Assembly: GCA_951828385.1 (NCBI GenBank)
Contig: OX639973.1
Coordinates: 4,765,200-4,829,199 of the forward strand
Length of the DNA: 64,000 nt
Direction of reading: 5' to 3'
Source of the DNA: an uncultured Poribacteria bacterium
GTDB taxonomy: Bacteria; Poribacteria; WGA-4E; WGA-3G
In this document: one piece after another, positions 1-64,000 of the stretch
How positions within the stretch are numbered: position 1 is the first letter of the stretch
Layout: each line of letters begins with the position of its first letter
Notes under the pieces: model-generated
The model's input: the letters and a program-made list of their open reading frames with translations, nothing else
Told to the model about the DNA's origin: nothing
The model's database searches: none
Program-made: the position numbers and the translations under genes

Positions 1-577
1 TTTCATCAAAGAGCGGTCCCAAGTAAGAGTAGTTGACAATGTTCTCCAAACCCGCAGTCGTACTGGACTTCCGAAGTACAAAACTCTCAATGGTTTTTCC
101 ACCAGCGCGTTGAATTTGAATGGTATCTATGATTTCAAAAGTAATTTTACTACCGGTTTCATCGCTATAGTGCCAGGTGTTCCCCACAGCTAATGGATAA
201 TAATTACCCGGTCGTGTCCGCCACACTTGGATATCCAGTACGCTTGTTGTCGTGTTTTCACCATCGCTGACCGTAACTTCAATTTGGAACTTCCGTTCAG
301 TTTCGGGGGCCCGCCAGACTGCACCAGAGGCGTTCTCGGTTAATTCGCCGCCTGTAACTGACCAGGTATATGATAACACATCGTTCTCAAGGTCACCAGC
401 TACCAAGCGGATTGCCACCTCCGCCCCAGGGACAACTATATCTGAGTCTGCTTCAAAGGTTAGAATGCGGGGGGCAAGATTTGAGTCACGCGGTTCATCA
501 ACGCCACAACCTAATCCAACACATACCAGTAGAAACCAAAGGATTTTCCATGCATCGGTCATTTTTTCGATTTTCAT
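1..577 (-). CDS. Secreted lipoprotein with Ig/PKD-like domain, partial at the window edge
   Basis: The frame is open from an ATG at 577 to position 1, so the C-terminus lies outside the window. GGAG stands a few bases before this ATG. The N-terminus has a hydrophobic stretch (about residues 10-23) ending in G-L-G-C, a probable though imperfect lipobox with Cys24. Residues about 35-105 read like a cadherin/PKD-type domain (SYTWSVTGGE, VTVSDGENTT). The following part carries YYPLAVGNTWHY, a pattern also seen in the secreted protein at 43132 (PGTLGSYWVY). Likely an outer-surface lipoprotein of unknown function. Confidence 0.7.
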   Translation of the reverse strand, partial: MKIEKMTDAWKILWFLLVCVGLGCGVDEPRDSNLAPRILTFEADSDIVVPGAEVAIRLVAGDLENDVLSYTWSVTGGELTENASGAVWRAPETERKFQIEVTVSDGENTTTSVLDIQVWRTRPGNYYPLAVGNTWHYSDETGSKITFEIIDTIQIQRAGGKTIESFVLRKSSTTAGLENIVNYSYLGPLFDE

Positions 578-688
578 ATTTTCTCCACATACATGAGCCA
601 TCTCTCCAGAAAATACCTTTACATTTCAGCAGAAGTTTCGCCAAGAAATATCCTCGGTTAGACGATTGATACCTGCGTCCTCATACTT

Positions 689-1429
689 TTATCCATCAAG
701 AGGTTTGCCGCGTAAGACTTCACGAGATTGGGTCGCGCCATTTCCTGTCACATTGTAAGCGAAGGTGTTCATCAACCGATCGTTTACCGAATTATTCGGC
801 GCGGAGCCGTGGATAATCAGCGCGTTAAAGAAAACACCATCGCCTGGCTCCATTTCGAGTGCCACAGCGTCTTCCCGTTCTTGATAGTGACCAGGCAGAA
901 ACACGCCAAAGGTCTGGTGCTTCCTTTCGTGTTCTTGCAAACCCCAATTGTGGCTTCCCGGAACAAACTGGATGCATCCGTTCTCAAGGTTCGCCTCGCT
1001 GATAGCCAACTGACAATTGATCATGACAGGTTTGTTGTTATCGTTTTTCCAATAGGCGTAATCCTGGTGCCACGGGATAGCCGTGCCATCACCACCGGCT
1101 TTCGGAAGCAGTTTACTGTGATACAGCGAAATGTTTTCACCCATCATTGCTTCCAGTATGTCTAATACATCATCAGAGCGAAGCAGGCGATTGAGGGTTG
1201 GACTCACCAACTCACTATGCATTAACTGCTTGATACGCGGCGGATGGTCCTCTGAATCGTAGACCTCCCAGGAAATTCCGATCCCATCAGTGGGCTGTTC
1301 TGCCATACGGTTGTGTATATCTTTGATTTCTTCCTGAATTCGTGCGATATCTTCTGAAGAGACAAGCCCTTTTTTTAAGAGGTAACCATTTGCCTCATAA
1401 AACTGTTGTTCTGCGTTCGTAAGTCCCAT
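689..1429 (-). CDS. Phytanoyl-CoA dioxygenase (PhyH) family protein
   Basis: A 246-residue Fe(II)/2-oxoglutarate dioxygenase-like protein. The metal-binding H-x-D is in IPWHQDYAYWKN, the distal His in IIHGSAPNNS, and a conserved Arg follows in VNDRLMNTF. The frame continues upstream to 1501, but the ATG at 1429 is preceded by AAGGAG at good spacing and starts exactly where family homology begins (MGLTNAEQQFYEANGYLL), so I chose it. Substrate unknown: such proteins hydroxylate diverse small molecules. It is monocistronic and divergent from the MazG-like gene. A second family member lies at 11779-12621. Confidence 0.9.
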   Translation of the reverse strand: MGLTNAEQQFYEANGYLLKKGLVSSEDIARIQEEIKDIHNRMAEQPTDGIGISWEVYDSEDHPPRIKQLMHSELVSPTLNRLLRSDDVLDILEAMMGENISLYHSKLLPKAGGDGTAIPWHQDYAYWKNDNNKPVMINCQLAISEANLENGCIQFVPGSHNWGLQEHERKHQTFGVFLPGHYQEREDAVALEMEPGDGVFFNALIIHGSAPNNSVNDRLMNTFAYNVTGNGATQSREVLRGKPLDG

Positions 1430-1584
1430 GTAATTTCTCCTTAACTCATCCAGCGCAATCACTAAATGGTGTGAATCTTTCCTCTCAAATGAAATTTGCA
1501 TTTAAAAGTATACACCACGTTTCCAGAAAAATCAAGGGATTTCCATTTTAATTGTGCATTTGAACGGACGCTGATAGAAAAAAG

Positions 1585-1613
1585 TTTACTTTCATCGAAA
1601 ACGCTGCTAAAAT
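1585..1613 (+). promoter_or_regulatory. Probable sigma-70 promoter for the MazG-like gene
   Basis: TTTACT (1585-1590), a 17-base spacer and TAAAAT (1608-1613), preceded by GC. Transcription would begin near 1620, giving a leader of about 105 bases before the ATG at 1727. Confidence 0.45.
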
Positions 1614-1726
1614 ATGAGTATCTAAAATAGATGCGAATTCCGTACCACAGGTGCTGCCGCGCTAAAACGCTTAACAGACTGGGCGTAAGTCCTCAGCACA
1701 CGCCACCACAATGGAGATAAACCGAT

Positions 1727-2080
1727 ATGGACTACACGCTCGAAAATTGCCAAAAGTTTGTAGACAACTGGATCCACGACATCGGCATCCGATATTTCTC
1801 AGAATTAACCAATACCGCCATCCTCATGGAAGAAGTGGGTGAGTTAGCACGAATTATGGCGCGTCAATATGGCGAACAAAGCTTCAAGGAAAATGAGAAA
1901 GATTTAGACCTTGGTGAAGAAATGGCGGATATCCTGTTTGTGCTTATCTGTCTCGCGAATCAAACAGGCGTTGAACTTGAAGAGGCATTTAAAAAGAACT
2001 TGGAGAAAAAGACGCGCCGAGATAAGGAACGCCACAGTGGAAACCCGAAACTTCAGAAAAACCGAGTGTCGGGCACCTAA
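1727..2080 (+). CDS. MazG-like nucleotide pyrophosphohydrolase
   Basis: 117 residues with an all-alpha NTP-PPase signature: E-E-V-G-E-L at about residues 35-40 and G-E-E-M-A-D-I-L at about residues 63-70, giving the ExxE and ExxD metal ligands of the MazG/dUTPase superfamily. Such single-domain enzymes hydrolyse nucleoside triphosphates to monophosphate and pyrophosphate, often for house-cleaning. GGAGAT precedes the ATG. The gene ends 19 bases before the large TPR lipoprotein gene, so the two are probably co-transcribed. The exact nucleotide substrate cannot be read from sequence. Confidence 0.85.
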   Translation: MDYTLENCQKFVDNWIHDIGIRYFSELTNTAILMEEVGELARIMARQYGEQSFKENEKDLDLGEEMADILFVLICLANQTGVELEEAFKKNLEKKTRRDKERHSGNPKLQKNRVSGT

Positions 2081-2099
2081 CCGCTGACGGAGATTAACG

Positions 2100-4820
2100 A
2101 TGATGTTTCATAAAAACCATACATTTTGGTTGTTAAGCCTACTTTTTGTTATCACCGGCTGCACGATTTTCTCGAAAAATTCAACCCCGCCGCCAATAGT
2201 TGATCCACTGGTTGAGCGCAGCCGTCAGTGGCAGGAGCAGGTTGAGGCAGGCAATAATGAACTCAAACAGGGCAACCTGCGGGCAGCACTCGCCGCTTAC
2301 GAAGTCGCTATCACGGTTCGACCCGATGCCAGTGAGGTCCAACGCAAAATAGCGGAAATATACTTCCAGCTTGAGGAATACGAAAACGCCAAGAACGCAT
2401 TTATTGCTTTTTTGGCACTTGAACCGAAGAATATTGCAGCCCTTAACTACGTTGGATATATTTCTGAGAAATTAATGGACTATGCCGCCGCTGCTGAATA
2501 CTATGAGCGAGTTCTCGGAGTTTCAGGAGAGAATCTCTATGCATTAAACCATCTCGGTTTAGCCTACAAACAGCTCGAACGCTATGATGAGGCAGTGGAG
2601 ATCCTTCACAAAGCGTTATCCCTTGATCCGAAATGCGAACGTCCCGAAAGTGAAAATTTGCACAATTACTTGGGATTAGTCTATCTGGGGCAAGGTAAAC
2701 TTGGCGAGGCAATTGCAGAATTGCGGGAATCCATTCGGTTGTTGCCGAAGGATACTTGGGCAAGAGAACAGCTCGCTGCACTCTATGAAGATCAACAGCG
2801 TTACTTTGAGGCACAACTCCAGTACCAACGACTTTTAGAAATTGATCCTGACAACCTCCTCGCCTTGACACGACTCCAAGCACTCGCACAACTGAATCTC
2901 GGTTCGGTACAGCTCACCGATGTACCCCCTGTTACCCTCCTGAATCCGGATGTTGAGCATATCATCGCGAATGCCCCTGACGCGAGCGACTATCCGGACG
3001 CTGACACACTCGTGCTATTCAACCATTTCAGCCACGACGTTTTACCGACCGGACAGTCGCGTTACACGACACATCAAGTCGTTAAAATCCTCACCGAAAG
3101 AGGCATCCAGAGGTATGGCGACATCGCCATACCTTACCAACCTATTGCACAGAATATAGGCGTGAACATCGCAAGAACAATCACAACCGATGGCACGATC
3201 CTGCAACCACCCGATGAAGCGTTTAACGATGTAACACCGCCTGGGTTATTATCCCAAAATCTCTACTCCGACGCTATGTGGAAGGTCATCTCCATGGTTG
3301 GACTCGCCCCTGGAGTCTGTATTGAGTACCAGGTAACACTTGAAGATAAAGTGCCTGGCGGCGAGACATGGATTACAGGCGGATACAATTTGCAGGCAAC
3401 AGAAGCAACATTGGAAACCAGTTACGCGCTTCAGATGCCAAAAGCCTGGCACCTTCAGTGGGAGATCGCTAACGACCCAAATCCACAAACACCTGTGATA
3501 TCCCACACAGAAAATGACACCACCATCTATATATGGAAGTACGGCGAGACACCAGCACTGATGCTCGAAGAAGGGATGCCACACATTAACGACATACTGC
3601 CACGCTTGCGCTATTCCTCAATTAAAGATTGGGACAGTGTTTACAATTGGTATAAAGACCTCGCGAAAGGGAGATATACCCCGAATACTAACATTGAAGC
3701 AAAGGTTCGGCAGCTAACCAACGATCTAACAACGGAAGAGGCGAAAATACGTGCGCTCTATCACTTTGTCGCCACAAACATCCGTTACGTCGGCATTGAG
3801 CTCGGGCAGAGTGCTTACCAACCTACGTCTGCCACTGAGGTTTTTCAAATGCAATACGGGGATTGCAAAGATAAAACCACACTTCTAATTTCGATGTTGG
3901 ATTTGGTCGGTATCAAAGCCTATCCGGTCCTGATGAGTGTCGCTCCACACGAACGCGTCGATACCACGCTGCCATTGCTCAGCCAGTTTAACCACATGAT
4001 TACTGCAATTCCTACCCGCAGAAATACCCATATATGGTTGGACCCTACAGCGACAACCTGTCGTTATGGCGATCTCCCGTATAACGCACAAGGACGCATA
4101 GGATTTCTTATCTCTGATACACACGGCGAGTTTGTGGAGACACCTATTTACGCACCAGAAGCCAACCGTCTTGTCAGCACCACAGAATTGACGTTAGACA
4201 GCGACGGTAGTGTGAAAGGTACACTCTACATCCAGACAAATGGACAGTATGATCTAAATACACGATGGGCATACCAACAGATACAGCCCAAGGCACTGAA
4301 AACCACTTTAGCGACTGAACTCAGCCAGCAATTTCCGGGCATCCAAGTGGCGTGGTCCGAAATGTCTGACCTTGCTGATTTAAACGTGCCAGTGACAATC
4401 AACCTCGGTTTCCATGTTGAGAATTACGGGACATGGGTCGGAGACGATATGCTACTACCTTTGCCGATTGATGAGTTCGCGGACTACGCTGAAACCTTTG
4501 CTAACGAACAACGCACCTATTCATTAGATTTAGGTTACCCAATGCAAATTGAAAAGGCAATCCGCATCCAGATGCCAGACGGGTGGGCAGCTACACTGCC
4601 AAAGGATATTCACCACGTTATAGAGAATGCCGAACTTACGAGGCAGTACAGACAGGTTGGAAATATTATCACTTATCAACTGGTGTTTACGCTTAAAAAT
4701 CACATACTTTCAGCAGCAGCGTATTCAGCAGCAAGATCGCTTTTTACGGCTCTTGCAAGCGAAGATGGAAGTCGTGTGTTGTTAAAGACTGGTGGCGATA
4801 ATCACATGTCGCGAAAATGA
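2100..4820 (+). CDS. TPR / DUF3857 / transglutaminase-like lipoprotein
   Basis: 906 residues. The N-terminus is a lipoprotein signal ending V-I-T-G-C (Cys about 21). Residues about 50-265 hold tetratricopeptide repeats (for example AKNAFIAFLALEPKNIAALN). Residues about 295-500 match the DUF3857 beta-rich domain. A transglutaminase-like core follows: catalytic Cys589 in YGDCKDKTTLL, then His near 643 and Asp near 648 in THIWLDPTAT, a complete Cys-His-Asp triad. The C-terminus is beta-rich (DUF3858-like). Family role: a periplasmic protein-binding or cysteine-peptidase-like function, not established. ATG ATG at 2100/2103 follows CGGAG. Confidence 0.88.
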   Translation: MMFHKNHTFWLLSLLFVITGCTIFSKNSTPPPIVDPLVERSRQWQEQVEAGNNELKQGNLRAALAAYEVAITVRPDASEVQRKIAEIYFQLEEYENAKNAFIAFLALEPKNIAALNYVGYISEKLMDYAAAAEYYERVLGVSGENLYALNHLGLAYKQLERYDEAVEILHKALSLDPKCERPESENLHNYLGLVYLGQGKLGEAIAELRESIRLLPKDTWAREQLAALYEDQQRYFEAQLQYQRLLEIDPDNLLALTRLQALAQLNLGSVQLTDVPPVTLLNPDVEHIIANAPDASDYPDADTLVLFNHFSHDVLPTGQSRYTTHQVVKILTERGIQRYGDIAIPYQPIAQNIGVNIARTITTDGTILQPPDEAFNDVTPPGLLSQNLYSDAMWKVISMVGLAPGVCIEYQVTLEDKVPGGETWITGGYNLQATEATLETSYALQMPKAWHLQWEIANDPNPQTPVISHTENDTTIYIWKYGETPALMLEEGMPHINDILPRLRYSSIKDWDSVYNWYKDLAKGRYTPNTNIEAKVRQLTNDLTTEEAKIRALYHFVATNIRYVGIELGQSAYQPTSATEVFQMQYGDCKDKTTLLISMLDLVGIKAYPVLMSVAPHERVDTTLPLLSQFNHMITAIPTRRNTHIWLDPTATTCRYGDLPYNAQGRIGFLISDTHGEFVETPIYAPEANRLVSTTELTLDSDGSVKGTLYIQTNGQYDLNTRWAYQQIQPKALKTTLATELSQQFPGIQVAWSEMSDLADLNVPVTINLGFHVENYGTWVGDDMLLPLPIDEFADYAETFANEQRTYSLDLGYPMQIEKAIRIQMPDGWAATLPKDIHHVIENAELTRQYRQVGNIITYQLVFTLKNHILSAAAYSAARSLFTALASEDGSRVLLKTGGDNHMSRK

Positions 4821-4840
4821 CGGCTGTTCGACTTACGGAG

Positions 4841-5443
4841 TTACCCTTTGACGTACTTCCAACCGTCAACCAAAACAGGAAGTCCGCGGATCAGGCACAT
4901 AGCGACAACCACACCAGAGAATATTACGCCTGCTAATTCCAAACCGACGACTAATTCCGGATGGATGCCGGAATTCTTGAAAGCAATAACACCGCCAAGA
5001 TAGATGAAAGCGACTGCTTTCGCAATGCCATAGATACTACGGCTTATTCGTGAACTGGTAAGCGCACGGGTCCATTTCGAAGACATCATAGTGTTCTCAC
5101 CGAAGGCAGTTTTGCCTTGTGCAAAGGCCGCGCTTCGCAAACCGTCTGTGAAAAACCCTCGCGCAATCACGATCACTGGAATCCAGAACGGGATCAATCC
5201 AACGACAGCGAAGTAAACCCAGAAGATGCATTCGACAATTCGGTCGCCGATGATGTCAAATAGTGCGCCAAAATCGGAAGTCTGATTGAGTTTGCGAGCA
5301 ACATAACCGTCAACCGCATCGAGAAACAGAATAAAACCGATCAGTGCCACAAGCAAAATGTCTAAATAGATGTGATGTCCAAAAAGGGAAATCACAACAA
5401 AGGCCAGGATCAAGCGGAAAAGCGTAATCAAATTCGCAATCAT
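4841..5443 (-). CDS. CDP-alcohol phosphatidyltransferase
   Basis: A 200-residue integral membrane protein with the family signature D-G-x2-A-R-x8-G-x3-D-x3-D (starting DGYVARKLNQ, about residues 45-70) between hydrophobic helices. These enzymes move a phosphatidyl or related group from a CDP-linked donor to an alcohol such as glycerol-3-phosphate or inositol. The short length and position of the motif fit PgsA-type synthases, but the acceptor is not evident. AAAGGAG lies before the ATG at 5443. It converges with the TPR lipoprotein gene, 20 bases apart. Confidence 0.85.
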   Translation of the reverse strand: MIANLITLFRLILAFVVISLFGHHIYLDILLVALIGFILFLDAVDGYVARKLNQTSDFGALFDIIGDRIVECIFWVYFAVVGLIPFWIPVIVIARGFFTDGLRSAAFAQGKTAFGENTMMSSKWTRALTSSRISRSIYGIAKAVAFIYLGGVIAFKNSGIHPELVVGLELAGVIFSGVVVAMCLIRGLPVLVDGWKYVKG

Positions 5444-5509
5444 GGTTTTACTCCTTTGTCGGGGGCGGTTCCTACGCTTTGCTCTTATTCAGGTTTCGTG
5501 TCTCTCTTT

Positions 5510-5542
5510 TATAGTGAAGCCCATAAATAAGTGGACATCTTT
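5510..5542. repeat. Solitary IS-end-like sequence
   Basis: This stretch begins TATAGTGAAGCCCATAAATA and continues AAGTGGACATCTTT. It closely matches the left inverted repeat of the IS5-like element at 33266 (TATAGTGAAACCTACAATTA). No transposase or second end is nearby, so it looks like a remnant or solo end upstream of the sulfatase gene. Confidence 0.5.
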
Positions 5543-5700
5543 GTAGCATAAACTTCCAGTTTGTGCCAGTCTGAATGCCTGTCATAGGTATTCAGACTGT
5601 TTGAGAGTGCCCAATTAACTATAGGTTTTACTATAATACTAACATACCAAGTCACCAAAAACAACATTAATTTTTTTCCGATAGAAGAGGTGCTTATTCT

Positions 5701-7305
5701 ATGAACGAAAACAGGAAACCTAATATTGTTCTCATTCTGAACGACGACATGGGTTTTTCCGACTTAGGCTGCTACGGTGGCGAAGTCCATACCCCGAACC
5801 TTGACAGGCTCGCCACAGGTGGGCTGCGATTTACACAATTTTACAATACCGCACGCTGCTGTCCGTCCCGTGCCTCTATGCTTACCGGGCTACATCCGCA
5901 TCAGACCGGAGTCGGGCACATGATGAGCGACGACGGACTTGAAGGCTATCGTGGGGACCTCAATGACCGCTGTATCACTATTGCCGATGCTGTCCGATCA
6001 GAAGGGTATGGCACGTATATGAGCGGCAAATGGCATATCTCTCGCCACGCGGGTCCCGAGGGTCCCAAACACAGTTGGCCCTGCCAACGCGGGTTTGACG
6101 AGTACTACGGTATCATTACCGGTGCCGCGAACTTCTGGAAACCGAATACCGTCACGCGCGATAACACCCGTATCCAACACGATGAACTCCCTGAAGGCTA
6201 CTTCTTCACGGATGCTGTCAGTGATGAAGCGGCAACCTATATCCGAAACCATACCGAAAAGACACCAGAACGACCGTTCTTTACCTATGTCGCTTATACG
6301 GCACCACATTGGCCCCTACACGCTCACGAAGAAGACATCGCACCCTATAATGGACGTTTTGCCGCCGGATGGGACGAACTTCGGGAAGAACGCCTTTCAC
6401 GGATGCGGGAAATGAAAATTTTAGATGAGACTTGGCAACTCACGGCACGTGACCCCTCCCAGCTACCTTGGAGCGAGGCGCAATACAAGGAGTGGAATCA
6501 ACGCCGTATGGAGGTCTATGCAGCGCAAATCACTCGGATGGATGCGGGCATCGGACGCATTATTAACACTCTGGAAGAGACTGGACAACTCGATAACACG
6601 CTTATCCTGTTTTTAGCCGATAACGGCGGTTGTGCTGAAGAACTCGGGGGGCCCCCGGCAATACGGGACAAGGGGTCACTCATCAGTACCGATACGACTT
6701 CTGATGGTCAACCCGTCTATCGGGGCAACGACCCCACCATCATGCCGGGGCCCGAAACGACCTATCAGAGTTACGGCGTTCCGTGGGCGAACCTATCCAA
6801 TACACCCTTCCGACTCTATAAGCACTGGGTACATGAAGGCGGGATCGCTACGCCGTTAATCGCGCATTGGCCTGATGCCATAGAATCCCCTGGAGACTTG
6901 CGTCATCAACCCGGACAACTCCCTGACATTATGGCAACATGCCTTGAGATTTCGGGCGCAACTTATCCTGAAGAACACGATGGAAAACCCATTTTACCGT
7001 TAGAGGGAACAAGTTTGGTACCGATTTTTGATGGAAAAGATAACGGTAAAGACGTGCTCTATTGGGAACACGAGGGGAATTGTGCAGTCCGTCAAGATAA
7101 TTGGAAACTCGTCTGTAGGTTCCCCGGCGATTGGGAACTTTACGATCTGGAAGCGGAACGAACTGAAATTAACGATCTCGCCACGAAGCATCCACAGAAA
7201 CTTGAAGAACTCACCGGACTCTACCGAGACTGGGCGGATCGCTGTTTCATCTACCCGTGGGATAAACTCCAAGAACACCGTAGACAGCGTCGCCACGAAC
7301 GCTAA
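5701..7305 (+). CDS. Sulfatase (arylsulfatase family)
   Basis: 534 residues, alkaline-phosphatase superfamily. Metal-binding DD is in ILNDDMGFSDLGCYGG. The formylglycine motif C-x-P-x-R is Cys53-C-P-S-R57 followed by ASMLTG, so Cys53 should be converted to formylglycine. Later hallmarks are GKWH (about residue 110), the metal-site region LFLADNGG and the C-terminal LYDLEAERTEINDLA. No signal peptide is seen, which suggests a cytoplasmic enzyme or non-classical export. GAGGTG precedes the ATG. Natural substrate unknown; sulfated polysaccharides are a common target in marine bacteria. Confidence 0.92.
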   Translation: MNENRKPNIVLILNDDMGFSDLGCYGGEVHTPNLDRLATGGLRFTQFYNTARCCPSRASMLTGLHPHQTGVGHMMSDDGLEGYRGDLNDRCITIADAVRSEGYGTYMSGKWHISRHAGPEGPKHSWPCQRGFDEYYGIITGAANFWKPNTVTRDNTRIQHDELPEGYFFTDAVSDEAATYIRNHTEKTPERPFFTYVAYTAPHWPLHAHEEDIAPYNGRFAAGWDELREERLSRMREMKILDETWQLTARDPSQLPWSEAQYKEWNQRRMEVYAAQITRMDAGIGRIINTLEETGQLDNTLILFLADNGGCAEELGGPPAIRDKGSLISTDTTSDGQPVYRGNDPTIMPGPETTYQSYGVPWANLSNTPFRLYKHWVHEGGIATPLIAHWPDAIESPGDLRHQPGQLPDIMATCLEISGATYPEEHDGKPILPLEGTSLVPIFDGKDNGKDVLYWEHEGNCAVRQDNWKLVCRFPGDWELYDLEAERTEINDLATKHPQKLEELTGLYRDWADRCFIYPWDKLQEHRRQRRHER

Positions 7306-7346
7306 AAATTGGTTGTTCAGGGGGCTGTGACCACCTGTTCCGTAAA

Positions 7347-8441
7347 CTAACTACACGCCAACATCTTCAAACAGACAGGGGTCGGCACCTCTGCTACGTC
7401 CCCTGTCGCATTCAACTCACCCGTTTCAGCGTCAATAGCGAACGTAACAACTGTATCCGTGTTTTGGTTGGCTGCAAAAAGGAACGTACCCTCCGGATTT
7501 AACCCGAAGTTACGAGGTGCTTGTCCTTGTGTGGATTCAAAGCCGATAGAACTCAGCATTCCCGTTTCCGCATCAATTGCGCAAATCGCAATGCTATCAT
7601 GCCCACGGTTCGAGCCGTACAGGAACTCCCCGGAAGGGTGGACGTGGATATCCGCGCAATGACTGGTGCCGTCAAAATCATCCGGGAGCGTGGAAATTGT
7701 TTGGAATTCAGTGAGCGTCCCGGCTTTCGCGTCGTACCGAAAGGCGGTGAAGGTTGAGTCTATCTCGTTGATCACGTATGCGTATTGCCCATTCGGATGG
7801 AAATCGAAATGCCGAGGCCCCGCACCGGGCTGCACCCGTACCCACGGTTGCGTATGAGGCGTGAGTTTCCCATTTTTCGCATCTAATTGGTAGATGAGCA
7901 CTTTATCAAGCCCAAGATCGGGTGAAAAAGCGTAGCGATTCCCCGGATCAATCATAATCGCATGCGCGTGAGGTTCCATCTGCCGTTGTGAGTTGACACT
8001 GGACCCCTGATGCTGCACAAAATCGGAGGCTTCACCGAGCCTACCATCCGATTCAATCGGGAAAGCTGTGACGCTGCCACCACCGTAATTCGCCACGAGC
8101 AGGCATTTACCGGTCGAATCTACACTCAGGTGGCACGGCGCACCACCCCCCGTCGCGCGTTGGTTGAGATAACTAATTTCTCCGGTCTCTTTGTGAATGT
8201 AAAATGCCGTAACCGCGCCACTCGCTTTGCCCTCGAACTCATTAAGTTCGTTAACCGCAAAGAGATACTGCCCACTCGGATGTATCTCCAAAAACGATGG
8301 ATCTTCAACGCCTGTTATCTTGCTGCTATATTCCAAGGCACCCGTCGCACCGTCTAAGCGGTAGACGTAAATCCCTTCGCTGTTTCCACGCGTATAAGTG
8401 CCGACATAAACGAAATAGTCTTGACTCTTCTGTTGCGCCAT
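7347..8441 (-). CDS. Lactonase family beta-propeller protein (6-phosphogluconolactonase-like)
   Basis: 364 residues with repeated beta-propeller blades, beginning YVGTYTRGNSEGIYVYRLD and with recurrent H-P-S-G-x-[YF]-[LA]-[YF] and N-x-G signatures typical of the YbhE/Pgl lactonase family. Members hydrolyse sugar lactones such as 6-phosphogluconolactone, though many paralogues have unknown substrates. Translation starts at an ATG 14 bases after the stop of the upstream sulfatase, with AAGGAG in the gap, so it is the last gene of a PhyH-sulfatase-sulfatase-lactonase operon. Confidence 0.88.
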   Translation of the reverse strand: MAQQKSQDYFVYVGTYTRGNSEGIYVYRLDGATGALEYSSKITGVEDPSFLEIHPSGQYLFAVNELNEFEGKASGAVTAFYIHKETGEISYLNQRATGGGAPCHLSVDSTGKCLLVANYGGGSVTAFPIESDGRLGEASDFVQHQGSSVNSQRQMEPHAHAIMIDPGNRYAFSPDLGLDKVLIYQLDAKNGKLTPHTQPWVRVQPGAGPRHFDFHPNGQYAYVINEIDSTFTAFRYDAKAGTLTEFQTISTLPDDFDGTSHCADIHVHPSGEFLYGSNRGHDSIAICAIDAETGMLSSIGFESTQGQAPRNFGLNPEGTFLFAANQNTDTVVTFAIDAETGELNATGDVAEVPTPVCLKMLACS

Positions 8442-8455
8442 TATTATGAATCTCC

Positions 8456-10066
8456 TTATGAAATCTTAAGATGAATCGTTTTCTCTTCACTTTCACTATA
8501 GCCGATGCGAATCGCTTTCGCGCGTAAGGTAGTTTCGCCTTCCGGTAAACGCAGCGGGTCGGTATATAACTGCCAACGCGCATCGTCGCCTTGTGCTGTT
8601 GTGTAGGCAATGGATGCCCCTTGTGTGGAGCAGTGAAGTTGTAAGACAACGGGAGCCTCCCATTCACCAACCTCATGGATGACCTCCGTGCCGGGATGTT
8701 CGGCGTTAATAGGAATAAAAATCGGAGCCGCCGTTTGCAGCTGGGTCCCATCCGGATACCATGTTGCAACCATCTGCTCTTCTGGGATATTCCCCATATC
8801 CCCAAATTCGGATTGCCACTGTGCCAACGCGCCCCGCATCCGTTCCAGGACATCGTGATGTTCAGCGTCCGCTGCCAAATTGTTGAGTTCATATCGGTCA
8901 TTTTCAACATCGTAGAGCTCTTCAGCAGGACGTGGGTAACGGAACATCACCGCCTGATCGCCCTCCAATTCGCCTGCGGCATATAACCGCCACATTTCCT
9001 GCATAACCGGGTGCCGGTTGCGATACGGAATCCAGAGCAGATACGGCTTTTCAGGGTAATAATTTTTGATGTATTTATACCGTTTATCACGTACAGCACG
9101 CACCATATCATAGGATTCGTCGTAACGGTCGCGCGTCGCAAAGATGTAATCGCGTTCAATCGTCTGTGGACCGAGGAACGGTTGTCCCTGTAGGTGTTCC
9201 GGTGCTTGCACGTCACAGAGTGAAAGCACGGTTGGTCCAAGGTCAATCAAACTCACGAGTTGTTCAGTGGTACTGCCGGGACTCAGCGTGCCGGGCCATC
9301 GAACAATCAACGGGATACGGATACCAGCATCGTAGGGCCACCGTTTTCCGCGTGGAAGTCCTTCGCCGTGATCGCTCCAGAGGAAGACGATGGTGTTCTC
9401 TGCAAGACCGTCCTCTTCCAACTGATCCAACAGTTCACCGACGCGTGCGTCGGCGGTCGCGAGGTTATCGTATTGACGCGCTAACGCCTGCCTCGCTTTC
9501 GGCGTATCGGGTAGATAGGGGGGTAACTGCACATCATCGGGATTCGTGGTTGTGGTCAATGGGCGATTCTCTCGTTCCCACATGCCACTTTCATGCGTAA
9601 CAGTCGGATTGAAGACCGAAAAGAAGGGTTGTCCTACCTCACGATTTCGCCAGTGTGCGGTGTTGTCGGATTCATCCCACGCCGTGATCGGTGGTGTGAA
9701 CTGATAATCGGTTTTGCTGTTGTTGGTGCAGTAATAACCCGCGCCTCTAAGATATTCGGTAAAAGTCTTGACATAAGGCGGTGGCACTGCGGAATAGGGT
9801 GTCGGCATATCAGGTGTGTTCGGGTTCGTATGCCGTGTCCGCATGTGGTGCGTACCGATGGAGGTCTGGTACATACCGGTAATGATCGCTGAACGACTCG
9901 GGGCGCAGACCCCGGCAGTCGAAAACGCGTTTGGAAACCGGCATCCGCCTGCGGCGAGCCGGTCGATGTTTGGCGTACGCGCAAGCGTATCCCCATAACA
10001 ACCAAAACGCGGTGTTGTATCCTCTAACGAGATCCAAAGAATGTTCGGACGGTCTGATGTATTCAT
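8456..10066 (-). CDS. Sulfatase with chitobiase-like C-terminal domain (copy 2 of tandem pair)
   Basis: 536 residues from the ATG at 10066 (GGGAG upstream; a GTG just before it is less likely). The formylglycine motif is Cys54-A-P-S-R58 in AGVCAPSRSAIITG. FLWSDHGEGLPRGKRWPYD carries the sulfatase DHG metal site. Residues about 465-536 (LQLHCSTQGASIAYTT through TTLRAKAIRIGYSES) resemble the beta-sandwich at the C-terminus of chitobiase/beta-hexosaminidase, suggesting carbohydrate contact. It is a close paralogue of the gene at 10151, in the same direction, so a tandem duplication. Export signal not seen. Confidence 0.92.
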   Translation of the reverse strand: MNTSDRPNILWISLEDTTPRFGCYGDTLARTPNIDRLAAGGCRFPNAFSTAGVCAPSRSAIITGMYQTSIGTHHMRTRHTNPNTPDMPTPYSAVPPPYVKTFTEYLRGAGYYCTNNSKTDYQFTPPITAWDESDNTAHWRNREVGQPFFSVFNPTVTHESGMWERENRPLTTTTNPDDVQLPPYLPDTPKARQALARQYDNLATADARVGELLDQLEEDGLAENTIVFLWSDHGEGLPRGKRWPYDAGIRIPLIVRWPGTLSPGSTTEQLVSLIDLGPTVLSLCDVQAPEHLQGQPFLGPQTIERDYIFATRDRYDESYDMVRAVRDKRYKYIKNYYPEKPYLLWIPYRNRHPVMQEMWRLYAAGELEGDQAVMFRYPRPAEELYDVENDRYELNNLAADAEHHDVLERMRGALAQWQSEFGDMGNIPEEQMVATWYPDGTQLQTAAPIFIPINAEHPGTEVIHEVGEWEAPVVLQLHCSTQGASIAYTTAQGDDARWQLYTDPLRLPEGETTLRAKAIRIGYSESEEKTIHLKIS

Positions 10067-10150
10067 CACGACTCCCTGTTTTTGACAAGATTGTACACCA
10101 AACAGCGGTTTAAGTCAATAGTGTCGTCTAAGCATTCCAGGGGCATATAT

Positions 10151-11755
10151 TTATCCAACTGTGAATTTTAGCGATTTTTCATCGCTCTCTTTGTAACCGA
10201 TCCGAATCGCTTTTGCGCTTATAACGGTTTCTCCTTTCGGTAAACGCAAAGGTTCTGTATACAACTGCCATCGGACATCTTCACCTTGTTCGGTTGTATA
10301 CGCAATCGAGGCACCTTGTGTTGAACAATGGAGTTGCAGAAGCAGCGGCGCGTCCCATTCCCCATCTTCATGAGCAGGCTCTGTGCCGGGGTTAGACGCG
10401 TTAATCGGAATGAAAAGGGGCGATGCCGTTTGGGGTTGTGTGCCGTTAGGATACCACTTCGCCACCATTTGTTCTTCAGATATATTCCCCATATCCCCGA
10501 ATGCCGATTGCCATGCTGTCAACGCTTCCCGCATCCGTTTAAGCACATTTGCCTGTGCTGTATCCTCTGCTAAGTTGTTGAGTTCATATTTGTCATTTTC
10601 CACATCGTAGAGTTCCTCAGCGGGGCACGGTGATTGGAACATGACCAATTGATCTCCCTCTAATTTGCCTTCAGTATGAAGTCGCCACATCTCCTGCATC
10701 ACTGGATGGCTATTACTGTAAGGATCCCAGCGGAGATACGGATTTTCGGGATAATAATTTCGGATGTATTTATACTTTTTATCGCGCACAGCACGCAGCA
10801 TGTGATACGATAAATCAAGGCGGTCGCGCGTCGCAAAAATATATTCACGTTCTACTTTTTCTGCTCCAAGGAAGGGGTGTCCTTGTAGGTGCTGCGGTGC
10901 TTGAACACCACATAACGAAAGCACAGTGGGACCGAGGTCAATCAAACTCACCAATTGATCACTTTCACTCCCTGGATTAACTTCTTCGTGCCAACGCACA
11001 ATCAACGGAATTCGGATCCCCGCATCATAGGGCCACCGTTTACCGCGTGGGAGTCCTTCACCGTGATCGCTCCAGAGAAAAACAATAGTATTCTCTGCAA
11101 GTCCATCCTCTTCCAACTGATCCAACAATTCGCCAACACGTGCATCGGCAGTGGCGAGGTTATCGTACTGTCGAGCCAATGCAGCACGGGCTTTAGGCGT
11201 ATCTGGTAAATAAGGCGGTAATTCCACGTCATCTATATTCGTGGTCAGTGGACGATCTTCGTTTTCCCACATACCGCTTTCGTGTGTAACGATTGGGTTA
11301 AAAACGGAAAAGAAGGGTTGCCCTTCCGCACGATTTCGCCAGTGCCCTTGATTGCTATTGTCATCCCACGCTGTGATAGGGGGTGTAAACTGATAGTCTG
11401 TTTTACTATTGTTGGTGCAATAATAGCCTGCCCCTCTCAGGTATTCGGTGAAGGTTTTCACATAAGGTGGCGGAACAGCAGCATACGGCGTAGGTAGGTC
11501 AGGTGTACTTTCGTGTGTATGCGTTGTCCGATGGTGATGTGTTCCGATGGAAGTCTGATACATACCGGTGATAATAGCGGAACGACTGGGGGCACAGACT
11601 CCAGCTGTTGAAAAGGCATTTGGAAACCGACATCCGCCTGCAGCGAGCCGGTCAATATTTGGAGTGCGGGCGATGAGGTCGCCATAGCAACCGAAACGCG
11701 GTGTTGTATCCTCTAAAGATATCCAGAGGATATTCGGACGATCTGGTGTGCTCAT
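10151..11755 (-). CDS. Sulfatase with chitobiase-like C-terminal domain (copy 1 of tandem pair)
   Basis: 534 residues, nearly collinear with its neighbour at 8456. It has Cys54-A-P-S-R58, the same WSDHGEGLPRGKRWPYD block and the same C-terminal extension ending AIRIGYKESDEKS. AAGGGAG stands before the ATG at 11755, 23 bases after the PhyH gene. The two copies differ mainly in the central region (for example the Y-x-P-E-N/K-P-Y-L insert region) and in codon use, so the duplication is not recent. They probably act on related sulfated substrates. Confidence 0.92.
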   Translation of the reverse strand: MSTPDRPNILWISLEDTTPRFGCYGDLIARTPNIDRLAAGGCRFPNAFSTAGVCAPSRSAIITGMYQTSIGTHHHRTTHTHESTPDLPTPYAAVPPPYVKTFTEYLRGAGYYCTNNSKTDYQFTPPITAWDDNSNQGHWRNRAEGQPFFSVFNPIVTHESGMWENEDRPLTTNIDDVELPPYLPDTPKARAALARQYDNLATADARVGELLDQLEEDGLAENTIVFLWSDHGEGLPRGKRWPYDAGIRIPLIVRWHEEVNPGSESDQLVSLIDLGPTVLSLCGVQAPQHLQGHPFLGAEKVEREYIFATRDRLDLSYHMLRAVRDKKYKYIRNYYPENPYLRWDPYSNSHPVMQEMWRLHTEGKLEGDQLVMFQSPCPAEELYDVENDKYELNNLAEDTAQANVLKRMREALTAWQSAFGDMGNISEEQMVAKWYPNGTQPQTASPLFIPINASNPGTEPAHEDGEWDAPLLLQLHCSTQGASIAYTTEQGEDVRWQLYTEPLRLPKGETVISAKAIRIGYKESDEKSLKFTVG

Positions 11756-11778
11756 TCTTACTCCCTTTTGACAGTGAT

Positions 11779-12621
11779 TTAATGTTTAGTCCAACACCCT
11801 TCTGTATACGCCTTGCGATCAAATAACTTCTGGCGGAACGGTGTTGCCTGCGCCATCCATTCCTCAGGGATCTCCTGCGTGTAACGATGCGGTGGTCCTG
11901 CCTCTTTGAAAATGTCTATAGCGAAGATACGATAGAGCTGCGGCGAGTCCAAAGGTTTCGCCTCGGCGGCGTGGAAGATACGGGCATCGATGTAGACCAT
12001 GCTACCCGGTGGCAATTCCAACCGTTTCTCTTCCAATGGACGTCCGGCTTCCGCGTCATAGTCACCGGCGAGCATCCGTTCTGGTGTCGCCTCTTTCGTC
12101 GGTGCTACCTTATGGCTGCCCGGAATAACTTTGAGATTTCGATCCCCACGTGTGAACCCGTTCGGATAATACAGAATCTGGATATAGTAATTATCGCGTT
12201 CAGCGAGGTTAATAGGATTCTCATGCTTCCAGTGATGATGGTCTTGGTGAAACCCAAGAGGGCCGACCCCGCGAGGTGCTATGTTGAGGGCGGAGTGACA
12301 GAAGTGGTACGCATCGCCAATGGTAGCGCATATCAGTGCCGTAATAAAAGGATCATCGATAAGCCGATCGCTATATTTGCCTCGGTCGTTCCACGGACGA
12401 ATAAAATAGGTGCGTTCGGGTTTATCACCGTTATTCAACGTCTCAATGTACTGACGCGTCGGTTCAAAATGCTGTGTAATCTCCTCAATCAGACCTTCTC
12501 TGCCATCGTCCGTTAGCACGTCCGGATAAGCGATGTAGCCGTCGTTGTGAAAAGAATCGATATCCGCTTGCGATGGACCTGATAATCGGAAAAGTGAATC
12601 AATTGTAGTAGTGGCTTTCAT
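11779..12621 (-). CDS. Phytanoyl-CoA dioxygenase (PhyH) family protein
   Basis: 280 residues. H-x-D is in LGFHQDHHHWKHEN, the distal His in ARIFHAAEAKPL and the 2-oxoglutarate-binding Arg in QLYRIFAID. Ile-Pro-Gly-Ser-His (VIPGSHKV) is a family block. GGAG precedes the ATG at 12621. First gene of the minus-strand operon with two sulfatases and a lactonase, which suggests it oxidises a breakdown product of the same sulfated compound. That link is inferred from position only. Confidence 0.9.
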   Translation of the reverse strand: MKATTTIDSLFRLSGPSQADIDSFHNDGYIAYPDVLTDDGREGLIEEITQHFEPTRQYIETLNNGDKPERTYFIRPWNDRGKYSDRLIDDPFITALICATIGDAYHFCHSALNIAPRGVGPLGFHQDHHHWKHENPINLAERDNYYIQILYYPNGFTRGDRNLKVIPGSHKVAPTKEATPERMLAGDYDAEAGRPLEEKRLELPPGSMVYIDARIFHAAEAKPLDSPQLYRIFAIDIFKEAGPPHRYTQEIPEEWMAQATPFRQKLFDRKAYTEGCWTKH

Positions 12622-12648
12622 AGTTGTAACTCCATCTTAGGGTTTGGT

Positions 12649-12677
12649 TTGACTTTGGGTTCATTTGAGAGTATAAT
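12649..12677 (+). promoter_or_regulatory. Sigma-70 promoter for the DUF433 gene
   Basis: TTGACT (12649-12654), 17-base spacer and a perfect TATAAT (12672-12677). Transcription would start near 12684, about 80 bases before the ATG at 12765. Confidence 0.6.
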
Positions 12678-12764
12678 TACTGCTGACGCTCGGATATTGT
12701 ATGATGAACTTTAATATTTGATCGCGGGTTTTCCATATTTAAATATACCACTGACAGGAGAAAA

Positions 12765-12986
12765 ATGGTGCAAAATCTAAACCGTATCACTTTTGACCCC
12801 GAAGTGATGGGGGGCAAGGCATGTATTCGCGGCATGCGAGTCACCGTCAGCACGGTTGTTGGCTTGGTCGCTTCTGGCTATTCCAATGCTGATATTCTGA
12901 AAGCCTATCCCTACTTAGAAGAAGATGATATCCACCAAGTTCTTAACTATGCTGCATGGCGAGTTCAAGAAGCGGACGACGTATAG
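12765..12986 (+). CDS. DUF433 family protein (antitoxin-like), orphan
   Basis: 73 residues that read through as a DUF433 domain: R-I-T-F-D-P, M-G-G-K-A-C-I-R-G-M-R-V-T-V, then I-L-x-A-Y-P-Y-L-x-x-x-D-I and the terminal A-A-W-R. DUF433 proteins are small winged-helix DNA-binding proteins usually encoded with a DUF5615 PIN-like toxin. No such partner is found here: the next gene is a converging sulfatase six bases away. So it is an orphan antitoxin or a solitary regulator. ACAGGAG lies before the ATG. Confidence 0.85.
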   Translation: MVQNLNRITFDPEVMGGKACIRGMRVTVSTVVGLVASGYSNADILKAYPYLEEDDIHQVLNYAAWRVQEADDV

Positions 12987-12991
12987 CCTTC

Positions 12992-14464
12992 TTACATCCG
13001 ACTGTGTCCCTCCTGCTGAAATCTTTCCAGCAACGCCGTCAAGCGTTCCACAATTTCTGGATACGTTTCCCATACGTTGTTCGTTTCACCCGGATCGTCG
13101 TAGATATGATACAGTTGCCCCGGCGTATCCGGTTTGGGACCGCCATCGCGAGGCGGGGGCCAGCCACCCGAACCTTGTGTTCCCAAGATCAATTTCCAAT
13201 CACCGTGCCGGATAGAGAAAACACCTGTACTGGAATGGTGCACAATAGCTTCCCGCAAAGAACGTTCTATCTCTTCACCCAGTAACGCGGGCAAAATGTT
13301 GCAACTGTCCTGTCCAGCATCGTCTGGCACTTCCGTCCCGACAATCGCTGCGCAGGTCGCCATCAGATCGGTGAGACAGGTTAACGTATCGGTTTCGGTA
13401 TTCGGTGCGATAACACCAGGCCATCGGGCTATCAGCGGTTCACGATGACCACCCTCCCAGATATGTGCCTTGTAACCACGCCAGTCGCCGCACGATTTAT
13501 GATCGTAGAGATGATACGGCATCGGGCTGTTATCTCCCTGAATCCTGTCACCGGGCAACGCACCATTATCACTCGTGACAAAGATGAGTGTCTCATCGGT
13601 TTTACCGGTGCGGTCTAACGCATCCATAACTTCACCGACCATCCAATCCACAAGCCATACCAGATCACCACGGGGACCGGCATTACTCTGCCCGCGTGCG
13701 AAGTCTGGAACGACTGCCTCTGTGCAAGGTTCGTGCGGTGCAGAAGGGGTCAGATAGAGGAAGAAAGGGGCATCCGCGTCGGTTTGCCCTTCAATATATT
13801 CGACGGCTTTCTGTGCTATAATCGGATCCGCATCCTTATGCTCCCACCCTGGGGTCATCATACCGGGACGGCTCGTAAACTCTGGCACTTCGTGATAGAC
13901 ATTCGGGATTTCCACAAAAGTGTCATTCTCAATAAACCCGTAAGGTGGCTGGCAGGTCGGGCAACCCGAATTCCCGTAAAAATAGTCAAACCCAATATCC
14001 ACGGGACCACCAGTGAGTGGCGCGGCAAAATCAATATGCTCCTCTAACTCACGTCCTGCATTAGACCAAGGCAGCGGCGCATTGAAATCGAAGTCGTATC
14101 CTTGCACCGTCGAAAATCCGAGTCCTAAATGCCACTTGCCGATACAGGCGGTATTGTACCCCGCATCTTTTAGCAATCCTGCGACTGTCAAGCGTTCAGG
14201 TTCAATAAGCGGTGGTTCGTACCCATAAAGCACACCATGTTTGAGACGACTTCGCCAGCAATATCGACCTGTTAAAACGCCGTAGCGGGTCGGTGTACAG
14301 ACAGCGGAAGGGGAATGTGCGTCCGTAAAACGGATGCCCTCCTGCGCGAGCTTGTCCATATTCGGGGTAGGAATCTTTGAATCTGGGTTATAGCAGCCGA
14401 CATCCCCGTATCCCATATCGTCTGCCATGATAAAGACAATGTTTGGAGAAGTGCGTGTGTCCAT
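12992..14464 (-). CDS. Sulfatase (arylsulfatase A-like)
   Basis: 490 residues from the ATG at 14464, which has AGGAG upstream; the longer frame to 14497 lacks a ribosome site and family homology. MADDMGYGDVGCYN supplies the metal Asp pair. The formylglycine motif is Cys56-T-P-T-R60 in SAVCTPTRYGVLTG, with Thr in place of Ser as in many eukaryote-like sulfatases. GKWHLG follows at about residue 110 and FVTSDNGA holds the later metal site. Closer in layout to N-acetylgalactosamine-sulfatases than the tandem pair at 8456/10151; the substrate is not evident. Confidence 0.92.
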   Translation of the reverse strand: MDTRTSPNIVFIMADDMGYGDVGCYNPDSKIPTPNMDKLAQEGIRFTDAHSPSAVCTPTRYGVLTGRYCWRSRLKHGVLYGYEPPLIEPERLTVAGLLKDAGYNTACIGKWHLGLGFSTVQGYDFDFNAPLPWSNAGRELEEHIDFAAPLTGGPVDIGFDYFYGNSGCPTCQPPYGFIENDTFVEIPNVYHEVPEFTSRPGMMTPGWEHKDADPIIAQKAVEYIEGQTDADAPFFLYLTPSAPHEPCTEAVVPDFARGQSNAGPRGDLVWLVDWMVGEVMDALDRTGKTDETLIFVTSDNGALPGDRIQGDNSPMPYHLYDHKSCGDWRGYKAHIWEGGHREPLIARWPGVIAPNTETDTLTCLTDLMATCAAIVGTEVPDDAGQDSCNILPALLGEEIERSLREAIVHHSSTGVFSIRHGDWKLILGTQGSGGWPPPRDGGPKPDTPGQLYHIYDDPGETNNVWETYPEIVERLTALLERFQQEGHSRM

Positions 14465-14502
14465 GATAGCTCCTAAATGGATTTGGCGATAAGACATCGC
14501 GC

Positions 14503-15621
14503 CTATTGTAATTTCGCCTTTAATTCGGCGAGGTCTTTGTCAATCGATGCGTCTTCTGCGTAGTTTGAGAATTCACGATGCAATTTCACATCTGTGAACG
14601 CTACATCCACCTCAGAAGCCGCACGTGCTAAGGCAGCAGCTTCAGTTACGTTCTCTTCCACTTTCCTAAGAATCTCAAAAGCCTTGCTATCTTGGAGCTC
14701 TGTCAATGCTTGGTGGAGGTGTTCCTGAGCATCAACATTGGTGTGCTGTGCGATGACTTGATCCCTTTTTCTTTCTGTCTCCTCGGTTTTTTGCTGCAGC
14801 GTTTCAAAGAGTGTTGTGAGATGTGCTACAACCCGTTTCTGTTCATCCCATTGGGCTTTATAACTGCTAGCGAGGCGTCGGTATTCATTCCGTTGCGCTA
14901 AATCTTCGCGGGCGAGATCCTCGCGTCCGGCTTCGATAGCAATCATTGCCCGCTCTTCACATCGTTCTGCCTGTACAATCGCTCCCTCGTGGGCGTTTTG
15001 AAACTGTTTTTCAATCCCAACGGAGGCATCAACCTTCTGTTTCGCTTCCGAAAACCGATTGGTGATTTCATGGATGACATCGCCTAATACCTTTTCCAGA
15101 TCAGTTGTTGCGGCTCTGGTTTTAACCGTAGACTCGGTTTCACCTTCAGTTACAAATTCAACGGATTTCGTGTCTAATTTGACAACAACGGTCTTAGCAA
15201 GCTTATCACCCATCCGCTGTTTCTCTCTTCCGGTGGCAAACAGCCAGTCAACGGGTTGGAATATGCCTGCAAAACGACGGACGAAGGCATCTTTAAAATT
15301 CGCGGGTTTTCCATCCTCCAAACGGATTGTCTGTAGCGATAAAAGTCTCTTTCCAAACCCACCCCCTTTTTTGACACCATCCATGAAAAACAGACCGAAT
15401 CCCCACAGAATAAAACTTAGAGTCCCGACACTCACCGATGTCATGTTTGATGCGTCATGAAAGCCTCTAAGACTATCAAAAATCTCAAATAGCACAAAAC
15501 CGCTAAGAATCAAAATGGCTTGGCAGAGACCCAAGAATCCTATATCTAATAAAAACGCACCCAGTCGCGTCCATCGGGATGCTAACTTGAATTTTTTACC
15601 CGCAACCTTAATAATAGACAT
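14503..15621 (-). CDS. RDD membrane domain fused to PspA/IM30-like coiled coil (copy 1)
   Basis: 372 residues. Residues about 1-150 form an RDD-family membrane domain: early A-S-R-W-T-R-L-G-A-F-L-L-D, two hydrophobic helices, G-F-G-K-R-L-L-S-L-Q, a V-R-R-F-A-G block and M-G-D-K-L-A-K-T-V-V. Residues about 170-372 match the PspA/IM30 helical hairpin: L-E-K-V-L, A-K-Q-K-V-D-A-S, G-R-E-D-L-A-R-E-D-L and A-Q-H-T-N-V-D-A. The start at 15621 matches the two paralogues (xxxIKVAGKKFK). Inferred role: membrane-anchored envelope-stress or membrane-remodelling protein. Confidence 0.85.
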   Translation of the reverse strand: MSIIKVAGKKFKLASRWTRLGAFLLDIGFLGLCQAILILSGFVLFEIFDSLRGFHDASNMTSVSVGTLSFILWGFGLFFMDGVKKGGGFGKRLLSLQTIRLEDGKPANFKDAFVRRFAGIFQPVDWLFATGREKQRMGDKLAKTVVVKLDTKSVEFVTEGETESTVKTRAATTDLEKVLGDVIHEITNRFSEAKQKVDASVGIEKQFQNAHEGAIVQAERCEERAMIAIEAGREDLAREDLAQRNEYRRLASSYKAQWDEQKRVVAHLTTLFETLQQKTEETERKRDQVIAQHTNVDAQEHLHQALTELQDSKAFEILRKVEENVTEAAALARAASEVDVAFTDVKLHREFSNYAEDASIDKDLAELKAKLQ

Positions 15622-15717
15622 CGTTGGAAACACCGCCTTCTGTATTAGAATTTGCGCTTGCTGAAAAAGATGGTAATGCGTGCTACGCGTCGGTTTCAGA
15701 AGAAAAGTAAACTATGA

Positions 15718-16023
15718 TCAGCCCTCTTCTTCATCCGCGTCTGTTGGTGGTTTTGATGGCAATTGCGGCGGGAAGATAAGCGTATCGGTTGTGGACAATT
15801 GTTTATGCGTTTTCAATACCGATTGCAGTTCCTCGTAGAATTGCTCACACTCTTCTTTCGTGCCAATCAACTCTATGCTCGGCGAGTTTGACAGATTAAT
15901 ATGTAACTCATACTGACGATGTCTCCCTCTGATTATCTTGATCTGATGGACATACTCAATATTCACCATCCCGCGATAAGAGTTCTTATACCTTTCATCC
16001 GGATTGATGATCTCAATAAACAT
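15718..16023 (-). CDS. Small protein of unknown function within the RDD-PspA cluster
   Basis: 101 residues with no family I recognise. The first 75 residues look beta-rich (YRGMVNIEYVHQIKIIRGRH, YELHINLSNSPSIELIGT), recalling a small PH-like fold, then an alpha segment (KEECEQFYEELQSVLK). The tail is proline-rich and acidic, ending DADEEEG. GAAAGGAGC precedes the ATG. It lies 24 bases after one RDD-PspA gene and about 100 before the next on the same strand, so it is probably co-expressed and may partner them. Confidence 0.65.
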   Translation of the reverse strand: MFIEIINPDERYKNSYRGMVNIEYVHQIKIIRGRHRQYELHINLSNSPSIELIGTKEECEQFYEELQSVLKTHKQLSTTDTLIFPPQLPSKPPTDADEEEG

Positions 16024-16047
16024 TACGAAGCTCCTTTCGGCTTTTTT

Positions 16048-17127
16048 CTACTGAACTTTTGCTTTTAACTCGGCAAGATCCTTGTCGAGCGATGCTTCTT
16101 CAGCGTAACCCGCGAATTCGCGCGCTAATTCCGTGTCTTGGTATTCAACATCTACCTCAGCAGCAGCTTTCGCCAAAGTGGCTGCCTCCGTCGCGTCCTG
16201 CTCCATCTTTGCCAGCGTCTCAAATGCCTTGCTGTCTTGTATCTCTTTCAGCATCTCTCGCAGATGCGTTTCCGCATCAACGTTTCTGTGTTTCGCGACG
16301 ATCGCTGTTTTTTGACCTTGTGCCTCCGTCATCTTCTGCTGGAGATGTTCGAGGAGGTCGCTAAGGGATCGGACGGTCTGTTGCTGTTCTTCCCACTGTG
16401 TTTTATATTCGTCTGCCAGTCGCCGGTATTCATTCCGTTTTTCCAAATCTTCGCGCGCCAAATCCTCACGTTCGGCTTTCAGAGAAATAACGGCGCGATC
16501 TTGCCACCGATCCGCTTGCATAACTGCGCCTTCGTAAGCATCTTGGAACTGTTTTTCAACCCCAATAGAGGCATCAACCTTCTCGCGCGCCTCTGTGAGA
16601 CGGTTTTTCATTTCAGCAATGGCATTCTCTAAAACCTTCTCTGGGTCTTCGGTTTCAACTTCAGTCTGTTCCGGTTCCGGTTCAAATTCCACAACAACCG
16701 TCTCCGCGAACTTATCTCCGAGCCGTTGCTGTTTTTTACCCAGAGACCAGAGTAAGTCAATCGGTTGGAGGAGACCCGCGAAACGGCGAAGAAAAGCATC
16801 TTTAAAAGTACACGGTTTGCCATCTTTCAAACGAAGCACTTGTAGGGACAACAACTTCTTTCCTATGCCCTGCCCCTTTCTGATGCCATCCATAAAAAAC
16901 AGACCGAATATCCACAAAGCAAGACTGAACAGAGAGATAAAGATCATGAATCCAATTCCAGTTACCCAAGCACTTTCATTGAAAAACAGGACTGCTGCAA
17001 ACGAAACAAAAAATGCTAAAATTGATTGTGCGGTACCGATCAGTGCGACATCTATGAAGAAGGCGTATAGCCGTGTCAGTCGGGATGCTAATTTGAATTT
17101 TTTTCCTGCAATTTTGATAGACTTCAT
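16048..17127 (-). CDS. RDD membrane domain fused to PspA/IM30-like coiled coil (copy 2)
   Basis: 359 residues. RDD part about 1-150: A-S-R-L-T-R-L-Y-A-F-F-I-D-V, helices at about 22-50 and 55-80, F-F-M-D-G-I-R-K-G-Q-G-I-G-K-K, L-R-R-F-A-G-L-L-Q-P and L-G-D-K-F-A-E-T-V-V. A Pro/Glu-rich linker (EFEPEPEQTEVETE) leads to E-D-P-E-K-V-L, the exact opening of PspA-family coiled coils, followed by R-E-D-L-A-R-E-D-L and V-A-K-H-R-N-V-D-A. The classical amphipathic N-terminal helix of PspA is absent and seems replaced by the membrane domain. Middle gene of three. Confidence 0.87.
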   Translation of the reverse strand: MKSIKIAGKKFKLASRLTRLYAFFIDVALIGTAQSILAFFVSFAAVLFFNESAWVTGIGFMIFISLFSLALWIFGLFFMDGIRKGQGIGKKLLSLQVLRLKDGKPCTFKDAFLRRFAGLLQPIDLLWSLGKKQQRLGDKFAETVVVEFEPEPEQTEVETEDPEKVLENAIAEMKNRLTEAREKVDASIGVEKQFQDAYEGAVMQADRWQDRAVISLKAEREDLAREDLEKRNEYRRLADEYKTQWEEQQQTVRSLSDLLEHLQQKMTEAQGQKTAIVAKHRNVDAETHLREMLKEIQDSKAFETLAKMEQDATEAATLAKAAAEVDVEYQDTELAREFAGYAEEASLDKDLAELKAKVQ

Positions 17128-17186
17128 CTGTGAATCCTAAAAAATCTTTTGTGTTTGTCCGGTGCCCGCCGGATGAACTTTTGTTG

Positions 17187-18377
17187 TTATAATTTGGCTT
17201 TCAATTCAGTGAGGTCTTTGTCAAGTGATGCCTCTTCGGCATAACCCGAAAATTCACGTTCCAGTGCCACATTTTGATATGCGACATCGGCTTCAGCTGC
17301 CGCCTTTGCCAAAGTGGCTGCCTCCGTCGCTTTTTTCTCCATATTCGCAAGTGTCTCAAACGCTTGGTTGTTTTGTATCTCTTTCAGCGTCTCGCGGAGA
17401 TGCACTTCGGCATCAATATTTCTGTGTTGTGCGACAACAGTCGCCTTTTTCCCTTCCGCTTCCATGGTTTTCTGCTGGAGATGCTCAAGGAGGTCGCTAA
17501 GGGCTTGGACAACCTGTTCCTGTTCTTCCCCTTGCTTTTTGTACTGGGCTGCTAATCGCTGGTATTCGTTACGTTTTCCGAGGTCTTCCCTTGCCAAATC
17601 CTCTCGTCCTGCCTTGAGGTTAATAATAGCACGCTCTTGCCATCTTTCCGTTTGGGCGACAGCACCTTCATAAGCATTCTTAAACAGTTTTTCGACCCCT
17701 ACAGAGGCATCAACTTTCTGGCGTGCATCTGAAAGCCGGTTTGTCATTTCAACGATAGCATTCTCTAAAATTTTCTCAGGATCTTCGGTTTCGGCTTCAG
17801 TCTGTTCCGGTTCCGGTTCAAATTCCACAACAACCGTCTCCGCTAACTTATCTCCCATCCGCTGCTTTTTTTCTCCGAGTGTCCAGAAAAAATCCAATGG
17901 TTGAAAGATGCCTGCAAGTCGGCGAACAAAAGAATCTTTAAAGGAGCAGGGTTTACCATTTTTCAATCTCAGCACTTGTAGCGATAGCAGCTTTTTGCCG
18001 GGGCCCTGTCCATCGCCGAAGCCATCTATGAAAAACAGAACAGCTGCCCCTATTGCTGCACCGCCCCATAGTAGCGTGTCTAAACCATAGTTCAGCCACG
18101 GTCCGAAAAGAGCAATTATAGACATTTGCACGAGAGGGAACGCGCTTTCATCGGCAACTTGGGTTATTTTAGTTTTAGGACCCAGTGTCCACAGCAATGC
18201 ACTGAGCAATCCAATCCGAATAAGACTCGGACCAATACCAGAACCCATTGCATGAAACAGAAAAACCAAAATTGATAGCACACCTGCTACGAGCATGCCA
18301 TCTATGAAAAACGCGGATAACCGCGCAAATCGGGATGCCAATTTGAGTTTTTTCCCTGCTACCTCAATAAACTTCAT
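17187..18377 (-). CDS. RDD membrane domain fused to PspA/IM30-like coiled coil (copy 3)
   Basis: 396 residues from the ATG at 18377, chosen because its N-terminus MKFIEVAGKKLKLASRFARL aligns with the two paralogues and AGGAGG lies upstream; the frame runs on to 18500 without homology. The RDD region is about 40 residues longer, with an extra hydrophobic stretch (FPLVQMSIIALFGPWLNYGL). The linker EFEPEPEQTEAETE and E-D-P-E-K-I-L open the PspA-like part, with G-R-E-D-L-A-R-E-D-L and A-Q-H-R-N-I-D-A. First gene of the cluster, 59 bases before copy 2. Confidence 0.87.
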   Translation of the reverse strand: MKFIEVAGKKLKLASRFARLSAFFIDGMLVAGVLSILVFLFHAMGSGIGPSLIRIGLLSALLWTLGPKTKITQVADESAFPLVQMSIIALFGPWLNYGLDTLLWGGAAIGAAVLFFIDGFGDGQGPGKKLLSLQVLRLKNGKPCSFKDSFVRRLAGIFQPLDFFWTLGEKKQRMGDKLAETVVVEFEPEPEQTEAETEDPEKILENAIVEMTNRLSDARQKVDASVGVEKLFKNAYEGAVAQTERWQERAIINLKAGREDLAREDLGKRNEYQRLAAQYKKQGEEQEQVVQALSDLLEHLQQKTMEAEGKKATVVAQHRNIDAEVHLRETLKEIQNNQAFETLANMEKKATEAATLAKAAAEADVAYQNVALEREFSGYAEEASLDKDLTELKAKL

Positions 18378-18513
18378 CCTAAAAAAACCTCCTGAAAAAC
18401 CTCTGTTATATGTACCTATATATGTAGAGTCAGCAAAGGCGAAAAAGGATAGCAAAATAGCGTGCTGAAGAAGGTGCAAGGCACAGCAACCTCGCACCAT
18501 GATATTGTGTTCG

Positions 18514-19572
18514 CTACAGTGTTGGCACTGTCACCGCGACTTCGCGTCCACCCGCATTTGAGGAATCAATAACCCCTTGAATGATAACATTCGTAAGCAT
18601 AACACCGTACGGATCAATCGGCGCAGGTTTCCCCTCGCGGACAGCGTCAATAAACGCCGAATCTTCTTCGTGGAATACACTTACAGATTCAAACTTGGTG
18701 AACTCTTGATCAAAAATCTCTCCGTCTTTATCGCCATAGACGCGTACGCCTTCCTCTGGGCCACGGACCTCGCCAATACCGAGCCGTAATCCCGCTTTTT
18801 TGCCGAGGAAGATGGTGCCACCGAGCGAATCCATGTTCATGCACCAGCACGTCTTGAAGACCATACGCGCACCGTTCTCGAACACCACCCAACCGACACC
18901 AAAATCTTCGACTTCAGTCTCTTTAAGCGCAGGGTTCCATGTATTGTGCAAACTCAGGTAGTTAGAGGTGATACCGGAGACCGCAACCGGTTTCGGGTGT
19001 CCCATCAGATAGAGCGCAGTGTCAAGTGCATAGACACCGATGTCCGCAGACGCACCTAAACCTGCTGTCGCCTTTCGGATAAAACTGCCGCCGGGGTTCC
19101 CGCGCCGCCGATCCGCGACGGTCTCAACGTAGTAAATATCGCCGAGTGTGCCAGCATCAACGATCTCTTTTGCCTTAATCACCTGTGGCGAATAACGGAG
19201 TTTCAAGCCGACCATCAATATCTTATCGTTTTCTTTTGCGGCGCGCCACATTGAAGCAGCAGCGTCCAACGTCGCTTCCATCGGCTTCTCACAGAAAACA
19301 TGTTTGCCCGCGTTCAGGGCAGCGACTGTCGGCGCGGCATGCACACCTGTAGGCGTACACACGTACACCGCCTCAATCTCGTCCATTTTGAGCATTTCGT
19401 TGTAATCGTTGAACGTGCGTTTAATGCCCCACCGTTCTTTCGCGCGTTCAAGGTTTGCAGGGACAAGGTCGGCGGCGGCAATAATTTCAGCACCTTTAAC
19501 ATCAGCAAGTGTGCCGCAGTGCGCCTGTGCAATACCCCCCGCCCCAATCAAGCCTAATTTAACTGTTCGCAT
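18514..19572 (-). CDS. Gfo/Idh/MocA family oxidoreductase
   Basis: 352 residues. The N-terminal Rossmann motif G-L-I-G-A-G-G-I-A-Q-A-H binds NAD(P), and H-V-F-C-E-K-P-M (about residue 95) has the catalytic Lys of the family. The C-terminal alpha/beta domain includes GLGASADIGVYALDTALYL, with the D-x-G-x-Y block. Two ATGs lie close together; the one at 19572 is six bases from GAGGAG, while the upstream one overlaps that site. Members oxidise sugars, inositols or related polyols; the substrate is not readable here. Confidence 0.9.
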   Translation of the reverse strand: MRTVKLGLIGAGGIAQAHCGTLADVKGAEIIAAADLVPANLERAKERWGIKRTFNDYNEMLKMDEIEAVYVCTPTGVHAAPTVAALNAGKHVFCEKPMEATLDAAASMWRAAKENDKILMVGLKLRYSPQVIKAKEIVDAGTLGDIYYVETVADRRRGNPGGSFIRKATAGLGASADIGVYALDTALYLMGHPKPVAVSGITSNYLSLHNTWNPALKETEVEDFGVGWVVFENGARMVFKTCWCMNMDSLGGTIFLGKKAGLRLGIGEVRGPEEGVRVYGDKDGEIFDQEFTKFESVSVFHEEDSAFIDAVREGKPAPIDPYGVMLTNVIIQGVIDSSNAGGREVAVTVPTL

Positions 19573-20052
19573 TTCCATCTCCTCGTTACGTATTGTATGC
19601 TTTTGATTTTAATGCATTTCGCCTTTAGAAGTCAAGGGAAAATTGTAGTCGTTTTCGGTTGTCCAGGGGTATTTAGTTTTACATATTTACTTTATATCAC
19701 GACCTGTGCTAGATAATTTTGTTTTATAGCGTTTTGCTTATGCGCGAACATGGTCTTTGAGTTTCATCAAAGAACGTTCCAAACATTGGTCCACCGAGGG
19801 ATCGAGAAAACAACTAGCACAAGTCGTTTATATCCGTGACTATTATTCCACTGTAGGAGCGAGCTGTGCTCGCGATATTGCGTCCAAACCTTAACATCTG
19901 TCAACAGAAACCCTGATCGGTTGTTGGTGGGGCGTATAAATCTTTTGTCAGTGAATTGTCAGAATCAGGATTTGCAGGATTGTAAATAGCAGTTAGCAGA
20001 TAGCGATGAGCGGTTGGTATATGTATGTTGCTTTCACACAGTATAAAAGTAT
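19573..20052. other. Intergenic stretch with MITE-like sequences
   Basis: No convincing gene. CAGGGGTATTTAGTTTT at 19664-19680 is a solitary end of the repeat family seen complete at 56054. An element with its own inverted ends follows at 19694-19833. A short palindrome GCGAGC-TGT-GCTCGC lies near 19858-19872. Confidence 0.5.
19694..19833. repeat. MITE-like element with terminal inverted repeats
   Basis: The left end reads ATATCACGACCTGTGCTAG and the right end, reverse complemented, ATATAAACGACTTGTGCTAG. That is about 140 bases between imperfect inverted ends with no coding capacity. Confidence 0.5.
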
Positions 20053-20081
20053 TTGAAAATTCCTGAATAATTTGCTAAAAT
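20053..20081 (+). promoter_or_regulatory. Probable sigma-70 promoter
   Basis: TTGAAA (20053-20058), 17-base spacer and TAAAAT (20076-20081) preceded by GC, about 70 bases before the ATG at 20152. Confidence 0.5.
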
Positions 20082-20151
20082 AGTTTAATCTGCTAACGCA
20101 AGGAAGTATGTATGTTGCTTTTATAGAGTGAAAAAATATAGGAGAATTACA

Positions 20152-20526
20152 ATGCGAAATAAGCGGAACACTCTGTGTGGAATATTAGGAATTTTCTTTG
20201 TCCTTTCTGTTGTCCTTATGGCATCAGGTCAACCGGCACCATCGGACTCAGGAGTTATAACAGTCACCGAAAAAATAGATGTAGGGGAGCTAAACAGAAA
20301 TGTGAGGGACTTGAGCAAAAATATGAAGGAGCTAAGCGAAAATCTGAAGGAGTTAAACAAGAACGTCCAAGAACTTAACAAACAGTTTGCCAGACTTGAT
20401 GAAAGGACAAAATTGCATTCTAATTTACTTTATATACTTATAGCGGGAGTTTTCGGCATCCCATTGACGCGAGTACTATGGTCTACATTCAGACTTCCCA
20501 CAAAACCGCATCAATCTCCGCCATAA
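20152..20526 (+). CDS. Small exported or membrane coiled-coil protein
   Basis: 124 residues from the ATG at 20152, which has AGGAG seven bases upstream; an in-frame upstream ATG lacks one. Residues about 5-27 are a signal peptide or first membrane helix. Residues about 40-85 are a heptad coiled coil built from repeats of the form x-x-L-[SN]-K/E-N-[VLM]-K/R-E-L. A second hydrophobic stretch (LLYILIAGVFGIPLTRVL) follows. No family recognised. Its last 38 bases overlap the end of the converging restriction-modification gene. Confidence 0.7.
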   Translation: MRNKRNTLCGILGIFFVLSVVLMASGQPAPSDSGVITVTEKIDVGELNRNVRDLSKNMKELSENLKELNKNVQELNKQFARLDERTKLHSNLLYILIAGVFGIPLTRVLWSTFRLPTKPHQSPP

Positions 20527-23500
20527 CCCCAAGTGTCTCCGCAACAGCCACCAAAATCGCACGATACTGACGCACGTCTTCATAACGCAACACCTCACCG
20601 CGCCGATCCTTCAACCACTTCTCACACACCTGATATGCACCGATTTCATATTCCCATACTGCCTCGGGGACATCCGTGAAATGCTGGGTAGCGTTAATCC
20701 AGACCTTACCCTCCACATACTGCAATTTTGATACAACGCCATCGCCTTCACCTTCAAACCGATGCAGTGCTGGAATCTGTACATCTTTTAGGAGATGCCA
20801 ATCCATCAACCGCTGCCCCAACGTAGCAAGTGCGCGGAAATGTTCAATATCCTGTGGCAAGGGGATACGCGGGAAGTCGTATTTTAGGAAATCATAGTAG
20901 CGTTGGCGGTAGATGGGACTATACAAGATTGCATAGATATAGGCGAGGATATCCTCTGGTGAGATACCTTCGGGGAGGTTAAATGGGGCGGTCTGCGGGA
21001 GTTCCAACGCCTCCGAAAGTGCAGTGAGAAAGGCAGGTTTGAAATTGAGTGAACGCTCTGTCTCAAGCCCCAATTCCTCTGGATTTGGATACAGGTAGAG
21101 CGGGAATACGTGTCCTGATTCGCTGGTTCTGTTAGAGATGTAAGAAACTTCGGTGATTTTATCAGTTATCAAAGCATGTTGCCAAACTGGACTTTTGACA
21201 ACACGACAGACACAGAGTGCCACATTTTCTGAAAGTAGATGTGGCATAACCGTAGGACGAGGCATACAATGAAAACCTCGCGATTGCCCAGTGTAATAGG
21301 TCCAGCGTGTGTCATACGGACGATAGTGAATAGGTGAGATATGCTGTTCTGCATTCGGATGGTTACGAAGATCCGCTTGGGCAAGGTGGATTTGCCAATC
21401 TCGGCTATCTCTTGGCAGCCTGTACCTTTCCCGTGCTTCATCTACAGAAAAGGAAACAAAATCCGTTACCGTTTCGCGCACCTCTTCAGCAGTCCGATGG
21501 ATTGTCAATTTGTCTCGTGCAGTGACAACACCAATTGAACTGGTTTGGAAGATGGCAGTAATTTTCCATCCTATTTCATATTCTGCTCGCGCTTCTACCT
21601 TTTGCGGCACAAAAAGATAGTCCGGTGATGTAGGTTGCAATTCATGCCATTCAGTGGTTTGGGTATCGCTCTCCGAAAGGGTGTTGTATTTCGCCTCGCG
21701 GGATCCCCACATATCAGCGTAATAAACTTTTGCCATCGTAGGATTATCGCGATGCTTAACACATAACACAATAGACACACCTTGCATTATGTCAAAAACA
21801 TTTTCATCTTGTTCCGTCAAAGGGATTGCTTCTGTTCTTCTGTTACTCCCATGTAGGTTGAGAAGATAGATAGCATTGAAACTCTCTAAAAGACTTTGGC
21901 GCATACCTCGAGCGGTAGCCGCGTCAAGGAAATTATTATTGACAATATAACCGATTACACCCTCGCCATTCTTATCAATTCGCCACTGTGCCCATCTAAT
22001 AAATTTCACATAATCATCTTGAAGTGCTCTTGGATTTCTCTCACGGATCGGTTCTCCATTAACCTGTCCATACTCCTTAATGAGTTCGCCAATAAAAGTT
22101 AAATTTCCATCAACGCGGTTTGGATTAGCAGAATGGATTTTATAAGGCGGATTGCCGAGGATAACAAGCAGTGGTTCATCACGTTTTACCGACAACGCTG
22201 CATTCGCCTCGTCGGTGATAAACTCCGCAAAGGGTAACGAGGGCTGCATTTCCGACGGTTGCTCTAAGGTATTCGTGAGATAGATACCGAGGCGTTCATC
22301 TGCATGCCACCCTTGTGCCTGTAAAAACAGCCCCAACTTCAGATGCGCGATGGTATACGGCGCGACGAGCAACTCAAACCCAAAAATCCGCTTGACCAGT
22401 TCAGCGTTGACATACTGCTGCCACGCCGCAGTACCATAGGTTTGTGTCACTGATTCCTGAATATGTTCCAACACCCTCAACAGAAAACCGCCAGTCCCCG
22501 TGGCAGGGTCAAGGATGAGCGTATTTTCATCTGCAAGCCCATCCGGTCTGTTCAACTCCGTTTTCAGCAGACTATCCACCGACCTGACGATGTAGGAGAT
22601 AACCTGCAGCGGTGTGTAGTAGACACCCCGATCAACGCGACGCTGCGGATCGTATTCAGCGAGGAAGGTCTCATAGAAGTGGATAACCGGATCTTCGAGA
22701 TGATTCCCCGCAGTAAACGCTGTTCGGAGCATCGCAGTCGGGACATTTCGGAGAAGCCCCGAAATCTCGTCCAGAATATAGGTGACGTTTGCCTCAAGCC
22801 TCGGTGAGGCGATATGATGAAAGAGTTCAATGAGAAACGGGTTTGATCTCGGCAGTGCATCTACAGCGGTGCGTCGCGAGAAGTTCGTGGCGTTCGGCAG
22901 TGTGCAGCGCGCCGCAAATAACCCATAAGCGAGGGTTTGTGCATACATATCCGCAAAATCGTCGAGGGTCAACGTAGACAGGAGGAGTTCCTTGAACGCC
23001 GAGAACATCCTATAAATATCGCTACTTTCATCAGCGAGCGTCGTAGCAACCTGCGTCTGTAGTTCCCGCGTCCGTCTGGCGAGGTATCTCGCGAGTGCCT
23101 CTGGGGTGGTAATCTGGACGGGTTCAGCATTTAGAAACCGATATAGTAATGTCTCAAAACTGCCCGTTCCATCTTCTACACTCGCCTCTGCGCGCAGGCG
23201 ACCTTCTGTCCACAACTGGAAATTGACGAAATTGGTGAGAATGAAGTTATCCAGATTTTTAATAAAACGTGCGTTCTGTTCTTGGGCGTGTCCTGTGAGA
23301 CTGTTCAGGTCTCTACCGTATCTTTCTGCCTCAATATAACCGATGGGCAACAAGCCATCCATTGCCACAAAATCGGGTCTCCCAATCTGATCCAATCGCC
23401 TCGGTTCTTGGACGAACCGTATCGTGTTTCTGCGAAAATGCGCAACGGAGACTTCCTCAAGGAAGGCTTGCAGGTGTGGAAATAAAGAAAGTTCTGGAGT

Positions 23501-23569
23501 TGCTGCTGCGCTCTCTTGTGTGTGGCGTATCTTCTGTAGATAAAGGTTACAACGTGTTTGAAAGTGCAT
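20489..23569 (-). CDS. Type IIG (ISP-like) restriction-modification enzyme, N6-adenine methyltransferase
   Basis: About 1026 residues. Near residues 65-82 a PD-(D/E)xK-like nuclease motif is present (G-R-P-D-F, then I-E-A-E). SAM-binding motif I D-P-A-T-G-T-G-G-F lies at about 354-362 and catalytic motif IV N-P-P-Y at about 473-476, as in N6-adenine methyltransferases. The rest is probably the target-recognition region. No helicase domain, so it is a single-chain type IIG layout rather than full type ISP. The frame reaches 23629, but that ATG lies inside a short repeat; MHFQTRC at 23569 is the better start, without a clear ribosome site. Confidence 0.85.
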   Translation of the reverse strand: MHFQTRCNLYLQKIRHTQESAAATPELSLFPHLQAFLEEVSVAHFRRNTIRFVQEPRRLDQIGRPDFVAMDGLLPIGYIEAERYGRDLNSLTGHAQEQNARFIKNLDNFILTNFVNFQLWTEGRLRAEASVEDGTGSFETLLYRFLNAEPVQITTPEALARYLARRTRELQTQVATTLADESSDIYRMFSAFKELLLSTLTLDDFADMYAQTLAYGLFAARCTLPNATNFSRRTAVDALPRSNPFLIELFHHIASPRLEANVTYILDEISGLLRNVPTAMLRTAFTAGNHLEDPVIHFYETFLAEYDPQRRVDRGVYYTPLQVISYIVRSVDSLLKTELNRPDGLADENTLILDPATGTGGFLLRVLEHIQESVTQTYGTAAWQQYVNAELVKRIFGFELLVAPYTIAHLKLGLFLQAQGWHADERLGIYLTNTLEQPSEMQPSLPFAEFITDEANAALSVKRDEPLLVILGNPPYKIHSANPNRVDGNLTFIGELIKEYGQVNGEPIRERNPRALQDDYVKFIRWAQWRIDKNGEGVIGYIVNNNFLDAATARGMRQSLLESFNAIYLLNLHGSNRRTEAIPLTEQDENVFDIMQGVSIVLCVKHRDNPTMAKVYYADMWGSREAKYNTLSESDTQTTEWHELQPTSPDYLFVPQKVEARAEYEIGWKITAIFQTSSIGVVTARDKLTIHRTAEEVRETVTDFVSFSVDEARERYRLPRDSRDWQIHLAQADLRNHPNAEQHISPIHYRPYDTRWTYYTGQSRGFHCMPRPTVMPHLLSENVALCVCRVVKSPVWQHALITDKITEVSYISNRTSESGHVFPLYLYPNPEELGLETERSLNFKPAFLTALSEALELPQTAPFNLPEGISPEDILAYIYAILYSPIYRQRYYDFLKYDFPRIPLPQDIEHFRALATLGQRLMDWHLLKDVQIPALHRFEGEGDGVVSKLQYVEGKVWINATQHFTDVPEAVWEYEIGAYQVCEKWLKDRRGEVLRYEDVRQYRAILVAVAETLGVMAEIDAVLWEV

Positions 23570-23589
23570 AAGCAGCAAGGTTTGTAGTA

Positions 23590-23652
23590 GCGCAATTCTG
23601 CGGCGTACTCGCCCAAATGCAACGTGCATTATTGCGCATTGCGTAAGTCCTA
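23590..23652. repeat. Hairpin repeat with 30-base module and ACTTACGCAA-type end
   Basis: GCGCAAT and ATTGCGC flank the module GCGGCGTACTCGCCCAAATG (continuing CAACGTGCAT, 23600-23630). GCGTAAGTCCT follows directly. The same module occurs at 40721, 40753 and 43022. It lies immediately upstream of the type IIG gene and probably carries or disturbs its leader. Confidence 0.6.
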
Positions 23653-23767
23653 ACTAATGTTAGTGCGGAACATACTGTATGTTTCAGTGAGATTCTCTAA
23701 CCTCTGCATTATACCTTTTCTGGGTCTTCTGTGCAAGGTCTTTTGTCAAGGCTATAGCAGAAACCGA

Positions 23768-23796
23768 TTGACACAATTCACCGTCTGTGCTATATT
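23768..23796 (+). promoter_or_regulatory. Sigma-70 promoter for the dehydrogenase-ThuA operon
   Basis: Perfect TTGACA (23768-23773), 17-base spacer and TATATT (23791-23796) preceded by GC, about 35 bases before the GTG start at 23830. Confidence 0.65.
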
Positions 23797-23829
23797 CCAA
23801 ACAGACTACTAATTTTTGAGGAGATCGTT

Positions 23830-24861
23830 GTGAAAGCTGCACAATTTTATGGTGGAAAAGACATAAGGGTCGAAACGGTCCCAGATCCTACACCTGAAGA
23901 AGAACAAATCCTTGTCCAAGTAGAGGCGGCAGGGATCTGTGGGAGTGATCTGCACGGGTATCATCACCAACCCGAGAAACCCTTAGCTCCGCGCATCGGC
24001 GGACACGAGTTAGCGGGACTTGTTATTGATACAGGCAAAGGTGTTACGGGGTATGAAAAGGGCGCGCGTGTGGCTGTTGAACCCATTAGTCCGTGTAACG
24101 ATTGTCCAGAGTGCTATAACGGCTACTACAATATCTGCGGAAATTTACGGCACGGTGGCGGCGGTTTTGCGGAGTTTATGGTCGCACGGACAGCAAACGT
24201 ATATTCACTGCCAGAGAGTGTCTCCCCTGAAGGGGGTGCATTGGCAGAAGTCTACGCCGTGGCTGTCCATGCTGTGAACAGAGCGATGGTTTCACCAGGG
24301 GATCGCGTCGCTATTATCGGCAGTGGGCCTGTCGGATTGACGATTGCCCAAGTAGCAGATGTCGCAGGCGCAACCTCTATCGCTATGTTAGGAAAGCCAG
24401 ATGGACCCATACAGATTGCCCACGAAGCGGTGGGTGCTGTACCCATCAATGTGGATAAAACAGACGCTGTGGAGGCTATCAAGGACTGGAGCGACGGACG
24501 CGGGGCGGATGTCGTTTTTGAGGCGGTCGGTGGCACAGCGAACACACTGGAACAGGCAACAGAGATTGCCGCGAAACGCGGTCGCGTTTGCATGGTCGGT
24601 GGACATCGGACACCCCTCACCTTTTCAGAACGGTTCGCACGGAGTCGAGAACTCACAGTTATCTGGTCCTTCTGTTACGGGAGACGCGGCGGCAGAACCG
24701 AGTTCCAGGTCGCTATTGATCTACTCGCCGCTGGCAAGTTGGATCCGAACCCGCTCGTCACGCACCGGTTCGACTTAGACGCTATTAACGAGGCATTCGC
24801 TGTCGCCGCAGGACGCGATGAACACGGTTCTGTCAAAGTTCTCGTGATGCCCAACGATTAA
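23830..24861 (+). CDS. Zinc-dependent alcohol dehydrogenase (MDR superfamily)
   Basis: 343 residues, starting with GTG at 23830 after GAGGAG. G-I-C-G-S-D-L-H and G-H-E-L-A-G supply the catalytic zinc Cys and His-Glu. The structural zinc site is C-N-D-C-P-E-C-x7-C (about 95-109). The nucleotide-binding G-S-G-P-V-G lies near residue 165. Resembles sorbitol or threonine dehydrogenases. It is 10 bases upstream of a ThuA-like gene, so the pair probably serves sugar or polyol catabolism. Confidence 0.9.
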   Translation: MKAAQFYGGKDIRVETVPDPTPEEEQILVQVEAAGICGSDLHGYHHQPEKPLAPRIGGHELAGLVIDTGKGVTGYEKGARVAVEPISPCNDCPECYNGYYNICGNLRHGGGGFAEFMVARTANVYSLPESVSPEGGALAEVYAVAVHAVNRAMVSPGDRVAIIGSGPVGLTIAQVADVAGATSIAMLGKPDGPIQIAHEAVGAVPINVDKTDAVEAIKDWSDGRGADVVFEAVGGTANTLEQATEIAAKRGRVCMVGGHRTPLTFSERFARSRELTVIWSFCYGRRGGRTEFQVAIDLLAAGKLDPNPLVTHRFDLDAINEAFAVAAGRDEHGSVKVLVMPND

Positions 24862-24871
24862 GGGAGACGAA

Positions 24872-25507
24872 ATGGAGACACTTAAATTACTTATATTTGT
24901 CGGGACAGAAGGGATTTATCACGATCACGCAGGAAACGGACAGTTCCTCACATCAATGCTCAACGGCACCGACATTATTGCAGCCGATTTCTCACAAGAC
25001 TACGGCGTGCTCGCAGATGGACTCGAAGGATATGACACTGTGCTTTTCTACACCGACGTTGGGGAACTTACGAAAGCACAAGAGAATGGCCTGCTCAACT
25101 ATATCCGAACAGGTGGTGGCTTCTTCGGGCTACATACCGCAGCCGCTTCGTTCCGGGAATCCGAAGGCTACCACGGCATGCTCAACGGGTTTTTCAACGG
25201 ACACAGTCCCTATATGGACTTCACCGTTAATGTCAGCGATCCGAATCATCCCATCACCGAAGGGTTAGCCGATTTTCAGGCGACAGATGAACTCTACTAC
25301 CTCGAGCACAACCCAGATGCATCGCACCATCTGATGCACGCCTACGATGAAACAAAAGATGAAACCCACGTCATGGCATTCCATCATACCTACGGCGACG
25401 GGCGAGTCTTCTACTTCGCACTCGGACACGATATGGCAGTCCTTGAAAACCCAAGTTTTCAGACAGTCATCCGCCGTGGCGCGCTATGGGCAGGCAATCG
25501 GATTTAG
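24872..25507 (+). CDS. ThuA-like (trehalose utilisation) domain protein
   Basis: 211 residues with the class-I glutamine-amidotransferase-like ThuA fold: Y-D-T-V-L-F-Y-T-D-V-G at about 55, G-G-G-F-F-G-L-H-T-A at about 88-97, N-G-F-F-N-G-H, and the C-terminal A-F-H-H-T-Y-G-D-G-R-V-F-Y-F-A-L-G-H-D. ThuA domains are tied to disaccharide and polyol metabolism; the biochemical activity is unclear. GGGAG before the ATG. Second gene of the operon with the zinc dehydrogenase. Confidence 0.9.
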   Translation: METLKLLIFVGTEGIYHDHAGNGQFLTSMLNGTDIIAADFSQDYGVLADGLEGYDTVLFYTDVGELTKAQENGLLNYIRTGGGFFGLHTAAASFRESEGYHGMLNGFFNGHSPYMDFTVNVSDPNHPITEGLADFQATDELYYLEHNPDASHHLMHAYDETKDETHVMAFHHTYGDGRVFYFALGHDMAVLENPSFQTVIRRGALWAGNRI

Positions 25508-25914
25508 ATGTTTTGGGTTGTGGTGAACGGCATGGACGTATATCGGTTCTTGGTAGGATCCGATATTTTTCTGGGTGTATAAATATTTTGGCAGTGGCTC
25601 CTTCACGCCTTTGCCGTGAGAAATCCGTTATCTATCAGCAAATCTCTTTGCTCCAGCGGAGCAATATGTCTATAGAAAAAGATGGTTCCTTCTCTTGCAC
25701 TCCAGATGAAGATTAAGAATTTAATCGGGTAATTCTGAGACGTGTGATAACAAGTAGATCGGTTCGTAGTAGTGCGATTCATCGCACGTCGTGTTGCCAC
25801 AATTACCCAATTTATTTGTTAAACTTCATGAGGAGTGCTATGGAAACAAACCTGTCCTATCGAAAGAAGTAATACCGTGACAAAAACTTTATACATCCTA
25901 TTTTTGTTTTTTAT
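25508..25914. other. Intergenic stretch with inverted-repeat element and possible leader peptide
   Basis: CGGGTAATT (25726-25734) and AATTACCC (25801-25808) frame a hairpin with stem GTGCGA/TCGCAC (25772-25787), a MITE-like unit. After it, an ATG at 25840 with GAGGAG opens a ten-codon frame (METNLSYRKK, stop at 25872). This could be a leader peptide or a relic. No larger gene seen. Confidence 0.4.
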
Positions 25915-25943
25915 TTGACTTTTTTAATCAAATTTTTTACAAT
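25915..25943 (+). promoter_or_regulatory. Promoter of the BREX-like operon
   Basis: TTGACT (25915-25920), 17-base spacer and TACAAT (25938-25943). Transcription would start near 25950, only a few bases before the ATG at 25953, so the first message may be nearly leaderless. The surroundings are strongly AT-rich. Confidence 0.6.
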
Positions 25944-25952
25944 GATTATCGA

Positions 25953-26213
25953 ATGGATAAGCCGATGCCAAATTCCAAATCTATAACCCAACTTGCAGCT
26001 TATTGGAAACGAAATGGGCTCAGCACGCGCGCCAGTTATGTTCTCGCCAAAGCGGGTGTATCGGAAACACAGTTGGTAGCGTACCGTGAAATATCTGCAC
26101 TCTTATGTTTGAAAAACTGCGGCTCCGAAACTGCCAAGGAAATTTGGGATTTTATGGAAAATTCTGAGCGAGAAGTGAAAGAGGTAAAATTTGAAGAGCT
26201 CATCCCGAACTAA
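25953..26213 (+). CDS. Small helix-hairpin-helix protein, RNA-polymerase alpha-CTD-like
   Basis: 86 residues. The stretch LSTRASYVLAKAGVSETQLV followed by I-S-A-L-L-C-L-K-N-C-G-S-E-T-A-K-E-I-W resembles the alpha-CTD/helix-hairpin-helix fold (L-S-x-R-A-x-x-x-L-x-x-A-G and K-N-x-G-x-x-x-x-x-E-I), which binds DNA non-specifically. No polymerase domain is attached. No Shine-Dalgarno precedes the ATG at 25953; the internal ATG at 25965 is an alternative. It opens the BREX-like operon and overlaps the next gene by 23 bases, so translation is likely coupled. Confidence 0.65.
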   Translation: MDKPMPNSKSITQLAAYWKRNGLSTRASYVLAKAGVSETQLVAYREISALLCLKNCGSETAKEIWDFMENSEREVKEVKFEELIPN

Positions 26214-27774
26214 GTTTGTACCTGTAACGCCAAACGAAATTCAACCTGTAACGATCCGTTATGCCCGTGAAACAGATGTAGCCGGTGCAAAGGATCTCGC
26301 TGACCGGCATCGGGTGGAATTAGGCTTTGTTCGGACATCTGTACTACACGAAGCACACCAAAAGAAATGGCTCCTCGTTGCTGTTCGGGATGAACAGGTC
26401 ATCGGATTCGCTAATTTTCGTATACGTCAGGATAAAAATGCAACGCTTTATGATATTATTGTTGACGAATCCTATCGTAAGCAGAAAATCGGAAAACGAC
26501 TTGTCCAAAGGTTAGCGTGGTTAGTGAACGTAGCTGGAGGCGAACATATTCGACTCAAGTGCCCACAATCACTTCCCGCAAACGCGTTTTACCAGAAATT
26601 GCAATTTACACGGACAGATACCGAAATCGGGAAAAAACGCCCCTTAAACGTATGGCACCACTTTCTCAAACCATTGCCCCGGCGGTTTGAATTCCATGAA
26701 AACGGTGACGGATTTTTACATAGCCCACCAGAGCATTCCCCACATTTTTTCGCTTCTGCCACAATTGCCCCTGGAGAAATACGAAAGATCTACGAACTCT
26801 GGCATACGCATGCCCACGATTTTGAGTGGCCCCGAGGTAAACCGAATCCGTTCCAACGGTTGTTAATTTCACCCGTACGTGCCAGCCCTTCAACACTCGC
26901 GTTTGTGCGTGAACTTAAGCGTAGTGGAGAAACAGAAGAGGTAATGTTTGATTCTGGGGGCTTTTTTGTCCAAAAAGGGGATATTACCTACAACGAACTC
27001 TATTCAAAATTACGCGAGATTTACCATGCAGAAGACTGGGCGGACATCTACATTCTTCCAGACAATCCACCGTTGAGTAAGGATTCTATGTCTGATGCTG
27101 AGACTAAAATCCGACAGACAGTTCAGGGAAGTGTCAGTTTTGCTTACCAATTGCCGTCTGAGCTCCGTGGAAAGGTGATGCCAGTAATCCATGCCAAACA
27201 GCCTATACATCTGGAGTATTGCCTGAAAAACTATGAAACTTTAATGGTGGACTCACACCGTATCGGTTTCGGGTCTTTTTCAACCATGGGCACCACGAAT
27301 TCAATTAACCGGGTCAATGTGGATGTGTTGCGTTTGCTTGATGATTTAGTCCCATTACTCAATGGAAGTTGGCTTCATAGTTTTGGAATTTCAACACCCC
27401 CTGCAGTTTTCTGTTTGGCAAAAGTTGGTATTAGTACCTTTGATTCCAATAGTTGGATGCGCTCAGGGGGTTATGGCTATGTATTTTTTCCATTTGTTTT
27501 TGGACGTATGATTGACCGCAAAACGCGGAGGTATACACCAATCTATAAGGATGAGCTAGAACCGTTCAAATTGAATACAGGACACCGTTGTCCGTTTTGC
27601 AAATCTTTTGACAAGCTTTCAGATCGGAATGGGCGGTGGCTTCGGATTATGCACAACCTGACAGTGATGACAGAACTGGAGGTTCATCACCGCACACCGC
27701 AGTGGGAGATTCTAGAGGAGTATTCTCCTCATTATCACCGAATGCTGGAAATAACTAGGTTGTCACAAGATTAA
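26191..27774 (+). CDS. GNAT acetyltransferase fused to a tRNA-guanine-transglycosylase (DpdA-like) domain
   Basis: 527 residues, probably from the TTG at 26191 (GAGG upstream). Residues about 20-160 are a GNAT domain: acetyl-CoA site R-K-Q-K-I-G-K-R-L near 96-104 and a terminal A-F-Y-Q-K-L-Q-F. Residues about 215-500 read as a TGT-type TIM barrel: F-D-S-G-G-F at 253-258 (base-recognition Asp254), A-D-I-Y-I-L-P-D near 284-291, S-F-G-I-S-T-P near 397-403, and F-D-S-N-S-W-M-R-S-G-G at 417-427 (Asp418 at the nucleophile position). H465-R-C467-x2-C470 and H488 could form the zinc site, with His replacing the usual first Cys. TGT enzymes exchange guanine for 7-deazaguanine bases in tRNA, or in DNA for DpdA. 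Family call is from motifs. Confidence 0.7.
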   Translation: MKSSSRTKFVPVTPNEIQPVTIRYARETDVAGAKDLADRHRVELGFVRTSVLHEAHQKKWLLVAVRDEQVIGFANFRIRQDKNATLYDIIVDESYRKQKIGKRLVQRLAWLVNVAGGEHIRLKCPQSLPANAFYQKLQFTRTDTEIGKKRPLNVWHHFLKPLPRRFEFHENGDGFLHSPPEHSPHFFASATIAPGEIRKIYELWHTHAHDFEWPRGKPNPFQRLLISPVRASPSTLAFVRELKRSGETEEVMFDSGGFFVQKGDITYNELYSKLREIYHAEDWADIYILPDNPPLSKDSMSDAETKIRQTVQGSVSFAYQLPSELRGKVMPVIHAKQPIHLEYCLKNYETLMVDSHRIGFGSFSTMGTTNSINRVNVDVLRLLDDLVPLLNGSWLHSFGISTPPAVFCLAKVGISTFDSNSWMRSGGYGYVFFPFVFGRMIDRKTRRYTPIYKDELEPFKLNTGHRCPFCKSFDKLSDRNGRWLRIMHNLTVMTELEVHHRTPQWEILEEYSPHYHRMLEITRLSQD

Positions 27775-27786
27775 AGTAAGGAAAAT

Positions 27787-28620
27787 ATGTCACGAATACA
27801 TATCCTAAAGGGATTTTCTGGAATAGAGGGTGCGTTGTGGGTATTGAAATTTTACCCAGGACTTCCAAGCCGTCAGGAGATGGCTCGTACTGCCACTCAA
27901 AACGGTTATGTCGTAACGAATAAGAGAGATTATGACATCTTACAGGTCCTTGGCGAGTGGGAACTTGCAGATGTCGAAAAACGGCAATTCACCTCACGAG
28001 GAAAGGAATTTTACTCTCTATGGGAAATGAAGCGAGATGTTGCAATTGATGTGTTACATGGGTTGCAATACAGTTTGTGGACCGAACATGCTCCCGACCA
28101 AAATCTTGCATCGTGGGCTTACCAGAGGGTGTGTAATTATCTCTGGGAGTATCATATCTTGCCCAAACCACAGGATTTAATTACTTACATCTATGACAAT
28201 CGAGAGGATTTAGGAGTGATTCGTGGTGATATAGCGAATGCTTTTAGTTCTAAATCTGTCAATGGTGCTTACGATTGGATGCTCCCTCTTTCCCCGCCAG
28301 TGTTTAGTGGTGTTGGTGAAACAGCGACCGGTAGAAGAAATTTCACGAAAGCGGTTTTCACACGGCGTTCCTATTGTTCTGCTGCACTTTTCCTAATGGG
28401 CTTAGATTGGGTTGCTCGAGAGGCAAAAATTAAGTTTGGAGAACCAGTGGAAATTAATGATATGCGGAGAACTCAAGTGTGTTGTTTTTGCCTACTTGAA
28501 GAGAGTGGATTTGATTTTATGTTGAATGAAACACTTCGCCGCTTTGCATTTCTGTCAGTTGAGCAGATCGGGCGACTTTTTATTATCATTAACCGAACCC
28601 CAAAAATTGCCGATTTTTAA
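27787..28620 (+). CDS. Unknown protein of the BREX-like operon
   Basis: 277 residues, no family recognised. The N-terminal half looks like a helical, winged-helix-type region (SRQEMARTATQNGYVVTNKR, DILQVLGEWELADVEKRQFT). The middle is aromatic-rich (ASWAYQRVCNYLWEYHI) and a C-terminal C-C-F-C lies near residue 240. AAGGAAAAT precedes the ATG, 12 bases after the GNAT-TGT gene and 19 before the large ATPase. By position it could be the analogue of BrxA or an accessory subunit, but sequence alone does not show that. Confidence 0.7.
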   Translation: MSRIHILKGFSGIEGALWVLKFYPGLPSRQEMARTATQNGYVVTNKRDYDILQVLGEWELADVEKRQFTSRGKEFYSLWEMKRDVAIDVLHGLQYSLWTEHAPDQNLASWAYQRVCNYLWEYHILPKPQDLITYIYDNREDLGVIRGDIANAFSSKSVNGAYDWMLPLSPPVFSGVGETATGRRNFTKAVFTRRSYCSAALFLMGLDWVAREAKIKFGEPVEINDMRRTQVCCFCLLEESGFDFMLNETLRRFAFLSVEQIGRLFIIINRTPKIADF

Positions 28621-28639
28621 ATTCTAAGAGGTTTGCGTA

Positions 28640-31600
28640 ATGTCATTAGCAGATATTATTCAAAAAGAACGAACTATTTATACACCTTTAGCTCAGGAAG
28701 TGGCTGATTCACCTGATGAGCAGGAGCAAAAATTTAGGTTTCATGTTGATACCTATGTCGCTATTGCAGATGTAAAGAGTCGATGGGAGGCTATACTCAA
28801 CAATCTCTTAAAAGGACAATCCGTCACTGGATTAATCTATGCGGATACCGGCTATGGTAAAACGTCAACAGGAGCATCCTTGTGGAATTACGCCGAAGAG
28901 AATGGAATTGTAACAGTACCACCGTTCATGTGGAATAGCCTCGCGGATCTGCTTGTTGCAACGCATGGTTGGGTTCTTTATCGATTAAAGCATACGCGGC
29001 CTGACCTTGTTCCTAAATTGGAGGAGAAGTATAAAGCCGTGGTTGCGTCTGGCGAAGAAGTCTTGGCAGAGAAAATGAGTCGTGAGAAATCTTTGTCGGT
29101 TGAACAAGCACAGGAAGCAACTGCATTCGTGAAAGCAGAAGGACTGTTACGAGAAGATTTATCACCACATGGACTTTTGGATTATCTTCGTTTCGCAACT
29201 GAGCAGGTGTTAGCTGCACACTATAAAGGGCTCATGATTCTGCCGGATGAATTTCAACTCTTTAGGAACAACCCAGATACTGCACAAAATTATGACCGTC
29301 TCAAACAGTTTATTTTTGGAATCCATGGTGAAGAAAAACTCCCAATTGGATGTATTGCATTAACTTATAGAGAGACGTTTGCGAGTATCAGGGAAAGTGA
29401 ATACAATTATCTACTTGCAAGATTTGCCAAGCCAACGGGAAACCTTATTGATTTGCAAAGTCTCTATGGAGAACCAGGGTTTGCCAAGAGTCTCTGGAAT
29501 AAATTGACGGATCTGTGTAGCTTATCCCCCTCAGAAAAGTCCGCGATTGATAATGATGTTTTGGATGCCCTAGGGCAGTTTTTACGGCATTCGCGGGCAA
29601 GAGCACTAATGAGCGGACCACGTTCAGTTATAGAGACATTTAGGCGTGCGGCACTACACTACACAGAGAAAAATTGTCCCTACACTCTTTTCGATTTTTG
29701 TGAGGATTATCTTGCAGGAAATATTGCCTTTAGCAGCCAACATACCGAGGCAGCGCAGGCACATACGCAGATAATGACACTACCCAGTATTAATACTCCA
29801 GAAAAACAAAAAATAGTCAAATTACTATGTGTCCATCCAGAAGGGGTACCACCAACACTATTTAAAAAATATGGTATATTGGCATCTGATAGAGATGATA
29901 TCGTTCAATCTTTATTAGGAGTACATGTTATCACAAAGGGGACAAGCACACCAACTCTGGCATGCTATAGAGACGATTTACTTGGGGTAGATAGTCTAAA
30001 TGAAATCCTTAAACGACTCAGAGAACGTTTTAACCCAGAAGACAAAACGATTCACTATAAAAGTGTACGTGCTTTTCACAAACATATATTTCCCCAGATT
30101 TTTACTTCGAGAAAGCAAGGTACACTCTTAGGATGGACAGGTATACAAGAGTTAAGGGAAAAATCAGATGGTGGTTGTACAATAAACCTGACAGGGGCTC
30201 CTCCAAGTTTGCGTGAGTACCCTAACCGAACATTAAGAGTTGACATTAACACACAGGAAATTACCCGCCCACCTTTGATATCTAAATCTCAGTTACAAGT
30301 TCAGTTTATTCTGGATACTGTTGGCGACGTTATCAACTCTTGTCACGTTGCCACAAACGGACTTGAGTTCCGGTTTAACCTCCGTAAACCAATCAATCCG
30401 CAGAAAGTACCGGAAGATATTGGAAAACTGACTGAGTTGTTTCTTCCAGAGAACATAACGCCGCTGCTTCTGCTTTCTATACTTGATTTTTTTGATGAGG
30501 AACCAATTATTGATATAGTAAAAGGAGCTAAACAGGAAGCCCAAGTTCATTCTTTGACAGATCTAATCCGTGGTGAACTTATCCGTTGCTTCTTTTCTCT
30601 AGAAGTCAAGGAGAACGCGGTTGAGCACTCTGCAGATCTTACTTCTGTCCCTGCTGGGAAGGATTTTGTTGAAGGCGCATTAAAGGTCTTGGTTCCAAAG
30701 CAATTTCCGAACTATCATGCCTTGGCCATTGCTAAGGGATGGGAAAACAGTTTAGGAATATATAAAGATGCTTTCGGCAAGGCTTTTACTCTTGGCATGA
30801 AACGTGGTAAGGACCCAATCAAAGCCGGACCCAAATTATTTAACATGGGTCAAGTTGCTTTTGCAAACTTCTGTGATGGTGTAGCTCGTAACTTGCTGAG
30901 GGTTGAATATGGTTCTAGTAAGCAAGATGAGGCGGATATCTACTTCATCCTCCACCCATTTGAGGAAGCGTTGGTCGAGCGTCTTGAAAGCAATTCAAGT
31001 ACTATGTTTGTTAATGGCAAACAGATTGAAACGACAGAACTCTCGGAGGTTTATAAGTATGCTAAAAATCTTGGATATCTTGACAAAGAGATTGATGAAT
31101 TGCTAGCGATTCTTAAGGCGCGAGGTATAGTAGAACAACAACAAGTGAGTGGCACTGAGCACCTCTACCTAATGGAAACGTCTATCAATTTGGCAGATTT
31201 AGAAGCCAAACTGGGAGCAATTGAGGAGGATGTGACATTAGCAGAATCAAATGGTTTTCAGTATCAATGCCCTGATCTCTCCTCTGCTCGTAAATTGATT
31301 CAGACTTTGGGAATTGAAAACGACGAAATGCAGAAGGACGCATTGCGCCAGAATCTGAATTTAGCGGAGGAACTCTTAAAGGAAAAGTGCGCGGAATGGA
31401 TAAAGAGAGGGCATGAAAATCTTAGGCAGAAGGTTAATATTCTAGAAACATTTCATCTTCAAATTCCGACGGTTTTAGAGCAACAAACAGGTCATCCGCT
31501 GACTGAATTTTCTCAGATTCTTTTTCAGAGTGTACAACCGGAAGTGAAACGCGCTTATACAAAGATTTCTGATCGAATTAAGAGAATTCAGGGAAGAGTA

Positions 31601-32560
31601 CGCGAGACTTGTGATAGAGAAGTTGTGACGTATCAATTAGATCAAACGCCGCGCAAGGCAATTGAGACTGCTTCGAGATTACAACAAGCTTGTGTCCTCG
31701 TTGATGTGGATATTGAAGAACTTGATCAGGAACGAAAAGATGCTGAGGAATTGCATCAACTCTTTAGGTACTGGCGCGATTTAGCACACCAGGTAGAAGG
31801 TGAAGGGCAACGAATGGTTAACGACCAAGAAGAGCCTGCTGTGAAAAATGTGGTTGATCAGTTTAATGTTATACAAAAACAGATACGAGATCACCTCGGG
31901 GAGAAGCGAATACCTTTCAAGGATGTTTTGGGTGCCTATGAACATTTCAAGGTGCAGATTGATGAGATTAAGTCTGAATTTGATCAATACTTTGGCGGAA
32001 AGGAAAAAGTGTTTATCATGGACCAAGCCAATATTGAGAAATTGTTGGCGAAGTTGATTGATACGCCGCATGTTGGAGTAAAATGGAATCCTTCAGATGT
32101 TGATGGGTGCTACCGTGAAACGCGAGAAAAGGCTATAGGAAAATTGAGAAGTGTCGTTGATATTGCTCTAAACCAACTTGATATGGTGAACCGTGCTTTG
32201 CTGGGACCAATTGAGACTTATGCTGTTCCCGAATCGCTCAAAGCTAACGCGATTCAACTTCGCGATGACATTGGACAATATTCCGAAGAATTTCAAGGAA
32301 TCCTACCTAACCTTATCATAGAAAACGTTGACCCGCAATTATCGAATTGGATTTCAGAACTCATTACTCTACGTCAAAAAGGTGAAGATATTCGGCAGAG
32401 ATGGGAAGATATTGAAAACGATATGACCGGGTTCAGAAATCAGTTAAGTCAAAGTACCAAGAGATTGCATGATGCCGTAAATCCACTGCTTGAGGATGGA
32501 ACCTTTAATTCACCTAGTGAGATTATTGAGCGTTTGGAAGAATTATACCGGTTACGTTGA
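28640..32560 (+). CDS. BrxC/PglY-like large P-loop ATPase
   Basis: 1306 residues. Walker A A-D-T-G-Y-G-K-T at 68-75 and a Walker-B-like G-L-M-I-L-P-D-E-F near 197-205, then the sensor-like S-G-P-R-S-V-I-E-T region, make an AAA/ORC-type ATPase. The remainder is long and helical, with coiled-coil stretches between about 850 and 1300. Size, order and context fit BrxC (type 3, DUF6079-like) or PglY of BREX/Pgl phage defence, where this ATPase is a core subunit of unsettled mechanism. AGAGGTTTG precedes the ATG. Assigned from architecture and neighbours. Confidence 0.72.
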   Translation: MSLADIIQKERTIYTPLAQEVADSPDEQEQKFRFHVDTYVAIADVKSRWEAILNNLLKGQSVTGLIYADTGYGKTSTGASLWNYAEENGIVTVPPFMWNSLADLLVATHGWVLYRLKHTRPDLVPKLEEKYKAVVASGEEVLAEKMSREKSLSVEQAQEATAFVKAEGLLREDLSPHGLLDYLRFATEQVLAAHYKGLMILPDEFQLFRNNPDTAQNYDRLKQFIFGIHGEEKLPIGCIALTYRETFASIRESEYNYLLARFAKPTGNLIDLQSLYGEPGFAKSLWNKLTDLCSLSPSEKSAIDNDVLDALGQFLRHSRARALMSGPRSVIETFRRAALHYTEKNCPYTLFDFCEDYLAGNIAFSSQHTEAAQAHTQIMTLPSINTPEKQKIVKLLCVHPEGVPPTLFKKYGILASDRDDIVQSLLGVHVITKGTSTPTLACYRDDLLGVDSLNEILKRLRERFNPEDKTIHYKSVRAFHKHIFPQIFTSRKQGTLLGWTGIQELREKSDGGCTINLTGAPPSLREYPNRTLRVDINTQEITRPPLISKSQLQVQFILDTVGDVINSCHVATNGLEFRFNLRKPINPQKVPEDIGKLTELFLPENITPLLLLSILDFFDEEPIIDIVKGAKQEAQVHSLTDLIRGELIRCFFSLEVKENAVEHSADLTSVPAGKDFVEGALKVLVPKQFPNYHALAIAKGWENSLGIYKDAFGKAFTLGMKRGKDPIKAGPKLFNMGQVAFANFCDGVARNLLRVEYGSSKQDEADIYFILHPFEEALVERLESNSSTMFVNGKQIETTELSEVYKYAKNLGYLDKEIDELLAILKARGIVEQQQVSGTEHLYLMETSINLADLEAKLGAIEEDVTLAESNGFQYQCPDLSSARKLIQTLGIENDEMQKDALRQNLNLAEELLKEKCAEWIKRGHENLRQKVNILETFHLQIPTVLEQQTGHPLTEFSQILFQSVQPEVKRAYTKISDRIKRIQGRVRETCDREVVTYQLDQTPRKAIETASRLQQACVLVDVDIEELDQERKDAEELHQLFRYWRDLAHQVEGEGQRMVNDQEEPAVKNVVDQFNVIQKQIRDHLGEKRIPFKDVLGAYEHFKVQIDEIKSEFDQYFGGKEKVFIMDQANIEKLLAKLIDTPHVGVKWNPSDVDGCYRETREKAIGKLRSVVDIALNQLDMVNRALLGPIETYAVPESLKANAIQLRDDIGQYSEEFQGILPNLIIENVDPQLSNWISELITLRQKGEDIRQRWEDIENDMTGFRNQLSQSTKRLHDAVNPLLEDGTFNSPSEIIERLEELYRLR

Positions 32561-32581
32561 AGAACTTGACGTTCCAAGGAA

Positions 32582-33130
32582 ATGAATTGGCTAACTTATC
32601 ATAAACAACTCTTACGATTGGCAGAGACCACCGAAACGCTGACCCCTTCTCAAATCTCTGCACAGGATGCTGTTCTGAATGCTGTCGGGGGATGGGAACG
32701 ATGTATCAACTTGTGCGGTAAACCTGGGACTGGGAAAACCTTTTTGATGCACTATCTCCATCACCGAGCAGATCTTGTCTATTTTTCAGATCAGGCCCGC
32801 TATGATGCAAGAGTTTCCGGCGATTCAGTTGTCGCGATTGATAATGTGCCCTACACACGTCAGGAGTCGCGTAGGCTTTACGATAAAATCCGGTGGGGAG
32901 AAACGGATTACACAGGTCCTGTGAATGTCATTCTCATCACACGCGAACCGATTGATGATGCAGTGCATCGGATTGAACTAACGTTGACAGATACCGACAT
33001 CGCCCACATAGAAAATATCATACGCCAACAATTTGGTGAATCTGATTTTGAAACCTTCAGTCAGTATGATCACCAACGTTCCGGGCTGTGGTGGTACGTC
33101 AAAACCCTTTGTTGTAGCATAGACTGTTAG
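32582..33130 (+). CDS. Small P-loop ATPase, BrxF-like
   Basis: 182 residues. Walker A G-K-P-G-T-G-K-T at 46-53 and Walker B V-V-A-I-D-N at 83-88, followed by V-N-V-I-L-I-T-R. A small stand-alone ATPase next to a BrxC-like giant is the arrangement of BREX type 3 (BrxF). AAGGA precedes the ATG, 21 bases after the large ATPase gene. The reading frame ends 135 bases before an insertion sequence. The C-terminus looks complete for a BrxF-sized protein, so the insertion seems to lie between genes. Confidence 0.7.
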   Translation: MNWLTYHKQLLRLAETTETLTPSQISAQDAVLNAVGGWERCINLCGKPGTGKTFLMHYLHHRADLVYFSDQARYDARVSGDSVVAIDNVPYTRQESRRLYDKIRWGETDYTGPVNVILITREPIDDAVHRIELTLTDTDIAHIENIIRQQFGESDFETFSQYDHQRSGLWWYVKTLCCSIDC

Positions 33131-33312
33131 TCTGTGTGCCTATGCGTCCGCAAACGAACAGTTTACGGCGGAAAAACTCAGGCTCCATTACTAACTAAAA
33201 TCTCATAGATAGCAATTTGCGTTGTTATTAGGGTGCCTACACACAAGTGAATCTATTTCTGAAACTATAGTGAAACCTACAATTAAGTAGACACTTTTCC
33301 TTTGAAGTCATA

Positions 33313-33341
33313 TTGAGTAAAACATAGAAATGTAGTAAAAT
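33313..33341 (+). promoter_or_regulatory. Transposase promoter in the IS5-like element
   Basis: TTGAGT (33313-33318), 17-base spacer and TAAAAT (33336-33341), about 75 bases before the transposase ATG at 33418. Confidence 0.45.
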
Positions 33342-33417
33342 AGTGGAATAAAAGGCGATACTTTACATCCCTTTATTTTCACTTTTGATACCTATTTCCT
33401 TTATGAAAGGTGCTCTT

Positions 33418-33840
33418 ATGGCAAATACGTCTGAAAAGTCTCCGAGATACAATGGTATTCCGAAGCAAGTTTCGCGTAAGGATTTTAATCGTTATATCTT
33501 GCCACATCTGAAGAAACGCATCAAAGGTCCAAAGCCGAAACTTTCTTTCTACAAGATATTCAACTATATTCTCTATGTTTTGCATACCGGTATTCAATGG
33601 GATCAACTCCGCACACGACGGAATGAACTCCATTGGTCGAATGTCTATAAATGGCATAATCGCTGGTCAAAAGATGGTTCCTATGAGAACCTTTTTCAGG
33701 CCTCCATCATCCACTTACTTGATACCGACAAACTTGACACGACACGCCTTCACGGAGATGGTTCAAACACCGTTGTGAAAAAGGGGGTGACGGTATCGGA
33801 TACTCCGGACACAAACATCAGAAAGGCGAAAAAGAGGTGA
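33418..33840 (+). CDS. IS5-like transposase, N-terminal frame
   Basis: 140 residues from the ATG at 33418 (AAAGGTG upstream). It contains the DUF4096-like N-terminal region (PHLKKRIKGPKPKLSFYKIF, HTGIQWDQL) and the first catalytic Asp in L-H-G-D-G-S-N-T. After AAAAAG-GGGG the frame loses homology. Re-reading one base back gives G-G-D-G-I-G-Y-S-G-H-K-H, the expected continuation. This is therefore either a programmed -1 frameshift site or a one-base loss in the G run. Confidence 0.8.
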   Translation: MANTSEKSPRYNGIPKQVSRKDFNRYILPHLKKRIKGPKPKLSFYKIFNYILYVLHTGIQWDQLRTRRNELHWSNVYKWHNRWSKDGSYENLFQASIIHLLDTDKLDTTRLHGDGSNTVVKKGVTVSDTPDTNIRKAKKR

Positions 33841-34286
33841 CGATCACCGATAACCATGGGTTCATCATAGGTCCGATAACGATGAAACCCGTCAACGCAC
33901 ATGATACAACGATTTTGCCGGAAGCCTTCAGCGATATAATCGCTTTTAGTCAACGGATGGGTATGGATCTTTCGGGTTCTGCTCTCACGCTTGATTCTGC
34001 CTTTGATTCTAAGGCGAATCATCAGTTGATTAGAGAACACGGATTGAAACCCGTGATTTATCCGAACCGTCGGAATGCTAAAGAACCCATCGTCATCGCT
34101 CGTAAGTTTCGCTGGTTTGACAAAGAGATATACAAAGAACGCTATAAGGTCGAGCGAACTTTCGGGTGGCAAGACACTTATCGAAAACTCGCTCTGAGCT
34201 ACGATAAACTTAAAGAGACGCGTTTAGGGTTTCGTCATTTGGCATATTCTATGATTAACTTTCGTATAACTTTCAACGATTCATGA
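33837..34286 (+). CDS. IS5-like transposase, C-terminal frame
   Basis: 149 residues, overlapping the first frame at GTGA. It has the second catalytic Asp in T-L-D-S-A-F-D-S and the catalytic Glu in Y-K-V-E-R-T-F-G-W, completing a DDE set with the upstream frame. Internal initiation at GTG is possible, but a fusion by -1 frameshifting upstream would give one full transposase of about 285 residues. Confidence 0.8.
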   Translation: MTITDNHGFIIGPITMKPVNAHDTTILPEAFSDIIAFSQRMGMDLSGSALTLDSAFDSKANHQLIREHGLKPVIYPNRRNAKEPIVIARKFRWFDKEIYKERYKVERTFGWQDTYRKLALSYDKLKETRLGFRHLAYSMINFRITFNDS

Positions 34287-34439
34287 CGCGTACTCGCTAT
34301 GAGTTCTTTAACAAAAAACAATTCGTAGGGGGTTTTTGCTTGGGTGTTTCTTCAAGGTCCCCTCGCCCGTCTTTCAAAATGTGTCCTATTATTTTTAGAG
34401 GTCACTATAAATACTAAAGTTTGGACAATATTGTAAAGT

Positions 34440-35363
34440 TTATGCTGCCTTGTCAAAAGGCAGAGGTGTATCGTCTTGCAAACTCACATTAATATTCTGC
34501 GAGTTTGTTTTTTCATTGAACTTAGCGAAAAATGACGACATCGCTATTTGCGAGCGGAGATAAGCCACCCGCAAACCTTGTGTAAGTTTTCCGGGGCGAT
34601 ACCAATGAATGCCGAGATGTTGACAGACTTTCTCAACGCTTATCGTTTTCTGCGTCGCGTTGGGTGTTGTGAATATCAACTTCGTGAGACTCGCTGCGAC
34701 GAAACTCAGTTGAACGAACCGATTGATGCTCTTGCGAGATTTCAGGCGATAGGCATCGAAGCCGAAGTGCTGTTTGACATCTCGAAAGGCAGTTTCTATC
34801 TGCCACCTTTGCCGATAATACTCTATAATCTTGGGTATCTCAAGCGTCAAATCTGTTGTAAAGACGCAGAAATACCGATACGGTTTTGAGGCTTTCGGGC
34901 GGTTTCGGATGATGACGAGTCGGACATCTGCATCACACATCTTCGTCCGCACGACCTTTGAGGCAATCGAATAACTTTTTGCGCCTATATCTATGTCCTT
35001 ATATCGGAGTCGGCGAATATCAAGACGGTCTCCGTATTTCCGAGGTCGCCCGCGTTGGCGACGTTTAGGAGGTTTCGGTAAACGATAGAAAACAGCATTA
35101 GATTTCGCACGACATAAGATATGATGTCCGAAACTTAGAGCCATTGTAAAGACTTTTCGCCATGCGAAACCACGATCAAAGATGATAAGTCCCCGGGGGA
35201 TGTTTGAACAGATACGCTTCAGAACCGGAAAACTTTTATCGCGGATTGACTGTGGCAGAATGAGTTTCACCCAGACGGGGAATAGATGCCACTGCGTCGC
35301 TGTCTGGCAAAGTAAACCTAATGCCCCAAACTCGTGTCCGTAATGAAACTTCGATTGATTCAC
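34440..35363 (-). CDS. IS4-like transposase, C-terminal part (frameshifted)
   Basis: 307 residues beginning at a GTG used here only as a nominal start. The second catalytic Asp is in L-I-I-F-D-R-G-F-A-W. Y-R-Q-R-W-Q-I-E-T-A-F-R-D-V-K matches the IS4 Y-x2-R-x3-E-x6-K signature exactly. Homology continues upstream without a stop into RNFSYQKHRV, showing this is the rest of the frame at 35380. Confidence 0.8.
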   Translation of the reverse strand: MNQSKFHYGHEFGALGLLCQTATQWHLFPVWVKLILPQSIRDKSFPVLKRICSNIPRGLIIFDRGFAWRKVFTMALSFGHHILCRAKSNAVFYRLPKPPKRRQRGRPRKYGDRLDIRRLRYKDIDIGAKSYSIASKVVRTKMCDADVRLVIIRNRPKASKPYRYFCVFTTDLTLEIPKIIEYYRQRWQIETAFRDVKQHFGFDAYRLKSRKSINRFVQLSFVAASLTKLIFTTPNATQKTISVEKVCQHLGIHWYRPGKLTQGLRVAYLRSQIAMSSFFAKFNEKTNSQNINVSLQDDTPLPFDKAA

Positions 35364-35379
35364 ACGATGCTTTTGATAA

Positions 35380-35718
35380 CTAAAGTTGCGGAAAAAAATG
35401 CAGCCCCCATTGGGATTTCCCAGTTTTCAGTGCCTTGGTTTCATCGTAGACATAAACCCAATGTGTAAAAGCGTCTTGAATACGTCTGATGAGAAGTGCT
35501 GCGACAGCATCGGCGTTCCATTGCCCACGGCAAAGGAACTTCGGAAATGACCAATACTGGGTTTGCGAACCACTACATTGATAAAGTTCCGTCAGTGTCC
35601 CACGCCCGTTATTGGCGATGAATCCGAAGATAAACGCTTGGAAAAGGGCGAAGTTTTGTTGATTGAATAAATGTCGAAAATCCGATAGAATATCTCCTAA
35701 GCAGAAAAGGAGGTTCAT
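35380..35718 (-). CDS. IS4-like transposase, N-terminal part (frameshifted)
   Basis: 112 residues from an ATG preceded by AGGAGG. It holds the first catalytic Asp in Y-V-Y-D-E-T-K-A. The frame breaks at a run of seven T (minus strand, just before the stop), where six T would join it to the downstream part as HFF-RNFSYQ. The required shift is +1, which the slippery run does not naturally give, so the copy is probably inactive or the run is mis-assembled. Confidence 0.75.
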   Translation of the reverse strand: MNLLFCLGDILSDFRHLFNQQNFALFQAFIFGFIANNGRGTLTELYQCSGSQTQYWSFPKFLCRGQWNADAVAALLIRRIQDAFTHWVYVYDETKALKTGKSQWGLHFFPQL

Positions 35719-35924
35719 GTTTACTTTCCTTTCAAAACAGTGGTATGTTTTTATGAAAGGATACCTGCTTTTCTGCTTTTTCGCACTATAATTCTAAAAA
35801 TTGTCCAAACTTTAGTATAAATAGCCTACTCAATCCGTTTATAACATTGACAAATCCCGAAAAAGGGATTAAAATTATTAAAAATCGGTTCTATCTATAG
35901 AGGTAAGAAAGAAAACAGGAACCT

Positions 35925-36338
35925 ATGACTGAAGGAAAATCAGGTAGAAACTGGCGCGAGATTGTAACTCCTGAATGGTCGCTCGCCATTTTAATCCATG
36001 TAATTGTCTTGGAGATACTGTATGTATTTCTCCTACTCAGACCTAACGGAGAAACCCTAAATACTATCATATTAAATACAAGCGCGGCCTTACCCATTTT
36101 TACATTTATCGCCGTGATTCTCATGGAAATATGGGAAGTTGCTTGGGAGGTTATCATGTTAGTGAAAAGACTTTTTGAGAAGCTCGAGCACCGGAGACTC
36201 GAAAAAGCGCGTTTAGAAGGGTTAGCTGAAGGCTTATCCGAAGCGGAGAAAAAACATGCAGAATGGGTGGAATGGGCTAAAAACGGTCAGGATAAACCGC
36301 AACCCAAACCCCCAAAAGCTCCAGAGACGGATAGTTAG
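35925..36338 (+). CDS. Small two-helix membrane protein in the defence operon
   Basis: 137 residues. Hydrophobic stretches at about 18-40 (SLAILIHVIVLEILYVFLLL) and 50-80 (LPIFTFIAVILMEIWEVAWE) are followed by a charged helix (LEHRRLEKARLEGLAEGLSE) and a proline-rich tail. AGGA precedes the ATG. No known BREX subunit looks like this; it may be operon-specific or brought with the insertions. It is 42 bases from the PglZ gene. Confidence 0.7.
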   Translation: MTEGKSGRNWREIVTPEWSLAILIHVIVLEILYVFLLLRPNGETLNTIILNTSAALPIFTFIAVILMEIWEVAWEVIMLVKRLFEKLEHRRLEKARLEGLAEGLSEAEKKHAEWVEWAKNGQDKPQPKPPKAPETDS

Positions 36339-36380
36339 GTAGGCACACTCTCTGATCCCGAGCACAAAGGATAGAATGAA

Positions 36381-37475
36381 ATGGCACAGCAATTGTGCAC
36401 GATCCCCTGCATAACTGAAATCCCGGAAAACTATCGCGCTTTGTGGGAACTTTGCCTTACCGATGTTTGGTGTCCAACATCGCTTGAGGAGTGGCGAAAA
36501 CGAATTGATTCACCTCGCGAAATTGACCCAGATACAATCCTTTTTGTGAACCTATCTCCTTCAGACAGAGAAGAATTGACACAGGTTTTCGGTTTTCCAA
36601 CAGTTGAATTTCCTGAACTTCCTTCGATAGAACAGGTCAATGCAGCATTACCAAGCCGCTTTGAGACAACACATCTATTCAAACAGTCCGATGTCGCTGC
36701 AGAAATTACAAAACGGATTCATCAGGAATTACCACAGATAGTCATTCTATTGGTTTTCGATGGCTTATCCTTTTATGATGTCGTAGATTGGAAACTACCC
36801 CAAGCGACACTGGAACCGTGTCTTGTGGATGGGTTAAGTGTCACGAATAGTGCTATGCAACGACTCATCGGTTCACCTGTTTTAACACATAGACTTTTTG
36901 AGTTGGGATACGTCCGGCGGTTGGGCTTTTCATATTGGGAACGCGCAGCAAATGTATTGACCGATGCGCTTTTTGCTGAGTTTCCACCGAGCCAACTGCA
37001 TCGCATGACAACCTTTGACGAAGTTTTAGGGAAGATAAAGACATCTGGATGGGAAACACATACATACGTTCAGATTATCCGTTCTGGACTTGATGGGGTT
37101 TGCCATGTTAACAGAGAACGCCCAAATATTAAGTCGATTCTTAGCGATCTAAAGCGAGATGTTCTCTTTCTCATTGAGGTCTTACAGGAAACTGAGAAAT
37201 CATTTCGTCTTTTTATTACTGCCGACCATGGGATTCTTTGGTACGCTGACCAAGACATTGTTCCTCTGGCACAAGAGAAATTCAATGCACGGTACACTGA
37301 CGGATCTATCACACGAGGGGATAATCTACTAACGCTGAATACCGATGAGGGCACCTACACTGTTTTAACTGGCGACAAAGTTATCGCGAAACAGCGTAAA
37401 GTGACAGAGTGGGGCTTTCACGGTGGAGTCTCAGCACAAGAATCATTAGTCCCATTTTGGGATGTCCGTCAATAA
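36381..37475 (+). CDS. pglZ: PglZ-domain protein
   Basis: 364 residues, alkaline-phosphatase superfamily PglZ domain. Metal Asp127 is in L-L-V-F-D-G-L-S, the nucleophile-region Thr155 in L-S-V-T-N-S-A-M-Q, D-H-G at 282-284 in F-I-T-A-D-H-G-I-L, and the PglZ hallmark H-G-G-V-S-x2-E-S-L-V-P at 347-358. PglZ is the one subunit common to all BREX and Pgl phage-defence systems. This one is short compared with the 600-900 residues usual for BREX, keeping mainly the catalytic domain. Fifteen bases separate it from the HerA-like gene. Confidence 0.87.
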   Translation: MAQQLCTIPCITEIPENYRALWELCLTDVWCPTSLEEWRKRIDSPREIDPDTILFVNLSPSDREELTQVFGFPTVEFPELPSIEQVNAALPSRFETTHLFKQSDVAAEITKRIHQELPQIVILLVFDGLSFYDVVDWKLPQATLEPCLVDGLSVTNSAMQRLIGSPVLTHRLFELGYVRRLGFSYWERAANVLTDALFAEFPPSQLHRMTTFDEVLGKIKTSGWETHTYVQIIRSGLDGVCHVNRERPNIKSILSDLKRDVLFLIEVLQETEKSFRLFITADHGILWYADQDIVPLAQEKFNARYTDGSITRGDNLLTLNTDEGTYTVLTGDKVIAKQRKVTEWGFHGGVSAQESLVPFWDVRQ

Positions 37476-37490
37476 AGTGAGAAATTTATA

Positions 37491-38699
37491 ATGGCTGAAG
37501 TGAATCTACGAGTCGGTACTGACTACGAAACTGAAGATATAGCGTATATCCGAGCAACTGGTTCTCGTGCTGTTTTTATCTGTGGCAAGCGAGGTTCCGG
37601 AAAAAGCTACACACTCGGCGTGATTGCAGAAGAATTATTTTCACAGGAACGCGGAAAAGCCGTTCTGATTATCGCCGATCCCATGGGCATCTATCACACA
37701 ATGGTTTCAGCCAACGAAAGCCAGTCGGATGAGGTTCGACAGGCTGGATTGCTGACGGAAGGGTTTCCTGTCCGTCTGATTGTACCGGGTGACCCACTTG
37801 CCTGTTTCGGAGACGCTCAAATTGTGAATAGACTCCAAACGAACGGCGTTGAAGTAACATCGCTCTGGATTAACGCCCATGACCTATCAGCAGATGCATG
37901 GTGTGAACTGTTTGATTTGGAAATCAATAATGCTATGGGAATAGCGATGTGGCGGGCGGTGGATACCCTTCAGGAAACCCATGAAAGTTTCAATATTTCA
38001 GATATCCTAACAAGTCTCCGTAAAGATACGCGCGCTAAAAGCACCACAGTAGAAGCACTCGAAAATCGCTTGACAGCTGCCCAAAGATGGGGATTTTTCT
38101 CTGAGGAACCAACCCACTTAACAGATGTATTTTCCTTGGAACACATTAACGTTTTGGATTTAAGTGTTATTGACGCGGGTACTAAAGGATTGCGAAACTT
38201 AGTGTTGGATATTGTTGCGCGGCGGTTGTTTACAGAACGGACGCGGATGCGCCGGCGCGAAGAATTTGGAATGGAAACAAGTCTTCCCCGAGTTTGGATG
38301 GCAATTGACGAAGCACATCAGTTTATACCGCAGGGCAAGGGATCCTTATGTAAAGAGATGTTAATCCGTTGGGTGAAAGAAGGTCGCCAGCCCGGACTGA
38401 GTCTTGTCGTCGCGACGCAACAACCCTCCGCAATTGATTCCGAATTGCTTTCTCAGTGTGACCTGATCATGGCACATAAAATTACAACATGGGACGATAT
38501 CAACGCACTTGATCGGTTGAGTGCGACCTACATGGAAGGTGATTTAAAGGGATATATCCGACAACTTAACCGTCAGGGTGAGGCTCTTTTGGTTGATGAC
38601 GAGACAGAGGCCGTTAACATAATTCGCGTCCGTCCACGGCGCAGTGCACACGGCGGGGCTGAAATTCAGGAGAAAACGACAAGCCGTTCCTTTTTCTGA
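37491..38699 (+). CDS. HerA-type (DUF87) DNA translocase ATPase
   Basis: 402 residues. Walker A G-K-R-G-S-G-K-S at 32-39, Walker B W-M-A-I-D-E-A-H at 269-276, and the HerA/FtsK-type V-A-T-Q-Q-P-S-A-I-D with a following sensor region. HerA-like hexamers pump double-stranded DNA and often pair with nucleases in defence systems. No nuclease is evident beside it. It closes the plus-strand operon. No standard BREX type has this gene as a core subunit, which sets the module apart. Confidence 0.87.
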   Translation: MAEVNLRVGTDYETEDIAYIRATGSRAVFICGKRGSGKSYTLGVIAEELFSQERGKAVLIIADPMGIYHTMVSANESQSDEVRQAGLLTEGFPVRLIVPGDPLACFGDAQIVNRLQTNGVEVTSLWINAHDLSADAWCELFDLEINNAMGIAMWRAVDTLQETHESFNISDILTSLRKDTRAKSTTVEALENRLTAAQRWGFFSEEPTHLTDVFSLEHINVLDLSVIDAGTKGLRNLVLDIVARRLFTERTRMRRREEFGMETSLPRVWMAIDEAHQFIPQGKGSLCKEMLIRWVKEGRQPGLSLVVATQQPSAIDSELLSQCDLIMAHKITTWDDINALDRLSATYMEGDLKGYIRQLNRQGEALLVDDETEAVNIIRVRPRRSAHGGAEIQEKTTSRSFF

Positions 38700-39036
38700 T
38701 GTTCTATCTGTAGAGGAATTAGTGGATATCGTATATTAAAATGGACAGATATTATCGTAAAGCCTATCCAAATGATGACAGAACCTTACCATAGAGGGCA
38801 TCCGTATCGCATGGACGGTGAGTCTATAACGACTATTTTCCAATCCTCGAGCATCCGTGAAATCCGCGTTTTTTATCAGATACTACACAATAGGCGAGGT
38901 TCCAAACCCCGCCTGCAGTGGGTTTGCGTAAGTCCTGTTATAGTAAACCTCATAATTGTTCACACACGTGTTAGGGGTGATACGGACTGGGAAACCCAGC
39001 CCCTACAAGGATGTCAGGCCCGGTTCTATTATAACA
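38700..39036. other. Intergenic stretch with palindromic repeats after the defence operon
   Basis: No convincing gene. A hairpin GGCGAGGTT/AACCCCGCC with one mismatch lies at 38893-38913, close to the terminator hairpin at 53676. GCGTAAGTCCTG (38926-38937) is an end of the ACTTACGCAA repeat family. GACTGGGAAACCCAGCCCC near 38985-39003 is another palindrome. The hairpins may end transcription but lack T tracts. Confidence 0.4.
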
Positions 39037-40365
39037 CTACACCATTTCACGCGCAGGATAGTGCTTATCACCGGGGGATACATCCGTCGGATCGTTCAAC
39101 ACAGCTGCTTCTGGCGGCACCATAATCTGGTGATCGTTCACCGGATCGTCGGTTTCTGACCGCCACTGCTCTAAACGGTTTCGCATCTCGGCAAGGACAT
39201 CCGCATAATCCGGATTCCCCGCGAGGTTGTGCGCTTCCGACGCATCAAACACAACATCGTACAACCGCTCCGATTCAACAGGTTGATCCGCCCAACCGTG
39301 TTCCAGCATAAAGGTTTTACTGATACTATCGTCACAGTTCGGCAATGCCCATTTCTCCGCGTCGTCATAGCGGCGGATATATTTCCATCTCTTCGTCCGA
39401 ACAGCGCGCTGCGGTTCATAACAGCAGTGATAGTTGACTTCAGCGAAAATAGCGTCACGCGTATCGTCCGCCTCACCACGGACCAACGGTAAAACGGAAG
39501 CACCTTGCAACCATGCAGGCGCATCAATACCTATCAGTTCGCAAATAGTCGGGAACAGATCAATTTGGCTCACTAGTCCATCCACGACTTGTCCGCCATC
39601 AAAACCGCCGGGACCGCGGACGATCAACATCACACCGATACCGTGGTCGCTGAGATGGCATTTCATTCGGGGGAAGGCGAGCCCATGGTCGGTTGTGCAT
39701 ATCACGAGCGTGTTATCAGCGATCCCATTTTCCTCAAGTGCATCAAAAACCACGCCCATCTTTCTATCCAGTGTACGTGCGGCGTCTATGTATTCCGCCA
39801 TATCCTGACGGGTGGTAGGTGTATCAGGGAAGGTTACTGGCGGTTTCACGTAGCGCGGGTCTGTTTTCGGTTCGCCCTCGGGTGGCGGATCAAACCCTTT
39901 TGCGCGCCGATGCGTTTCACCAAAGCCGACATCTAAGAAGAAGGGCGCATCATGTTTCTCAGCGATGAAATCGCGTGCCCGTTCTTCTGCACCTGCACGC
40001 ACGGTGCCTTGAGATAAAAGTCGTTGGTAACCTGTCTCTTTCAAATCTCGCACGACGTGCTGGAATCCTGCTAAGGCAGTAGTGTACCCAGCTTGATTCA
40101 ACGTATGAGGTATGAGATGCTCTGGAACTGGAAGACTCCATCCGCGATTTGCCAACCCGCCCATACCGCAACTATGCGCCCACTGTCCGGTGAGGAGTGC
40201 GGCGCGCGATGGCGAGCAGGTCGGGTTCGCGCAGAACGCGTTTCGGAACACGACACCCTCTTCCGCAAGTTTTTGTATGTTCGGAGTCGGTATCGCGTGT
40301 CCGTACGGTTGCACATACCGTCCCGTATCGTGTGAATGAATATAGATTATATTTGGCTTGTTCAT
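39037..40365 (-). CDS. Sulfatase
   Basis: 442 residues. The formylglycine motif is Cys50-S-P-S-R54 in NPTCSPSRAALLTGQ. D-H-G-L-A-F-P-R-M-K carries the later metal site. The N-terminal metal region reads I-Y-I-H-S-H-D-T-G-R, with a single Asp where most sulfatases have a pair, as in heparan N-sulfatase-like proteins. C-terminal LYDVVFDASEAHNLAGNP is typical. No clear ribosome site before the ATG at 40365. It stands alone between the defence operon and a small antitoxin-like gene. Confidence 0.9.
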   Translation of the reverse strand: MNKPNIIYIHSHDTGRYVQPYGHAIPTPNIQKLAEEGVVFRNAFCANPTCSPSRAALLTGQWAHSCGMGGLANRGWSLPVPEHLIPHTLNQAGYTTALAGFQHVVRDLKETGYQRLLSQGTVRAGAEERARDFIAEKHDAPFFLDVGFGETHRRAKGFDPPPEGEPKTDPRYVKPPVTFPDTPTTRQDMAEYIDAARTLDRKMGVVFDALEENGIADNTLVICTTDHGLAFPRMKCHLSDHGIGVMLIVRGPGGFDGGQVVDGLVSQIDLFPTICELIGIDAPAWLQGASVLPLVRGEADDTRDAIFAEVNYHCCYEPQRAVRTKRWKYIRRYDDAEKWALPNCDDSISKTFMLEHGWADQPVESERLYDVVFDASEAHNLAGNPDYADVLAEMRNRLEQWRSETDDPVNDHQIMVPPEAAVLNDPTDVSPGDKHYPAREMV

Positions 40366-40400
40366 ATGTGTTTATGGTAAATCCGAAAATGGAAAGCGGA

Positions 40401-40619
40401 TTAAGACGACTTCTCCGGGTCTAAATGCTGTAGGTGGGCCCATGCGGCATCTTCCTCTGGCCGCAGCCAATGTTCAGCGAGTGCGGCTTCACTTAGCAAA
40501 GCAATTTCAGGAACGTGAAGTTCTTCGCTAAAAATTGTCACAAACGTCCATCTATATTTTCGCAACTGCGTCGGTTCCATTGATTTCACGTTGTTTTGTT
40601 TATCAGGAGTTTTTAACAT
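40401..40619 (-). CDS. Small antitoxin-like protein
   Basis: 72 residues from an ATG with GAGGTG upstream. The C-terminal part, A-L-L-S-E-A-A-L-A-E-H-W-L-R-P-E-E-D-A-A-W, resembles the tail of short antitoxins in which an S-E-x2-L-A-x-x-W-L-x-P-E-E-D-x-A-W block follows a DNA-binding part. The N-terminal part is not recognised, and no toxin gene is adjacent. Function uncertain. Confidence 0.5.
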   Translation of the reverse strand: MLKTPDKQNNVKSMEPTQLRKYRWTFVTIFSEELHVPEIALLSEAALAEHWLRPEEDAAWAHLQHLDPEKSS

Positions 40620-40639
40620 GGTTCACCTCGTTCACAATG

Positions 40640-40948
40640 TGCGCAAAGCATCTCAACCATAAGTGTCAATTTTAGAAACAACAACCGTCTCAGACCCCAG
40701 GCCCGGTAGGTTCGGTTTTTGCGGCGTACACGCCCAGATGCGACGTGCATCAGCGGCGTACTCGCCCAAATGCGACCTGCATTCCAACCGAATCGGACTT
40801 TGAGCAGAAACTTTGGATACTTCAAACCTCTCTTGAGTCCCGTAGGTTTTATCTGCTTGGGTATTTCTTCAGCATGTTTATATCTACAGTTGCTAAAACG
40901 CTATCAAAACCGCTAAATTGACACCTATGGTGCGCAAAGCATCTCAAC
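40640..40948. repeat. Non-coding mobile element with inverted ends and 18-base flanking direct repeats
   Basis: TGCGCAAAGCATCTCAAC occurs at 40640-40657 and 40931-40948. Between them the ends read CATAAGTGTCAATTTTAG (40658-40675) and, reverse complemented, CCATAGGTGTCAATTTAG (40913-40930). Inside is a hairpin opening CCCGGTAGGTTCGG and closing CCGAATCGG, whose loop holds two copies of the 30-base module GCGGCGTACTCGCCCAAATG (40721-40750 and 40753-40783). The rest of 40620-41168 shows no gene. Confidence 0.65.
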
Positions 40949-41168
40949 AGAAATTGTTAAACTGATAACGGCAAAATGTGGACAAAGACGGCTAAACGCA
41001 TTCAATAGATGGCTCGAGTATATAGTGGAACTCTAAAAATGTCAAGAATTTTTTTATTTTTAGCGGAGCATCCGATTTTTTTTCAGAATTATGCACCCGT
41101 ATCGCTTCTAACTCGCGTCAATAAGTATTGAAGTGAATTGATGAAAATATTTTGTCTGGAGGTATATA

Positions 41169-42890
41169 ATGAAAAATGATGATGTTGAACTGATTCACCG
41201 CGTGCTTGCAGGGGATGAAGCGGCCTTCTCCATCCTAATCAGAAAGTATCAGAAACAAGTTCACGGACTCGTATGGCGGAAAATTGGGGATTTTCATCTC
41301 GCCGAAGAAATTACGCAGGACACTTTCTTGATTGCCTATCAGAAGTTGGCAACCCTGAAAGATCCGACACGGTTCTTGCGATGGATTTCTGTGATTGCGA
41401 ATCGCTGTTGCATTACATGGCTCCGAAAAAAGCGGATACAGACGCAACTACTCGAGGAGGAAGATGAAACGCTGATACAGCAAGATGCTTACTCTTTGTA
41501 TGTTGTCGAAGAACGCGCGAAAATTACGGAAGAGTCCCAAAGGGAAGTCGTCAGAAAATTGCTTGCGAAGTTGCCAGAAAACGAGCGCACCGTGATTACG
41601 CTTCACTATTTCAGCGAGATGACATGTGAAGATATCGGTGCCCTTTTGGGCGTATCAACGAATACGATTAAGAGTCGACTCCGACGTGCCCAGCAACGTT
41701 TAAAGCGAAAGGAACACTTCATTAGAGAAGCTTTAAACAGTTTCCAACTTTCTGCAAATCTGACTGAAAACGTTATGCAAGCCTTGAAAGAGACGGGAGC
41801 CCATATCGAACCGGCAGCAACTGCCGCAAGCAAACCGTCTTTGCCGTGGGCACTCGCCGCTGTGAGCAGCTTTGTGATTGTGCTGATGCTGGGCATAAAC
41901 GGCCACCACGCAATCCACTCTCAGCAAGCTGCAAATTTCGATGCTTCAACGGGCTATCTAACGGTGATGGCTTACGACATTTCTGTTTGTAATATCACAG
42001 GTTTGCTATCGTCTGTGGCAAACAAGGAACCGTTGGCACAAGAAGAAGTTGTTGACCTCTTCAAGCAAGCTATTGAGTCCGATTTTCGAGAGCGGGCTGC
42101 GGCGTTCGCCAGATCTGTAAAGACATCTCAACCACACGTCATCGCGCTACGAGGGGTTTCGTTAATCCGCTTACAAACCCCTGAGAACCTGATCGAAGAC
42201 GGGCAAGTTCCGGTTGAAGATGTTGCCTTGGATTTTTATCAAGTTTTGAACCATGCGCTGCTAACAGAAGGTTTAACCTATCATGTCAGTGTGAAAGGAT
42301 CACGCGTAGACGTTAAAGCACCCATGTTCGATGGTGAGGCAATTCGCGATGTCCGCTTTACCGGTCATGATCTGGTTCTGACGCGTGACGATGTTCATAA
42401 TTCTGGGAATGTAACTCGTGCCTTTAGCAGTCCCTACTTCGACCCACTGACACGCGAAAATCCCGACCTTGGAATTAGGGGGTATGCTTCGGTATATGTC
42501 AATGTTGCTGGCACCACATACGTCATTGTTACGACACAGTTAAATGTGCTTACAGCCGAAGCACGAGTTGTGCAGGCACAGGCATTGGTGGATGCTCCCA
42601 ATTTTCGGGACGAAACTACTTCACCTATTATCTTTTTGGCGGATATTACCACACCTGCACTTGAGAGTAAGTCTTACCAACTGTTCCTATCGGAAGGGCT
42701 TGTTAATATTGCCCCTGCGAAAACAATTTACGAGGGCGAATTATCAGCACGTACCAATCTCGTTCTTGTGCGGAATGTAGAACTTTTACAGGGAGATGTG
42801 ATTACACACAGTGTTCGCCTAAATCAACCGCCTGCTGACTTACCGCAACCATACAAGATAGCCACTATTGTGCATATTCCCATTGAGTAA
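41169..42890 (+). CDS. ECF sigma factor with membrane helix and degenerate endonuclease/exonuclease/phosphatase domain
   Basis: 573 residues. Sigma region 2 spans about 8-90 (E-E-I-T-Q-D-T-F-L-I-A-Y) and region 4 about 125-180 (L-P-E-N-E-R-T-V-I-T-L, then the helix-turn-helix C-E-D-I-G-A-L-L-G-V-S). A single hydrophobic helix at about 226-244 follows. Residues 262-573 keep the EEP-fold layout (T-V-M-A-Y-D-I, H-V-I-A-L-R-G-V-S-L-I-R-L-Q-T-P, I-I-F-L-A-D-I-T), but the catalytic Glu of Q-E-V, the N-x-H and the G-D-F-N are missing. Probably a membrane-tethered sigma factor with an extracytoplasmic sensor domain. GGAGGT before the ATG. Confidence 0.82.
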   Translation: MKNDDVELIHRVLAGDEAAFSILIRKYQKQVHGLVWRKIGDFHLAEEITQDTFLIAYQKLATLKDPTRFLRWISVIANRCCITWLRKKRIQTQLLEEEDETLIQQDAYSLYVVEERAKITEESQREVVRKLLAKLPENERTVITLHYFSEMTCEDIGALLGVSTNTIKSRLRRAQQRLKRKEHFIREALNSFQLSANLTENVMQALKETGAHIEPAATAASKPSLPWALAAVSSFVIVLMLGINGHHAIHSQQAANFDASTGYLTVMAYDISVCNITGLLSSVANKEPLAQEEVVDLFKQAIESDFRERAAAFARSVKTSQPHVIALRGVSLIRLQTPENLIEDGQVPVEDVALDFYQVLNHALLTEGLTYHVSVKGSRVDVKAPMFDGEAIRDVRFTGHDLVLTRDDVHNSGNVTRAFSSPYFDPLTRENPDLGIRGYASVYVNVAGTTYVIVTTQLNVLTAEARVVQAQALVDAPNFRDETTSPIIFLADITTPALESKSYQLFLSEGLVNIAPAKTIYEGELSARTNLVLVRNVELLQGDVITHSVRLNQPPADLPQPYKIATIVHIPIE

Positions 42891-42990
42891 AGGGGCATAT
42901 TTTAGAAATTTTCGAGTTTCCAATCAAATTTGTGCTATCCTTTTTGGCATGAACGGAGTCTATCTAATTAAACTTGTGTATTCTAAATAA

Positions 42991-43110
42991 GACTTACGCA
43001 ATTCCCCGGTAGATGCGGTTTTGCGGCGGACTCGTCCAAATGCGATCTGCATTCCTAACCGCACTTACCGCGTCGTCATAGGCATAATTCCCGATTTTGC
43101 GTAAGTCCTG
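42991..43110. repeat. MITE-like element of the ACTTACGCAA family
   Basis: The ends GACTTACGCAA (42991) and TTGCGTAAGTCCTG (to 43110) are inverted repeats about 120 bases apart. Inside is a CCCCGGTAGATGCGGTT ... AACCGCA hairpin whose loop holds the 30-base module GCGGCGGACTCGTCCAAATG (43022-43054). Its right end abuts the ribosome site of the following gene. Confidence 0.65.
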
Positions 43111-43131
43111 TTAAAGTTGGAGGCGTTCAGC

Positions 43132-44037
43132 ATGTTAAAAAGATTTCGTACTGTTTTTACACTTTTACTCGTCTTGGGTCTCAGCGCAGCACTCATGGGT
43201 GATGAATCGGAGATTACCCCATATTTTCCTGGGACACTTGGAAGTTATTGGGTTTACGTAGACCCAGATGGAAACGAATTAACACGTCGTGTCGTTGAGG
43301 GTGAGGAGATAGGAGAGGAGACGTACCTCGCCTTTGACTATGAACCTGCCTTAAAGAACTCGGTAGATTACGACTATCACATCCACCCGAATCTCTATCA
43401 AGTCAATGAGGAAGGTGTTAAGTTCTTGGTCGGCGATGAGGCACGAAGGGCAGTGCGGGCACGCCTTGCTAAAGAGATGGCAAATCTCCTCAAAATGATG
43501 AAGGAGATGGCACCACCGGAAGCGGAGGCAGGCTTTAATCTGCTCTATGAGATTGAGGTAGAGGCACAAGACCACTTCTACATGCTGCCAGCGTCTACCA
43601 CCGACAACGAAAAATGGGACGTGTCAGAGATAAAAGCCAAAATCACTATAACATCTGATCCGCCGCAAGGAGATCCTGATGAAACCATATTTGAATTCAC
43701 TATTGTTGAAAAGGGCAAGGTCTTAGGCACGGAGAGCGTTGAGACACCTGCTGGCACTTTTGAAGACTGCCTGAAGATTGAATACCGAACATATACAGGC
43801 GTGGTGATATTCCCTGATGAAGTAGGAGATGAAGACATAAAACCACCCGGCGAATCCATTACAACGTTATGGATGGCTCCCAACGTCGGAATCGTCAAAT
43901 TTCACCAAGAAGCAGAGGATATCCTTCTGAAAACTCTTCCTATGCCTGGAATTGTGACTTCAACCACGGTCAAAACCCTTGAGCTAAAGAACTATGAAGT
44001 CAAATCCGCTGATTCAGTACGAAATGGCAGCGACTAA
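43132..44037 (+). CDS. Secreted protein of unknown function
   Basis: 301 residues from the ATG at 43132, preceded by GGAGGCG; a TTG at 43117 is less likely. A signal peptide spans about 1-24 (FTLLLVLGLSAALMG). The opening YFPGTLGSYWVYVDPDG, the later E-T-P-A-G-T-F-E-D-C-L-K-I-E-Y and L-W-M-A-P-N-V-G-I-V-K-F resemble a widespread bacterial exported family (DUF3108-like) without known activity. Probably periplasmic or surface. The window-edge lipoprotein at 1-577 has a related Y-P-L-A-V-G-N-T-W-x-Y stretch. Confidence 0.75.
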   Translation: MLKRFRTVFTLLLVLGLSAALMGDESEITPYFPGTLGSYWVYVDPDGNELTRRVVEGEEIGEETYLAFDYEPALKNSVDYDYHIHPNLYQVNEEGVKFLVGDEARRAVRARLAKEMANLLKMMKEMAPPEAEAGFNLLYEIEVEAQDHFYMLPASTTDNEKWDVSEIKAKITITSDPPQGDPDETIFEFTIVEKGKVLGTESVETPAGTFEDCLKIEYRTYTGVVIFPDEVGDEDIKPPGESITTLWMAPNVGIVKFHQEAEDILLKTLPMPGIVTSTTVKTLELKNYEVKSADSVRNGSD

Positions 44038-44097
44038 TTCCGCAGGGCATGCCCGATTGAAATCGACCAAAATCTATCTATTACCGGCAGAATACCA

Positions 44098-45141
44098 CTA
44101 ACGCCGCGGTATAGGCGGGTTCGCCTTGTAAATCTCTGTCAGCAAATTCATGGCGTGCAACGACTCTTCTTTGCCATATTGCGGACACTGATGCAGACCC
44201 GCTGCGAGGCAGCGATGGATCGCAGCGGCTTGGTACAAGAAACCGTGCTGATTTGGGGAAGCGTTTCGCATGCGCACTGTCCGCGGTAACGGGTACTCGA
44301 AGGCGTGGAGTGGAGCAGGTGCATTTTCTGTTCTGTACTGAGAAGGCACGCCATTGGGTGGCGGGATTCGGATAGAGAGACGCGTCGGACAGTGCGCCGG
44401 ACGCTCAAGCGTGATACGTCCTTTTGTGCCGACGAGTTCTGTCACCTCTGGCAACTCTGAGTTGCGGGGCGGAAATGTCAACACCGCGCACTTATCTTCA
44501 CCAAATGCCACAATCGCACCGCGCGCATATCTACCCGTCGCGACAATTGAGGTCGGTACGGCATCCGCACCGAAGCCAAGTGGCACAGCCTGGATCGTGT
44601 AAATCGGATCGAAAAAATCTGACTGGACAAGCACAACTTCACCGATAGTACCGTTCTCAATCTCGGTTCGCGCATGTTCCACCGCCGGAAAGAAGCGGGT
44701 CCAGACACCATCTTGTAGCATCACACCTTTCTCTTCAGCAGCAGCGTACATTTCGCGCGCTTCAGAGATATTCTCAGCAAACGGTTTTTCACACAAAACG
44801 TGTTTGCCCGCTGCAATCGCGAGAAGGGTGTGCGCCTTATGCAATCTGTTGATCGTGCCAATGTAAACAATATCTACATCATCGGCTGCCACCATTTCCC
44901 TGTAATCGCCGTAGGCGGTCGTAACCCCATACTGCCTTGCGAATTCTTTTGCCCGATCTATTTCGCGCGCTGCTACAGCGGTTACAGTTGCCCCTTCGCA
45001 GGCGTGCAGCGCCTCTACCCACATCCCCGATATTCTACCAGCACCGAGGATACCCCATCGTAAAGGAAAAGCGACATCACTTGCATTTGTGAGACCTAGG
45101 CGAATGTCTAACGGTGTTGAGAGTGGTAGGTTGTTTGTCAT
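44098..45141 (-). CDS. Gfo/Idh/MocA family oxidoreductase
   Basis: About 348 residues. R-W-G-I-L-G-A-G-R-I is the NAD(P)-binding site and H-V-L-C-E-K-P-F-A has the catalytic Lys. The region L-Q-D-G-V-W-T-R-F-F-P resembles dihydrodiol/xylose dehydrogenase-type members. Upstream in-frame ATG and TTG codons exist (45156, 45159), but GGAAG is best placed for the ATG at 45141. Next to another dehydrogenase gene on the same strand, about 200 bases apart with a MITE-like repeat between. Confidence 0.88.
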   Translation of the reverse strand: MTNNLPLSTPLDIRLGLTNASDVAFPLRWGILGAGRISGMWVEALHACEGATVTAVAAREIDRAKEFARQYGVTTAYGDYREMVAADDVDIVYIGTINRLHKAHTLLAIAAGKHVLCEKPFAENISEAREMYAAAEEKGVMLQDGVWTRFFPAVEHARTEIENGTIGEVVLVQSDFFDPIYTIQAVPLGFGADAVPTSIVATGRYARGAIVAFGEDKCAVLTFPPRNSELPEVTELVGTKGRITLERPAHCPTRLSIRIPPPNGVPSQYRTENAPAPLHAFEYPLPRTVRMRNASPNQHGFLYQAAAIHRCLAAGLHQCPQYGKEESLHAMNLLTEIYKANPPIPRR

Positions 45142-45181
45142 AGCGATTGCTTCCATCAAAGTAGGTTAAGTTAATTGGATA

Positions 45182-45336
45182 GAACTTACGCAAAATTCAT
45201 TCGTTTGCTTGCGGAGTGGAAAGTGTTTTTGCTTGGGTGTTTCCCCTAGGAAGATTGGAAGTGTAGACGGGTTTCCACCATTCTTCCGTTCCTTCCATGC
45301 TTCCGTTCTTTAGTATTCCACTATGTGTAAGTCCTG
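45182..45336. repeat. MITE-like element of the ACTTACGCAA family
   Basis: GAACTTACGCAA near 45182 and GTGTAAGTCCTG at 45325-45336 form imperfect inverted ends of a unit of about 155 bases without coding capacity. TTTTTGCTTGGGTGTTTC inside also occurs at the right end of the IS5-like element near 34336. Confidence 0.5.
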
Positions 45337-45350
45337 TTGGGTATCAATGC

Positions 45351-46367
45351 TTATTCCCATGGTTCCAGGACAACTTTCCCGCAGTTATGTGTACACTGCA
45401 ATGCCCATGCATCCTGAATCTGGCGCATAGGGAAGGTGTGCGTGACGAATGTATCCAACTGATCCTTCACCTGTGTAATCATCCGCATCATAGCAGGTGT
45501 GTCTGTGAGCCTGTAATGCCGTGTGCCGTGTAATGTCAAGCCGTGATTGATAAGAACACCCCAGCTCTTAATTGCCACTTCACGGATGCCACCGATCAAG
45601 GAGATATGTCCTTTCGGGCGCGATGCATCAATCAATAATTGGACTGCTGCCGGAGCCGCTGAGCACTCCACACCTTTGTCGACACCTCTGCCATCGGTCA
45701 AATCCAGAATCTGATTGAGAACATCTTCGTCTTCCGGATTAACGACTTCCGCTGCACCGAGTTTTTTCGCGAGAGCTGCACGATACGGGTGGCTTTCAAC
45801 AGCTATGACGTGTGCCCCTTGATACACAGCATTAATCACACCGCCAAGCCCAATAGGTCCCATCCCCGTGATGAGGACGGTATCAAGCGCGTTGACGTTC
45901 ATCAATCGCATGGCATTAAACGTCGATCCAAGCCCACAGCATGCCATGCCAGCGTGATGATAGGAGACCTCCTCTAAAATAGGCACCAGTTGCCAGTCCT
46001 GTTTAAGGATGTACTGTGCATAAGTCGCTGTCACACCCGTCTGTTCGGGAATGTTTGGGGGCTTATGATCGTTCTGGCAGTGGGCATATTCACCCGCTAA
46101 GCAGAGGTAACACTTTCCACAGGGGTAGTGTGGCATCACGACAACGCGGTCACCTACCTTGACAGTCCCCTCCTGTGCCATTTCTACCACTTCACCAGCG
46201 GCTTCGTGGCCGAAATGGTCGCCTGTCCCTTCATTTTTGAAGCTTTTGTATTCCGTACACATAGGTGCTGAATGAATTTTGACGACAGCGAATTGACCCT
46301 TAGCAACCGGGTCTGGTTTGTCAATTAAGCCCGCACTTTCGGTACCGAATTTTGCAACGACCTTCAT
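45351..46367 (-). CDS. Zinc-dependent alcohol dehydrogenase (MDR superfamily)
   Basis: 338 residues. G-H-E-A-A-G-E-V is the zinc/catalytic block, C-G-K-C-Y-L-C-x7-C the structural zinc site (about 90-104) and G-M-G-P-I-G-L-G-G the cofactor-binding loop. The usual G-x-C-G-S-D is replaced by A-P-M-C-T-E-Y, keeping the Cys ligand. GGAGAT before the ATG at 46367. Substrate unknown. Probably forms a catabolic neighbourhood with the Gfo/Idh/MocA gene downstream. Confidence 0.9.
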   Translation of the reverse strand: MKVVAKFGTESAGLIDKPDPVAKGQFAVVKIHSAPMCTEYKSFKNEGTGDHFGHEAAGEVVEMAQEGTVKVGDRVVVMPHYPCGKCYLCLAGEYAHCQNDHKPPNIPEQTGVTATYAQYILKQDWQLVPILEEVSYHHAGMACCGLGSTFNAMRLMNVNALDTVLITGMGPIGLGGVINAVYQGAHVIAVESHPYRAALAKKLGAAEVVNPEDEDVLNQILDLTDGRGVDKGVECSAAPAAVQLLIDASRPKGHISLIGGIREVAIKSWGVLINHGLTLHGTRHYRLTDTPAMMRMITQVKDQLDTFVTHTFPMRQIQDAWALQCTHNCGKVVLEPWE

Positions 46368-46469
46368 CCAAATCTCCGTTTCTCAAGCGGTGGACCAAAG
46401 TCCATCGCATGGATTGTATCAATGCTCCGATGACGACTGTATGCCAACTGATAGATATGCGCTGGTGAA

Positions 46470-46844
46470 TCAAAATGGTGTTCCGTGTTTATGGAAGCCA
46501 TTGGCGACGGCTAACACAACCAAAGCAACCATCGCCAGACCGAAAAGTCCGATGGCAACATAAAGATCGGCATTCCCTTGAAAGGCGAAACTTTTTTCCA
46601 AACGTTCATTTCCCGATTGCCGAGCCTTTTTCGTGAGGACCTGCTTATCATAAGTTGTCAGTTTCGGATCGCCGGGAGATGTGAGTGCTGCCCGTTGATC
46701 GAGAAACCGTTGAATCCGCCAGGATTGCCACTTCCGCAACAAGAATCGGCACAGGATAACAGTGCCAGTGACTGTAAATAAAACCATTGCTCCTATGCAC
46801 CAATCTGTCAAAGGTAGGTGCCAAGGTAGGTGTTTGCCGTCCAT
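46470..46844 (-). CDS. Small two-helix membrane protein, unknown
   Basis: 124 residues. Membrane helices at about 14-36 (WCIGAMVLFTVTGTVILCRF) and 93-115 (LYVAIGLFGLAMVALVVLAV) flank a charged, soluble middle segment of about 55 residues. No family recognised. AAGGAG precedes the ATG. It lies about 100 bases before the dehydrogenase gene on the same strand. Confidence 0.75.
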   Translation of the reverse strand: MDGKHLPWHLPLTDWCIGAMVLFTVTGTVILCRFLLRKWQSWRIQRFLDQRAALTSPGDPKLTTYDKQVLTKKARQSGNERLEKSFAFQGNADLYVAIGLFGLAMVALVVLAVANGFHKHGTPF

Positions 46845-46958
46845 GGTTTTCTCCTTAAAGAACGCAACTATAGCGTTAAAAATGAAACAAAAGATAACCG
46901 CGTGAAATTACCTGTTATGAAATTATAGCAGATTTTGATGCGTAAACCTAATTAAAAC

Positions 46959-47099
46959 CAGAGACATTCAATTCTCCATTTTCCGATCGAATCTTCACCA
47001 CCAGGCCCGGTAGGTGCGGTTTGGAACCGCACCGGACTTGAAAAAGAAGATTGAAAGAATTAGACAATCCGACAATTTATTTAAAACTAAATGACCCTG
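46959..47099. repeat. MITE-like element with CCGGTAGGTGCGG hairpin
   Basis: The right end AAAACTAAATGACCCTG (47083-47099) matches that of the complete element at 56054. A diverged left end CAGAGACATTCAATT is at 46959. Inside is a strong hairpin with stem GGTGCGGTT/AACCGCACC (47013-47033). The remaining gap to 47195 holds only the promoter listed next. Confidence 0.5.
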
Positions 47100-47118
47100 A
47101 AAGAAAATAGATTCCGCT

Positions 47119-47147
47119 TGACATTGCGCGTATCTTAGAATAAAATA
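47119..47147 (+). promoter_or_regulatory. Sigma-70 promoter for the TPR-SUMF1-ASPIC operon
   Basis: Perfect TTGACA (47119-47124), 17-base spacer and TAAAAT (47142-47147), about 45 bases before the first start codon. Confidence 0.65.
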
Positions 47148-47195
47148 GAAAAATTGATACCTCAACGTTCTGTTTAGGCAATCCAAGTGAATCGT

Positions 47196-48356
47196 ATGCA
47201 ACTATTCAAATACACCTTCATGCTTCTCATATTTCTCCACACACTGCCTACAATTGCCGCACCGCGGTATCATCCCGAAGCGGCACGATTGTATGACGCA
47301 GGGGTACGCGCACTCACACATGGAGAACCGGAAAAAGCCCAAACCGCTTTAGAAAAGGCAGTCGAACTGGATGAATCGATAGCCGATGCGCACTGCATTT
47401 TGGGCGTGATTTATAAAGGTGCCGAGGAAATCCATGCCGCGGCTGAAGCGTTTCAACGGGCGACAATCGCAGATGAAAACTATATTGAGGCGTATTATGA
47501 GCTCGGCGATGTACTACTCATTCACTTAGGCGACACCGCACAAGCGACACAAGTCCTACAGAAAGCAGTAGCGATGGATGCCGATCATGCGCGTGCGCGG
47601 ACCCTATTAGGCATCGCCTATTTTCGGGATAATCTCACTGATGCTGCTATTAATGAACTTCAACACGCGATTAAACTGGATCCTACATCACAAATAGCGC
47701 GTTACACGCTCGGTACCGCCTTTCTTCAGCAGGAGGCGTGGCAATTCGCTATTGATACGTTCAAAAAACTCATTGAAATGGATCCTTTCCACGCAAAGGC
47801 ACATTTTAGTTTAGGCACTGCCTATCGCCGTATTGGCGAAATAGAAGTAGCACGGAAGCGTTTACAACGTTTTGAGGTGCTATCTGTTGAAGAAGAGCAG
47901 TTGACACATCTTAAGCGATTTGTGCAGCAAAACCCTACCGATGCCGAAGCGTGGTACCGACTCGGTAGAATCCAACTCAAGCGGCAGCTATGGCGTGAAG
48001 CGACACAATCTTTAGAACGTTACGTTACACTCGCGCCACAAGAGACGCGCGGCTATGAAGCACTCGGTTATGTCCATTTTCAACAGCAAAACTATAAGCA
48101 AGCAGCGGCGATGTATCAGAAAGTGATTCAACAAAAACCGAACGTCGCGACTTACCGCAACAGTCTCGGTGGTACTTACTTGATGTTAGAACAATATCCG
48201 AAAGCGATAGAACAATACCAAACTGCTATCCACTTAAAGCCTTCCGAACCGCGCTTCTATCTGAACCTCTCTAAAGCGTATGAACTCGCTGGAGCACAGG
48301 CAGAAGCCGAGAAAACCTATAAAGAATATGAGCGTCTTACATCAAAGTCAAAATAA
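47196..48356 (+). CDS. Exported tetratricopeptide-repeat protein
   Basis: 386 residues from the ATG at 47196 (a GTG at 47187 is possible; neither has a strong ribosome site). A signal peptide spans about 1-21 (YTFMLLIFLHTLPTIAA). About nine TPR units follow, for example AINELQHAIKLDPTSQIARY and AIEQYQTAIHLKPSEPRFYL. TPR arrays bind other proteins; here probably in the periplasm. Its last 29 bases overlap the SUMF1-like gene, so the four genes to 53289 look like one operon. Confidence 0.87.
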   Translation: MQLFKYTFMLLIFLHTLPTIAAPRYHPEAARLYDAGVRALTHGEPEKAQTALEKAVELDESIADAHCILGVIYKGAEEIHAAAEAFQRATIADENYIEAYYELGDVLLIHLGDTAQATQVLQKAVAMDADHARARTLLGIAYFRDNLTDAAINELQHAIKLDPTSQIARYTLGTAFLQQEAWQFAIDTFKKLIEMDPFHAKAHFSLGTAYRRIGEIEVARKRLQRFEVLSVEEEQLTHLKRFVQQNPTDAEAWYRLGRIQLKRQLWREATQSLERYVTLAPQETRGYEALGYVHFQQQNYKQAAAMYQKVIQQKPNVATYRNSLGGTYLMLEQYPKAIEQYQTAIHLKPSEPRFYLNLSKAYELAGAQAEAEKTYKEYERLTSKSK

Positions 48357-49194
48357 AACAACCGTAAGGACAGAGCCGCGGGGCTGTCCCTGTACAAAAT
48401 TCCTAATCCTACTTTTCATAATTGCGGGATTTTTACCTGATGCGTCGGCTGAACCTGATCTATGCCTCATCCCGGCTGGCACCTTCACAATGGGCAGTGA
48501 TGACGACCTTCCGAATGAAGCACCAGCGCATAAAGTCTATCTGGATGCCTACTATATTGGTAAAACCGAGGTAACCAACGCCGAATATTATCTGTTTTGG
48601 CTTGAAAGTGGTGGAACCGATAGTGAACATACGCCTATAAGTTATAAAGGAGAATTCGGTACTTGGCCCGAGATTGCGAAGACGAAGCCGAATTACCCTG
48701 TCGTCGGTGTTTCATGGGATGCTGCTACGGCTTATGCGGCGTGGCGAGGCATGCGATTACCCACTGAAGCGGAATGGGAAAAAGCCGCTCGCGGAACAAC
48801 GGCTCGACGCTGGCCCTGGGGAAATACTTTCGCACAACGGATTAAAGACGCAACCCTCCACGCAAACATTTGGAAACAATCAGGCGCACACCTGAAACCC
48901 GTTGGCACCTACCCTACAGGGATAAGTCCTTACGGTGCACACGATATGGCCGGTAATGTCTGGGAATGGGTGGCTGATTGGTATTCAGAAAACTTCTACC
49001 GCCACAGTCCTGATCGAAACCCGAAAGGACCCACGGTTGGGAGTCGGCGGGTCGTGAGAGGCGGTTCGTGGTTAAACCCGGAAACGTTCGCGAGGTGTTC
49101 CACGCGGTTCGGTCAGCACCCGCCAATCGGTACCAGTTTTATCGGATTCCGCCTCGCGAAAGATGCAACGCCACCTCCCCCCCATGAAAATTAA
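48328..49194 (+). CDS. SUMF1/FGE-sulfatase-domain protein, exported
   Basis: About 288 residues from the ATG at 48328, which leaves a plausible signal peptide (FLILLFIIAGFLPDASA). The domain shows I-P-A-G-T-F-T-M-G-S, K-T-E-V-T-N-A-E-Y, L-P-T-E-A-E-W-E-K-A-A-R-G, D-M-A-G-N-V-W-E-W-V and V-R-G-G-S-W. Aerobic formylglycine-generating enzymes have two Cys in the last block; here only the second (A-R-C-S-T-R) is present. So it may be a non-enzymatic or different SUMF1-family member rather than the activator of the sulfatases nearby. Confidence 0.85.
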   Translation: MSVLHQSQNKTTVRTEPRGCPCTKFLILLFIIAGFLPDASAEPDLCLIPAGTFTMGSDDDLPNEAPAHKVYLDAYYIGKTEVTNAEYYLFWLESGGTDSEHTPISYKGEFGTWPEIAKTKPNYPVVGVSWDAATAYAAWRGMRLPTEAEWEKAARGTTARRWPWGNTFAQRIKDATLHANIWKQSGAHLKPVGTYPTGISPYGAHDMAGNVWEWVADWYSENFYRHSPDRNPKGPTVGSRRVVRGGSWLNPETFARCSTRFGQHPPIGTSFIGFRLAKDATPPPPHEN

Positions 49195-51364
49195 AATGAA
49201 AATTAAAAACACGAAAAGTAAAAACACACTCCTTTTGATTATGTTCCTCATATCTGTATCACCCTTGTTAGAGGCTGCGACGATTCAATTCGTTGATGTA
49301 ACCGAAAAAGCGGGCATCAATTTCCGACATGTCAACGGCGCTGAAGGCACCTACCATCTGCCCGAAACCCTCGGTGCCGGCGGCGCGTTCTTCGATGCAG
49401 ACAACGATGGGTTTCTTGACATTTACCTCGTCAACAGTGGCTATTGGGATAAATCACCATCGGCAAAACAGACGACAAGCACGCTCTATCGTAACAATCG
49501 TGATGGAACTTTTACTGACATCACAACGACCGCAAGGGTCGAAAATCTCGGCAACTATGGACAGGGGGCGGCGTGTGCAGATTATGACAACGATGGAAAC
49601 GTTGATCTTTATGTAACCAATTTCGGCGCGAACGTCCTCTACAGAAACAACGGCGACGGCACCTTTACTGATGTGACGGTCTCAGCAGGTGTCGGTGATC
49701 CAGGATGGAGCAGCAGCGCCTGTTTTCTTGATTACAACTCTGATGGGCATCTCGACCTGTTCGTTGTCAACTACCTTGTCTATTCACTCGATGTTCACTA
49801 TCCGCCGTGTGGAGAAGACGGCATACACACCTATTGCCATCCATCCCTATTTGAAGGCGCGCCTGATAGACTCTATCGCAATAATGGCGATGGCACGTTT
49901 ACCGATGTCAGTCAAGCGGCTGGCGTTGGTGCGATGGGTGGCTTGTTTCACGGAAAAGGCTTAGGGGTCGTCTCAGCAGATTTCAATAACGACGGCGCAC
50001 CCGATCTTTACGTTGCCAATGACGATACCCGAAACGATTTCTTTTATAACAATGGGGATGGCACATTCAGTGAAATTTCGCTCCTCGCGGGGTGCGCTTA
50101 CAGTTTCAACGGTGTTGCACAAGCCGGTATGGGCGTTACGGTCGGTGATTACAACAACGACAGTTGGCTCGATATTTTTGTCACGAACCTCTCTTATGAA
50201 ACCAATGCCCTTTATCGGAACAACGGCGATGGCACCTTCACAGACGTGATTTATGAGGCGCATCTCGGAAAAGAGAGTTATCTATATGTCGGATTTGGCA
50301 CGGGGTACTTTGATGCGGATAATAATGGGTGGCTTGACCTTTTCATCGCTAATGGGCATATCATTGATAATATTGAAGACACACACGATATACTAACATA
50401 CCGCCAACCGGATCAACTATTCCGTAATAATGGAGACGGCACGTTTCAGGAGATTTCTGATAGCGCAGGCGGCTATTTTCAGCGTCCCACAGTGAGCCGA
50501 GGCACGATATTCGGTGATTACGATAACGACGGCGATGTTGACCTGCTCGTCACACAAAATAACGGTCCTGCAACTTTATTGCGAAATGAAACGACACCGC
50601 AAAACAACTGGATAACGATTAAAACCGTTGGGATGATCAGCAATCGAGACGGTATTGGCACACGTCTCACTATGACCGCAGGTGGGCACACACAGACGCG
50701 GGAAGTAAATCCAGGAGCAAGTTACCTGTCCAGCCACGACGCTCGGTGCTATTTTGGGTTAGGGACAAACACAACCGTTGATAGACTTGAGGTGCGATGG
50801 CAGAGCGGTGTCGTCCAAGTCTTTGAAGACCTACCCGCTAATCAGGAACACGTCATTTCTGAATTTTTGGATACACCGGAGGATCGTCTCTTCAAAGCCG
50901 TATGGACAGGAGATGTTGCCTCGCTTCGTGGCACAAGCGTAGATGTAAACGTAAAAGATGCCGTGGGGCGGACACCGCTACATATTGCAGCGGAGAAAGG
51001 GGACATTGACGTGGCGATATTTCTCATTGAGACGGGGGCAGATGTTAACCTAACGGATGCCAACGGTAATACGCCTCTGATTTTTATCATCCACAAAACT
51101 GGGGATCTGAAGATGAGCAAACGGTTGCTTGAAAAAGGGGCAGCAGTAAACACCCAAAACCATACCGGTGAAACGGCGTTGATGTACGCAGCGTGGCGCG
51201 GGCATACCAATATTGTTCACCTCCTCCTTGAAAACCGTGCCGATGCTACCCTAAAAAATCGGCAGGACGATACGGCATTAACGCTTGCCCAATCACAAGG
51301 ACATCTGGAAATTGTGGAGATGCTCAAGGTCGCAACGAAATCGGCAATACCTATCGAAGATTAA
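49184..51364 (+). CDS. FG-GAP/VCBS - ASPIC/UnbV protein with C-terminal ankyrin repeats
   Basis: 726 residues, signal peptide about 1-31. Residues about 30-440 hold seven or more FG-GAP/VCBS-type repeats with Ca-binding D-x-D-x-D-G loops (D-A-D-N-D-G, D-Y-D-N-D-G-N, D-F-N-N-D-G-A) and repeated L-Y-R-N-N-G-D-G-T-F-T-D-V. An ASPIC/UnbV domain spans about 460-565 (R-D-G-I-G-T-R-L, N-P-G-A-S-Y-L-S-S). Residues about 585-715 are four ankyrin repeats. Likely an exported beta-propeller adhesion or binding protein; the ankyrin tail is unusual. It overlaps the SUMF1-like gene by 11 bases. Confidence 0.87.
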   Translation: MKIKMKIKNTKSKNTLLLIMFLISVSPLLEAATIQFVDVTEKAGINFRHVNGAEGTYHLPETLGAGGAFFDADNDGFLDIYLVNSGYWDKSPSAKQTTSTLYRNNRDGTFTDITTTARVENLGNYGQGAACADYDNDGNVDLYVTNFGANVLYRNNGDGTFTDVTVSAGVGDPGWSSSACFLDYNSDGHLDLFVVNYLVYSLDVHYPPCGEDGIHTYCHPSLFEGAPDRLYRNNGDGTFTDVSQAAGVGAMGGLFHGKGLGVVSADFNNDGAPDLYVANDDTRNDFFYNNGDGTFSEISLLAGCAYSFNGVAQAGMGVTVGDYNNDSWLDIFVTNLSYETNALYRNNGDGTFTDVIYEAHLGKESYLYVGFGTGYFDADNNGWLDLFIANGHIIDNIEDTHDILTYRQPDQLFRNNGDGTFQEISDSAGGYFQRPTVSRGTIFGDYDNDGDVDLLVTQNNGPATLLRNETTPQNNWITIKTVGMISNRDGIGTRLTMTAGGHTQTREVNPGASYLSSHDARCYFGLGTNTTVDRLEVRWQSGVVQVFEDLPANQEHVISEFLDTPEDRLFKAVWTGDVASLRGTSVDVNVKDAVGRTPLHIAAEKGDIDVAIFLIETGADVNLTDANGNTPLIFIIHKTGDLKMSKRLLEKGAAVNTQNHTGETALMYAAWRGHTNIVHLLLENRADATLKNRQDDTALTLAQSQGHLEIVEMLKVATKSAIPIED

Positions 51365-51384
51365 GGAAACAGTAGGAGAACGCA

Positions 51385-53289
51385 ATGGTTCTGACCCGTG
51401 GTGTCACCCTAAAATCGGTCACACTATCACTTATCCTAATCCCGATCAACTGCTATTGGATTATGTATACGGAGATGGTCTGGTGGGGACTCTTTCCGAC
51501 AACGATGTCGCTCTTTTTTAATGCAGTCTTTTTTCTCTTTATTATCACACTCTTCAACCTGCTTCTTCGGCGAGTAAAACGGCAATGGGCATTGACGCAC
51601 GGTGAGCTACTTGTTATCTATGTGATGCTCTGTATGGCGAGTGCTATCGCATCACACGACCACGCGCAGGTGCTTATCCCTATGATCGGACACGTCTTCT
51701 GGTTTGATACGCCTGAAAACGAATGGCGAGAACTTCTCTATCGATACATGCCGACATGGGGAACAGTCCAAGATAAACGGATTTTGGAGGGATTTTACGA
51801 AGGACAATCGACAATTTATGACACAGAGGTTTTACGGGCATGGTTAGGGCCGACATTGTGGTGGACGAGCTTTATTTTAGTGCTTGTCTTTGTTATGCTG
51901 TGCATCAATGTTGTGCTACGCAAACAGTGGACAGAACGCGAGAAACTCGCCTATCCGATCATCCAACTGCCCTTGGAAATGACGCGGGACAGCGGCGCAA
52001 ACTTCTTCCGGGGCAGAGTGTTTTGGACAGCGTTTATCCTCGTTTCACTTCTAAATCTTGTTAACGGACTCAGCTATCTCTTCCCAACAATCCCGATCAT
52101 CGGGGTTCGGTTTCGGAATATCAGCCAGTTTTTTAATGAAAAACCGTGGAACGCTATCGGATGGACACCCTTTTCTATCTATCCGTTTGTCATTGGACTC
52201 GGATTCTTCATGCCGTTGGATTTATCGTTTTCTTGTTGGTTCTTTTACCTGTTTCGCAAGATGCAAAGGGTCGGTGGCGCGATCATCGGGGTTCGGAGTC
52301 TACCGGGATTCCCTTATGACCGTCAGCAATCCCTCGGTGCGTATCTCGGACTTGCAATTTTCGCGGTATGGGCGAGCCGTAAATACCTCGCTGAAGTCTT
52401 CAAGCAGGTCGCCACCGGACACTCAAGGCTTGACGAATCGGTTGAGCCGATGCGGTATCGTGCCGCAATCATCGGTATTGTGTTAGGATGTGTCTATCTT
52501 ATAGCGTTTTCTGTGAAGATAGGCATCAGCATTTCGCTCGGTATCGCCTTTTTCGTCATGTATTTCGCACTCTCAACGGGGATCACGCGCATGCGGGTGG
52601 AATCCGGTGCTCCTGCACATGACCTACATTATATGGGACCGGATTACGCCTTACCCGCGATTTTAGGTTCACGTGGCATGGGTGGCTCTAATCTGACGGC
52701 ACTCTCTTTCCTGTTTTTCTTCAATCGCGCCCACAGGAGTCATCCGATGCCGCATCAATTGGAGGGATTCCAACTCGCTTCACGCGCAAGATTTAACCCG
52801 AAACCGCTGGTCTGGGCGATGCTTTTGGCAGTGGTTGTGGGGTCTATCGGCTCGTTCTGGGCATATCTGCATGATGTCTATCGATTTGGGTCTGCAGGCA
52901 GCTTCGCACATCATCCGTTCAATCGACTCCAACAGCAGCTCAATTTCCCGACAAACACGAACATCCCTGAAGTAACGTTTATGGGTATCGGGATGGGATT
53001 CACCTTTCTTCTGATGTTTCTACGGATGCGGTTCTTTTGGTGGCCCTTCCATGCTGTCGGGTACGCTGTCTCTGGGGCAGCGGATTGGTGTATGAACTGG
53101 CTCTGGATATCACTCATGATTAGCACAATCGCAAAATGGCTGATTATCAAGCAGGGCGGATTGCAATTACACCGAAAAGCAGCTCCTTTCTTCCTCGGTT
53201 TAATCCTTGGCGAATTCGTCGCCGGCAGTTTGTGGAGCTTCTACGGCATGGTAACAGAGACCCGTATCTTTCCGTTTAAGGACTGGTAA
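51385..53289 (+). CDS. Large polytopic membrane protein (DUF6784/DUF6785-type)
   Basis: 634 residues with about 12-14 hydrophobic helices spread over the whole length. N-terminal residues include a loop H-D-H-A-Q-V-L-I-P and a mid-region G-I-T-R-M-R-V-E-S-G-A-P. This matches the layout of uncharacterised polytopic proteins of the DUF6785 type, recalled from pattern rather than proven. AGGAG precedes the ATG, 20 bases after the ASPIC gene. Perhaps a transporter or a glycan-related membrane enzyme; no catalytic motif is clear. Confidence 0.7.
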   Translation: MVLTRGVTLKSVTLSLILIPINCYWIMYTEMVWWGLFPTTMSLFFNAVFFLFIITLFNLLLRRVKRQWALTHGELLVIYVMLCMASAIASHDHAQVLIPMIGHVFWFDTPENEWRELLYRYMPTWGTVQDKRILEGFYEGQSTIYDTEVLRAWLGPTLWWTSFILVLVFVMLCINVVLRKQWTEREKLAYPIIQLPLEMTRDSGANFFRGRVFWTAFILVSLLNLVNGLSYLFPTIPIIGVRFRNISQFFNEKPWNAIGWTPFSIYPFVIGLGFFMPLDLSFSCWFFYLFRKMQRVGGAIIGVRSLPGFPYDRQQSLGAYLGLAIFAVWASRKYLAEVFKQVATGHSRLDESVEPMRYRAAIIGIVLGCVYLIAFSVKIGISISLGIAFFVMYFALSTGITRMRVESGAPAHDLHYMGPDYALPAILGSRGMGGSNLTALSFLFFFNRAHRSHPMPHQLEGFQLASRARFNPKPLVWAMLLAVVVGSIGSFWAYLHDVYRFGSAGSFAHHPFNRLQQQLNFPTNTNIPEVTFMGIGMGFTFLLMFLRMRFFWWPFHAVGYAVSGAADWCMNWLWISLMISTIAKWLIIKQGGLQLHRKAAPFFLGLILGEFVAGSLWSFYGMVTETRIFPFKDW

Positions 53290-53667
53290 TTCACTTTTCC
53301 GCCTATGAATTCCCTCAAAAATTAACCTCATCTAAATTGACACCCATTTACACTTATTGATAATGAAACCCATTATCAATATACTTTTGCCAAAGTAATG
53401 ATACTTTGCCTAAAACCCATGTAATGACTTGGTTTGAGGGTTTTAAATCTCGAAAATCCAACACCAGAATTTTGGCGGATCAATTTTAAACGTCAAGCAT
53501 GGGCGCACCTGATAATTTCAGTAACATTGACCCAGAAAGGGCGTTGTCGCTGCCTTACAAGCCAGATTGGCACTCGAAAAATATTAACGAAAAGATAAAT
53601 TAGGGATACCCCTAAAATTAGGGGCGCGTGAGTCTTGTTGTCGTAAAAAGAGGATTGGTGATAGGGG
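53290..53667. other. Intergenic stretch with three consecutive hairpins
   Basis: No gene seen. CTAAATTGACACC at 53335 is an isolated copy of the inverted end of the element at 40658. Three palindromes then follow closely: TATTGATAATG/CATTATCAATA (53355-53381, loop AAACC), CAAAGTA/TACTTTG (53391-53408, loop ATGA) and AAAACCC/GGGTTTT (53412-53444). This could be a structured RNA, an end-of-operon signal or a decayed mobile repeat. Confidence 0.45.
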
Positions 53668-53699
53668 AAAAAAAATGGCGAGGTTGGGAAACCTCGCCA
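53668..53699 (-). terminator. Rho-independent terminator of the DUF1552 gene
   Basis: On the minus strand a perfect ten-base stem TGGCGAGGTT/AACCTCGCCA with a four-base loop is followed directly by eight T. It starts about 25 bases after the stop codon at 53724. Confidence 0.8.
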
Positions 53700-53723
53700 G
53701 CGAATATGTGAGAGCGCGCGGTC

Positions 53724-55067
53724 TTAAGAAAGGTTTTGCAAACTACCCGTGCTATCGCCTATTTGCGCCAAATTTACATCCATACGGTTGAGCATCGACA
53801 ACCAGAGATTATTGAGCGGTGTCTCTTTCGGATAACGGATATGGCGACCACTTTTAAGCGTGCCACAGCCACCGCCTGCGAGCAGAATCGGGAGATCGTG
53901 GTGGCTGTGTCGGTTGCCATCCGCGTTTCCGCTACCATATAGGATCATCGAATGATCCAGCAGCGAACCCTCCCCTTCAACCGTAGCATCAAGTTTCTCT
54001 AAGAAGTATGCCAACTGTTGTGAATGGAAAATATCGATCCGTTTGATCTTTGCCTTCTTCTCTTCATCACCACCGTGATGCGACAAGTTGTGGTGTCCTT
54101 CAGTGACATTGACAGCCGGATACGACTTATTACTGCCTTCATTTGCTAACGTAAAAGTCACAACACGGGTCACATCTGTCTGGAAGGCGAGGATAATCAG
54201 GTCCATCATGAGTCGGACGTGTTCTTGGAAATCTTTGGGAATCTCCTCCGGCGCGGCGTAATCTGGGCTTTCGATGGGTGGAAACTTTTCGGCTGCGTCA
54301 ATTCGCAGCTCAATGTCCCGAATAGCGGAGAAGTACTCATCAAGTTTACGTACATCGTTTCCGCTGACTTGACGGATCAAATCCTTTGAGTCCTGCGTGA
54401 CAAAATCAAGGATACTTTTTCGCTGTTGATCGCGCTCGACGCGTCGGGCATTTGGCATCGTAGAAAACAGGCGTTCAAAGGCGAGTTTCGGATTCACCTC
54501 TTTCGGGAGCGGCTGCGTCGCAGAACGCCACGACAGTGTTGAGGAGTAGACGCAACTATAACCGGAGTCACAGTTTCCTGATCTGTAACCCGGATCAATG
54601 CCGAGTTCCAGGGACGGAAGACGGGTCTGCGCACCGACATGCGTTGCTGCGGCTTGGTCAACAGAAACGCCAGCATGAATATCAGCACCGTCAGTTTTAC
54701 GCGGTTGTGCACCTGTTAGAAATGCCGCCATCGCGCGGGCATGATCACCACCCCCGTCGCCGTTGGCGCGTGCCTTATCCGCCGTTAAACCGCTAAGTAC
54801 CAGTGTTTTATCCTTCACACTCTCTAACGGTTTCAGAATATCTGTAAGCGCGTAGTCCGCCCCTACCTGTTTCGGAGTCCAATCCTCCATTATCTTTCCG
54901 TTAGGCACATAGAGGAACGCCATCCGATTCGGTACAGTCTGCGTTGCCCCTGCGGGCGCGGCTGCCCACGATGTAACAGGTCCCATCACTTCCAACCACG
55001 GTAGCGCGACAGTGACCCCTAAACCTCGTAGAAATGTCCGACGTGAAAGTTGTTTTGATGTGTTCAT
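53724..55067 (-). CDS. DUF1552 family protein with Tat signal
   Basis: 447 residues. The N-terminus MNTSKQLSRRTFLRGLGV carries a twin-arginine signal followed by a hydrophobic core, so export is folded. The rest matches DUF1552: P-N-G-K-I-M-E-D-W, D-H-A-R-A-M-A-A-F-L-T-G, S-V-D-Q-A-A-A, Y-G-S-G-N-A-D-G-N-x-H-x-H-x-D-L-P. DUF1552 genes in Planctomycetes-like bacteria usually pair with a DUF1592/DUF1588 gene; none is next to it. AAGGAAAAG precedes the ATG. Function unknown. Confidence 0.88.
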   Translation of the reverse strand: MNTSKQLSRRTFLRGLGVTVALPWLEVMGPVTSWAAAPAGATQTVPNRMAFLYVPNGKIMEDWTPKQVGADYALTDILKPLESVKDKTLVLSGLTADKARANGDGGGDHARAMAAFLTGAQPRKTDGADIHAGVSVDQAAATHVGAQTRLPSLELGIDPGYRSGNCDSGYSCVYSSTLSWRSATQPLPKEVNPKLAFERLFSTMPNARRVERDQQRKSILDFVTQDSKDLIRQVSGNDVRKLDEYFSAIRDIELRIDAAEKFPPIESPDYAAPEEIPKDFQEHVRLMMDLIILAFQTDVTRVVTFTLANEGSNKSYPAVNVTEGHHNLSHHGGDEEKKAKIKRIDIFHSQQLAYFLEKLDATVEGEGSLLDHSMILYGSGNADGNRHSHHDLPILLAGGGCGTLKSGRHIRYPKETPLNNLWLSMLNRMDVNLAQIGDSTGSLQNLS

Positions 55068-55314
55068 AACTTTTCCTTGGTGATGTCGCCTATTGCTTAA
55101 AGGCAGGGCATCTCAATTTTATGTATGCATAAATTATATTACATTTTTAGGTCAATGTCAAGTCTTTGTTTCGAGAAAACGACTGGTTCTAATTCACTTC
55201 TATAGCGTGAGATGGAATGTAAAAAGGCGATTGCGATCCAACATCGCTGCTGGTATCAACAACCGCCTCTACCCTTGAAGCATTTCTATTTTCAAGATAA
55301 CGCCTCCTAAGAAG

Positions 55315-55677
55315 TTAGTCTGCTAAACCCAGTTTTTGCGCCGCGTTTGTCAGTTTGACGGTCACTTGGCTCACCAGCTGGCTGACGCGCGACTCAGAAA
55401 GCTGCAATATTGCGGCAATCTCACAATTCCGTTGATCCTCACGAAGACAAGCGAAAACGGCTTGTTCGCGGGGGGTCAACACTTTTAAAAGCGTAGGCAA
55501 GGCAGATGCAAAACTGATGTCTCGGACGAGTTCATCCTCAAAGTCAGCATATAGGTTTAGAGCCGTACCTAACCGCGCGACATACTGATTGGTTCCATCA
55601 TCAATGCCGTTGTGCGGATTCCAATTGAGAAGTTCACGATTACTATGGCTGAGCTCCTTACCTTTTGCATCCATCAA
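55315..55677 (-). CDS. Sigma-70-like factor, C-terminal part (frameshifted)
   Basis: 120 residues with a region-4 helix-turn-helix: L-T-P-R-E-Q-A-V-F-A-C-L, then C-E-I-A-A-I-L-Q-L-S-E-S-R-V-S-Q-L. Upstream of its start the frame continues back as W-A-L-M-D-A-K-G-K-E, the conserved region-2 continuation (R-I-W-A-L-M-D-A) of the other half. The break corresponds to a doubled TG (ATC TG-TGG). So this is half of one sigma factor, or a translationally coupled partner starting at TGATG. Confidence 0.7.
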   Translation of the reverse strand: MMDAKGKELSHSNRELLNWNPHNGIDDGTNQYVARLGTALNLYADFEDELVRDISFASALPTLLKVLTPREQAVFACLREDQRNCEIAAILQLSESRVSQLVSQVTVKLTNAAQKLGLAD

Positions 55678-55952
55678 AGCCCACAGATCCGAGGGCGGAT
55701 GAAAGTTCCGAAGCTTGCACCACTTTCATGTGATGGGTTGAACTTCGGTCCCTTTTCAACAAGCGTTAAAGAAGCAATTTGTAACATATCATCGCGGAGA
55801 TCAGGACGTTTCGGTGGCGCGGACGACATGCACACCGCACAGCACTTCAAATCTGGCAAAAGTGATTTTACGGTTTTATTATCCGGTTGGAAAATGCCCT
55901 GATGTTTGTACGCTGGACATTTTACACCACCCGATTGACATTTCAAAGCCAT
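55674..55952 (-). CDS. Sigma-70-like factor, N-terminal part with cysteine motif (frameshifted)
   Basis: 92 residues from the ATG at 55952 (GGAGGG upstream). The first 45 residues hold six Cys (K-C-x6-C, then K-C-C-A-V-C), perhaps a metal or redox site. D-L-R-D-D-M-L-Q-I-A-S-L-T-L-V-E and K-F-N-P-S-H-E-S-G-A-S-F-G-T-F match sigma region 2.1-2.2. The frame ends at TGA just where homology passes into the other frame. Sits downstream of a STAS-domain gene. Confidence 0.7.
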   Translation of the reverse strand: MALKCQSGGVKCPAYKHQGIFQPDNKTVKSLLPDLKCCAVCMSSAPPKRPDLRDDMLQIASLTLVEKGPKFNPSHESGASFGTFIRPRICGL

Positions 55953-56044
55953 CTGTTTACCCTCCATTTTCAATTGATCAGAGGTAATTCCAGACTACAC
56001 ATATTTATTCTAAGACATTCAAAGTAAAAAGTCAAGCTTATCTT

Positions 56045-56193
56045 AGCGGTCGGCAGGGCTATTTAGTTCTCGGTTTTTTCGTCCAATTTTGGCCCCCAGG
56101 ACCGGTAGGTGCGTGTTTCTAACCGCACCGGATCTGTAACAAAAAGCATAAAGCCCGCGAATTTCTTAAAACTAAATCACCCTGAGCGGTCGG
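56045..56193. repeat. Complete MITE with 9-base target duplication
   Basis: AGCGGTCGG at 56045-56053 and 56185-56193 flanks a 131-base element. Its ends are CAGGGCTATTTAGTT and AACTAAATCACCCTG, imperfect inverted repeats. Inside is the hairpin CCGGTAGGTGCG ... CGCACCGG. Related ends occur at 19664 and 47083. Confidence 0.75.
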
Positions 56194-56250
56194 TGTATAA
56201 AGTTTTTAGCATTAAGTCATCCCTTTCTCTTATAATGTGGCAGTAAACTG

Positions 56251-56619
56251 TCATTCATCCTGCCCATGAAGGGTAACACGGTTTGATAGTATTGCGACTG
56301 CAATATCCTCATTGTCGAAATGCTCAAAGATATTAATAAGCCGGGTTCGGATAATCAAGCTTTTGATGTTCATACCTACATTGATAACACCAATACGCCC
56401 TTTTTTCCGCCTCGCTACAATATACGCCTCTACCAATGTTCCGAGGCCCGAGCTGTCAATCTTATTAACCCGTTTGAAGTCGATGAGAATGCCTGACATA
56501 TCAGAGGCATCCATCTGAGAAATGAGTTTTTCTCGAAATTGCGACGCTGCAACGCCGATGAGTTTCCCGTATGGTTTCAAAATCGGAACGCCGCCTTTCA
56601 AGCGCATTATAGTTGTCAT
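56251..56619 (-). CDS. STAS-domain protein (anti-anti-sigma factor-like)
   Basis: 122 residues of one STAS domain: V-P-I-L-K-P-Y-G-K-L at the start, I-L-I-D-F-K-R-V-N-K-I-D-S-S-G-L-G-T-L at 44-62 with Ser56/57 at the phosphorylation position, and the C-terminal I-F-E-H-F-D-N-E-D-I-A. Such proteins bind anti-sigma kinases of the SpoIIAB/RsbW type and release sigma factors. GGGGAAG before the ATG. The next gene on the strand is the cysteine-rich sigma factor, separated by a MITE; no anti-sigma kinase lies beside it. Confidence 0.88.
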   Translation of the reverse strand: MTTIMRLKGGVPILKPYGKLIGVAASQFREKLISQMDASDMSGILIDFKRVNKIDSSGLGTLVEAYIVARRKKGRIGVINVGMNIKSLIIRTRLINIFEHFDNEDIAVAILSNRVTLHGQDE

Positions 56620-56911
56620 AAGTCTTCCCCTTTTGTTTGAAGGCTGATTACTGATTATGTCCGTCTATCCTATTAATTATAGAGATGAAACTGAAAAAGT
56701 TTAGGGTAAACTTCATTTTTTTTTAAATTTAATAAAAAGTATGTGCTGCTGTAGCACACTGAACGGTTTTAAACGATGGATAAGGCTGTTAATGGACAAC
56801 GACCGAACCCATTTGAACATGGACGTTCAGCTGCTACTTGTCAACATAGGAGGGACGCAGCGAGTCTATCGCTCGCTGCGTAAGGTGGGTTATCTGTATG
56901 AGACAGACGCG

Positions 56912-57952
56912 CTAAAACAGCGGTGCGCCTTGCGCTTCAACATAAACCGAGTACAGAGATTGGCTGCCTGTCATAAAAAGCCGGTTCCGCTTCACACCGC
57001 CGAAGCAGATGTTGGAACAAATTTCTGGGAGGTGAATCTTACCAATAAGTGTTCCGTCCGGTGCGAAGATATGCACCCCATCGTAGCCTTCACCGACCCA
57101 GCCTGTACCCGCCCAAACATTGCCATCAGTATCACACCGGAGACCGTCAGCAGCACCAGGTGCCATCTCAGCGAAGACCTGTTTATTACCCAACCCTTCG
57201 CTATCCACGACATCAAAGACAACGATATTTTTAGGTGTCCCTGTGTCAGCGATATAGAGTTTATCGTAGTCAGGCGAAAAACAGATGCCGTTAGGTTTTT
57301 CGAGTGCTTCTGTCACAACAGTCGCTTTACCGGTGTCTGGATTCAAACGATAGACAGAAGTCGGCAGTTCAAAGGGGGCTTTATGCCCTTCGTAATTAAA
57401 CATGATACCGTATCCTGGATCGGTAAACCAGATATGTCCATCTGGATGGACGACCACATCGTTCGGTGCGTTGAACCGTTTGCCTTCAAAGCTATCAATC
57501 AGGACAGTGACCGTCCCGCCATATTCGGTGCGTGTAACGCGCCTTGTGCCGTGTTCACAACTGATGAGCCGACCTTGTCGATCGCGCGTATGACCGTTGG
57601 TGTGGTTAGACGGTTTGCGGTAGACGCTCACCTTGCCGGTGGCTTCCTGCCATTTGAGAATACGGTTATTCGGAATATCGCTCCAGAGGAGGAATCCACC
57701 ATCGCCAAACCAGACGGGTCCCTCGGACCAACGTGCGCCTGTCCATAGGCGTTCCACGACGGCGTTCCCGATTTTATATTTCGCAAAACGCGGGTCGATA
57801 ACTTCAACTGCTGGATCCGGGTAACGGGTAATCGGTCCCTCTTTTGAAGGGATATCTGCCAAAGCCGTCAGCGGATTAAGGACCGGTAGAACGGCACTGA
57901 CTCCCAGACCCCGTAAAAATGTTCGACGTGAAAGTTGTTTTGATGTGTTCAT
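56912..57952 (-). CDS. SMP-30/gluconolactonase-like protein with Tat signal
   Basis: 346 residues from the ATG at 57952. The leader MNTSKQLSRRTFLRGLGV is identical to that of the DUF1552 protein at 53724. The mature part is a six-bladed propeller of the SMP-30/gluconolaconase/LRE type: E-G-P-V-W-F, N-G-H-T-R-D-R-Q-G-R, N-D-V-V-V-H-P-D-G-H-I-W-F-T-D-P and P-N-G-I-C-F-S-P-D-Y-D, with Glu, Asn and Asp metal ligands. Predicted periplasmic lactonase. The frame extends to 58033, but the Tat start is better. Confidence 0.88.
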   Translation of the reverse strand: MNTSKQLSRRTFLRGLGVSAVLPVLNPLTALADIPSKEGPITRYPDPAVEVIDPRFAKYKIGNAVVERLWTGARWSEGPVWFGDGGFLLWSDIPNNRILKWQEATGKVSVYRKPSNHTNGHTRDRQGRLISCEHGTRRVTRTEYGGTVTVLIDSFEGKRFNAPNDVVVHPDGHIWFTDPGYGIMFNYEGHKAPFELPTSVYRLNPDTGKATVVTEALEKPNGICFSPDYDKLYIADTGTPKNIVVFDVVDSEGLGNKQVFAEMAPGAADGLRCDTDGNVWAGTGWVGEGYDGVHIFAPDGTLIGKIHLPEICSNICFGGVKRNRLFMTGSQSLYSVYVEAQGAPLF

Positions 57953-58087
57953 GTATATTTCCACTGTTGACGTTAGTAGTTTATCAAACAATTTACGAAT
58001 GAATTTTGTTACCTGACTATCACTAAGGATCAAGGATAAGCTTCCAGTGGGAAACCCTTTATGTATATAGAAATACCGGGCGTGTTT

Positions 58088-58327
58088 CTATGCGTCTAAC
58101 GCTTGTAGGAACGCTTCAAAACTGGGAGTCTGGATTGCTGTGAGATGCAGTTCAGTCAGGCGATCGAGGCTAAAAATGGCTTCAAGTGCCTGTTCCACGT
58201 GCTGTGTATCACTATGTGGAAAGCGAGCGATAAGCGCAGAAAGAATATTTTTTATTGAGACTTCGCGTGCACCTTGTTCAATGCCGCGCTGTATCACGAG
58301 TTGGTAAAAAGGAGACTCTTGCATCAT
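58088..58327 (-). CDS. Short protein resembling the C-terminus of Rpn/PD-(D/E)xK transposase-like proteins
   Basis: 79 residues beginning M-M-Q-E-S-P-F-Y-Q-L-V-I-Q-R-G-I-E-Q-G-A-R-E, a phrase usually found near the end of Rpn-family nuclease-like proteins. The frame is open 16 codons further up (to a stop near 58374) without homology to the nuclease part. It may be a truncated remnant, or an independent short gene because a TTGACA-N18-TATAAT promoter lies right before it. Confidence 0.5.
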   Translation of the reverse strand: MMQESPFYQLVIQRGIEQGAREVSIKNILSALIARFPHSDTQHVEQALEAIFSLDRLTELHLTAIQTPSFEAFLQALDA

Positions 58328-58343
58328 ATTGCGCCATATCTGT

Positions 58344-58373
58344 ATTATATCGTTGTTTATAGCAGGATGTCAA
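58344..58373 (-). promoter_or_regulatory. Promoter before the short Rpn-tail gene
   Basis: On the minus strand TTGACA (58368-58373), 18-base spacer and TATAAT (58344-58349). Transcription would start next to the ATG at 58327, so the message would have almost no leader. Confidence 0.5.
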
Positions 58374-58534
58374 TCGTTTTTTCGGAATCTTCTGTCGGTT
58401 CTATTGGAGAAGTCGCGATAACGCGCGTTATTTATAGTTTGTATCAAATGACCCCATGAGTTACACTAATAGTATGCGTTAACCTAACAAGTAGATGTAT
58501 TTTTATCACCGATACTCTACTCATGGAGGTCACT

Positions 58535-59335
58535 ATGACACGCCAAAATGATACCGCCTATGGTATCAAACGACTCGAATCCAAGAACGCAAGAGCTGCG
58601 ATTATTCAGAAGATTTCAGCAGACTTTAATCTTATGCCTATCGTCGCTGAAGCCTACTATAAACAGATTTCAAGTTACTTTGAGCAACACGCCGATGTGC
58701 AACTGACATCCGGGCAAATCTGTTATGAAGCCGTCGCCGCCGAGGAACCCGCAGGTAAACACATCGCTTTAGCGAGAAAAGTCTCCTGTCGGTTGACACT
58801 CAATGCCATTCAGGAGGACTTTGAAGTCTTAGGCACTTATGGGCTCGCAGGACTCAGACGCCATCGCATCCTCCGATTGACCAAAGAAGCTTATGACCAA
58901 GAGGCCTTGTTGAGTCATGAGGATCTGGCGGTGTTATTAACCACCAGTCCCGCCACTGTCAAACGCGACATCCGAGCGTTAAAGCAGGCCGGCTATTTCG
59001 TGATGACGCGCGGGGCAAAACACGACATGGGCCCCGGCACGTCCCATAAAACCCAGATCTTGGAGTTGTATTTCAAGGCGTATACCTTCACCGAGATTGA
59101 GCAAAAGACGAACCACTCTGAACGCGCTGTCTGGCGGCACTTGAAAGACTTCACACAAGTCGCAACACTGCATCATCAAGGCTTTCCTGACGCACAGATA
59201 CGGCTCATCACTCACTTCTCCGACCGACTCATACGCGAGTATCTCGCGCTGTATAAGGAATACCAGAACACGGACCGAATGACCGAGCGCCTTCACCCAG
59301 AACCAGCGGATCCAAAAAAGGGGGAACTCTCATGA
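58535..59335 (+). CDS. DUF1670 family protein, first of pair
   Basis: 266 residues from the ATG at 58535, preceded by GGAGGTCACT; an in-frame ATG at 58523 overlaps that site. DUF1670-like features: L-T-K-E-A-Y-D-Q-E-A-L-L-S-H-E-D-L-A-V-L-L, a winged-helix-like T-V-K-R-D-I-R-A-L-K, the G-T-S-H-K-T-Q-I-L-E-L-Y block and a second helix-turn-helix (H-S-E-R-A-V-W-R-H-L). Probably a DNA-binding regulator; family function is unknown. ATGA overlap with the next gene. Confidence 0.8.
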   Translation: MTRQNDTAYGIKRLESKNARAAIIQKISADFNLMPIVAEAYYKQISSYFEQHADVQLTSGQICYEAVAAEEPAGKHIALARKVSCRLTLNAIQEDFEVLGTYGLAGLRRHRILRLTKEAYDQEALLSHEDLAVLLTTSPATVKRDIRALKQAGYFVMTRGAKHDMGPGTSHKTQILELYFKAYTFTEIEQKTNHSERAVWRHLKDFTQVATLHHQGFPDAQIRLITHFSDRLIREYLALYKEYQNTDRMTERLHPEPADPKKGELS

Positions 59336-60219
59336 GCAAACCTTTGACGCGCACGCAGATCAACGAGAAGAAGTTCAGACGCATCAACGATAAATCGCTA
59401 CGCCAGCTGCTGATCCATCGCTTTCTCAATGACTATGGCTATGACAAAGGCGAAGTCACGGCTACCGCTATTGTTGATGATATTCTTACGACCGTTGAGG
59501 ACTATTTCGTGATTACCCTCCCTTTGGAGAAACTCGCCACGGGGGATCAACTCCCTGATGAACGGTTGCTGAGTTATGGACACCTCGTTTGGATGGCTGT
59601 GCCTATTGAGGAACACCCTGAAAGAGGAAAATCCATCATCAAAACGCGTATGAAACCTATCATCCTGACATACCTCGCCACAGAGGATATTGAATCCTTT
59701 CGCAACGGTTTTACCTCACGGAAACCACTGCGGATCAATCGCTTGGTTCGCTGGTGTCATCAAGCTTATGACCAAGGGGCCTTATTGACACAACTCGACT
59801 TAGCCGTCTTGCTCAATGTCTGTGATGCTGTCGTCTGTGATTATGTCAATGAGTGGCAAAAGACCACCGGCGAAATCCTGCCCACTCGGGGCAATATCCA
59901 TGATTTATCGGGGGCTATTACCCACAAGAAAGAGATCATAACCCGCTATCTTCAAGGATATCTCACCCCGAGTATTGCTGCGAAAACCAAGCACTCTAAA
60001 GAAGCAGTTGACCGATACATTCGCGACTATGAGATCGTCAAAGTCGTTCGCAAGGCAACCGCTGATATTGACAACATCTCACAGATTACACGACTTTCGA
60101 GACGCGTCATTTCTCAATATCTCGACCTGATTCCCAAGCACCAACTCCAAGCCATAGATGCAAACCTCGCCAATTCAGCCGCAAACGATAACGCGACAGA
60201 GCAAGGAGAAACCCAATGA
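59332..60219 (+). CDS. DUF1670 family protein, second of pair
   Basis: 295 residues, a diverged paralogue of the preceding protein with the same blocks: W-C-H-Q-A-Y-D-Q-G-A-L-L-T-Q-L-D-L-A-V-L-L, A-I-T-H-K-K-E-I-I-T-R-Y-L and K-H-S-K-E-A-V-D-R-Y-I. Its start overlaps the first gene's stop (ATGA) with GGGGG upstream, so production is coupled, perhaps as a heteromer. Context gives no target. Confidence 0.8.
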   Translation: MSKPLTRTQINEKKFRRINDKSLRQLLIHRFLNDYGYDKGEVTATAIVDDILTTVEDYFVITLPLEKLATGDQLPDERLLSYGHLVWMAVPIEEHPERGKSIIKTRMKPIILTYLATEDIESFRNGFTSRKPLRINRLVRWCHQAYDQGALLTQLDLAVLLNVCDAVVCDYVNEWQKTTGEILPTRGNIHDLSGAITHKKEIITRYLQGYLTPSIAAKTKHSKEAVDRYIRDYEIVKVVRKATADIDNISQITRLSRRVISQYLDLIPKHQLQAIDANLANSAANDNATEQGETQ

Positions 60220-60286
60220 TACCCTAACCTCCTGTTCCTAACCCATTTGACTTGGCAAAACCGGAGCCGCTTCTGTAAAAATACGC

Positions 60287-60316
60287 TTGACAGTCGTTTC
60301 CCGGTTTTGCTATACT
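60287..60316 (+). promoter_or_regulatory. Promoter-like sequence without a downstream gene
   Basis: Perfect TTGACA (60287-60292), 18-base spacer and TATACT (60311-60316), preceded by GC. The next feature on this strand is none; the converging surface-protein gene ends at 60448. GCTGGGAAG near 60397 can pair with CTTCCAGC near 60420, so a small RNA or an antisense transcript is possible. Confidence 0.4.
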
Positions 60317-60447
60317 TTAGACGTGTGGATCGCTCAGCACATCATTTTTCAATGAAGATGCCAGCGAATCCAACGCAACCCACTGAGAAACCATCGCTGG
60401 GAAGTCAATAAACATCAACCTTCCAGCTATCATAAGGTCATTTGATA

Positions 60448-61533
60448 CTATTTTACTATCAACATTTTGCGGGTAGCCTTGAAATCGCCCGCTAAGAGCG
60501 TGTAAAAGTAGACACCGCTTGCCACTGGCTCACCCATTCCATTCGTTCCATCCCAATACGCCGCGCGGGCTCGACTCCGATAGATACCAGCGGATTGATA
60601 TCCCAATGCTAATGTACGGATCAAGGTGCCGTTGGCAGAATAGATAAACACAGTAACCTCTGCAGGTTCCGCTAATTGATAGGGTATCCATGTTTCTGGA
60701 TTAAACGGATTTGGGTAGTTGGGATACAGCATCGTCTCTTTGGGAATCAATGATGCTAAGAGTTTTTGCAGGTTCGCAATTCCCTGCTGGAAAGCAAGAG
60801 ATCCGTCGCTTTCAACTTGTGCGCGTATTATCCACGCTTGTATCAATGTAGGGGTTAAGTCATCATTGTTCACTGCAAAAATAGAAGGGGCACCAGGGGC
60901 AGCGGCTTCACCTATGTGTTGGGAGACAACAATGAGATCCAAAACATTGATGACTCCATCGCCGTTTACGTCAGTTCGCGGGTTGATAGGAGCGTCAGCG
61001 TCCAAGTTTTGTGCTACGAGGATTAGATCGAGGATGTTCACTTGTCTATCTTGATTAACATCCCAAGGAGGACTCTCAGTTTTGTCTTCCACAATAATAA
61101 TAATTTCAAGAGTACCAGAAGGGATCACCTGTTCAGTTGCAGACCCAAGTTGAACATTACTCAATGTCAGTGTACTTTCCCCGAACGCCTTTGCCGCAAA
61201 ATTAACGGATAATAAAGTGCCTGTGCCACTGATACCACCTGCTAATCGCGCTCCATTAAAACCAGTAATTTTACCTACAATGTTGTCAATTTTACCTTCC
61301 TGGAAGAAGGTACTTACTCCATCTGATTTCAGAAAATCCCCCTCACTCACGTCAATGACTTCGAGGATAGTAGGATCAAACGCTATGTCAAATTGCCATC
61401 CAGCTAAATTAGTAACATCTTCTGTATTGAAATGGAGAGTGAAGGTATCACCTACACGAACGCGTTTTGCTTCCGCAGCAGAGGTGGACTTGGGACCAAG
61501 ACTCAGCACTGTGACATCAGTAACTGGAGGCAA
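60448..61533 (-). CDS. Cohesin-dockerin-sorting part of a split surface protein
   Basis: 361 residues in the frame, which is actually open further upstream. Residues about 20-145 resemble a cohesin domain (V-R-V-G-D-T-F-T-L, W-Q-F-D-I-A-F-D-P-T-I-L-E-V). Two dockerin-type Ca loops follow: D-V-N-Q-D-R-Q-V-N-I-L-D-L and D-V-N-G-D-G-V-I-N-V-L-D-L. The tail YPNYPNPFNPETWIPYQL through Y-F-Y-T-L-L-A-G-D-F-x-A-T-R-K-M is a FlgD-like/T9SS-type sorting domain. It continues the LRR gene at 61581, from which a run of seven G separates it. Confidence 0.82.
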   Translation of the reverse strand: MPPVTDVTVLSLGPKSTSAAEAKRVRVGDTFTLHFNTEDVTNLAGWQFDIAFDPTILEVIDVSEGDFLKSDGVSTFFQEGKIDNIVGKITGFNGARLAGGISGTGTLLSVNFAAKAFGESTLTLSNVQLGSATEQVIPSGTLEIIIIVEDKTESPPWDVNQDRQVNILDLILVAQNLDADAPINPRTDVNGDGVINVLDLIVVSQHIGEAAAPGAPSIFAVNNDDLTPTLIQAWIIRAQVESDGSLAFQQGIANLQKLLASLIPKETMLYPNYPNPFNPETWIPYQLAEPAEVTVFIYSANGTLIRTLALGYQSAGIYRSRARAAYWDGTNGMGEPVASGVYFYTLLAGDFKATRKMLIVK

Positions 61534-61580
61534 TACTGTATATTCTGCATTGGGAGCAAATCCGAAGTAACCACTCCAAT

Positions 61581-63269
61581 CTACCCCCCCTCATAAACAG
61601 CGACCAGCAAGATGTTTGATCCGTGTTTGAGAGTTATAGGAAATTCGTCCTGAAAGTCATCGGCACCACGATCCACGGGATTGTTGTGAATCAGTTGTCC
61701 ATTGAGCCAAACCTTGACAGCATCATCGCTACCAACATACATCATTGTATTCTGATCTTTTGGAGAATCTAATTCAATACAGCCGTAAGCAACATGATGA
61801 TCTATATTACCTGTTCCTAAACCGGAAGCATTCACCATGTCATTGATATTATTCAAGGGCGTAGTACTAATTTTGTGAGCAGTCCAAACGCTGTTTCCGA
61901 CAGCACTTCCGTCAGTAGCACCTTCGGTAGCAACCATTGACTCTGTTAGGGCACCTCCACTCATTTGTGCTAAAAAGTCTATTCCGGAAGCAGCAGCACT
62001 TGAACCGGACCTTCCGTCAGTTGGTGCAATTACCCATAACCACGGCCCCTCTATTTTCGGACCACCCCGGAAGCGGAGTATTTTAGGCAACCCTGCCAAA
62101 GGCGAAAAGTCAGATATCAAATTATCTTGAAGATATAGATGTTCCAAGTGAATTAAACCTGATAGTGGAGACACGTCGAATATTACGTTATTTTGAAGAC
62201 CCAGAAATTCTAAGCTAATCAACCCAGATAGTGGAGATATGTCCGATATCCTATTGTATCCGAGAGACAAGGATTTCAAACCTGTTAGGTTCGCCAATGG
62301 AGTTATATCCGATATTGTATTTTCTTCCAGATTTAATCGTGCCAACCTTTTTAACTCTGCCAGCGGAGCGATATCCGATATCGTGTTGTTTTGTAGTTCT
62401 AACTGTAGTAGCCTTTTTAAGCTGGCCAGCGGGGATACATCCGATATTATGTTGTGCTGAAGTGACAGTGTTTCTAAGTTATTTAACGTTGCCAGCGCGG
62501 AGATGTCCGATATTCCGCTGTTGGGAATTATTAACGTTCTTAAAGACGTTAAACCTTCCAGAGAAGTGATGTCCAATATCGGGTTGTCACTTATGTTTAT
62601 TGATCTCAGTTTGGGTAATGCGGCGAGGGCAGAAAAGTCTGATATTGATGTCTTCCAAGCGTCCAAGGTCTCTAAACTGATTAATTCTGCAAGCGAAGAT
62701 ACGTCAGATAACGGATTGTCATTAATCGCTAACCAATCTAATTTTTTTAAACCCGTGAGAGCGGATAAATCCAATATCACATTACGCGAAATATCGAGCG
62801 ATCTCATATTGAACAATCCAGCAAGTGGTGATAGGTCAGTTATTGCGTTATCTTGTAACTTCAACCTCTCCAGTCTGATCAAGTCTGCCAGAGGTGATAA
62901 ATCCGATACTAAGTTGTCTCTGAGCTCTAATACCTCCAGGTTTTTGGCAAATTCAAGACCTGTCAAATGTTGAATACCTTCGTTATTTCCATAAAGCCTT
63001 GTCAAAGTTGCCATCTCGTTTTCTGTGATTGGAACCACTTCGGCTTCGCCTTCTTCTGTTTCAATGATGGCATGCAGTGGTCCACTATCTTTGCCAAGAG
63101 CCTTTTCAATAACAGCGCGCAGATTGCGATCTGGAATGTCAACGGTTTGTGCTATTGTACTTGGTAGAATTAAGAGAGAAAGAGTGCCAAAAGTTAGGAT
63201 ATAGGCAAGTGCCAAGTATATCTTGAAAGATTTTTTTGTAATAATATATCGCGATATGAAACATTTCAT
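61581..63269 (-). CDS. Leucine-rich-repeat part of a split surface protein
   Basis: 562 residues. Signal peptide about 1-40. Residues about 85-390 hold some 14 repeats of about 22 residues of the SDS22/internalin type, each with L-x-x-N-x-I-S-D-I-S-P-L. A jelly-roll-like region follows (Y-V-G-S-D-D-A-V-K-V-W-L-N-G, as in PA14-like domains). It ends at L-L-V-A-V-Y-E-G-G-stop, where G7 (61584-61590 on the plus strand as C7) breaks the frame; eight G would give V-D-W-S-G-Y-F-G-F and join the cohesin part. Confidence 0.85.
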   Translation of the reverse strand: MKCFISRYIITKKSFKIYLALAYILTFGTLSLLILPSTIAQTVDIPDRNLRAVIEKALGKDSGPLHAIIETEEGEAEVVPITENEMATLTRLYGNNEGIQHLTGLEFAKNLEVLELRDNLVSDLSPLADLIRLERLKLQDNAITDLSPLAGLFNMRSLDISRNVILDLSALTGLKKLDWLAINDNPLSDVSSLAELISLETLDAWKTSISDFSALAALPKLRSINISDNPILDITSLEGLTSLRTLIIPNSGISDISALATLNNLETLSLQHNIISDVSPLASLKRLLQLELQNNTISDIAPLAELKRLARLNLEENTISDITPLANLTGLKSLSLGYNRISDISPLSGLISLEFLGLQNNVIFDVSPLSGLIHLEHLYLQDNLISDFSPLAGLPKILRFRGGPKIEGPWLWVIAPTDGRSGSSAAASGIDFLAQMSGGALTESMVATEGATDGSAVGNSVWTAHKISTTPLNNINDMVNASGLGTGNIDHHVAYGCIELDSPKDQNTMMYVGSDDAVKVWLNGQLIHNNPVDRGADDFQDEFPITLKHGSNILLVAVYEGG

Positions 63270-63299
63270 AATGTAAGTATCGGGGATTTTCTCCTTAAT

Positions 63300-64000
63300 T
63301 TACATCAGATTAGACGGCGTATAAAGTTTGCTATACGTCAGCATAATCCGATTGTGAATAAATTCATATTTCTCAGGGCAACAGAAGCGGAGTTTATCGG
63401 GATACACAAAATAGAATCCGATACTTTCTGCCATATCCTCATTTGGATTTTCTGTATAAGCGTAATCTGTTACAAACGCGGATCGTTCTTGAGTCGTTGA
63501 CCAACCCGATTCACTTGCATCTCGGGACCAGCCGCCAAGTTTCGCCCAATCCAATTTAAGTTGGTCATTAAAAACATAAGCCCATAAGAAGTGTGCCTTC
63601 TCGTGGGTAATTATTTTACGCGTATCCTTAAGAGCGTAAAGACCACTGCGCATGAGAATAGATTCAGCTAACACTATAGAACCGCGACCTGGCCGTGCAT
63701 AACTCATGCCTCTTTCTTCCGTATCAATTCTGCGGACTATATACTTTAATTGCGGTATTTTATGTAATGCCTGAGGGAATTCTTCAAATACTGATATAAT
63801 GAGCATCAGATCGTCATTTTCAAAAGCCGAGTAGCGTTCTGGTGTTCTGTTTGGGGCGACCCCGGTTAATGAAGCGCGGACATATACACCATACCTGTTT
63901 TGCAATATTAGTTCTATTACGGATCTGTTTGTTCCATTCTCTGTTACGAATTGAACGACAGCATAATACAGGTCCTTGTCCGGTGACAAAACCTCTTCGG
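63300..64000 (-). CDS. Metallopeptidase-like protein, partial
   Basis: Open to the window edge, at least 233 residues. H-E-K-A-H-F-L-W (about 80 residues from the C-terminal half) fits an HExxH zinc site, and E-N-P-N-E-D-M-A-E-S offers a downstream Glu ligand, as in some anthrax-lethal-factor-like or uncharacterised zinc peptidases. A frame start at TTG 63989 is nominal; coding continues upstream. It lies 30 bases before the LRR surface protein and could be co-transcribed with it. Function not established. Confidence 0.6.
   Translation of the reverse strand, partial: EEVLSPDKDLYYAVVQFVTENGTNRSVIELILQNRYGVYVRASLTGVAPNRTPERYSAFENDDLMLIISVFEEFPQALHKIPQLKYIVRRIDTEERGMSYARPGRGSIVLAESILMRSGLYALKDTRKIITHEKAHFLWAYVFNDQLKLDWAKLGGWSRDASESGWSTTQERSAFVTDYAYTENPNEDMAESIGFYFVYPDKLRFCCPEKYEFIHNRIMLTYSKLYTPSNLM

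Follow-up and report, generated by a model that had tools for sequence, protein, structure and literature searches.

How a PspA-type protein can hold on to a membrane after losing the helix that normally attaches it is the question raised by three tandem genes in a 64,000-nucleotide stretch of contig OX639973.1 (here called the window), from an uncultured Poribacteria bacterium. PspA is a bacterial protein related to ESCRT-III, whose members remodel membranes, and the attachment and bending of membranes by PspA/Vipp1 through helix alpha0 and a basic hairpin is an active topic of study. In the genes described here, an integral RDD domain stands where alpha0 would be.

Fusion of an RDD domain to PspA alpha1-5

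The three open reading frames lie in tandem on the minus strand. Gene C (17187..18377; 396 aa), the first in transcription order, has AGGAGG ahead of its ATG at 18377; its RDD domain (~17829-18377) carries an insertion of ~40 aa with extra hydrophobic segments, and its PspA alpha1-5 region covers ~17190-17792. Gene B (16048..17127; 359 aa) is made up of an RDD domain (16687-17127), an acidic linker (16657-16686), and PspA alpha1-5 (16051-16656). Gene A (14503..15621; 372 aa) probably starts at ATG 15621 rather than at GTG 15633 and comprises RDD (~15166-15621) and PspA alpha1-5 (14506-15105). Judged against the curated Pfam cut-offs, all three genes match both RDD (PF06271; E = 3.8e-12, 8e-14, and 3e-11; 44-52 bits versus a cut-off of 24.1) and PspA_IM30 (PF04012; E = 2.9e-18, 4.4e-20, and 1e-22; 66.7-81.3 bits versus 33.9), so the fusion proposed by the sequence-only reading is real. 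The PspA_IM30 match begins only at profile position 19-23 in each of them; helix alpha0 is therefore absent, and its place is taken by the RDD domain and linker, as had been proposed. The linker had been called Pro/Glu-rich, which describes two genes (~10-15 aa, acidic, EFEPEPEQTE..) but not gene A, which has a longer linker without Pro enrichment. The PspA signatures quoted as retained hallmarks are present in some copies, but in gene A EDPEK is replaced by TDLEK and AxHRN by AQHTN; moreover, AxHRN and GREDLAREDL are fusion-specific versions, found where the ordinary PspA proteins of Poribacteria read ARQKRA and EDLAREAL. The description of three diverged paralogues holds, the other copies being 57-70% identical to gene B and conserved in relatives. 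These proteins are RDD-fused derivatives of PspA, not ordinary PspA.

A sequence search of the PDB matched the PspA half to solved PspA/Vipp1 structures (E 4e-16). An AlphaFold model built with 47 sequences (mean pLDDT 68.5, pTM 0.33) has helices at residues 16-48 and 55-79 in the RDD part, together with shorter helices and strands, and in the PspA part a hairpin of alpha1 (162-217) and alpha2/3 (221-293), with pLDDT mostly 84-96 to about residue 270, followed by a low-confidence C-terminal helix (302-358). Because pTM is 0.33 and confidence is weak beyond ~283, the relative placement of the domains and alpha4/5 are unproven in the model. When the model was submitted to Foldseek, the top 17 PDB matches were all Vipp1/PspA, with weaker matches to chemoreceptors, Asgard ESCRT-IIIB, and Snf7. 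The C-terminal half is thus predicted to have the alpha1-alpha5 fold of the ESCRT-III superfamily, with confidence for the alpha1-3 hairpin only. The RDD domain is predicted to cross the membrane twice, its N-terminus is rich in Lys/Arg, and basic residues follow helix two; the model, hydropathy, and positive-inside charge suggest that both termini are cytoplasmic. The longer hydrophobic region of gene C has perhaps four segments, which would keep the parity.

A 101-aa protein belonging to no Pfam family is encoded between genes B and A (15718..16023, minus strand). It is predicted to form five beta strands and one C-terminal helix, and a Foldseek search with it returned nothing below E 0.03, the best match (E 0.036) being a weak PH-like resemblance. 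Its gene occurs in 28 of 57 family genomes, all of one genus, and lies at the array in 14 of them and elsewhere in the genome otherwise. The suggestion that this small co-encoded protein is a partner in the system is weakened accordingly, and we rejected it as an obligate partner.

Distribution, origin, and genomic setting

A search of other genomes for the same fusion had been proposed along with the sequence-only reading. With carriers defined by a match at E ≤ 1e-40 to a fusion model, a phylum-wide genome search found that in the window's family 55 of 58 genomes carry the fusion, in three genera and at 1-4 copies (the exceptions are G027, G065, and G071), and in 0 of 26 Poribacteria genomes of other families, which have only a separate PspA (matching from model position ~131-160 on) or a separate RDD. 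It was absent from the plasmids searched and from 1081 genomes of three other phyla (288 of Verrucomicrobia, the phylum of L127; 398 of Pseudomonadota, that of L125; and 395 of Bacteroidota, that of L124), the Pseudomonadota search giving no match of any kind above threshold; we therefore rejected the idea that this is a widespread architecture. A scan of genome contigs from 84,980 species, made with RDD motifs only, returned the fusion from Poribacteria alone.

Most of the 26 other Poribacteria carry an ordinary alpha0-bearing PspA (MSIFxRISxxFKANVN...EDPEKM), adjoined in at least one sister-family locus by a CesT/Tir-like gene. No canonical alpha0-PspA was found in the window's family, whose sole stand-alone PspA is divergent and lies beside an ABC transporter gene, and G071 gave zero matches to the ordinary-PspA profile; a whole family of sponge-associated bacteria thus appears to be without ordinary PspA. 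The divergent, family-specific PspA (L078:6983-7660 and L146-L157) lies directly next to two genes, one for the ATPase of an ABC transporter and one, of large size, for a putative permease, an arrangement conserved in the genomes examined. In two sister-family loci (L066 and L155), two different PspA-type genes were seen by eye around one large flotillin-like gene and one NfeD/YqiJ-like gene.

A PspA-domain tree places the 47 fusions in a single clade (100/100) containing two old sets of paralogues, and their RDD halves likewise form one clade (100/99). Since both halves are monophyletic, the trees indicate a single origin of the fusion; the stem in the PspA tree is long (1.03), which carries a long-branch warning and leaves the exact sister group unsure. 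Gene A is the oldest-diverged paralogue type, and other genera of this family have it too. Taken half by half, the three genes have dN/dS ratios of 0.07-0.40, and per whole gene the ratio is 0.09-0.22; both halves are under purifying selection. Within the genus the flanking oxidoreductase is 94-99% identical and the fusions roughly 65-93%; the array is thus evolving more quickly than the DNA around it. The two halves of gene B differ in dS against G005 (0.17 and 0.70), a sign that paralogues may have exchanged sequence.

Nearest to the fusion RDDs in the tree is the RDD of a 507-aa protein with a possible zinc-ribbon start (L118:2461-3981), encoded in a genome of the same genus as the window, and single-domain RDDs with the fusion-type N-terminal signature (I-E/K-V/I-A-x-K...L-A-S) occur in a sister family (L067). 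Sister-family Poribacteria also encode a MacB/FtsX-type ABC permease with a C-terminal RDD of the same subtype (L119-L123:1693-3405; PF12704 + PF02687 + PF06271), and a 476-aa ORF in a Bacteroidota sample (L132:562-1992; G794) reads as an RDD followed by a signal peptidase I-like region. Judging from these sequences, the subtype looks like an exchangeable, general membrane module.

The surroundings of the array are conserved. A GFO/IDH/MocA oxidoreductase gene (18514..19578, minus strand), 88-99% identical, is the fixed upstream flank in all three genera; a sulfatase gene whose product has no obvious signal peptide (12992..14464, minus strand) is the fixed downstream flank, and a PhyH-family dioxygenase gene (11779..12621, minus strand) is the next conserved gene downstream. 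The order oxidoreductase, RDD-PspA (1 to 4 copies), sulfatase, PhyH dioxygenase is shared by the three genera, with the block interrupted in places by transposase-like or other genes; transposase-like ORFs lie inside its oxidoreductase-to-sulfatase part in two relatives (L054:11442-12620 and L056:6255-7346). G065 and G071 have a clean empty site, with the sulfatase ~60-70 bases after the oxidoreductase, and the outgroup G049 has both genes in the same order with 2.2 kb of unrelated genes between them. The oxidoreductase-sulfatase linkage therefore does not need the fusion, and as G065 and G071 have neither the array nor a canonical PspA, the function of the array is dispensable. At 25 loci, compared by similarity to the window's genes and by eye, no gene for a regulator or partner of the phage-shock (Psp) response (PspF/B/C, Lia, CesT/Tir, or flotillin) was recognised beside the array. 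Locus scans placed predicted promoters at chance level and terminators slightly above it, with nothing decisive on operon structure. Elsewhere in the window, a 73-aa ORF (12765-12986, plus strand) looks like an antitoxin-like protein of the DUF433 type; its counterpart in relatives is followed by an ORF of ~125 aa (MKFLIDMNLPPEW...), a possible toxin-antitoxin-like pair by the array that varies among genomes. A 1046-aa protein (20489-23629, minus strand) reads as an adenine-specific DNA methylase or restriction-type enzyme.

Membrane attachment and candidate functions

Membrane binding by IM30 involves alpha0 and the basic alpha1-3 hairpin (PMC12636044), and tubulation by Synechocystis PspA requires alpha0, although alpha1-5 by itself still makes rods (PMC12358876); a PspA without alpha0 would therefore need another attachment to act on membranes. 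In the fusions the second element has changed too: every one of the 47 has an alpha2/3 net charge of 0 to -6, compared with +5 to +8 in ordinary PspA (nine Poribacteria sequences) and +1 to +7 in three PspAs from other phyla, a shift that, the 47 being kin, represents one or a few evolutionary events and not 47. Both known lipid-binding elements of PspA are thus gone or altered, and the lack of alpha0 combined with a neutral or acidic alpha2/3 fits the RDD domain having taken over membrane attachment. Two further residues differ: near the alpha3/alpha4 junction, in the hinge region, the fusions have Glu for a Gly that ordinary Poribacteria PspAs conserve, and an alpha3 Arg conserved in ordinary Poribacteria PspA is Asn. 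Of the claim that the system is ESCRT-III-like, the fold part stands, but the basic alpha2/3 face and near-hinge Gly of ordinary PspA are changed, and remodelling by the fusions is accordingly not to be assumed.

The reading we favour, at a probability of roughly 0.55, is that the array encodes a PspA-type scaffold permanently anchored in the inner membrane, which it would help to maintain. The RDD domain, with its N-terminus inside and its two transmembrane helices and amphipathic helices, would fix the protein in the bilayer and keep the alpha1-5 coiled coil on the cytoplasmic side, next to the inner leaflet, standing in both for the missing alpha0 and for the basic alpha2/3 face. The PspA halves of the tandem paralogues would then be expected to assemble on the membrane as a scaffold lending support to the bilayer (envelope maintenance), making the fusion a possible one-chain counterpart of Bacillus subtilis PspA and its separate membrane proteins YdjG/YdjH. 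A more ambitious and distinctly tentative version is that up to four RDD-PspA paralogues form a transmembrane-anchored ESCRT-III-type polymer that has displaced ordinary PspA in the family and has no soluble pool; the Gly-to-Glu and Arg-to-Asn changes mean that polymer assembly may be altered or lost. The hetero-oligomers suggested by the sequence-only reading are likewise hypothetical.

Those same changes, with the acidic alpha2/3, would also fit a PspA half that no longer remodels membranes and is instead a coiled-coil tether, anchored by the RDD domain, to which partners in the cytoplasm bind (the oxidoreductase, the sulfatase, or the 101-aa protein may be among them). The linkage to the first two, fixed in three genera, agrees with this, but they lie near each other without any array in G049 and are adjacent in G065 and G071, and the 101-aa gene is often away from the array; we consider a tether unlikely. 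We give no better odds to the proposal that the RDD domain is the working part, in ion or small-molecule transport or in sensing, with the PspA half only clustering or gating it. R19, D26, and the C-terminal D138 are invariant in 47 of 47 fusions, and the R-to-D spacing of 7 matches R35/D42 of the RDD protein of Halobacillus andaensis, for which Na+/H+ antiport has been claimed, but antiport by that protein does not depend on R35 or D42 and the required residue is D158, four residues past D154 (PMC5996927); at the counterpart of D158, placed by spacing alone, two of the window's genes have E142 and the third has K. The transmembrane part, moreover, is the most variable stretch of the fusions, and the presence of the same subtype on MacB and on a signal-peptidase-like protein makes it look like a general membrane module. 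That the genes are a neutral by-product of tandem duplication or an artefact of assembly or gene calling is contradicted by the results: stop codons or contig ends disrupt a small number of copies (G029, G073, and G010), but the same continuous fusion recurs across dozens of independent assemblies, single-contig chromosomes among them, with dN/dS well below 1 in both halves.

The family offers a natural experiment in which alpha0 has been removed, the hairpin changed, and a transmembrane domain supplied, which would separate membrane attachment from scaffold formation.

Comparison with known systems

The closest known relatives are PspA/IM30 (Vipp1) proteins (PF04012), with which alpha1-alpha5 of the fusions is colinear with few gaps and matches in sequence and fold; the fusions differ in having an integral RDD domain instead of alpha0, an acidic and not a basic alpha2/3, changed near-hinge Gly and alpha3 Arg residues, and tandem paralogues. 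The RDD family (PF06271), which includes the H. andaensis antiporter and B. subtilis SppI, shares the RDD domain with the invariant R/D/D, and SppI is an example of an RDD protein whose C-terminal part is functional; in the fusions the C-terminal part is PspA, and the antiport residue D158 is not conserved by spacing. In B. subtilis the membrane proteins YdjG/YdjH anchor PspA (PMC8581546), so that the PspA-YdjGHI system resembles the array in using integral membrane protein(s) to keep PspA in place, with separate proteins there and a single polypeptide here; no YdjG/H/I genes were recognised beside the array.

The sequence-only reading knew of no described system with this fusion, and in the openly accessible literature searched we likewise found none, nor any paper linking RDD with PspA or Poribacteria with PspA. 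Within the phyla and literature covered, the RDD-PspA combination is found nowhere but in one Poribacteria family. A survey of PspA homologues, in whose text RDD appears nowhere, puts fusions at <2% of homologues and describes PspA-PspAA, PspA-NlpC/P60, and tandem PspA (Ravi et al. 2024, PMC11237479); compared with these, the partner here is N-terminal and transmembrane.

What the first reader, a model, noticed from the sequence alone, without database searches (positions are those of the whole stretch)
25953..38699. A BREX-like operon without PglX, led by a base-exchange enzyme and closed by HerA
Eight same-strand genes with tight spacing or overlaps: helix-hairpin-helix protein, GNAT-TGT fusion, 277-residue unknown, BrxC/PglY-like 1306-residue ATPase, BrxF-like ATPase, small membrane protein, PglZ and HerA. 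BrxC-BrxF-PglZ is the skeleton of BREX type 3, but no PglX-type methyltransferase or BrxL/BrxA is present, and a TGT-like enzyme is in its place with a HerA translocase added. The simplest idea is a BREX-type defence in which self DNA (or tRNA) is marked by a modified guanine instead of N6-methyladenine. Motifs are read directly; the system-level role is inferred.
Basis: partly seen in the sequence, partly recalled or inferred. Interest (0 to 1): 0.92.

Follow-up and report, generated by a model that had tools for sequence, protein, structure and literature searches.

The report
BREX-related defence with base-swapping self-mark
A bacterium of the candidate phylum Poribacteria carries a phage-defence operon that probably protects its own DNA by swapping guanine for a modified 7-deazaguanine; the system was first described in January 2026, but its marking genes turn out to be a portable set also linked to an unrelated defence system (Druantia), and they point to a new, acylated DNA base that can be tested.

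Summary
The operon is real and conserved. It is a Candidatus Poribacteria member of the 'BREX-Related Capture' (BRC) systems described computationally in January 2026 (PMC12839542): GNAT-TGT, BrxA/SspB-like protein, BrxC-like ATPase, small P-loop ATPase, PglZ and HerA. It is not BREX and not Dpd. New here: (1) TGT, GNAT, SspB-like protein and BrxC-like ATPase form a portable cassette. Relatives in cyanobacteria, Acidobacteria, planctomycetes, Chloroflexi and Poribacteria pair it with Druantia genes instead of PglZ/HerA, and the TGT tree needs at least three effector switches. (2) GNAT accompanies TGT in every sufficiently complete locus. (3) An archaeal plasmid copy carries queC, queE, queD and queF beside the operon, pointing to preQ1, whose amine a GNAT could acylate. 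(4) A phage replication cluster carries a GNAT-TGT pair. (5) The operon occupies a site that is empty in 25 congeners and holds an R-M-like operon in another. The predicted mark, an N-acylated preQ1 in DNA, is untested.

The parts
25953..26213 (+). 86-aa leader protein with one RNA-polymerase-alpha-CTD-like (helix-hairpin-helix) domain; putative regulator
   Evidence: PF03118 E=0.0045; homologous to the N-terminus of 683-689-aa alpha-CTD/sigma70-region-4 proteins leading the operon in L050 and L051
26191..27774 (+). GNAT-TGT fusion (TTG start): acetyltransferase domain about residues 20-146, TGT domain about residues 185-520; predicted base-exchange and base-acylating enzyme
   Evidence: PF00583 2.8e-13; both catalytic Asp (D254, D418) and HxCxxC...H zinc motif invariant in 26 homologues; AlphaFold model matches Ard1/RimI and TGT structures
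27787..28620 (+). SspB/DUF4007-like (BrxA-like) protein, probably DNA recognition
   Evidence: AlphaFold pLDDT 89.5; top three PDB matches are SspB (6juf, 6lb9), probability 0.94-0.99, next 0.18
28640..32560 (+). BrxC-like large AAA ATPase
   Evidence: PF10923 E=0.025; Walker A G71/G73/K74/T75 and Walker B D203/E204 invariant in 19 homologues; orthologue in L023 annotated BREX ATP-binding protein
32582..33130 (+). small P-loop ATPase (BrxF-like; takes the place of the BRC STAND NTPase)
   Evidence: AAA_22 E=3e-4; orthologues in most complete PglZ-HerA loci, none matched in Druantia-linked loci
33280..34316 (+). IS5-like insertion sequence (not part of the system)
   Evidence: PF13340; 99% copy at G000:C1:3867272; absent from relatives
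34381..35823 (-). DDE_Tnp_1 insertion sequence with 28-bp terminal inverted repeats (not part of the system)
   Evidence: PF01609 1.3e-18; inverted repeat 34405-34432/35797-35824; about 74% copies elsewhere in genome
35925..36338 (+). small membrane protein, variably truncated, not core
   Evidence: 60-144 aa in close relatives, not found in distant ones; no family hit
36381..37475 (+). compact PglZ, predicted nuclease/phosphoesterase effector
   Evidence: PADLOC PglZ E=0.005; D127, T155, D238, H242, D282, H283, H347 invariant in 11 homologues; top PDB sequence match is a response regulator of the PglZ-domain kind, E=0.07
37491..38699 (+). HerA/FtsK-type DNA translocase
   Evidence: DUF87 6.8e-12, PADLOC HerA 5e-23; 46% identical in Haloplanus
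23830..25507 (+). left flank of insertion site (dehydrogenase and ThuA-like genes; not part of the system)
   Evidence: conserved in 36 of 38 genomes of the genus
39037..40365 (-). right flank of insertion site (sulfatase-like gene; not part of the system)
   Evidence: conserved in 35 of 38 genomes of the genus

Best explanation
A restriction-modification-like phage defence built of two modules. Modification module: the SspB/BrxA-like protein and the BrxC-like ATPase select and open DNA sites, the TGT domain exchanges a guanine for a 7-deazaguanine (most likely preQ1), and the GNAT domain acylates its aminomethyl amine, giving a self-mark. Restriction module: HerA with the small P-loop ATPase moves or captures unmarked invading DNA and hands it to PglZ, a two-metal phosphoesterase-fold enzyme, for cutting. 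The alpha-CTD-like leader probably controls expression. Shown here: gene content and conservation, catalytic residues, folds, module swapping, and linkage to queC/E/D/F. Inferred: DNA as substrate, preQ1 and its acylation, nuclease action, and defence function.
For: Both TGT aspartates and the zinc motif are invariant in 26 homologues. The best solved relative is a DNA-guanine transglycosylase, and the TGT lies apart from tRNA TGT in the tree. A TGT+GNAT pair sits beside a DNA polymerase processivity factor and near a DNA polymerase in a viral contig. Another relative lies on a contig read as phage that carries queC and queE. The Haloplanus plasmid has queC-queE-queD beside the TGT and queF 35 bp after GNAT. 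GNAT occurs with TGT in all sufficiently complete module loci. The TGT/GNAT/SspB-like/BrxC-like cassette also pairs with Druantia DruE/F/L, with at least three forced effector switches. SspB-like plus BrxC-like ATPase also form part of the modification side of Ssp, whose modification module pairs with two restriction modules (PMC8092258, PMC12839542). PglZ keeps its full two-metal site. The insertion site is empty in 25 congeners, and G048 holds a methylase/nuclease/helicase operon there. Host genomes have QueC and QueF.
Against: No nucleoside or phage data exist. The TGT profile match is weak and no curated DpdA cut-off is met. queF next to the module was seen in one locus only, and QueF versus QueF-like is hard to settle by sequence (PMC6884629). 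GNATs are promiscuous and the best structural match is to protein N-acetyltransferases, so GNAT may act on protein. Two IS elements separate PglZ and HerA from the upstream genes in this genome, so its restriction half may be poorly expressed.
Confidence: 0.6

Rival explanations
1. The TGT modifies tRNA rather than DNA: the system acts through translation (guarding or altering tRNA during infection), and PglZ/HerA restrict DNA independently of it.
For: TGT is a tRNA-enzyme family; Foldseek puts tRNA TGT structures at the top.
Against: Best sequence relative in the PDB is DpdA; a GNAT-TGT pair sits in a phage replication cluster; the TGT is paired with two different DNA-targeting effector sets and with an SspB-like protein. 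The structural library is dominated by tRNA TGT entries.
Confidence: 0.15
2. The mark is put on invading DNA: TGT/GNAT tag foreign DNA and PglZ/HerA or Druantia attack tagged DNA.
For: No direct evidence separates tagging of self from tagging of foreign DNA; a GNAT-TGT pair on a phage could be read as escape or as target.
Against: Known Dpd and Ssp logic marks self DNA (PMC12839542, PMC8092258); host queF/queCED linkage fits bulk marking of the host or plasmid genome.
Confidence: 0.1
3. As the BRC authors propose, BrxC-, BrxA- and BrxB-like proteins are the sensing/restriction complex and the small NTPase drives base insertion; GNAT/TGT is an optional add-on and the base is preQ0.
For: Published model (PMC12839542); no DpdC is present in G000.
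Against: BrxC-like and SspB-like proteins travel with TGT/GNAT into Druantia loci where the small NTPase was not matched; queF in the Haloplanus locus argues for preQ1 rather than preQ0.
Confidence: 0.12

Closest known systems
BREX-Related Capture (BRC) system (Rakesh and Krishnan 2026, PMC12839542)
   Same: Same component set: PglZ, BrxC-like ATPase, small NTPase, DUF4007/BrxA-like protein, HerA, GNAT and TGT.
   Different: Window adds an alpha-CTD-like leader and a variable membrane protein; GNAT and TGT are fused. The paper reports HerA in all loci and its main text mentions neither preQ0/preQ1 biosynthesis genes beside the loci nor Druantia.
Dpd (7-deazaguanine in DNA) system
   Same: A TGT-family base-exchange enzyme as predicted self-marker.
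   Different: Window TGT does not reach the DpdA model; no DpdC in the genome, no DpdD-K proteins matched; a GNAT is present.
Ssp phosphorothioate system (SspABCD with SspE or SspFGH)
   Same: SspB-like protein plus BrxC/SspC-like ATPase with a modification enzyme; modification module pairs with different restriction modules.
   Different: No sulfur chemistry genes found in the operon; the mark is predicted to be a base.
Druantia (DruE/DruF/DruL systems)
   Same: Relatives of the window's first genes sit in loci with DruE, DruF and DruL.
   Different: The window itself has no Druantia gene; its effectors are PglZ and HerA.
BREX types 1-6
   Same: PglZ and a BrxC-like ATPase.
   Different: No PglX/BrxX methyltransferase and no BrxL; PglZ is compact; HerA present.

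Membership tests
BRC system | HerA/FtsK translocase (universal in BRC) | tested here: met
   DUF87 6.8e-12; PADLOC HerA 5e-23
BRC system | TGT | tested here: met
   Weak Pfam match but catalytic and zinc residues invariant; TGT fold; PDB top hit DpdA
BRC system | GNAT | tested here: met
   PF00583 2.8e-13, over cut-off; Foldseek Ard1/RimI
BRC system | DUF4007/BrxA-like tripartite protein | tested here: met
   No Pfam DUF4007 hit, but the AlphaFold model's only confident PDB matches are SspB, which PMC12839542 assigns to DUF4007
BRC system | PglZ | tested here: met
   Weak profiles; seven metal-site residues invariant
BRC system | BrxC/DUF6079 ATPase | tested here: inconclusive
   PF10923 below cut-off and no DUF6079 hit; Walker motifs invariant; Haloplanus orthologue annotated BREX ATP-binding
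BRC system | active STAND NTPase | tested here: inconclusive
   P-loop ATPase present with conserved Walker motifs; STAND class not separately shown
BREX | PglX/BrxX methyltransferase | tested here: not met
   None in operon or called beside relatives; the Type ISP enzyme at 20489-23629 is separate
BREX | BrxL or BrxHI/HII helicase | tested here: not met
   No such match for operon proteins
Dpd | DpdA at family cut-off | tested here: not met
   No NF041059 hit for the window protein nor in G000 at E<=1e-10
Dpd | DpdC (PF03883) | tested here: not met
   Absent from G000
Dpd | DpdD-K restriction proteins | tested here: not met
   No PADLOC or NCBIfam Dpd hit in the operon
Druantia (for relatives L034/L035, L058, L072, not the window) | DruE helicase with DruF/DruL | tested here: met
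   L035 DruE full length, E=0; DruF 2e-24 and DruL4 4e-19 in L034/L035; L072 DruF and DruL; L058 DruE3 4e-224
Phage defence | protects cells against phage | not testable with these tools
   Only indirect: insertion site shared with an R-M-like operon

The most novel reading that the evidence does not exclude
A portable four-part cassette (TGT, GNAT, SspB-like protein, BrxC-like ATPase) writes a previously undescribed DNA base, an N-acylated preQ1 (7-acylaminomethyl-7-deazaguanine), as a self-mark that at least two unrelated effector sets, PglZ-HerA and Druantia, can use, and that some phages copy to escape.
Probability: 0.35. Interest if true: 0.88.

Novelty: new member of a known kind. Interest (0 to 1): 0.62.

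Why it matters
BRC is known only from one computational survey. These comparisons suggest which of its genes write the mark and which cut, link the marking genes to Druantia, and predict a specific DNA nucleoside that can be sought in two named strains whose plasmids carry the cassette. If true, it would add a GNAT-acylated 7-deazaguanine to known DNA marks, show that one marking cassette can serve different restriction machines, and suggest how some Druantia systems could tell self from non-self.

Tried and rejected
Ordinary tRNA TGT: rejected; the genome has its own tRNA TGT elsewhere and the window protein does not group with it. Dpd membership: rejected. BREX membership: rejected (no PglX or BrxL). 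Type ISP methylase upstream as the missing marker: not supported; not seen beside the operon in relatives. Profile search of the 277-residue protein and the BrxC-like ATPase against PDB sequences was uninformative; structure prediction resolved the former. Viral scan with the single window protein found nothing; the alignment scan found two. A class-wide haloarchaeal search could not be centred on the plasmid, so queF linkage in archaea rests on one locus. Testing whether BRC-type HerA exists without TGT in Poribacteria was inconclusive because contigs end. No search in the held library found TGT linked to Druantia, or acylated preQ1 in DNA.

Full report
WHAT IS THERE. Eight + strand ORFs lie at 25953-38699 as stated. 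The window is from a 6.66-Mb single-contig genome; near-identical loci carry Candidatus Poribacteria titles. Family scans give GNAT (2.8e-13), a sub-threshold TGT match (0.0075), HerA (DUF87 6.8e-12; PADLOC HerA 5e-23) and weak PglZ (0.005) and BrxC (0.025) matches. Two insertion sequences (33280-34316 and 34381-35823, the latter with 28-bp terminal repeats) sit between the small ATPase and the membrane-protein gene. Relatives lack about 2.55 kb there: homology stops at 33267 and resumes at 35818-35828.

CONSERVATION. Within the phylum the operon is accessory: five congeners carry complete or nearly complete copies at 86-87% TGT identity, two more genomes have partial ones (G045 83%, G051 74-79%), and four genomes have a second type at 35-37%. 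A genome-wide scan found 28 loci. The PglZ-HerA type occurs in Poribacteria, Gemmatimonadota, Latescibacterota, Chloroflexota and Eremiobacterota and on a Haloplanus plasmid. The site between a ThuA-like gene and a sulfatase is 10.0-13.5 kb wide in carriers and under 1.7 kb in 25 non-carriers (for example 74 bp in G077, 68 bp in G066). In G048 the same site holds a 12.5-kb operon with a DNA methylase, a PD-(D/E)XK nuclease and a helicase. This is how defence loci usually behave. G062 is empty there but keeps a HerA relic elsewhere.

ENZYMES. The TGT keeps both catalytic aspartates (D254, D418) and an HxCxxC...H zinc motif in 26 homologues. Its best PDB sequence match is a DNA-guanine transglycosylase, and the model matches GNAT and TGT folds. 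PglZ keeps D127, T155, D238, H242, D282, H283 and H347 in all 11 homologues, the pattern expected from established knowledge of the alkaline-phosphatase superfamily. The 277-residue protein is modelled at pLDDT 89.5, and its only confident PDB matches are SspB (probability 0.94-0.99, E about 0.03; next 0.18). SspB is the DUF4007 protein of Ssp (PMC12839542), a DNA nickase needed for modification (PMC8092258). Nicking is not claimed for the window protein. The leader is alpha-CTD-like; in L050, L051 and L054 its place is taken by large alpha-CTD/sigma70-region-4 proteins, and in L055 and L059 by sigma70 region 2+4 proteins.

MATCH TO LITERATURE. This gene set is the BRC system of Rakesh and Krishnan, January 2026. 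The paper describes PglZ, DUF6079, STAND NTPase, DUF4007, HerA, GNAT and TGT in 45 taxa, with HerA in all and TGT/GNAT in a subset, and proposes a preQ0-type mark. Its supplement could not be read, so whether this species is listed is unknown. No other paper in the held library uses the name.

WHAT THE COMPARISON ADDS. First, the cassette. Loci with TGT, GNAT, SspB-like and BrxC-like genes but no PglZ or HerA carry Druantia genes: a 1910-aa DruE (E=0), DruF (2e-24) and DruL (4e-19) in Poribacteria, DruF and DruL in L072, and homologues of these in cyanobacteria, Acidobacteria and a planctomycete. Two Anaerolineae loci have a further arrangement, with a DruE3-like helicase (4e-224) in L058. The small ATPase was not matched in the Druantia-linked loci, suggesting it belongs with PglZ-HerA. 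On the TGT tree the PglZ-HerA and Druantia labels interleave, with at least three forced switches each; long branches make the deepest splits unsure. Ssp offers a precedent: SspBCD pairs with SspE or SspFGH (PMC8092258). Second, the GNAT. It is fused to or near the TGT in every module locus long enough to tell, about 29 including the phage pair; loci without it end at contig ends or lie outside the module. Third, the chemistry. The Haloplanus plasmid has queC-queE-queD beside the TGT and a QueF 35 bp after GNAT (PF14489 3.7e-18; TIGR03139 81.9 bits against a cut-off of 86.9; ESKSLK motif kept). An acidobacterial Druantia-type locus has queD 37 bp upstream of the TGT. All 85 Poribacteria genomes have a QueC-family match, and all 12 Poribacteria tested, plus the plasmid, have QueF. 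preQ1 in DNA is already known, at about 30% of G in halovirus HVTV-1 (PMC6884629); it carries a primary amine that a GNAT could acylate. Fourth, phages. A viral contig has a GNAT-TGT pair next to a processivity factor and near a DNA polymerase, helicase and exonuclease. A related TGT lies on a 144-kb contig read as phage, with queC, queE and a FolE-like gene.

MECHANISM AND LIMITS. The best reading is a self-marking restriction system with separable writing and cutting modules (confidence 0.6). Acylated preQ1 as the mark is a narrower prediction (0.35). DNA as the substrate, the acyl group, PglZ cutting and phage protection are inferred. The insertion sequences may uncouple PglZ and HerA from the upstream promoter in this genome, so the window copy is not the best one to test.

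VERDICT.

Noticed in passing
L034:12020-19972 with L035:2-7121; also L022, L060-L068, L071, L072: Druantia-type loci (DruE/DruF/DruL or their homologues) that carry a GNAT-TGT, SspB-like and BrxC-like cassette; no DruM methylase was looked for by name. Not found in the literature searched.
   Followed up: partly
L058:2-16255 and L070:3-11468: Third arrangement in Anaerolineae: TGT cassette with separate GNAT beside an approx. 1100-aa protein of unknown family, with a DruE3-like helicase in L058.
   Followed up: partly
window 20489-23629 (-): Type ISP restriction-modification enzyme (PF18135 2.6e-87) 2.3 kb upstream of the operon; not seen beside the operon in relatives.
   Followed up: partly
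L089 (G048:C99:91800-106400): An R-M-like operon (N6/N4 methylase, PD-(D/E)XK nuclease, ResIII helicase) at the same chromosomal site where congeners carry BRC: a defence hotspot.
   Followed up: partly
L040:3880-18564: Dpd-like locus (DpdJ- and DpdH-like proteins, PLD nuclease) with an archaeosine-type TGT in a distant Poribacteria relative; resembles the Dpd-like systems mentioned in PMC12458937.
   Followed up: no
L083-L088: DpdA over cut-off in 10 of 85 Poribacteria genomes, none of them carrying BRC; numbers too small to claim exclusion.
   Followed up: no
G028:C1 (L038, L039, L078-L081): A 144-kb contig read as a jumbo phage with TGT, queC, queE and a FolE-like gene; the TGT is about 31-32% identical to the window's.
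   Followed up: partly
L050:7365-9416, L051:7364-9433, L055:6250-9159, L059:7750-10014: Large sigma-factor/alpha-CTD-like proteins lead or flank the operon in relatives, possibly dedicated regulators not listed among BRC components.
   Followed up: partly

Follow-up and report, generated by a model that had tools for sequence, protein, structure and literature searches.

The window, which is the whole stretch of DNA analysed (64,000 nucleotides), belongs to a 6.66 Mb genome of an uncultured Poribacteria bacterium. An open reading frame at 26191–27774 (+) starts with TTG and stays open over 527 codons. The reverse strand across the same positions contains many stops, and the frame was judged to be real. 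It encodes a GNAT domain fused to a TGT barrel. The first 23 bp of the gene are shared with the preceding 86-aa gene, 12 bp separate it from the following one, and the fusion is the second gene of an operon reaching about 38699. The original prediction was right about the gene itself, but its frame was too narrow, as the surrounding BREX-related defence operon had gone unseen.

The first operon gene (25953–26213, +; 86 aa) encodes a helix-hairpin-helix/RNA polymerase alpha-CTD-like protein (RNA_pol_A_CTD, E 0.0045, sub-threshold), possibly a regulator or a DNA-binding part of the system. Its counterparts elsewhere can be long: 683 aa in L029 (7365–9416; RNA_pol_A_CTD, E 3e-30; three alpha-CTD-like repeats and sigma-70 region 4) and 689 aa in L030 (7364–9433; three alpha-CTD-like repeats). 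In L034, a large protein (290–2857) stands in its place.

The gene following the fusion (27787–28620, +) encodes a 277-aa protein assigned by fold as an SspB/BrxA-like DNA-binding protein (DUF4007-like). Its AlphaFold2 model has a pLDDT of 90 and aligns to SspB (6juf) with a VIA-align Z of 14.8 over 252 residues and to BrxA (7zge) with a Z of 9.4. The protein had no Pfam match at all; as the Pfam DUF4007 model gave no hit, membership by Pfam was dropped and fold comparison used instead. Next comes a BrxC-like large ATPase of 1306 aa (28640–32560, +) with the Walker A motif GYGKTS (BrxC_BrxD, E 0.025, sub-threshold). It is homologous (E 8e-57) to a Haloplanus 'BREX system ATP-binding domain-containing protein'; DUF6079 membership was also tried by Pfam, with no hit. 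The following 182-aa NTPase (32582–33130, +; AAA_22, E 3e-4) is full length when compared with its relatives and has counterparts in BRC loci (see below), the assignment being AAA/STAND-like P-loop only.

Two insertion sequences (33385–35363) sit between the NTPase gene and the genes for the 137-aa and PglZ-like proteins. They comprise IS4/5-type frames at 33385–34286 (+) and a DDE transposase at 34440–35363 (-). The flanking genes are intact compared with full-length relatives, but the insertions may uncouple transcription of the PglZ and HerA genes from that of the genes upstream. The small 137-aa protein (35925–36338, +) is kept in several close relatives. The PglZ-like phosphatase/nuclease (36381–37475, +; 364 aa) matches NCBIfam BREX_PglZ_2 below the cut-off (E 0.006). 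Its homologues were found in every BRC locus with the 3' part present, and the relative in L033 matches Phosphodiest (E 0.003). The last gene (37491–38699, +) encodes a HerA/FtsK translocase of 402 aa (DUF87, E 7e-12; HerA_antiphage_2, E 2e-14, below cut-off). The same gene order, free of insertion sequences, was found in other Poribacteria, in Gemmatimonadetes, Latescibacteria, Chloroflexi and Firmicutes-type MAGs and on a Haloplanus plasmid. On the other strand, 2.3 kb upstream of the operon, lies a type IIG/ISP restriction-modification enzyme (20489–23629, -; PADLOC REase_MTase_IIG, E 5e-252; Pfam Type_ISP_C, E 3e-87), which makes the region a defence island.

The operon fits the BREX-Related Capture (BRC) system, a kind already described in a study that used comparative genomics only (Rakesh & Krishnan, NAR, January 2026; PMC12839542). 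There, the components are given as PglZ, a BrxC-type ATPase, a STAND NTPase, a BrxA/DUF4007-type DNA binder, HerA, GNAT and TGT, in 45 taxa. HerA is stated to be kept in all loci and GNAT to be 'occasionally fused with TGT', and the role proposed for GNAT and TGT is the marking of host DNA. The main text contains no mention of Poribacteria, an HCCH zinc site, preQ-type supply genes or Druantia.

The GNAT domain covers about residues 20–163 (26191–26685, +), as delimited by Pfam and by alignment with fused and free partners. The match to Acetyltransf_1 (E 2.8e-13, residues 56–139) is above the curated cut-off, so the predicted N-terminal GNAT was borne out. The acetyl-CoA loop of the fusion reads R-K-Q-K-I-G-K and lacks the first Gly of RxxGxG, which is present in L029, L035 and other relatives in the GNAT alignment. 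A PDB sequence search with the fusion (phmmer/hmmsearch) returned GNAT matches only, meaning that the TGT part needs fold comparison. The nearest solved relatives of the GNAT are RimI-type protein/amine acetyltransferases. Fusions with 83–87% identity occur in six other Poribacteria genomes, and the nearest relatives are all Candidatus Poribacteria MAGs; relatives in other phyla share 30–57% identity. Carriers that can be cultured include Oscillatoria nigro-viridis PCC 7112 and Haloplanus sp. HW8-1. Two other Poribacteria proteins of 630–720 aa (L018 and L019) carry an N-terminal GNAT about 30% identical to that of the fusion, followed by putative PIN and ASCH-type domains (assigned by eye).

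The TGT-like TIM barrel with its zinc subdomain covers about residues 185–500 (26743–27690, +), as placed by AlphaFold2 and VIA-align. At the profile level, the match to PF01702 was sub-threshold (E 0.0076, residues 285–495), and phrog_887 'queuine tRNA-ribosyltransferase' matched with E 9e-7. The AlphaFold2 model of the fusion was built on 21 sequences (the window and related loci) and has a mean pLDDT of 84.1, with the barrel mostly >90. It aligns to archaeal TGT 1iq8 with a VIA-align Z of 26.9 (rmsd 3.1 Å, 305 residues) and to Zymomonas TGT with a Z of at least 25. The top Foldseek matches were all TGT. The DNA-guanine transglycosylase 7ui4 (DpdA) was not among the best 50 structures listed, which has no bearing on its similarity. 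Both the TGT-like barrel and the two-domain anatomy of the original prediction are thus confirmed, by fold for the TGT and by Pfam for the GNAT.

Three Asp residues align with the active site of Zymomonas mobilis TGT. Asp254 (F-D-S-G-G-F; 26950–26952, +) corresponds to D102, the general acid/base; Asp291 (L-P-D; 27061–27063, +) to D156, the base-recognition Asp; and Asp418 (F-D-S-N-S-W; 27442–27444, +) to D280, the nucleophile. The residue alignment took in canonical TGT, bacterial DpdA and phage DpdA, and the catalytic-residue match rests on alignments. A profile-profile comparison with the Poribacteria tgt gave the same registration of Asp254 and Asp418 (probability 94%, E 1e-7). No variation was seen across 21 of 21 aligned relatives at the three Asp residues, H396, G399 or H465/C467/C470/H488; for the Asp and zinc-ligand residues, such invariance is far beyond chance. 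The catalytic contexts claimed for Asp254 and Asp418 therefore hold. On the question of whether the domain is a TIM barrel with both Asp superposing on the TGT active site, the outcome favours the claim at the level of fold and alignment.

The ordinary TGT zinc site, C-x-C-x2-C...H, is absent from the fusion. In its place, as had been predicted, stands H465-x-C467-x2-C470...H488 (27583–27654, +), with four candidate ligands kept. His replaces the first zinc Cys in all 16 clade members with a complete C-terminus, so this exchange is a signature of the whole clade and no mutation private to this gene. Canonical tgt and bacterial DpdA keep the first Cys, as does one additional TGT-like protein, and the motif is gone from phage 9g-type DpdA in the alignment. 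As a sequence signature, the clade has H-x-C-P-[FY]-C ... [ML]-H-N. The base-binding loop also differs (G-F-G-S-F versus G-G-L in canonical TGT).

In a maximum-likelihood tree of 34 TGT-type sequences, the fusion and its relatives form a single clade (96/96 support). Canonical TGT (100/100), bacterial DpdA (100/100) and phage DpdA (100/98) all fall outside it. The deeper branching order is uncertain because of some long branches. The DpdA model of PADLOC (PDLC02807) did not match the fusion at E 1 and was not found in the genome of the window; DpdA-type proteins were found in 13 of 84 Poribacteria-phylum genomes searched. The genes adjoining the fusion gave no PADLOC match to DpdB, DpdC or other Dpd genes. 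On the DpdA model, the tree and the zinc site, where bacterial DpdA keeps C-x-C-x2-C...H, we reject the identification of the fusion as DpdA, and the label 'DpdA-like' in its strict sense did not survive. The protein would work like a TGT but is no DpdA. Carriers of bacterial DpdA-type proteins include G005, G008, G011, G012, G024, G027 and G033, among others. Proteins of another TGT-like family (L015, L016, L017 and L020, all Poribacteria) are about 400 aa long and no longer have the zinc cysteines; the one member scanned matched the DpdA model weakly (E 9e-6).

In the alignment, a basic residue (R/K) is retained in the barrel close to a tRNA-contacting Arg of TGT, and the closest folds among the matches listed are tRNA-acting TGTs. 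The enzyme could act on host or invader tRNA when the system responds, and the GNAT would then acetylate the base in the tRNA. We regard this as very unlikely. The tRNA-acting archaeal TGT has a PUA domain, and no such domain follows the barrel of the fusion. A separate canonical tgt is present in the genome of the window and in 12 of 12 carrier genomes. The operon is a DNA-handling one (SspB/BrxA-like protein, HerA, PglZ), and phage relatives come with preQ0 genes. The missing PUA domain and the separate tgt argue for DNA over tRNA as the substrate.

In most loci, the GNAT is fused to the TGT. In L031 and L033 it is encoded separately next to the TGT gene, and in L034 it closes the operon, as it does in Haloplanus, where the GNAT belongs to a different lineage. 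The TGT tree requires at least three switches between the fused and the separate state. Distances in the GNAT and TGT trees were correlated (r 0.68), and none of 5000 shuffles was as high. Without close pairs, r was 0.42 (105 of 5000 shuffles). Exceptions were an orphan TGT with neither GNAT nor defence genes nearby (L038), a phage-like contig without GNAT (L040) and L032, where the contig ends inside the operon.

An alignment-based search of viral contigs found two viral loci; a single-sequence search of viral contigs with the TGT part alone found nothing. On viral contig L044 (IMGVR_UViG_3300006054_000001, 3195–5130), a 135-aa GNAT gene overlaps the TGT gene by 4 bp, and the available stretch contains no BREX-type gene. 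Proteins that equal these two in length and share 34–35% identity with them are present in a structure library of viral proteins. The TGT of L044 has 257 aa and ends before the zinc motif, and it is preceded by a 253-aa gene whose product is SAVED-like (putative, by eye). Taken together, GNAT and TGT are co-inherited whether joined in one protein or encoded apart, and the two also occur as neighbouring genes in a virus.

Five loci carry the GNAT-TGT, the SspB-like protein and the BrxC-like ATPase beside Druantia-type genes: an Oscillatoria plasmid (L021), two Poribacteria (L035 and L036), an Acidobacteria (L037) and a Binatia locus (L039). PglZ and HerA were not seen after the core genes in the available sequence of the five loci, and the L039 contig ends soon after BrxC, so that both genes could lie beyond its end. 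DruE matched with E 0 in L021 and L039, and its cut genes matched with E 5e-202 in L035 and 3e-144 in L037. DruF and DruL were also found at Druantia-type loci, with no separate DruL identified in L037. L036 was assigned by layout and by its close similarity to L035. In L035, all genes run the same way with short gaps; the arrangement is convergent in L021 and divergent in L039. On the TGT tree, the PglZ-HerA or Druantia state changed at least three times, with modest support for some of the branches concerned. The only components common to both types of loci are the GNAT-TGT, the SspB-like protein and the BrxC-like ATPase. As an exchange of effectors leaves these three in place, they are what would be expected of a marking unit. 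By its definition (PMC8565338), Druantia type IV includes neither TGT nor GNAT nor BrxC. No mention of TGT was found in a YprA/Druantia survey (PMC12458937), and among papers containing at least two of the four terms searched, none naming both Druantia and TGT was found.

Genes of the preQ pathway lie near several members of the clade. The Haloplanus plasmid has queC, queE and queD beside the TGT. In Acidobacteria L037, queD ends 37 bp upstream of the GNAT-TGT, and queC is about 9 kb away. The phage-like contig L040 (= L051/L052, G038:C1:70000-107000) combines a clade TGT with QueC, QueE and FolE; it also carries a DNA polymerase and DNA methyltransferases. The genome of the window has queC and queF. 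Among the 12 carrier genomes (draft MAGs), QueC was not found in five and QueF was not found in seven; a supply of 7-deazaguanine made de novo is therefore no general feature. A 7-deazaguanine step is supported by the preQ0 genes near members and by queC, queF and tgt in the genome of the window, and weakened by the missing QueC and QueF.

With QueC not found in 5 of 12 carriers and a base-binding loop that differs from G-G-L, the cargo of the TGT could be a base from outside the queuosine pathway, made or finished by the GNAT, giving a new acylated purine in DNA. That GNAT always accompanies TGT in defence loci with the full gene set visible would fit. We consider this reading unlikely, as Asp291 is invariant, as in guanine/7-deazaguanine-binding enzymes, preQ0 genes stand beside several members, and MAG incompleteness together with preQ0 salvage could account for the missing QueC.

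The QueF gaps also affect the idea that the GNAT modifies the inserted base, as originally proposed. The idea was strengthened by the co-inheritance of GNAT and TGT, but its preQ1-amine version fails generally. Acetylated preQ1 as a general product was ruled out because QueF was not found in 7 of 12 carrier MAGs; it is possible in Poribacteria. The GNAT may still modify the inserted base in some other way. Alternatively, the TGT may work as proposed and the GNAT acetylate a protein of the system, for example the BrxC-like or PglZ-like one, as a switch or licence tied to acetyl-CoA or to the TGT reaction. The RimI-type kinship of the GNAT and the missing QueF, and hence missing preQ1 with its primary amine, speak for this. 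The direct GNAT-TGT fusion in many lineages and the viral pair in L044, where the partnership needs no defence proteins, speak against it. On balance, we rate acetylation of a system protein as rather improbable.

We lean towards reading the fusion as the self-marking (modification) enzyme of the BRC system, with the TGT inserting a 7-deazaguanine-type base in DNA and the GNAT acylating. The TGT fold and catalytic residues are kept, and the operon consists of BREX-type components. TGT homologues acting on DNA have precedents in phages and Dpd systems (PMC6884629); a literature search for a precedent in GNAT/Mom-type DNA modification gave no direct help. According to PMC12839542, the modification unit of SSP and type-4 BREX consists of SspB (DUF4007), SspC (BrxC-type) and SspD, a PAPS reductase. 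By analogy, the GNAT-TGT would hold the place of SspD in a shared unit and can be read as the marking enzyme. The co-inheritance and the core shared across BRC and Druantia loci likewise make self-marking the likely role. Observations against this reading are the Pfam misses for DUF4007 and DUF6079, the QueC and QueF gaps, the GNAT lineage in Haloplanus, and L038 and L040 without GNAT.

In the proposed mechanism, the SspB/BrxA-like protein (27787–28620) would locate the DNA site, and the BrxC-like ATPase (28640–32560) would drive or license the reaction; the two would do for the GNAT-TGT what SspB and SspC do for SspD, the enzyme of phosphorothioation. The TGT domain would cleave the glycosidic bond of guanine in DNA and insert a 7-deazaguanine-type base via a covalent Asp418 intermediate. 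Our guess is that the GNAT acylates the base before or after insertion, or another partner of the same reaction. PglZ and HerA, or elsewhere DruE/F/L of Druantia, would attack DNA without the mark, which would thereby protect self. A bolder version is conceivable, though we doubt it: a single chain would produce a novel acylated DNA mark, probably based on 7-deazaguanine, and the cassette of GNAT-TGT, SspB-like and BrxC-like genes would be a movable self-recognition module common to different effector systems (BREX-type PglZ-HerA, Druantia DruE/F/L) and some viruses.

The HCCH zinc clade, its separation from DpdA, the GNAT-TGT co-inheritance and the exchange of BRC and Druantia contexts were not found in the literature searched. 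If self-marking is correct, BREX-related and Druantia defence would share one base-exchange marking module, an acylated base would join the known DNA marks, and the discrimination of self and non-self by these Druantia-type loci could be tested directly. Because the GNAT is fused, the question is approachable with one purified protein. The HCCH signature can be used to find more members and separates the clade from DpdA and tRNA TGT.

Compared with known systems, the operon appears to have the component list of BRC, including the GNAT-TGT fusion; it differs in that the GNAT-TGT core also occurs in Druantia-type loci with no HerA seen. With Druantia type IV (DruE, DruF, DruL), the link is that five loci have the core adjoining or in one operon, whereas the window itself has PglZ-HerA. 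SspABCD and type-4 BREX likewise place an SspB-like DNA binder and a BrxC(SspC)-type ATPase beside a modifying enzyme, but the modifier there is a PAPS reductase (SspD) and here the GNAT-TGT. With DpdA/Dpd systems, the points in common are a defence operon that includes an enzyme of TGT fold, the pair of catalytic Asp and preQ0 genes near some members. In contrast, the enzyme described here belongs to a separate clade without a DpdA-model match, has H for the first zinc Cys and is fused or linked to a GNAT, with no DpdB/DpdC found among the adjoining genes. Canonical bacterial and archaeal TGT has the same fold (Z 25–27), catalytic Asp pair, base-binding Asp and zinc subdomain. At about 15% identity, however, the fusion has HCCH instead of CCCH, G-F-G-S-F instead of G-G-L, and a GNAT but no PUA domain.
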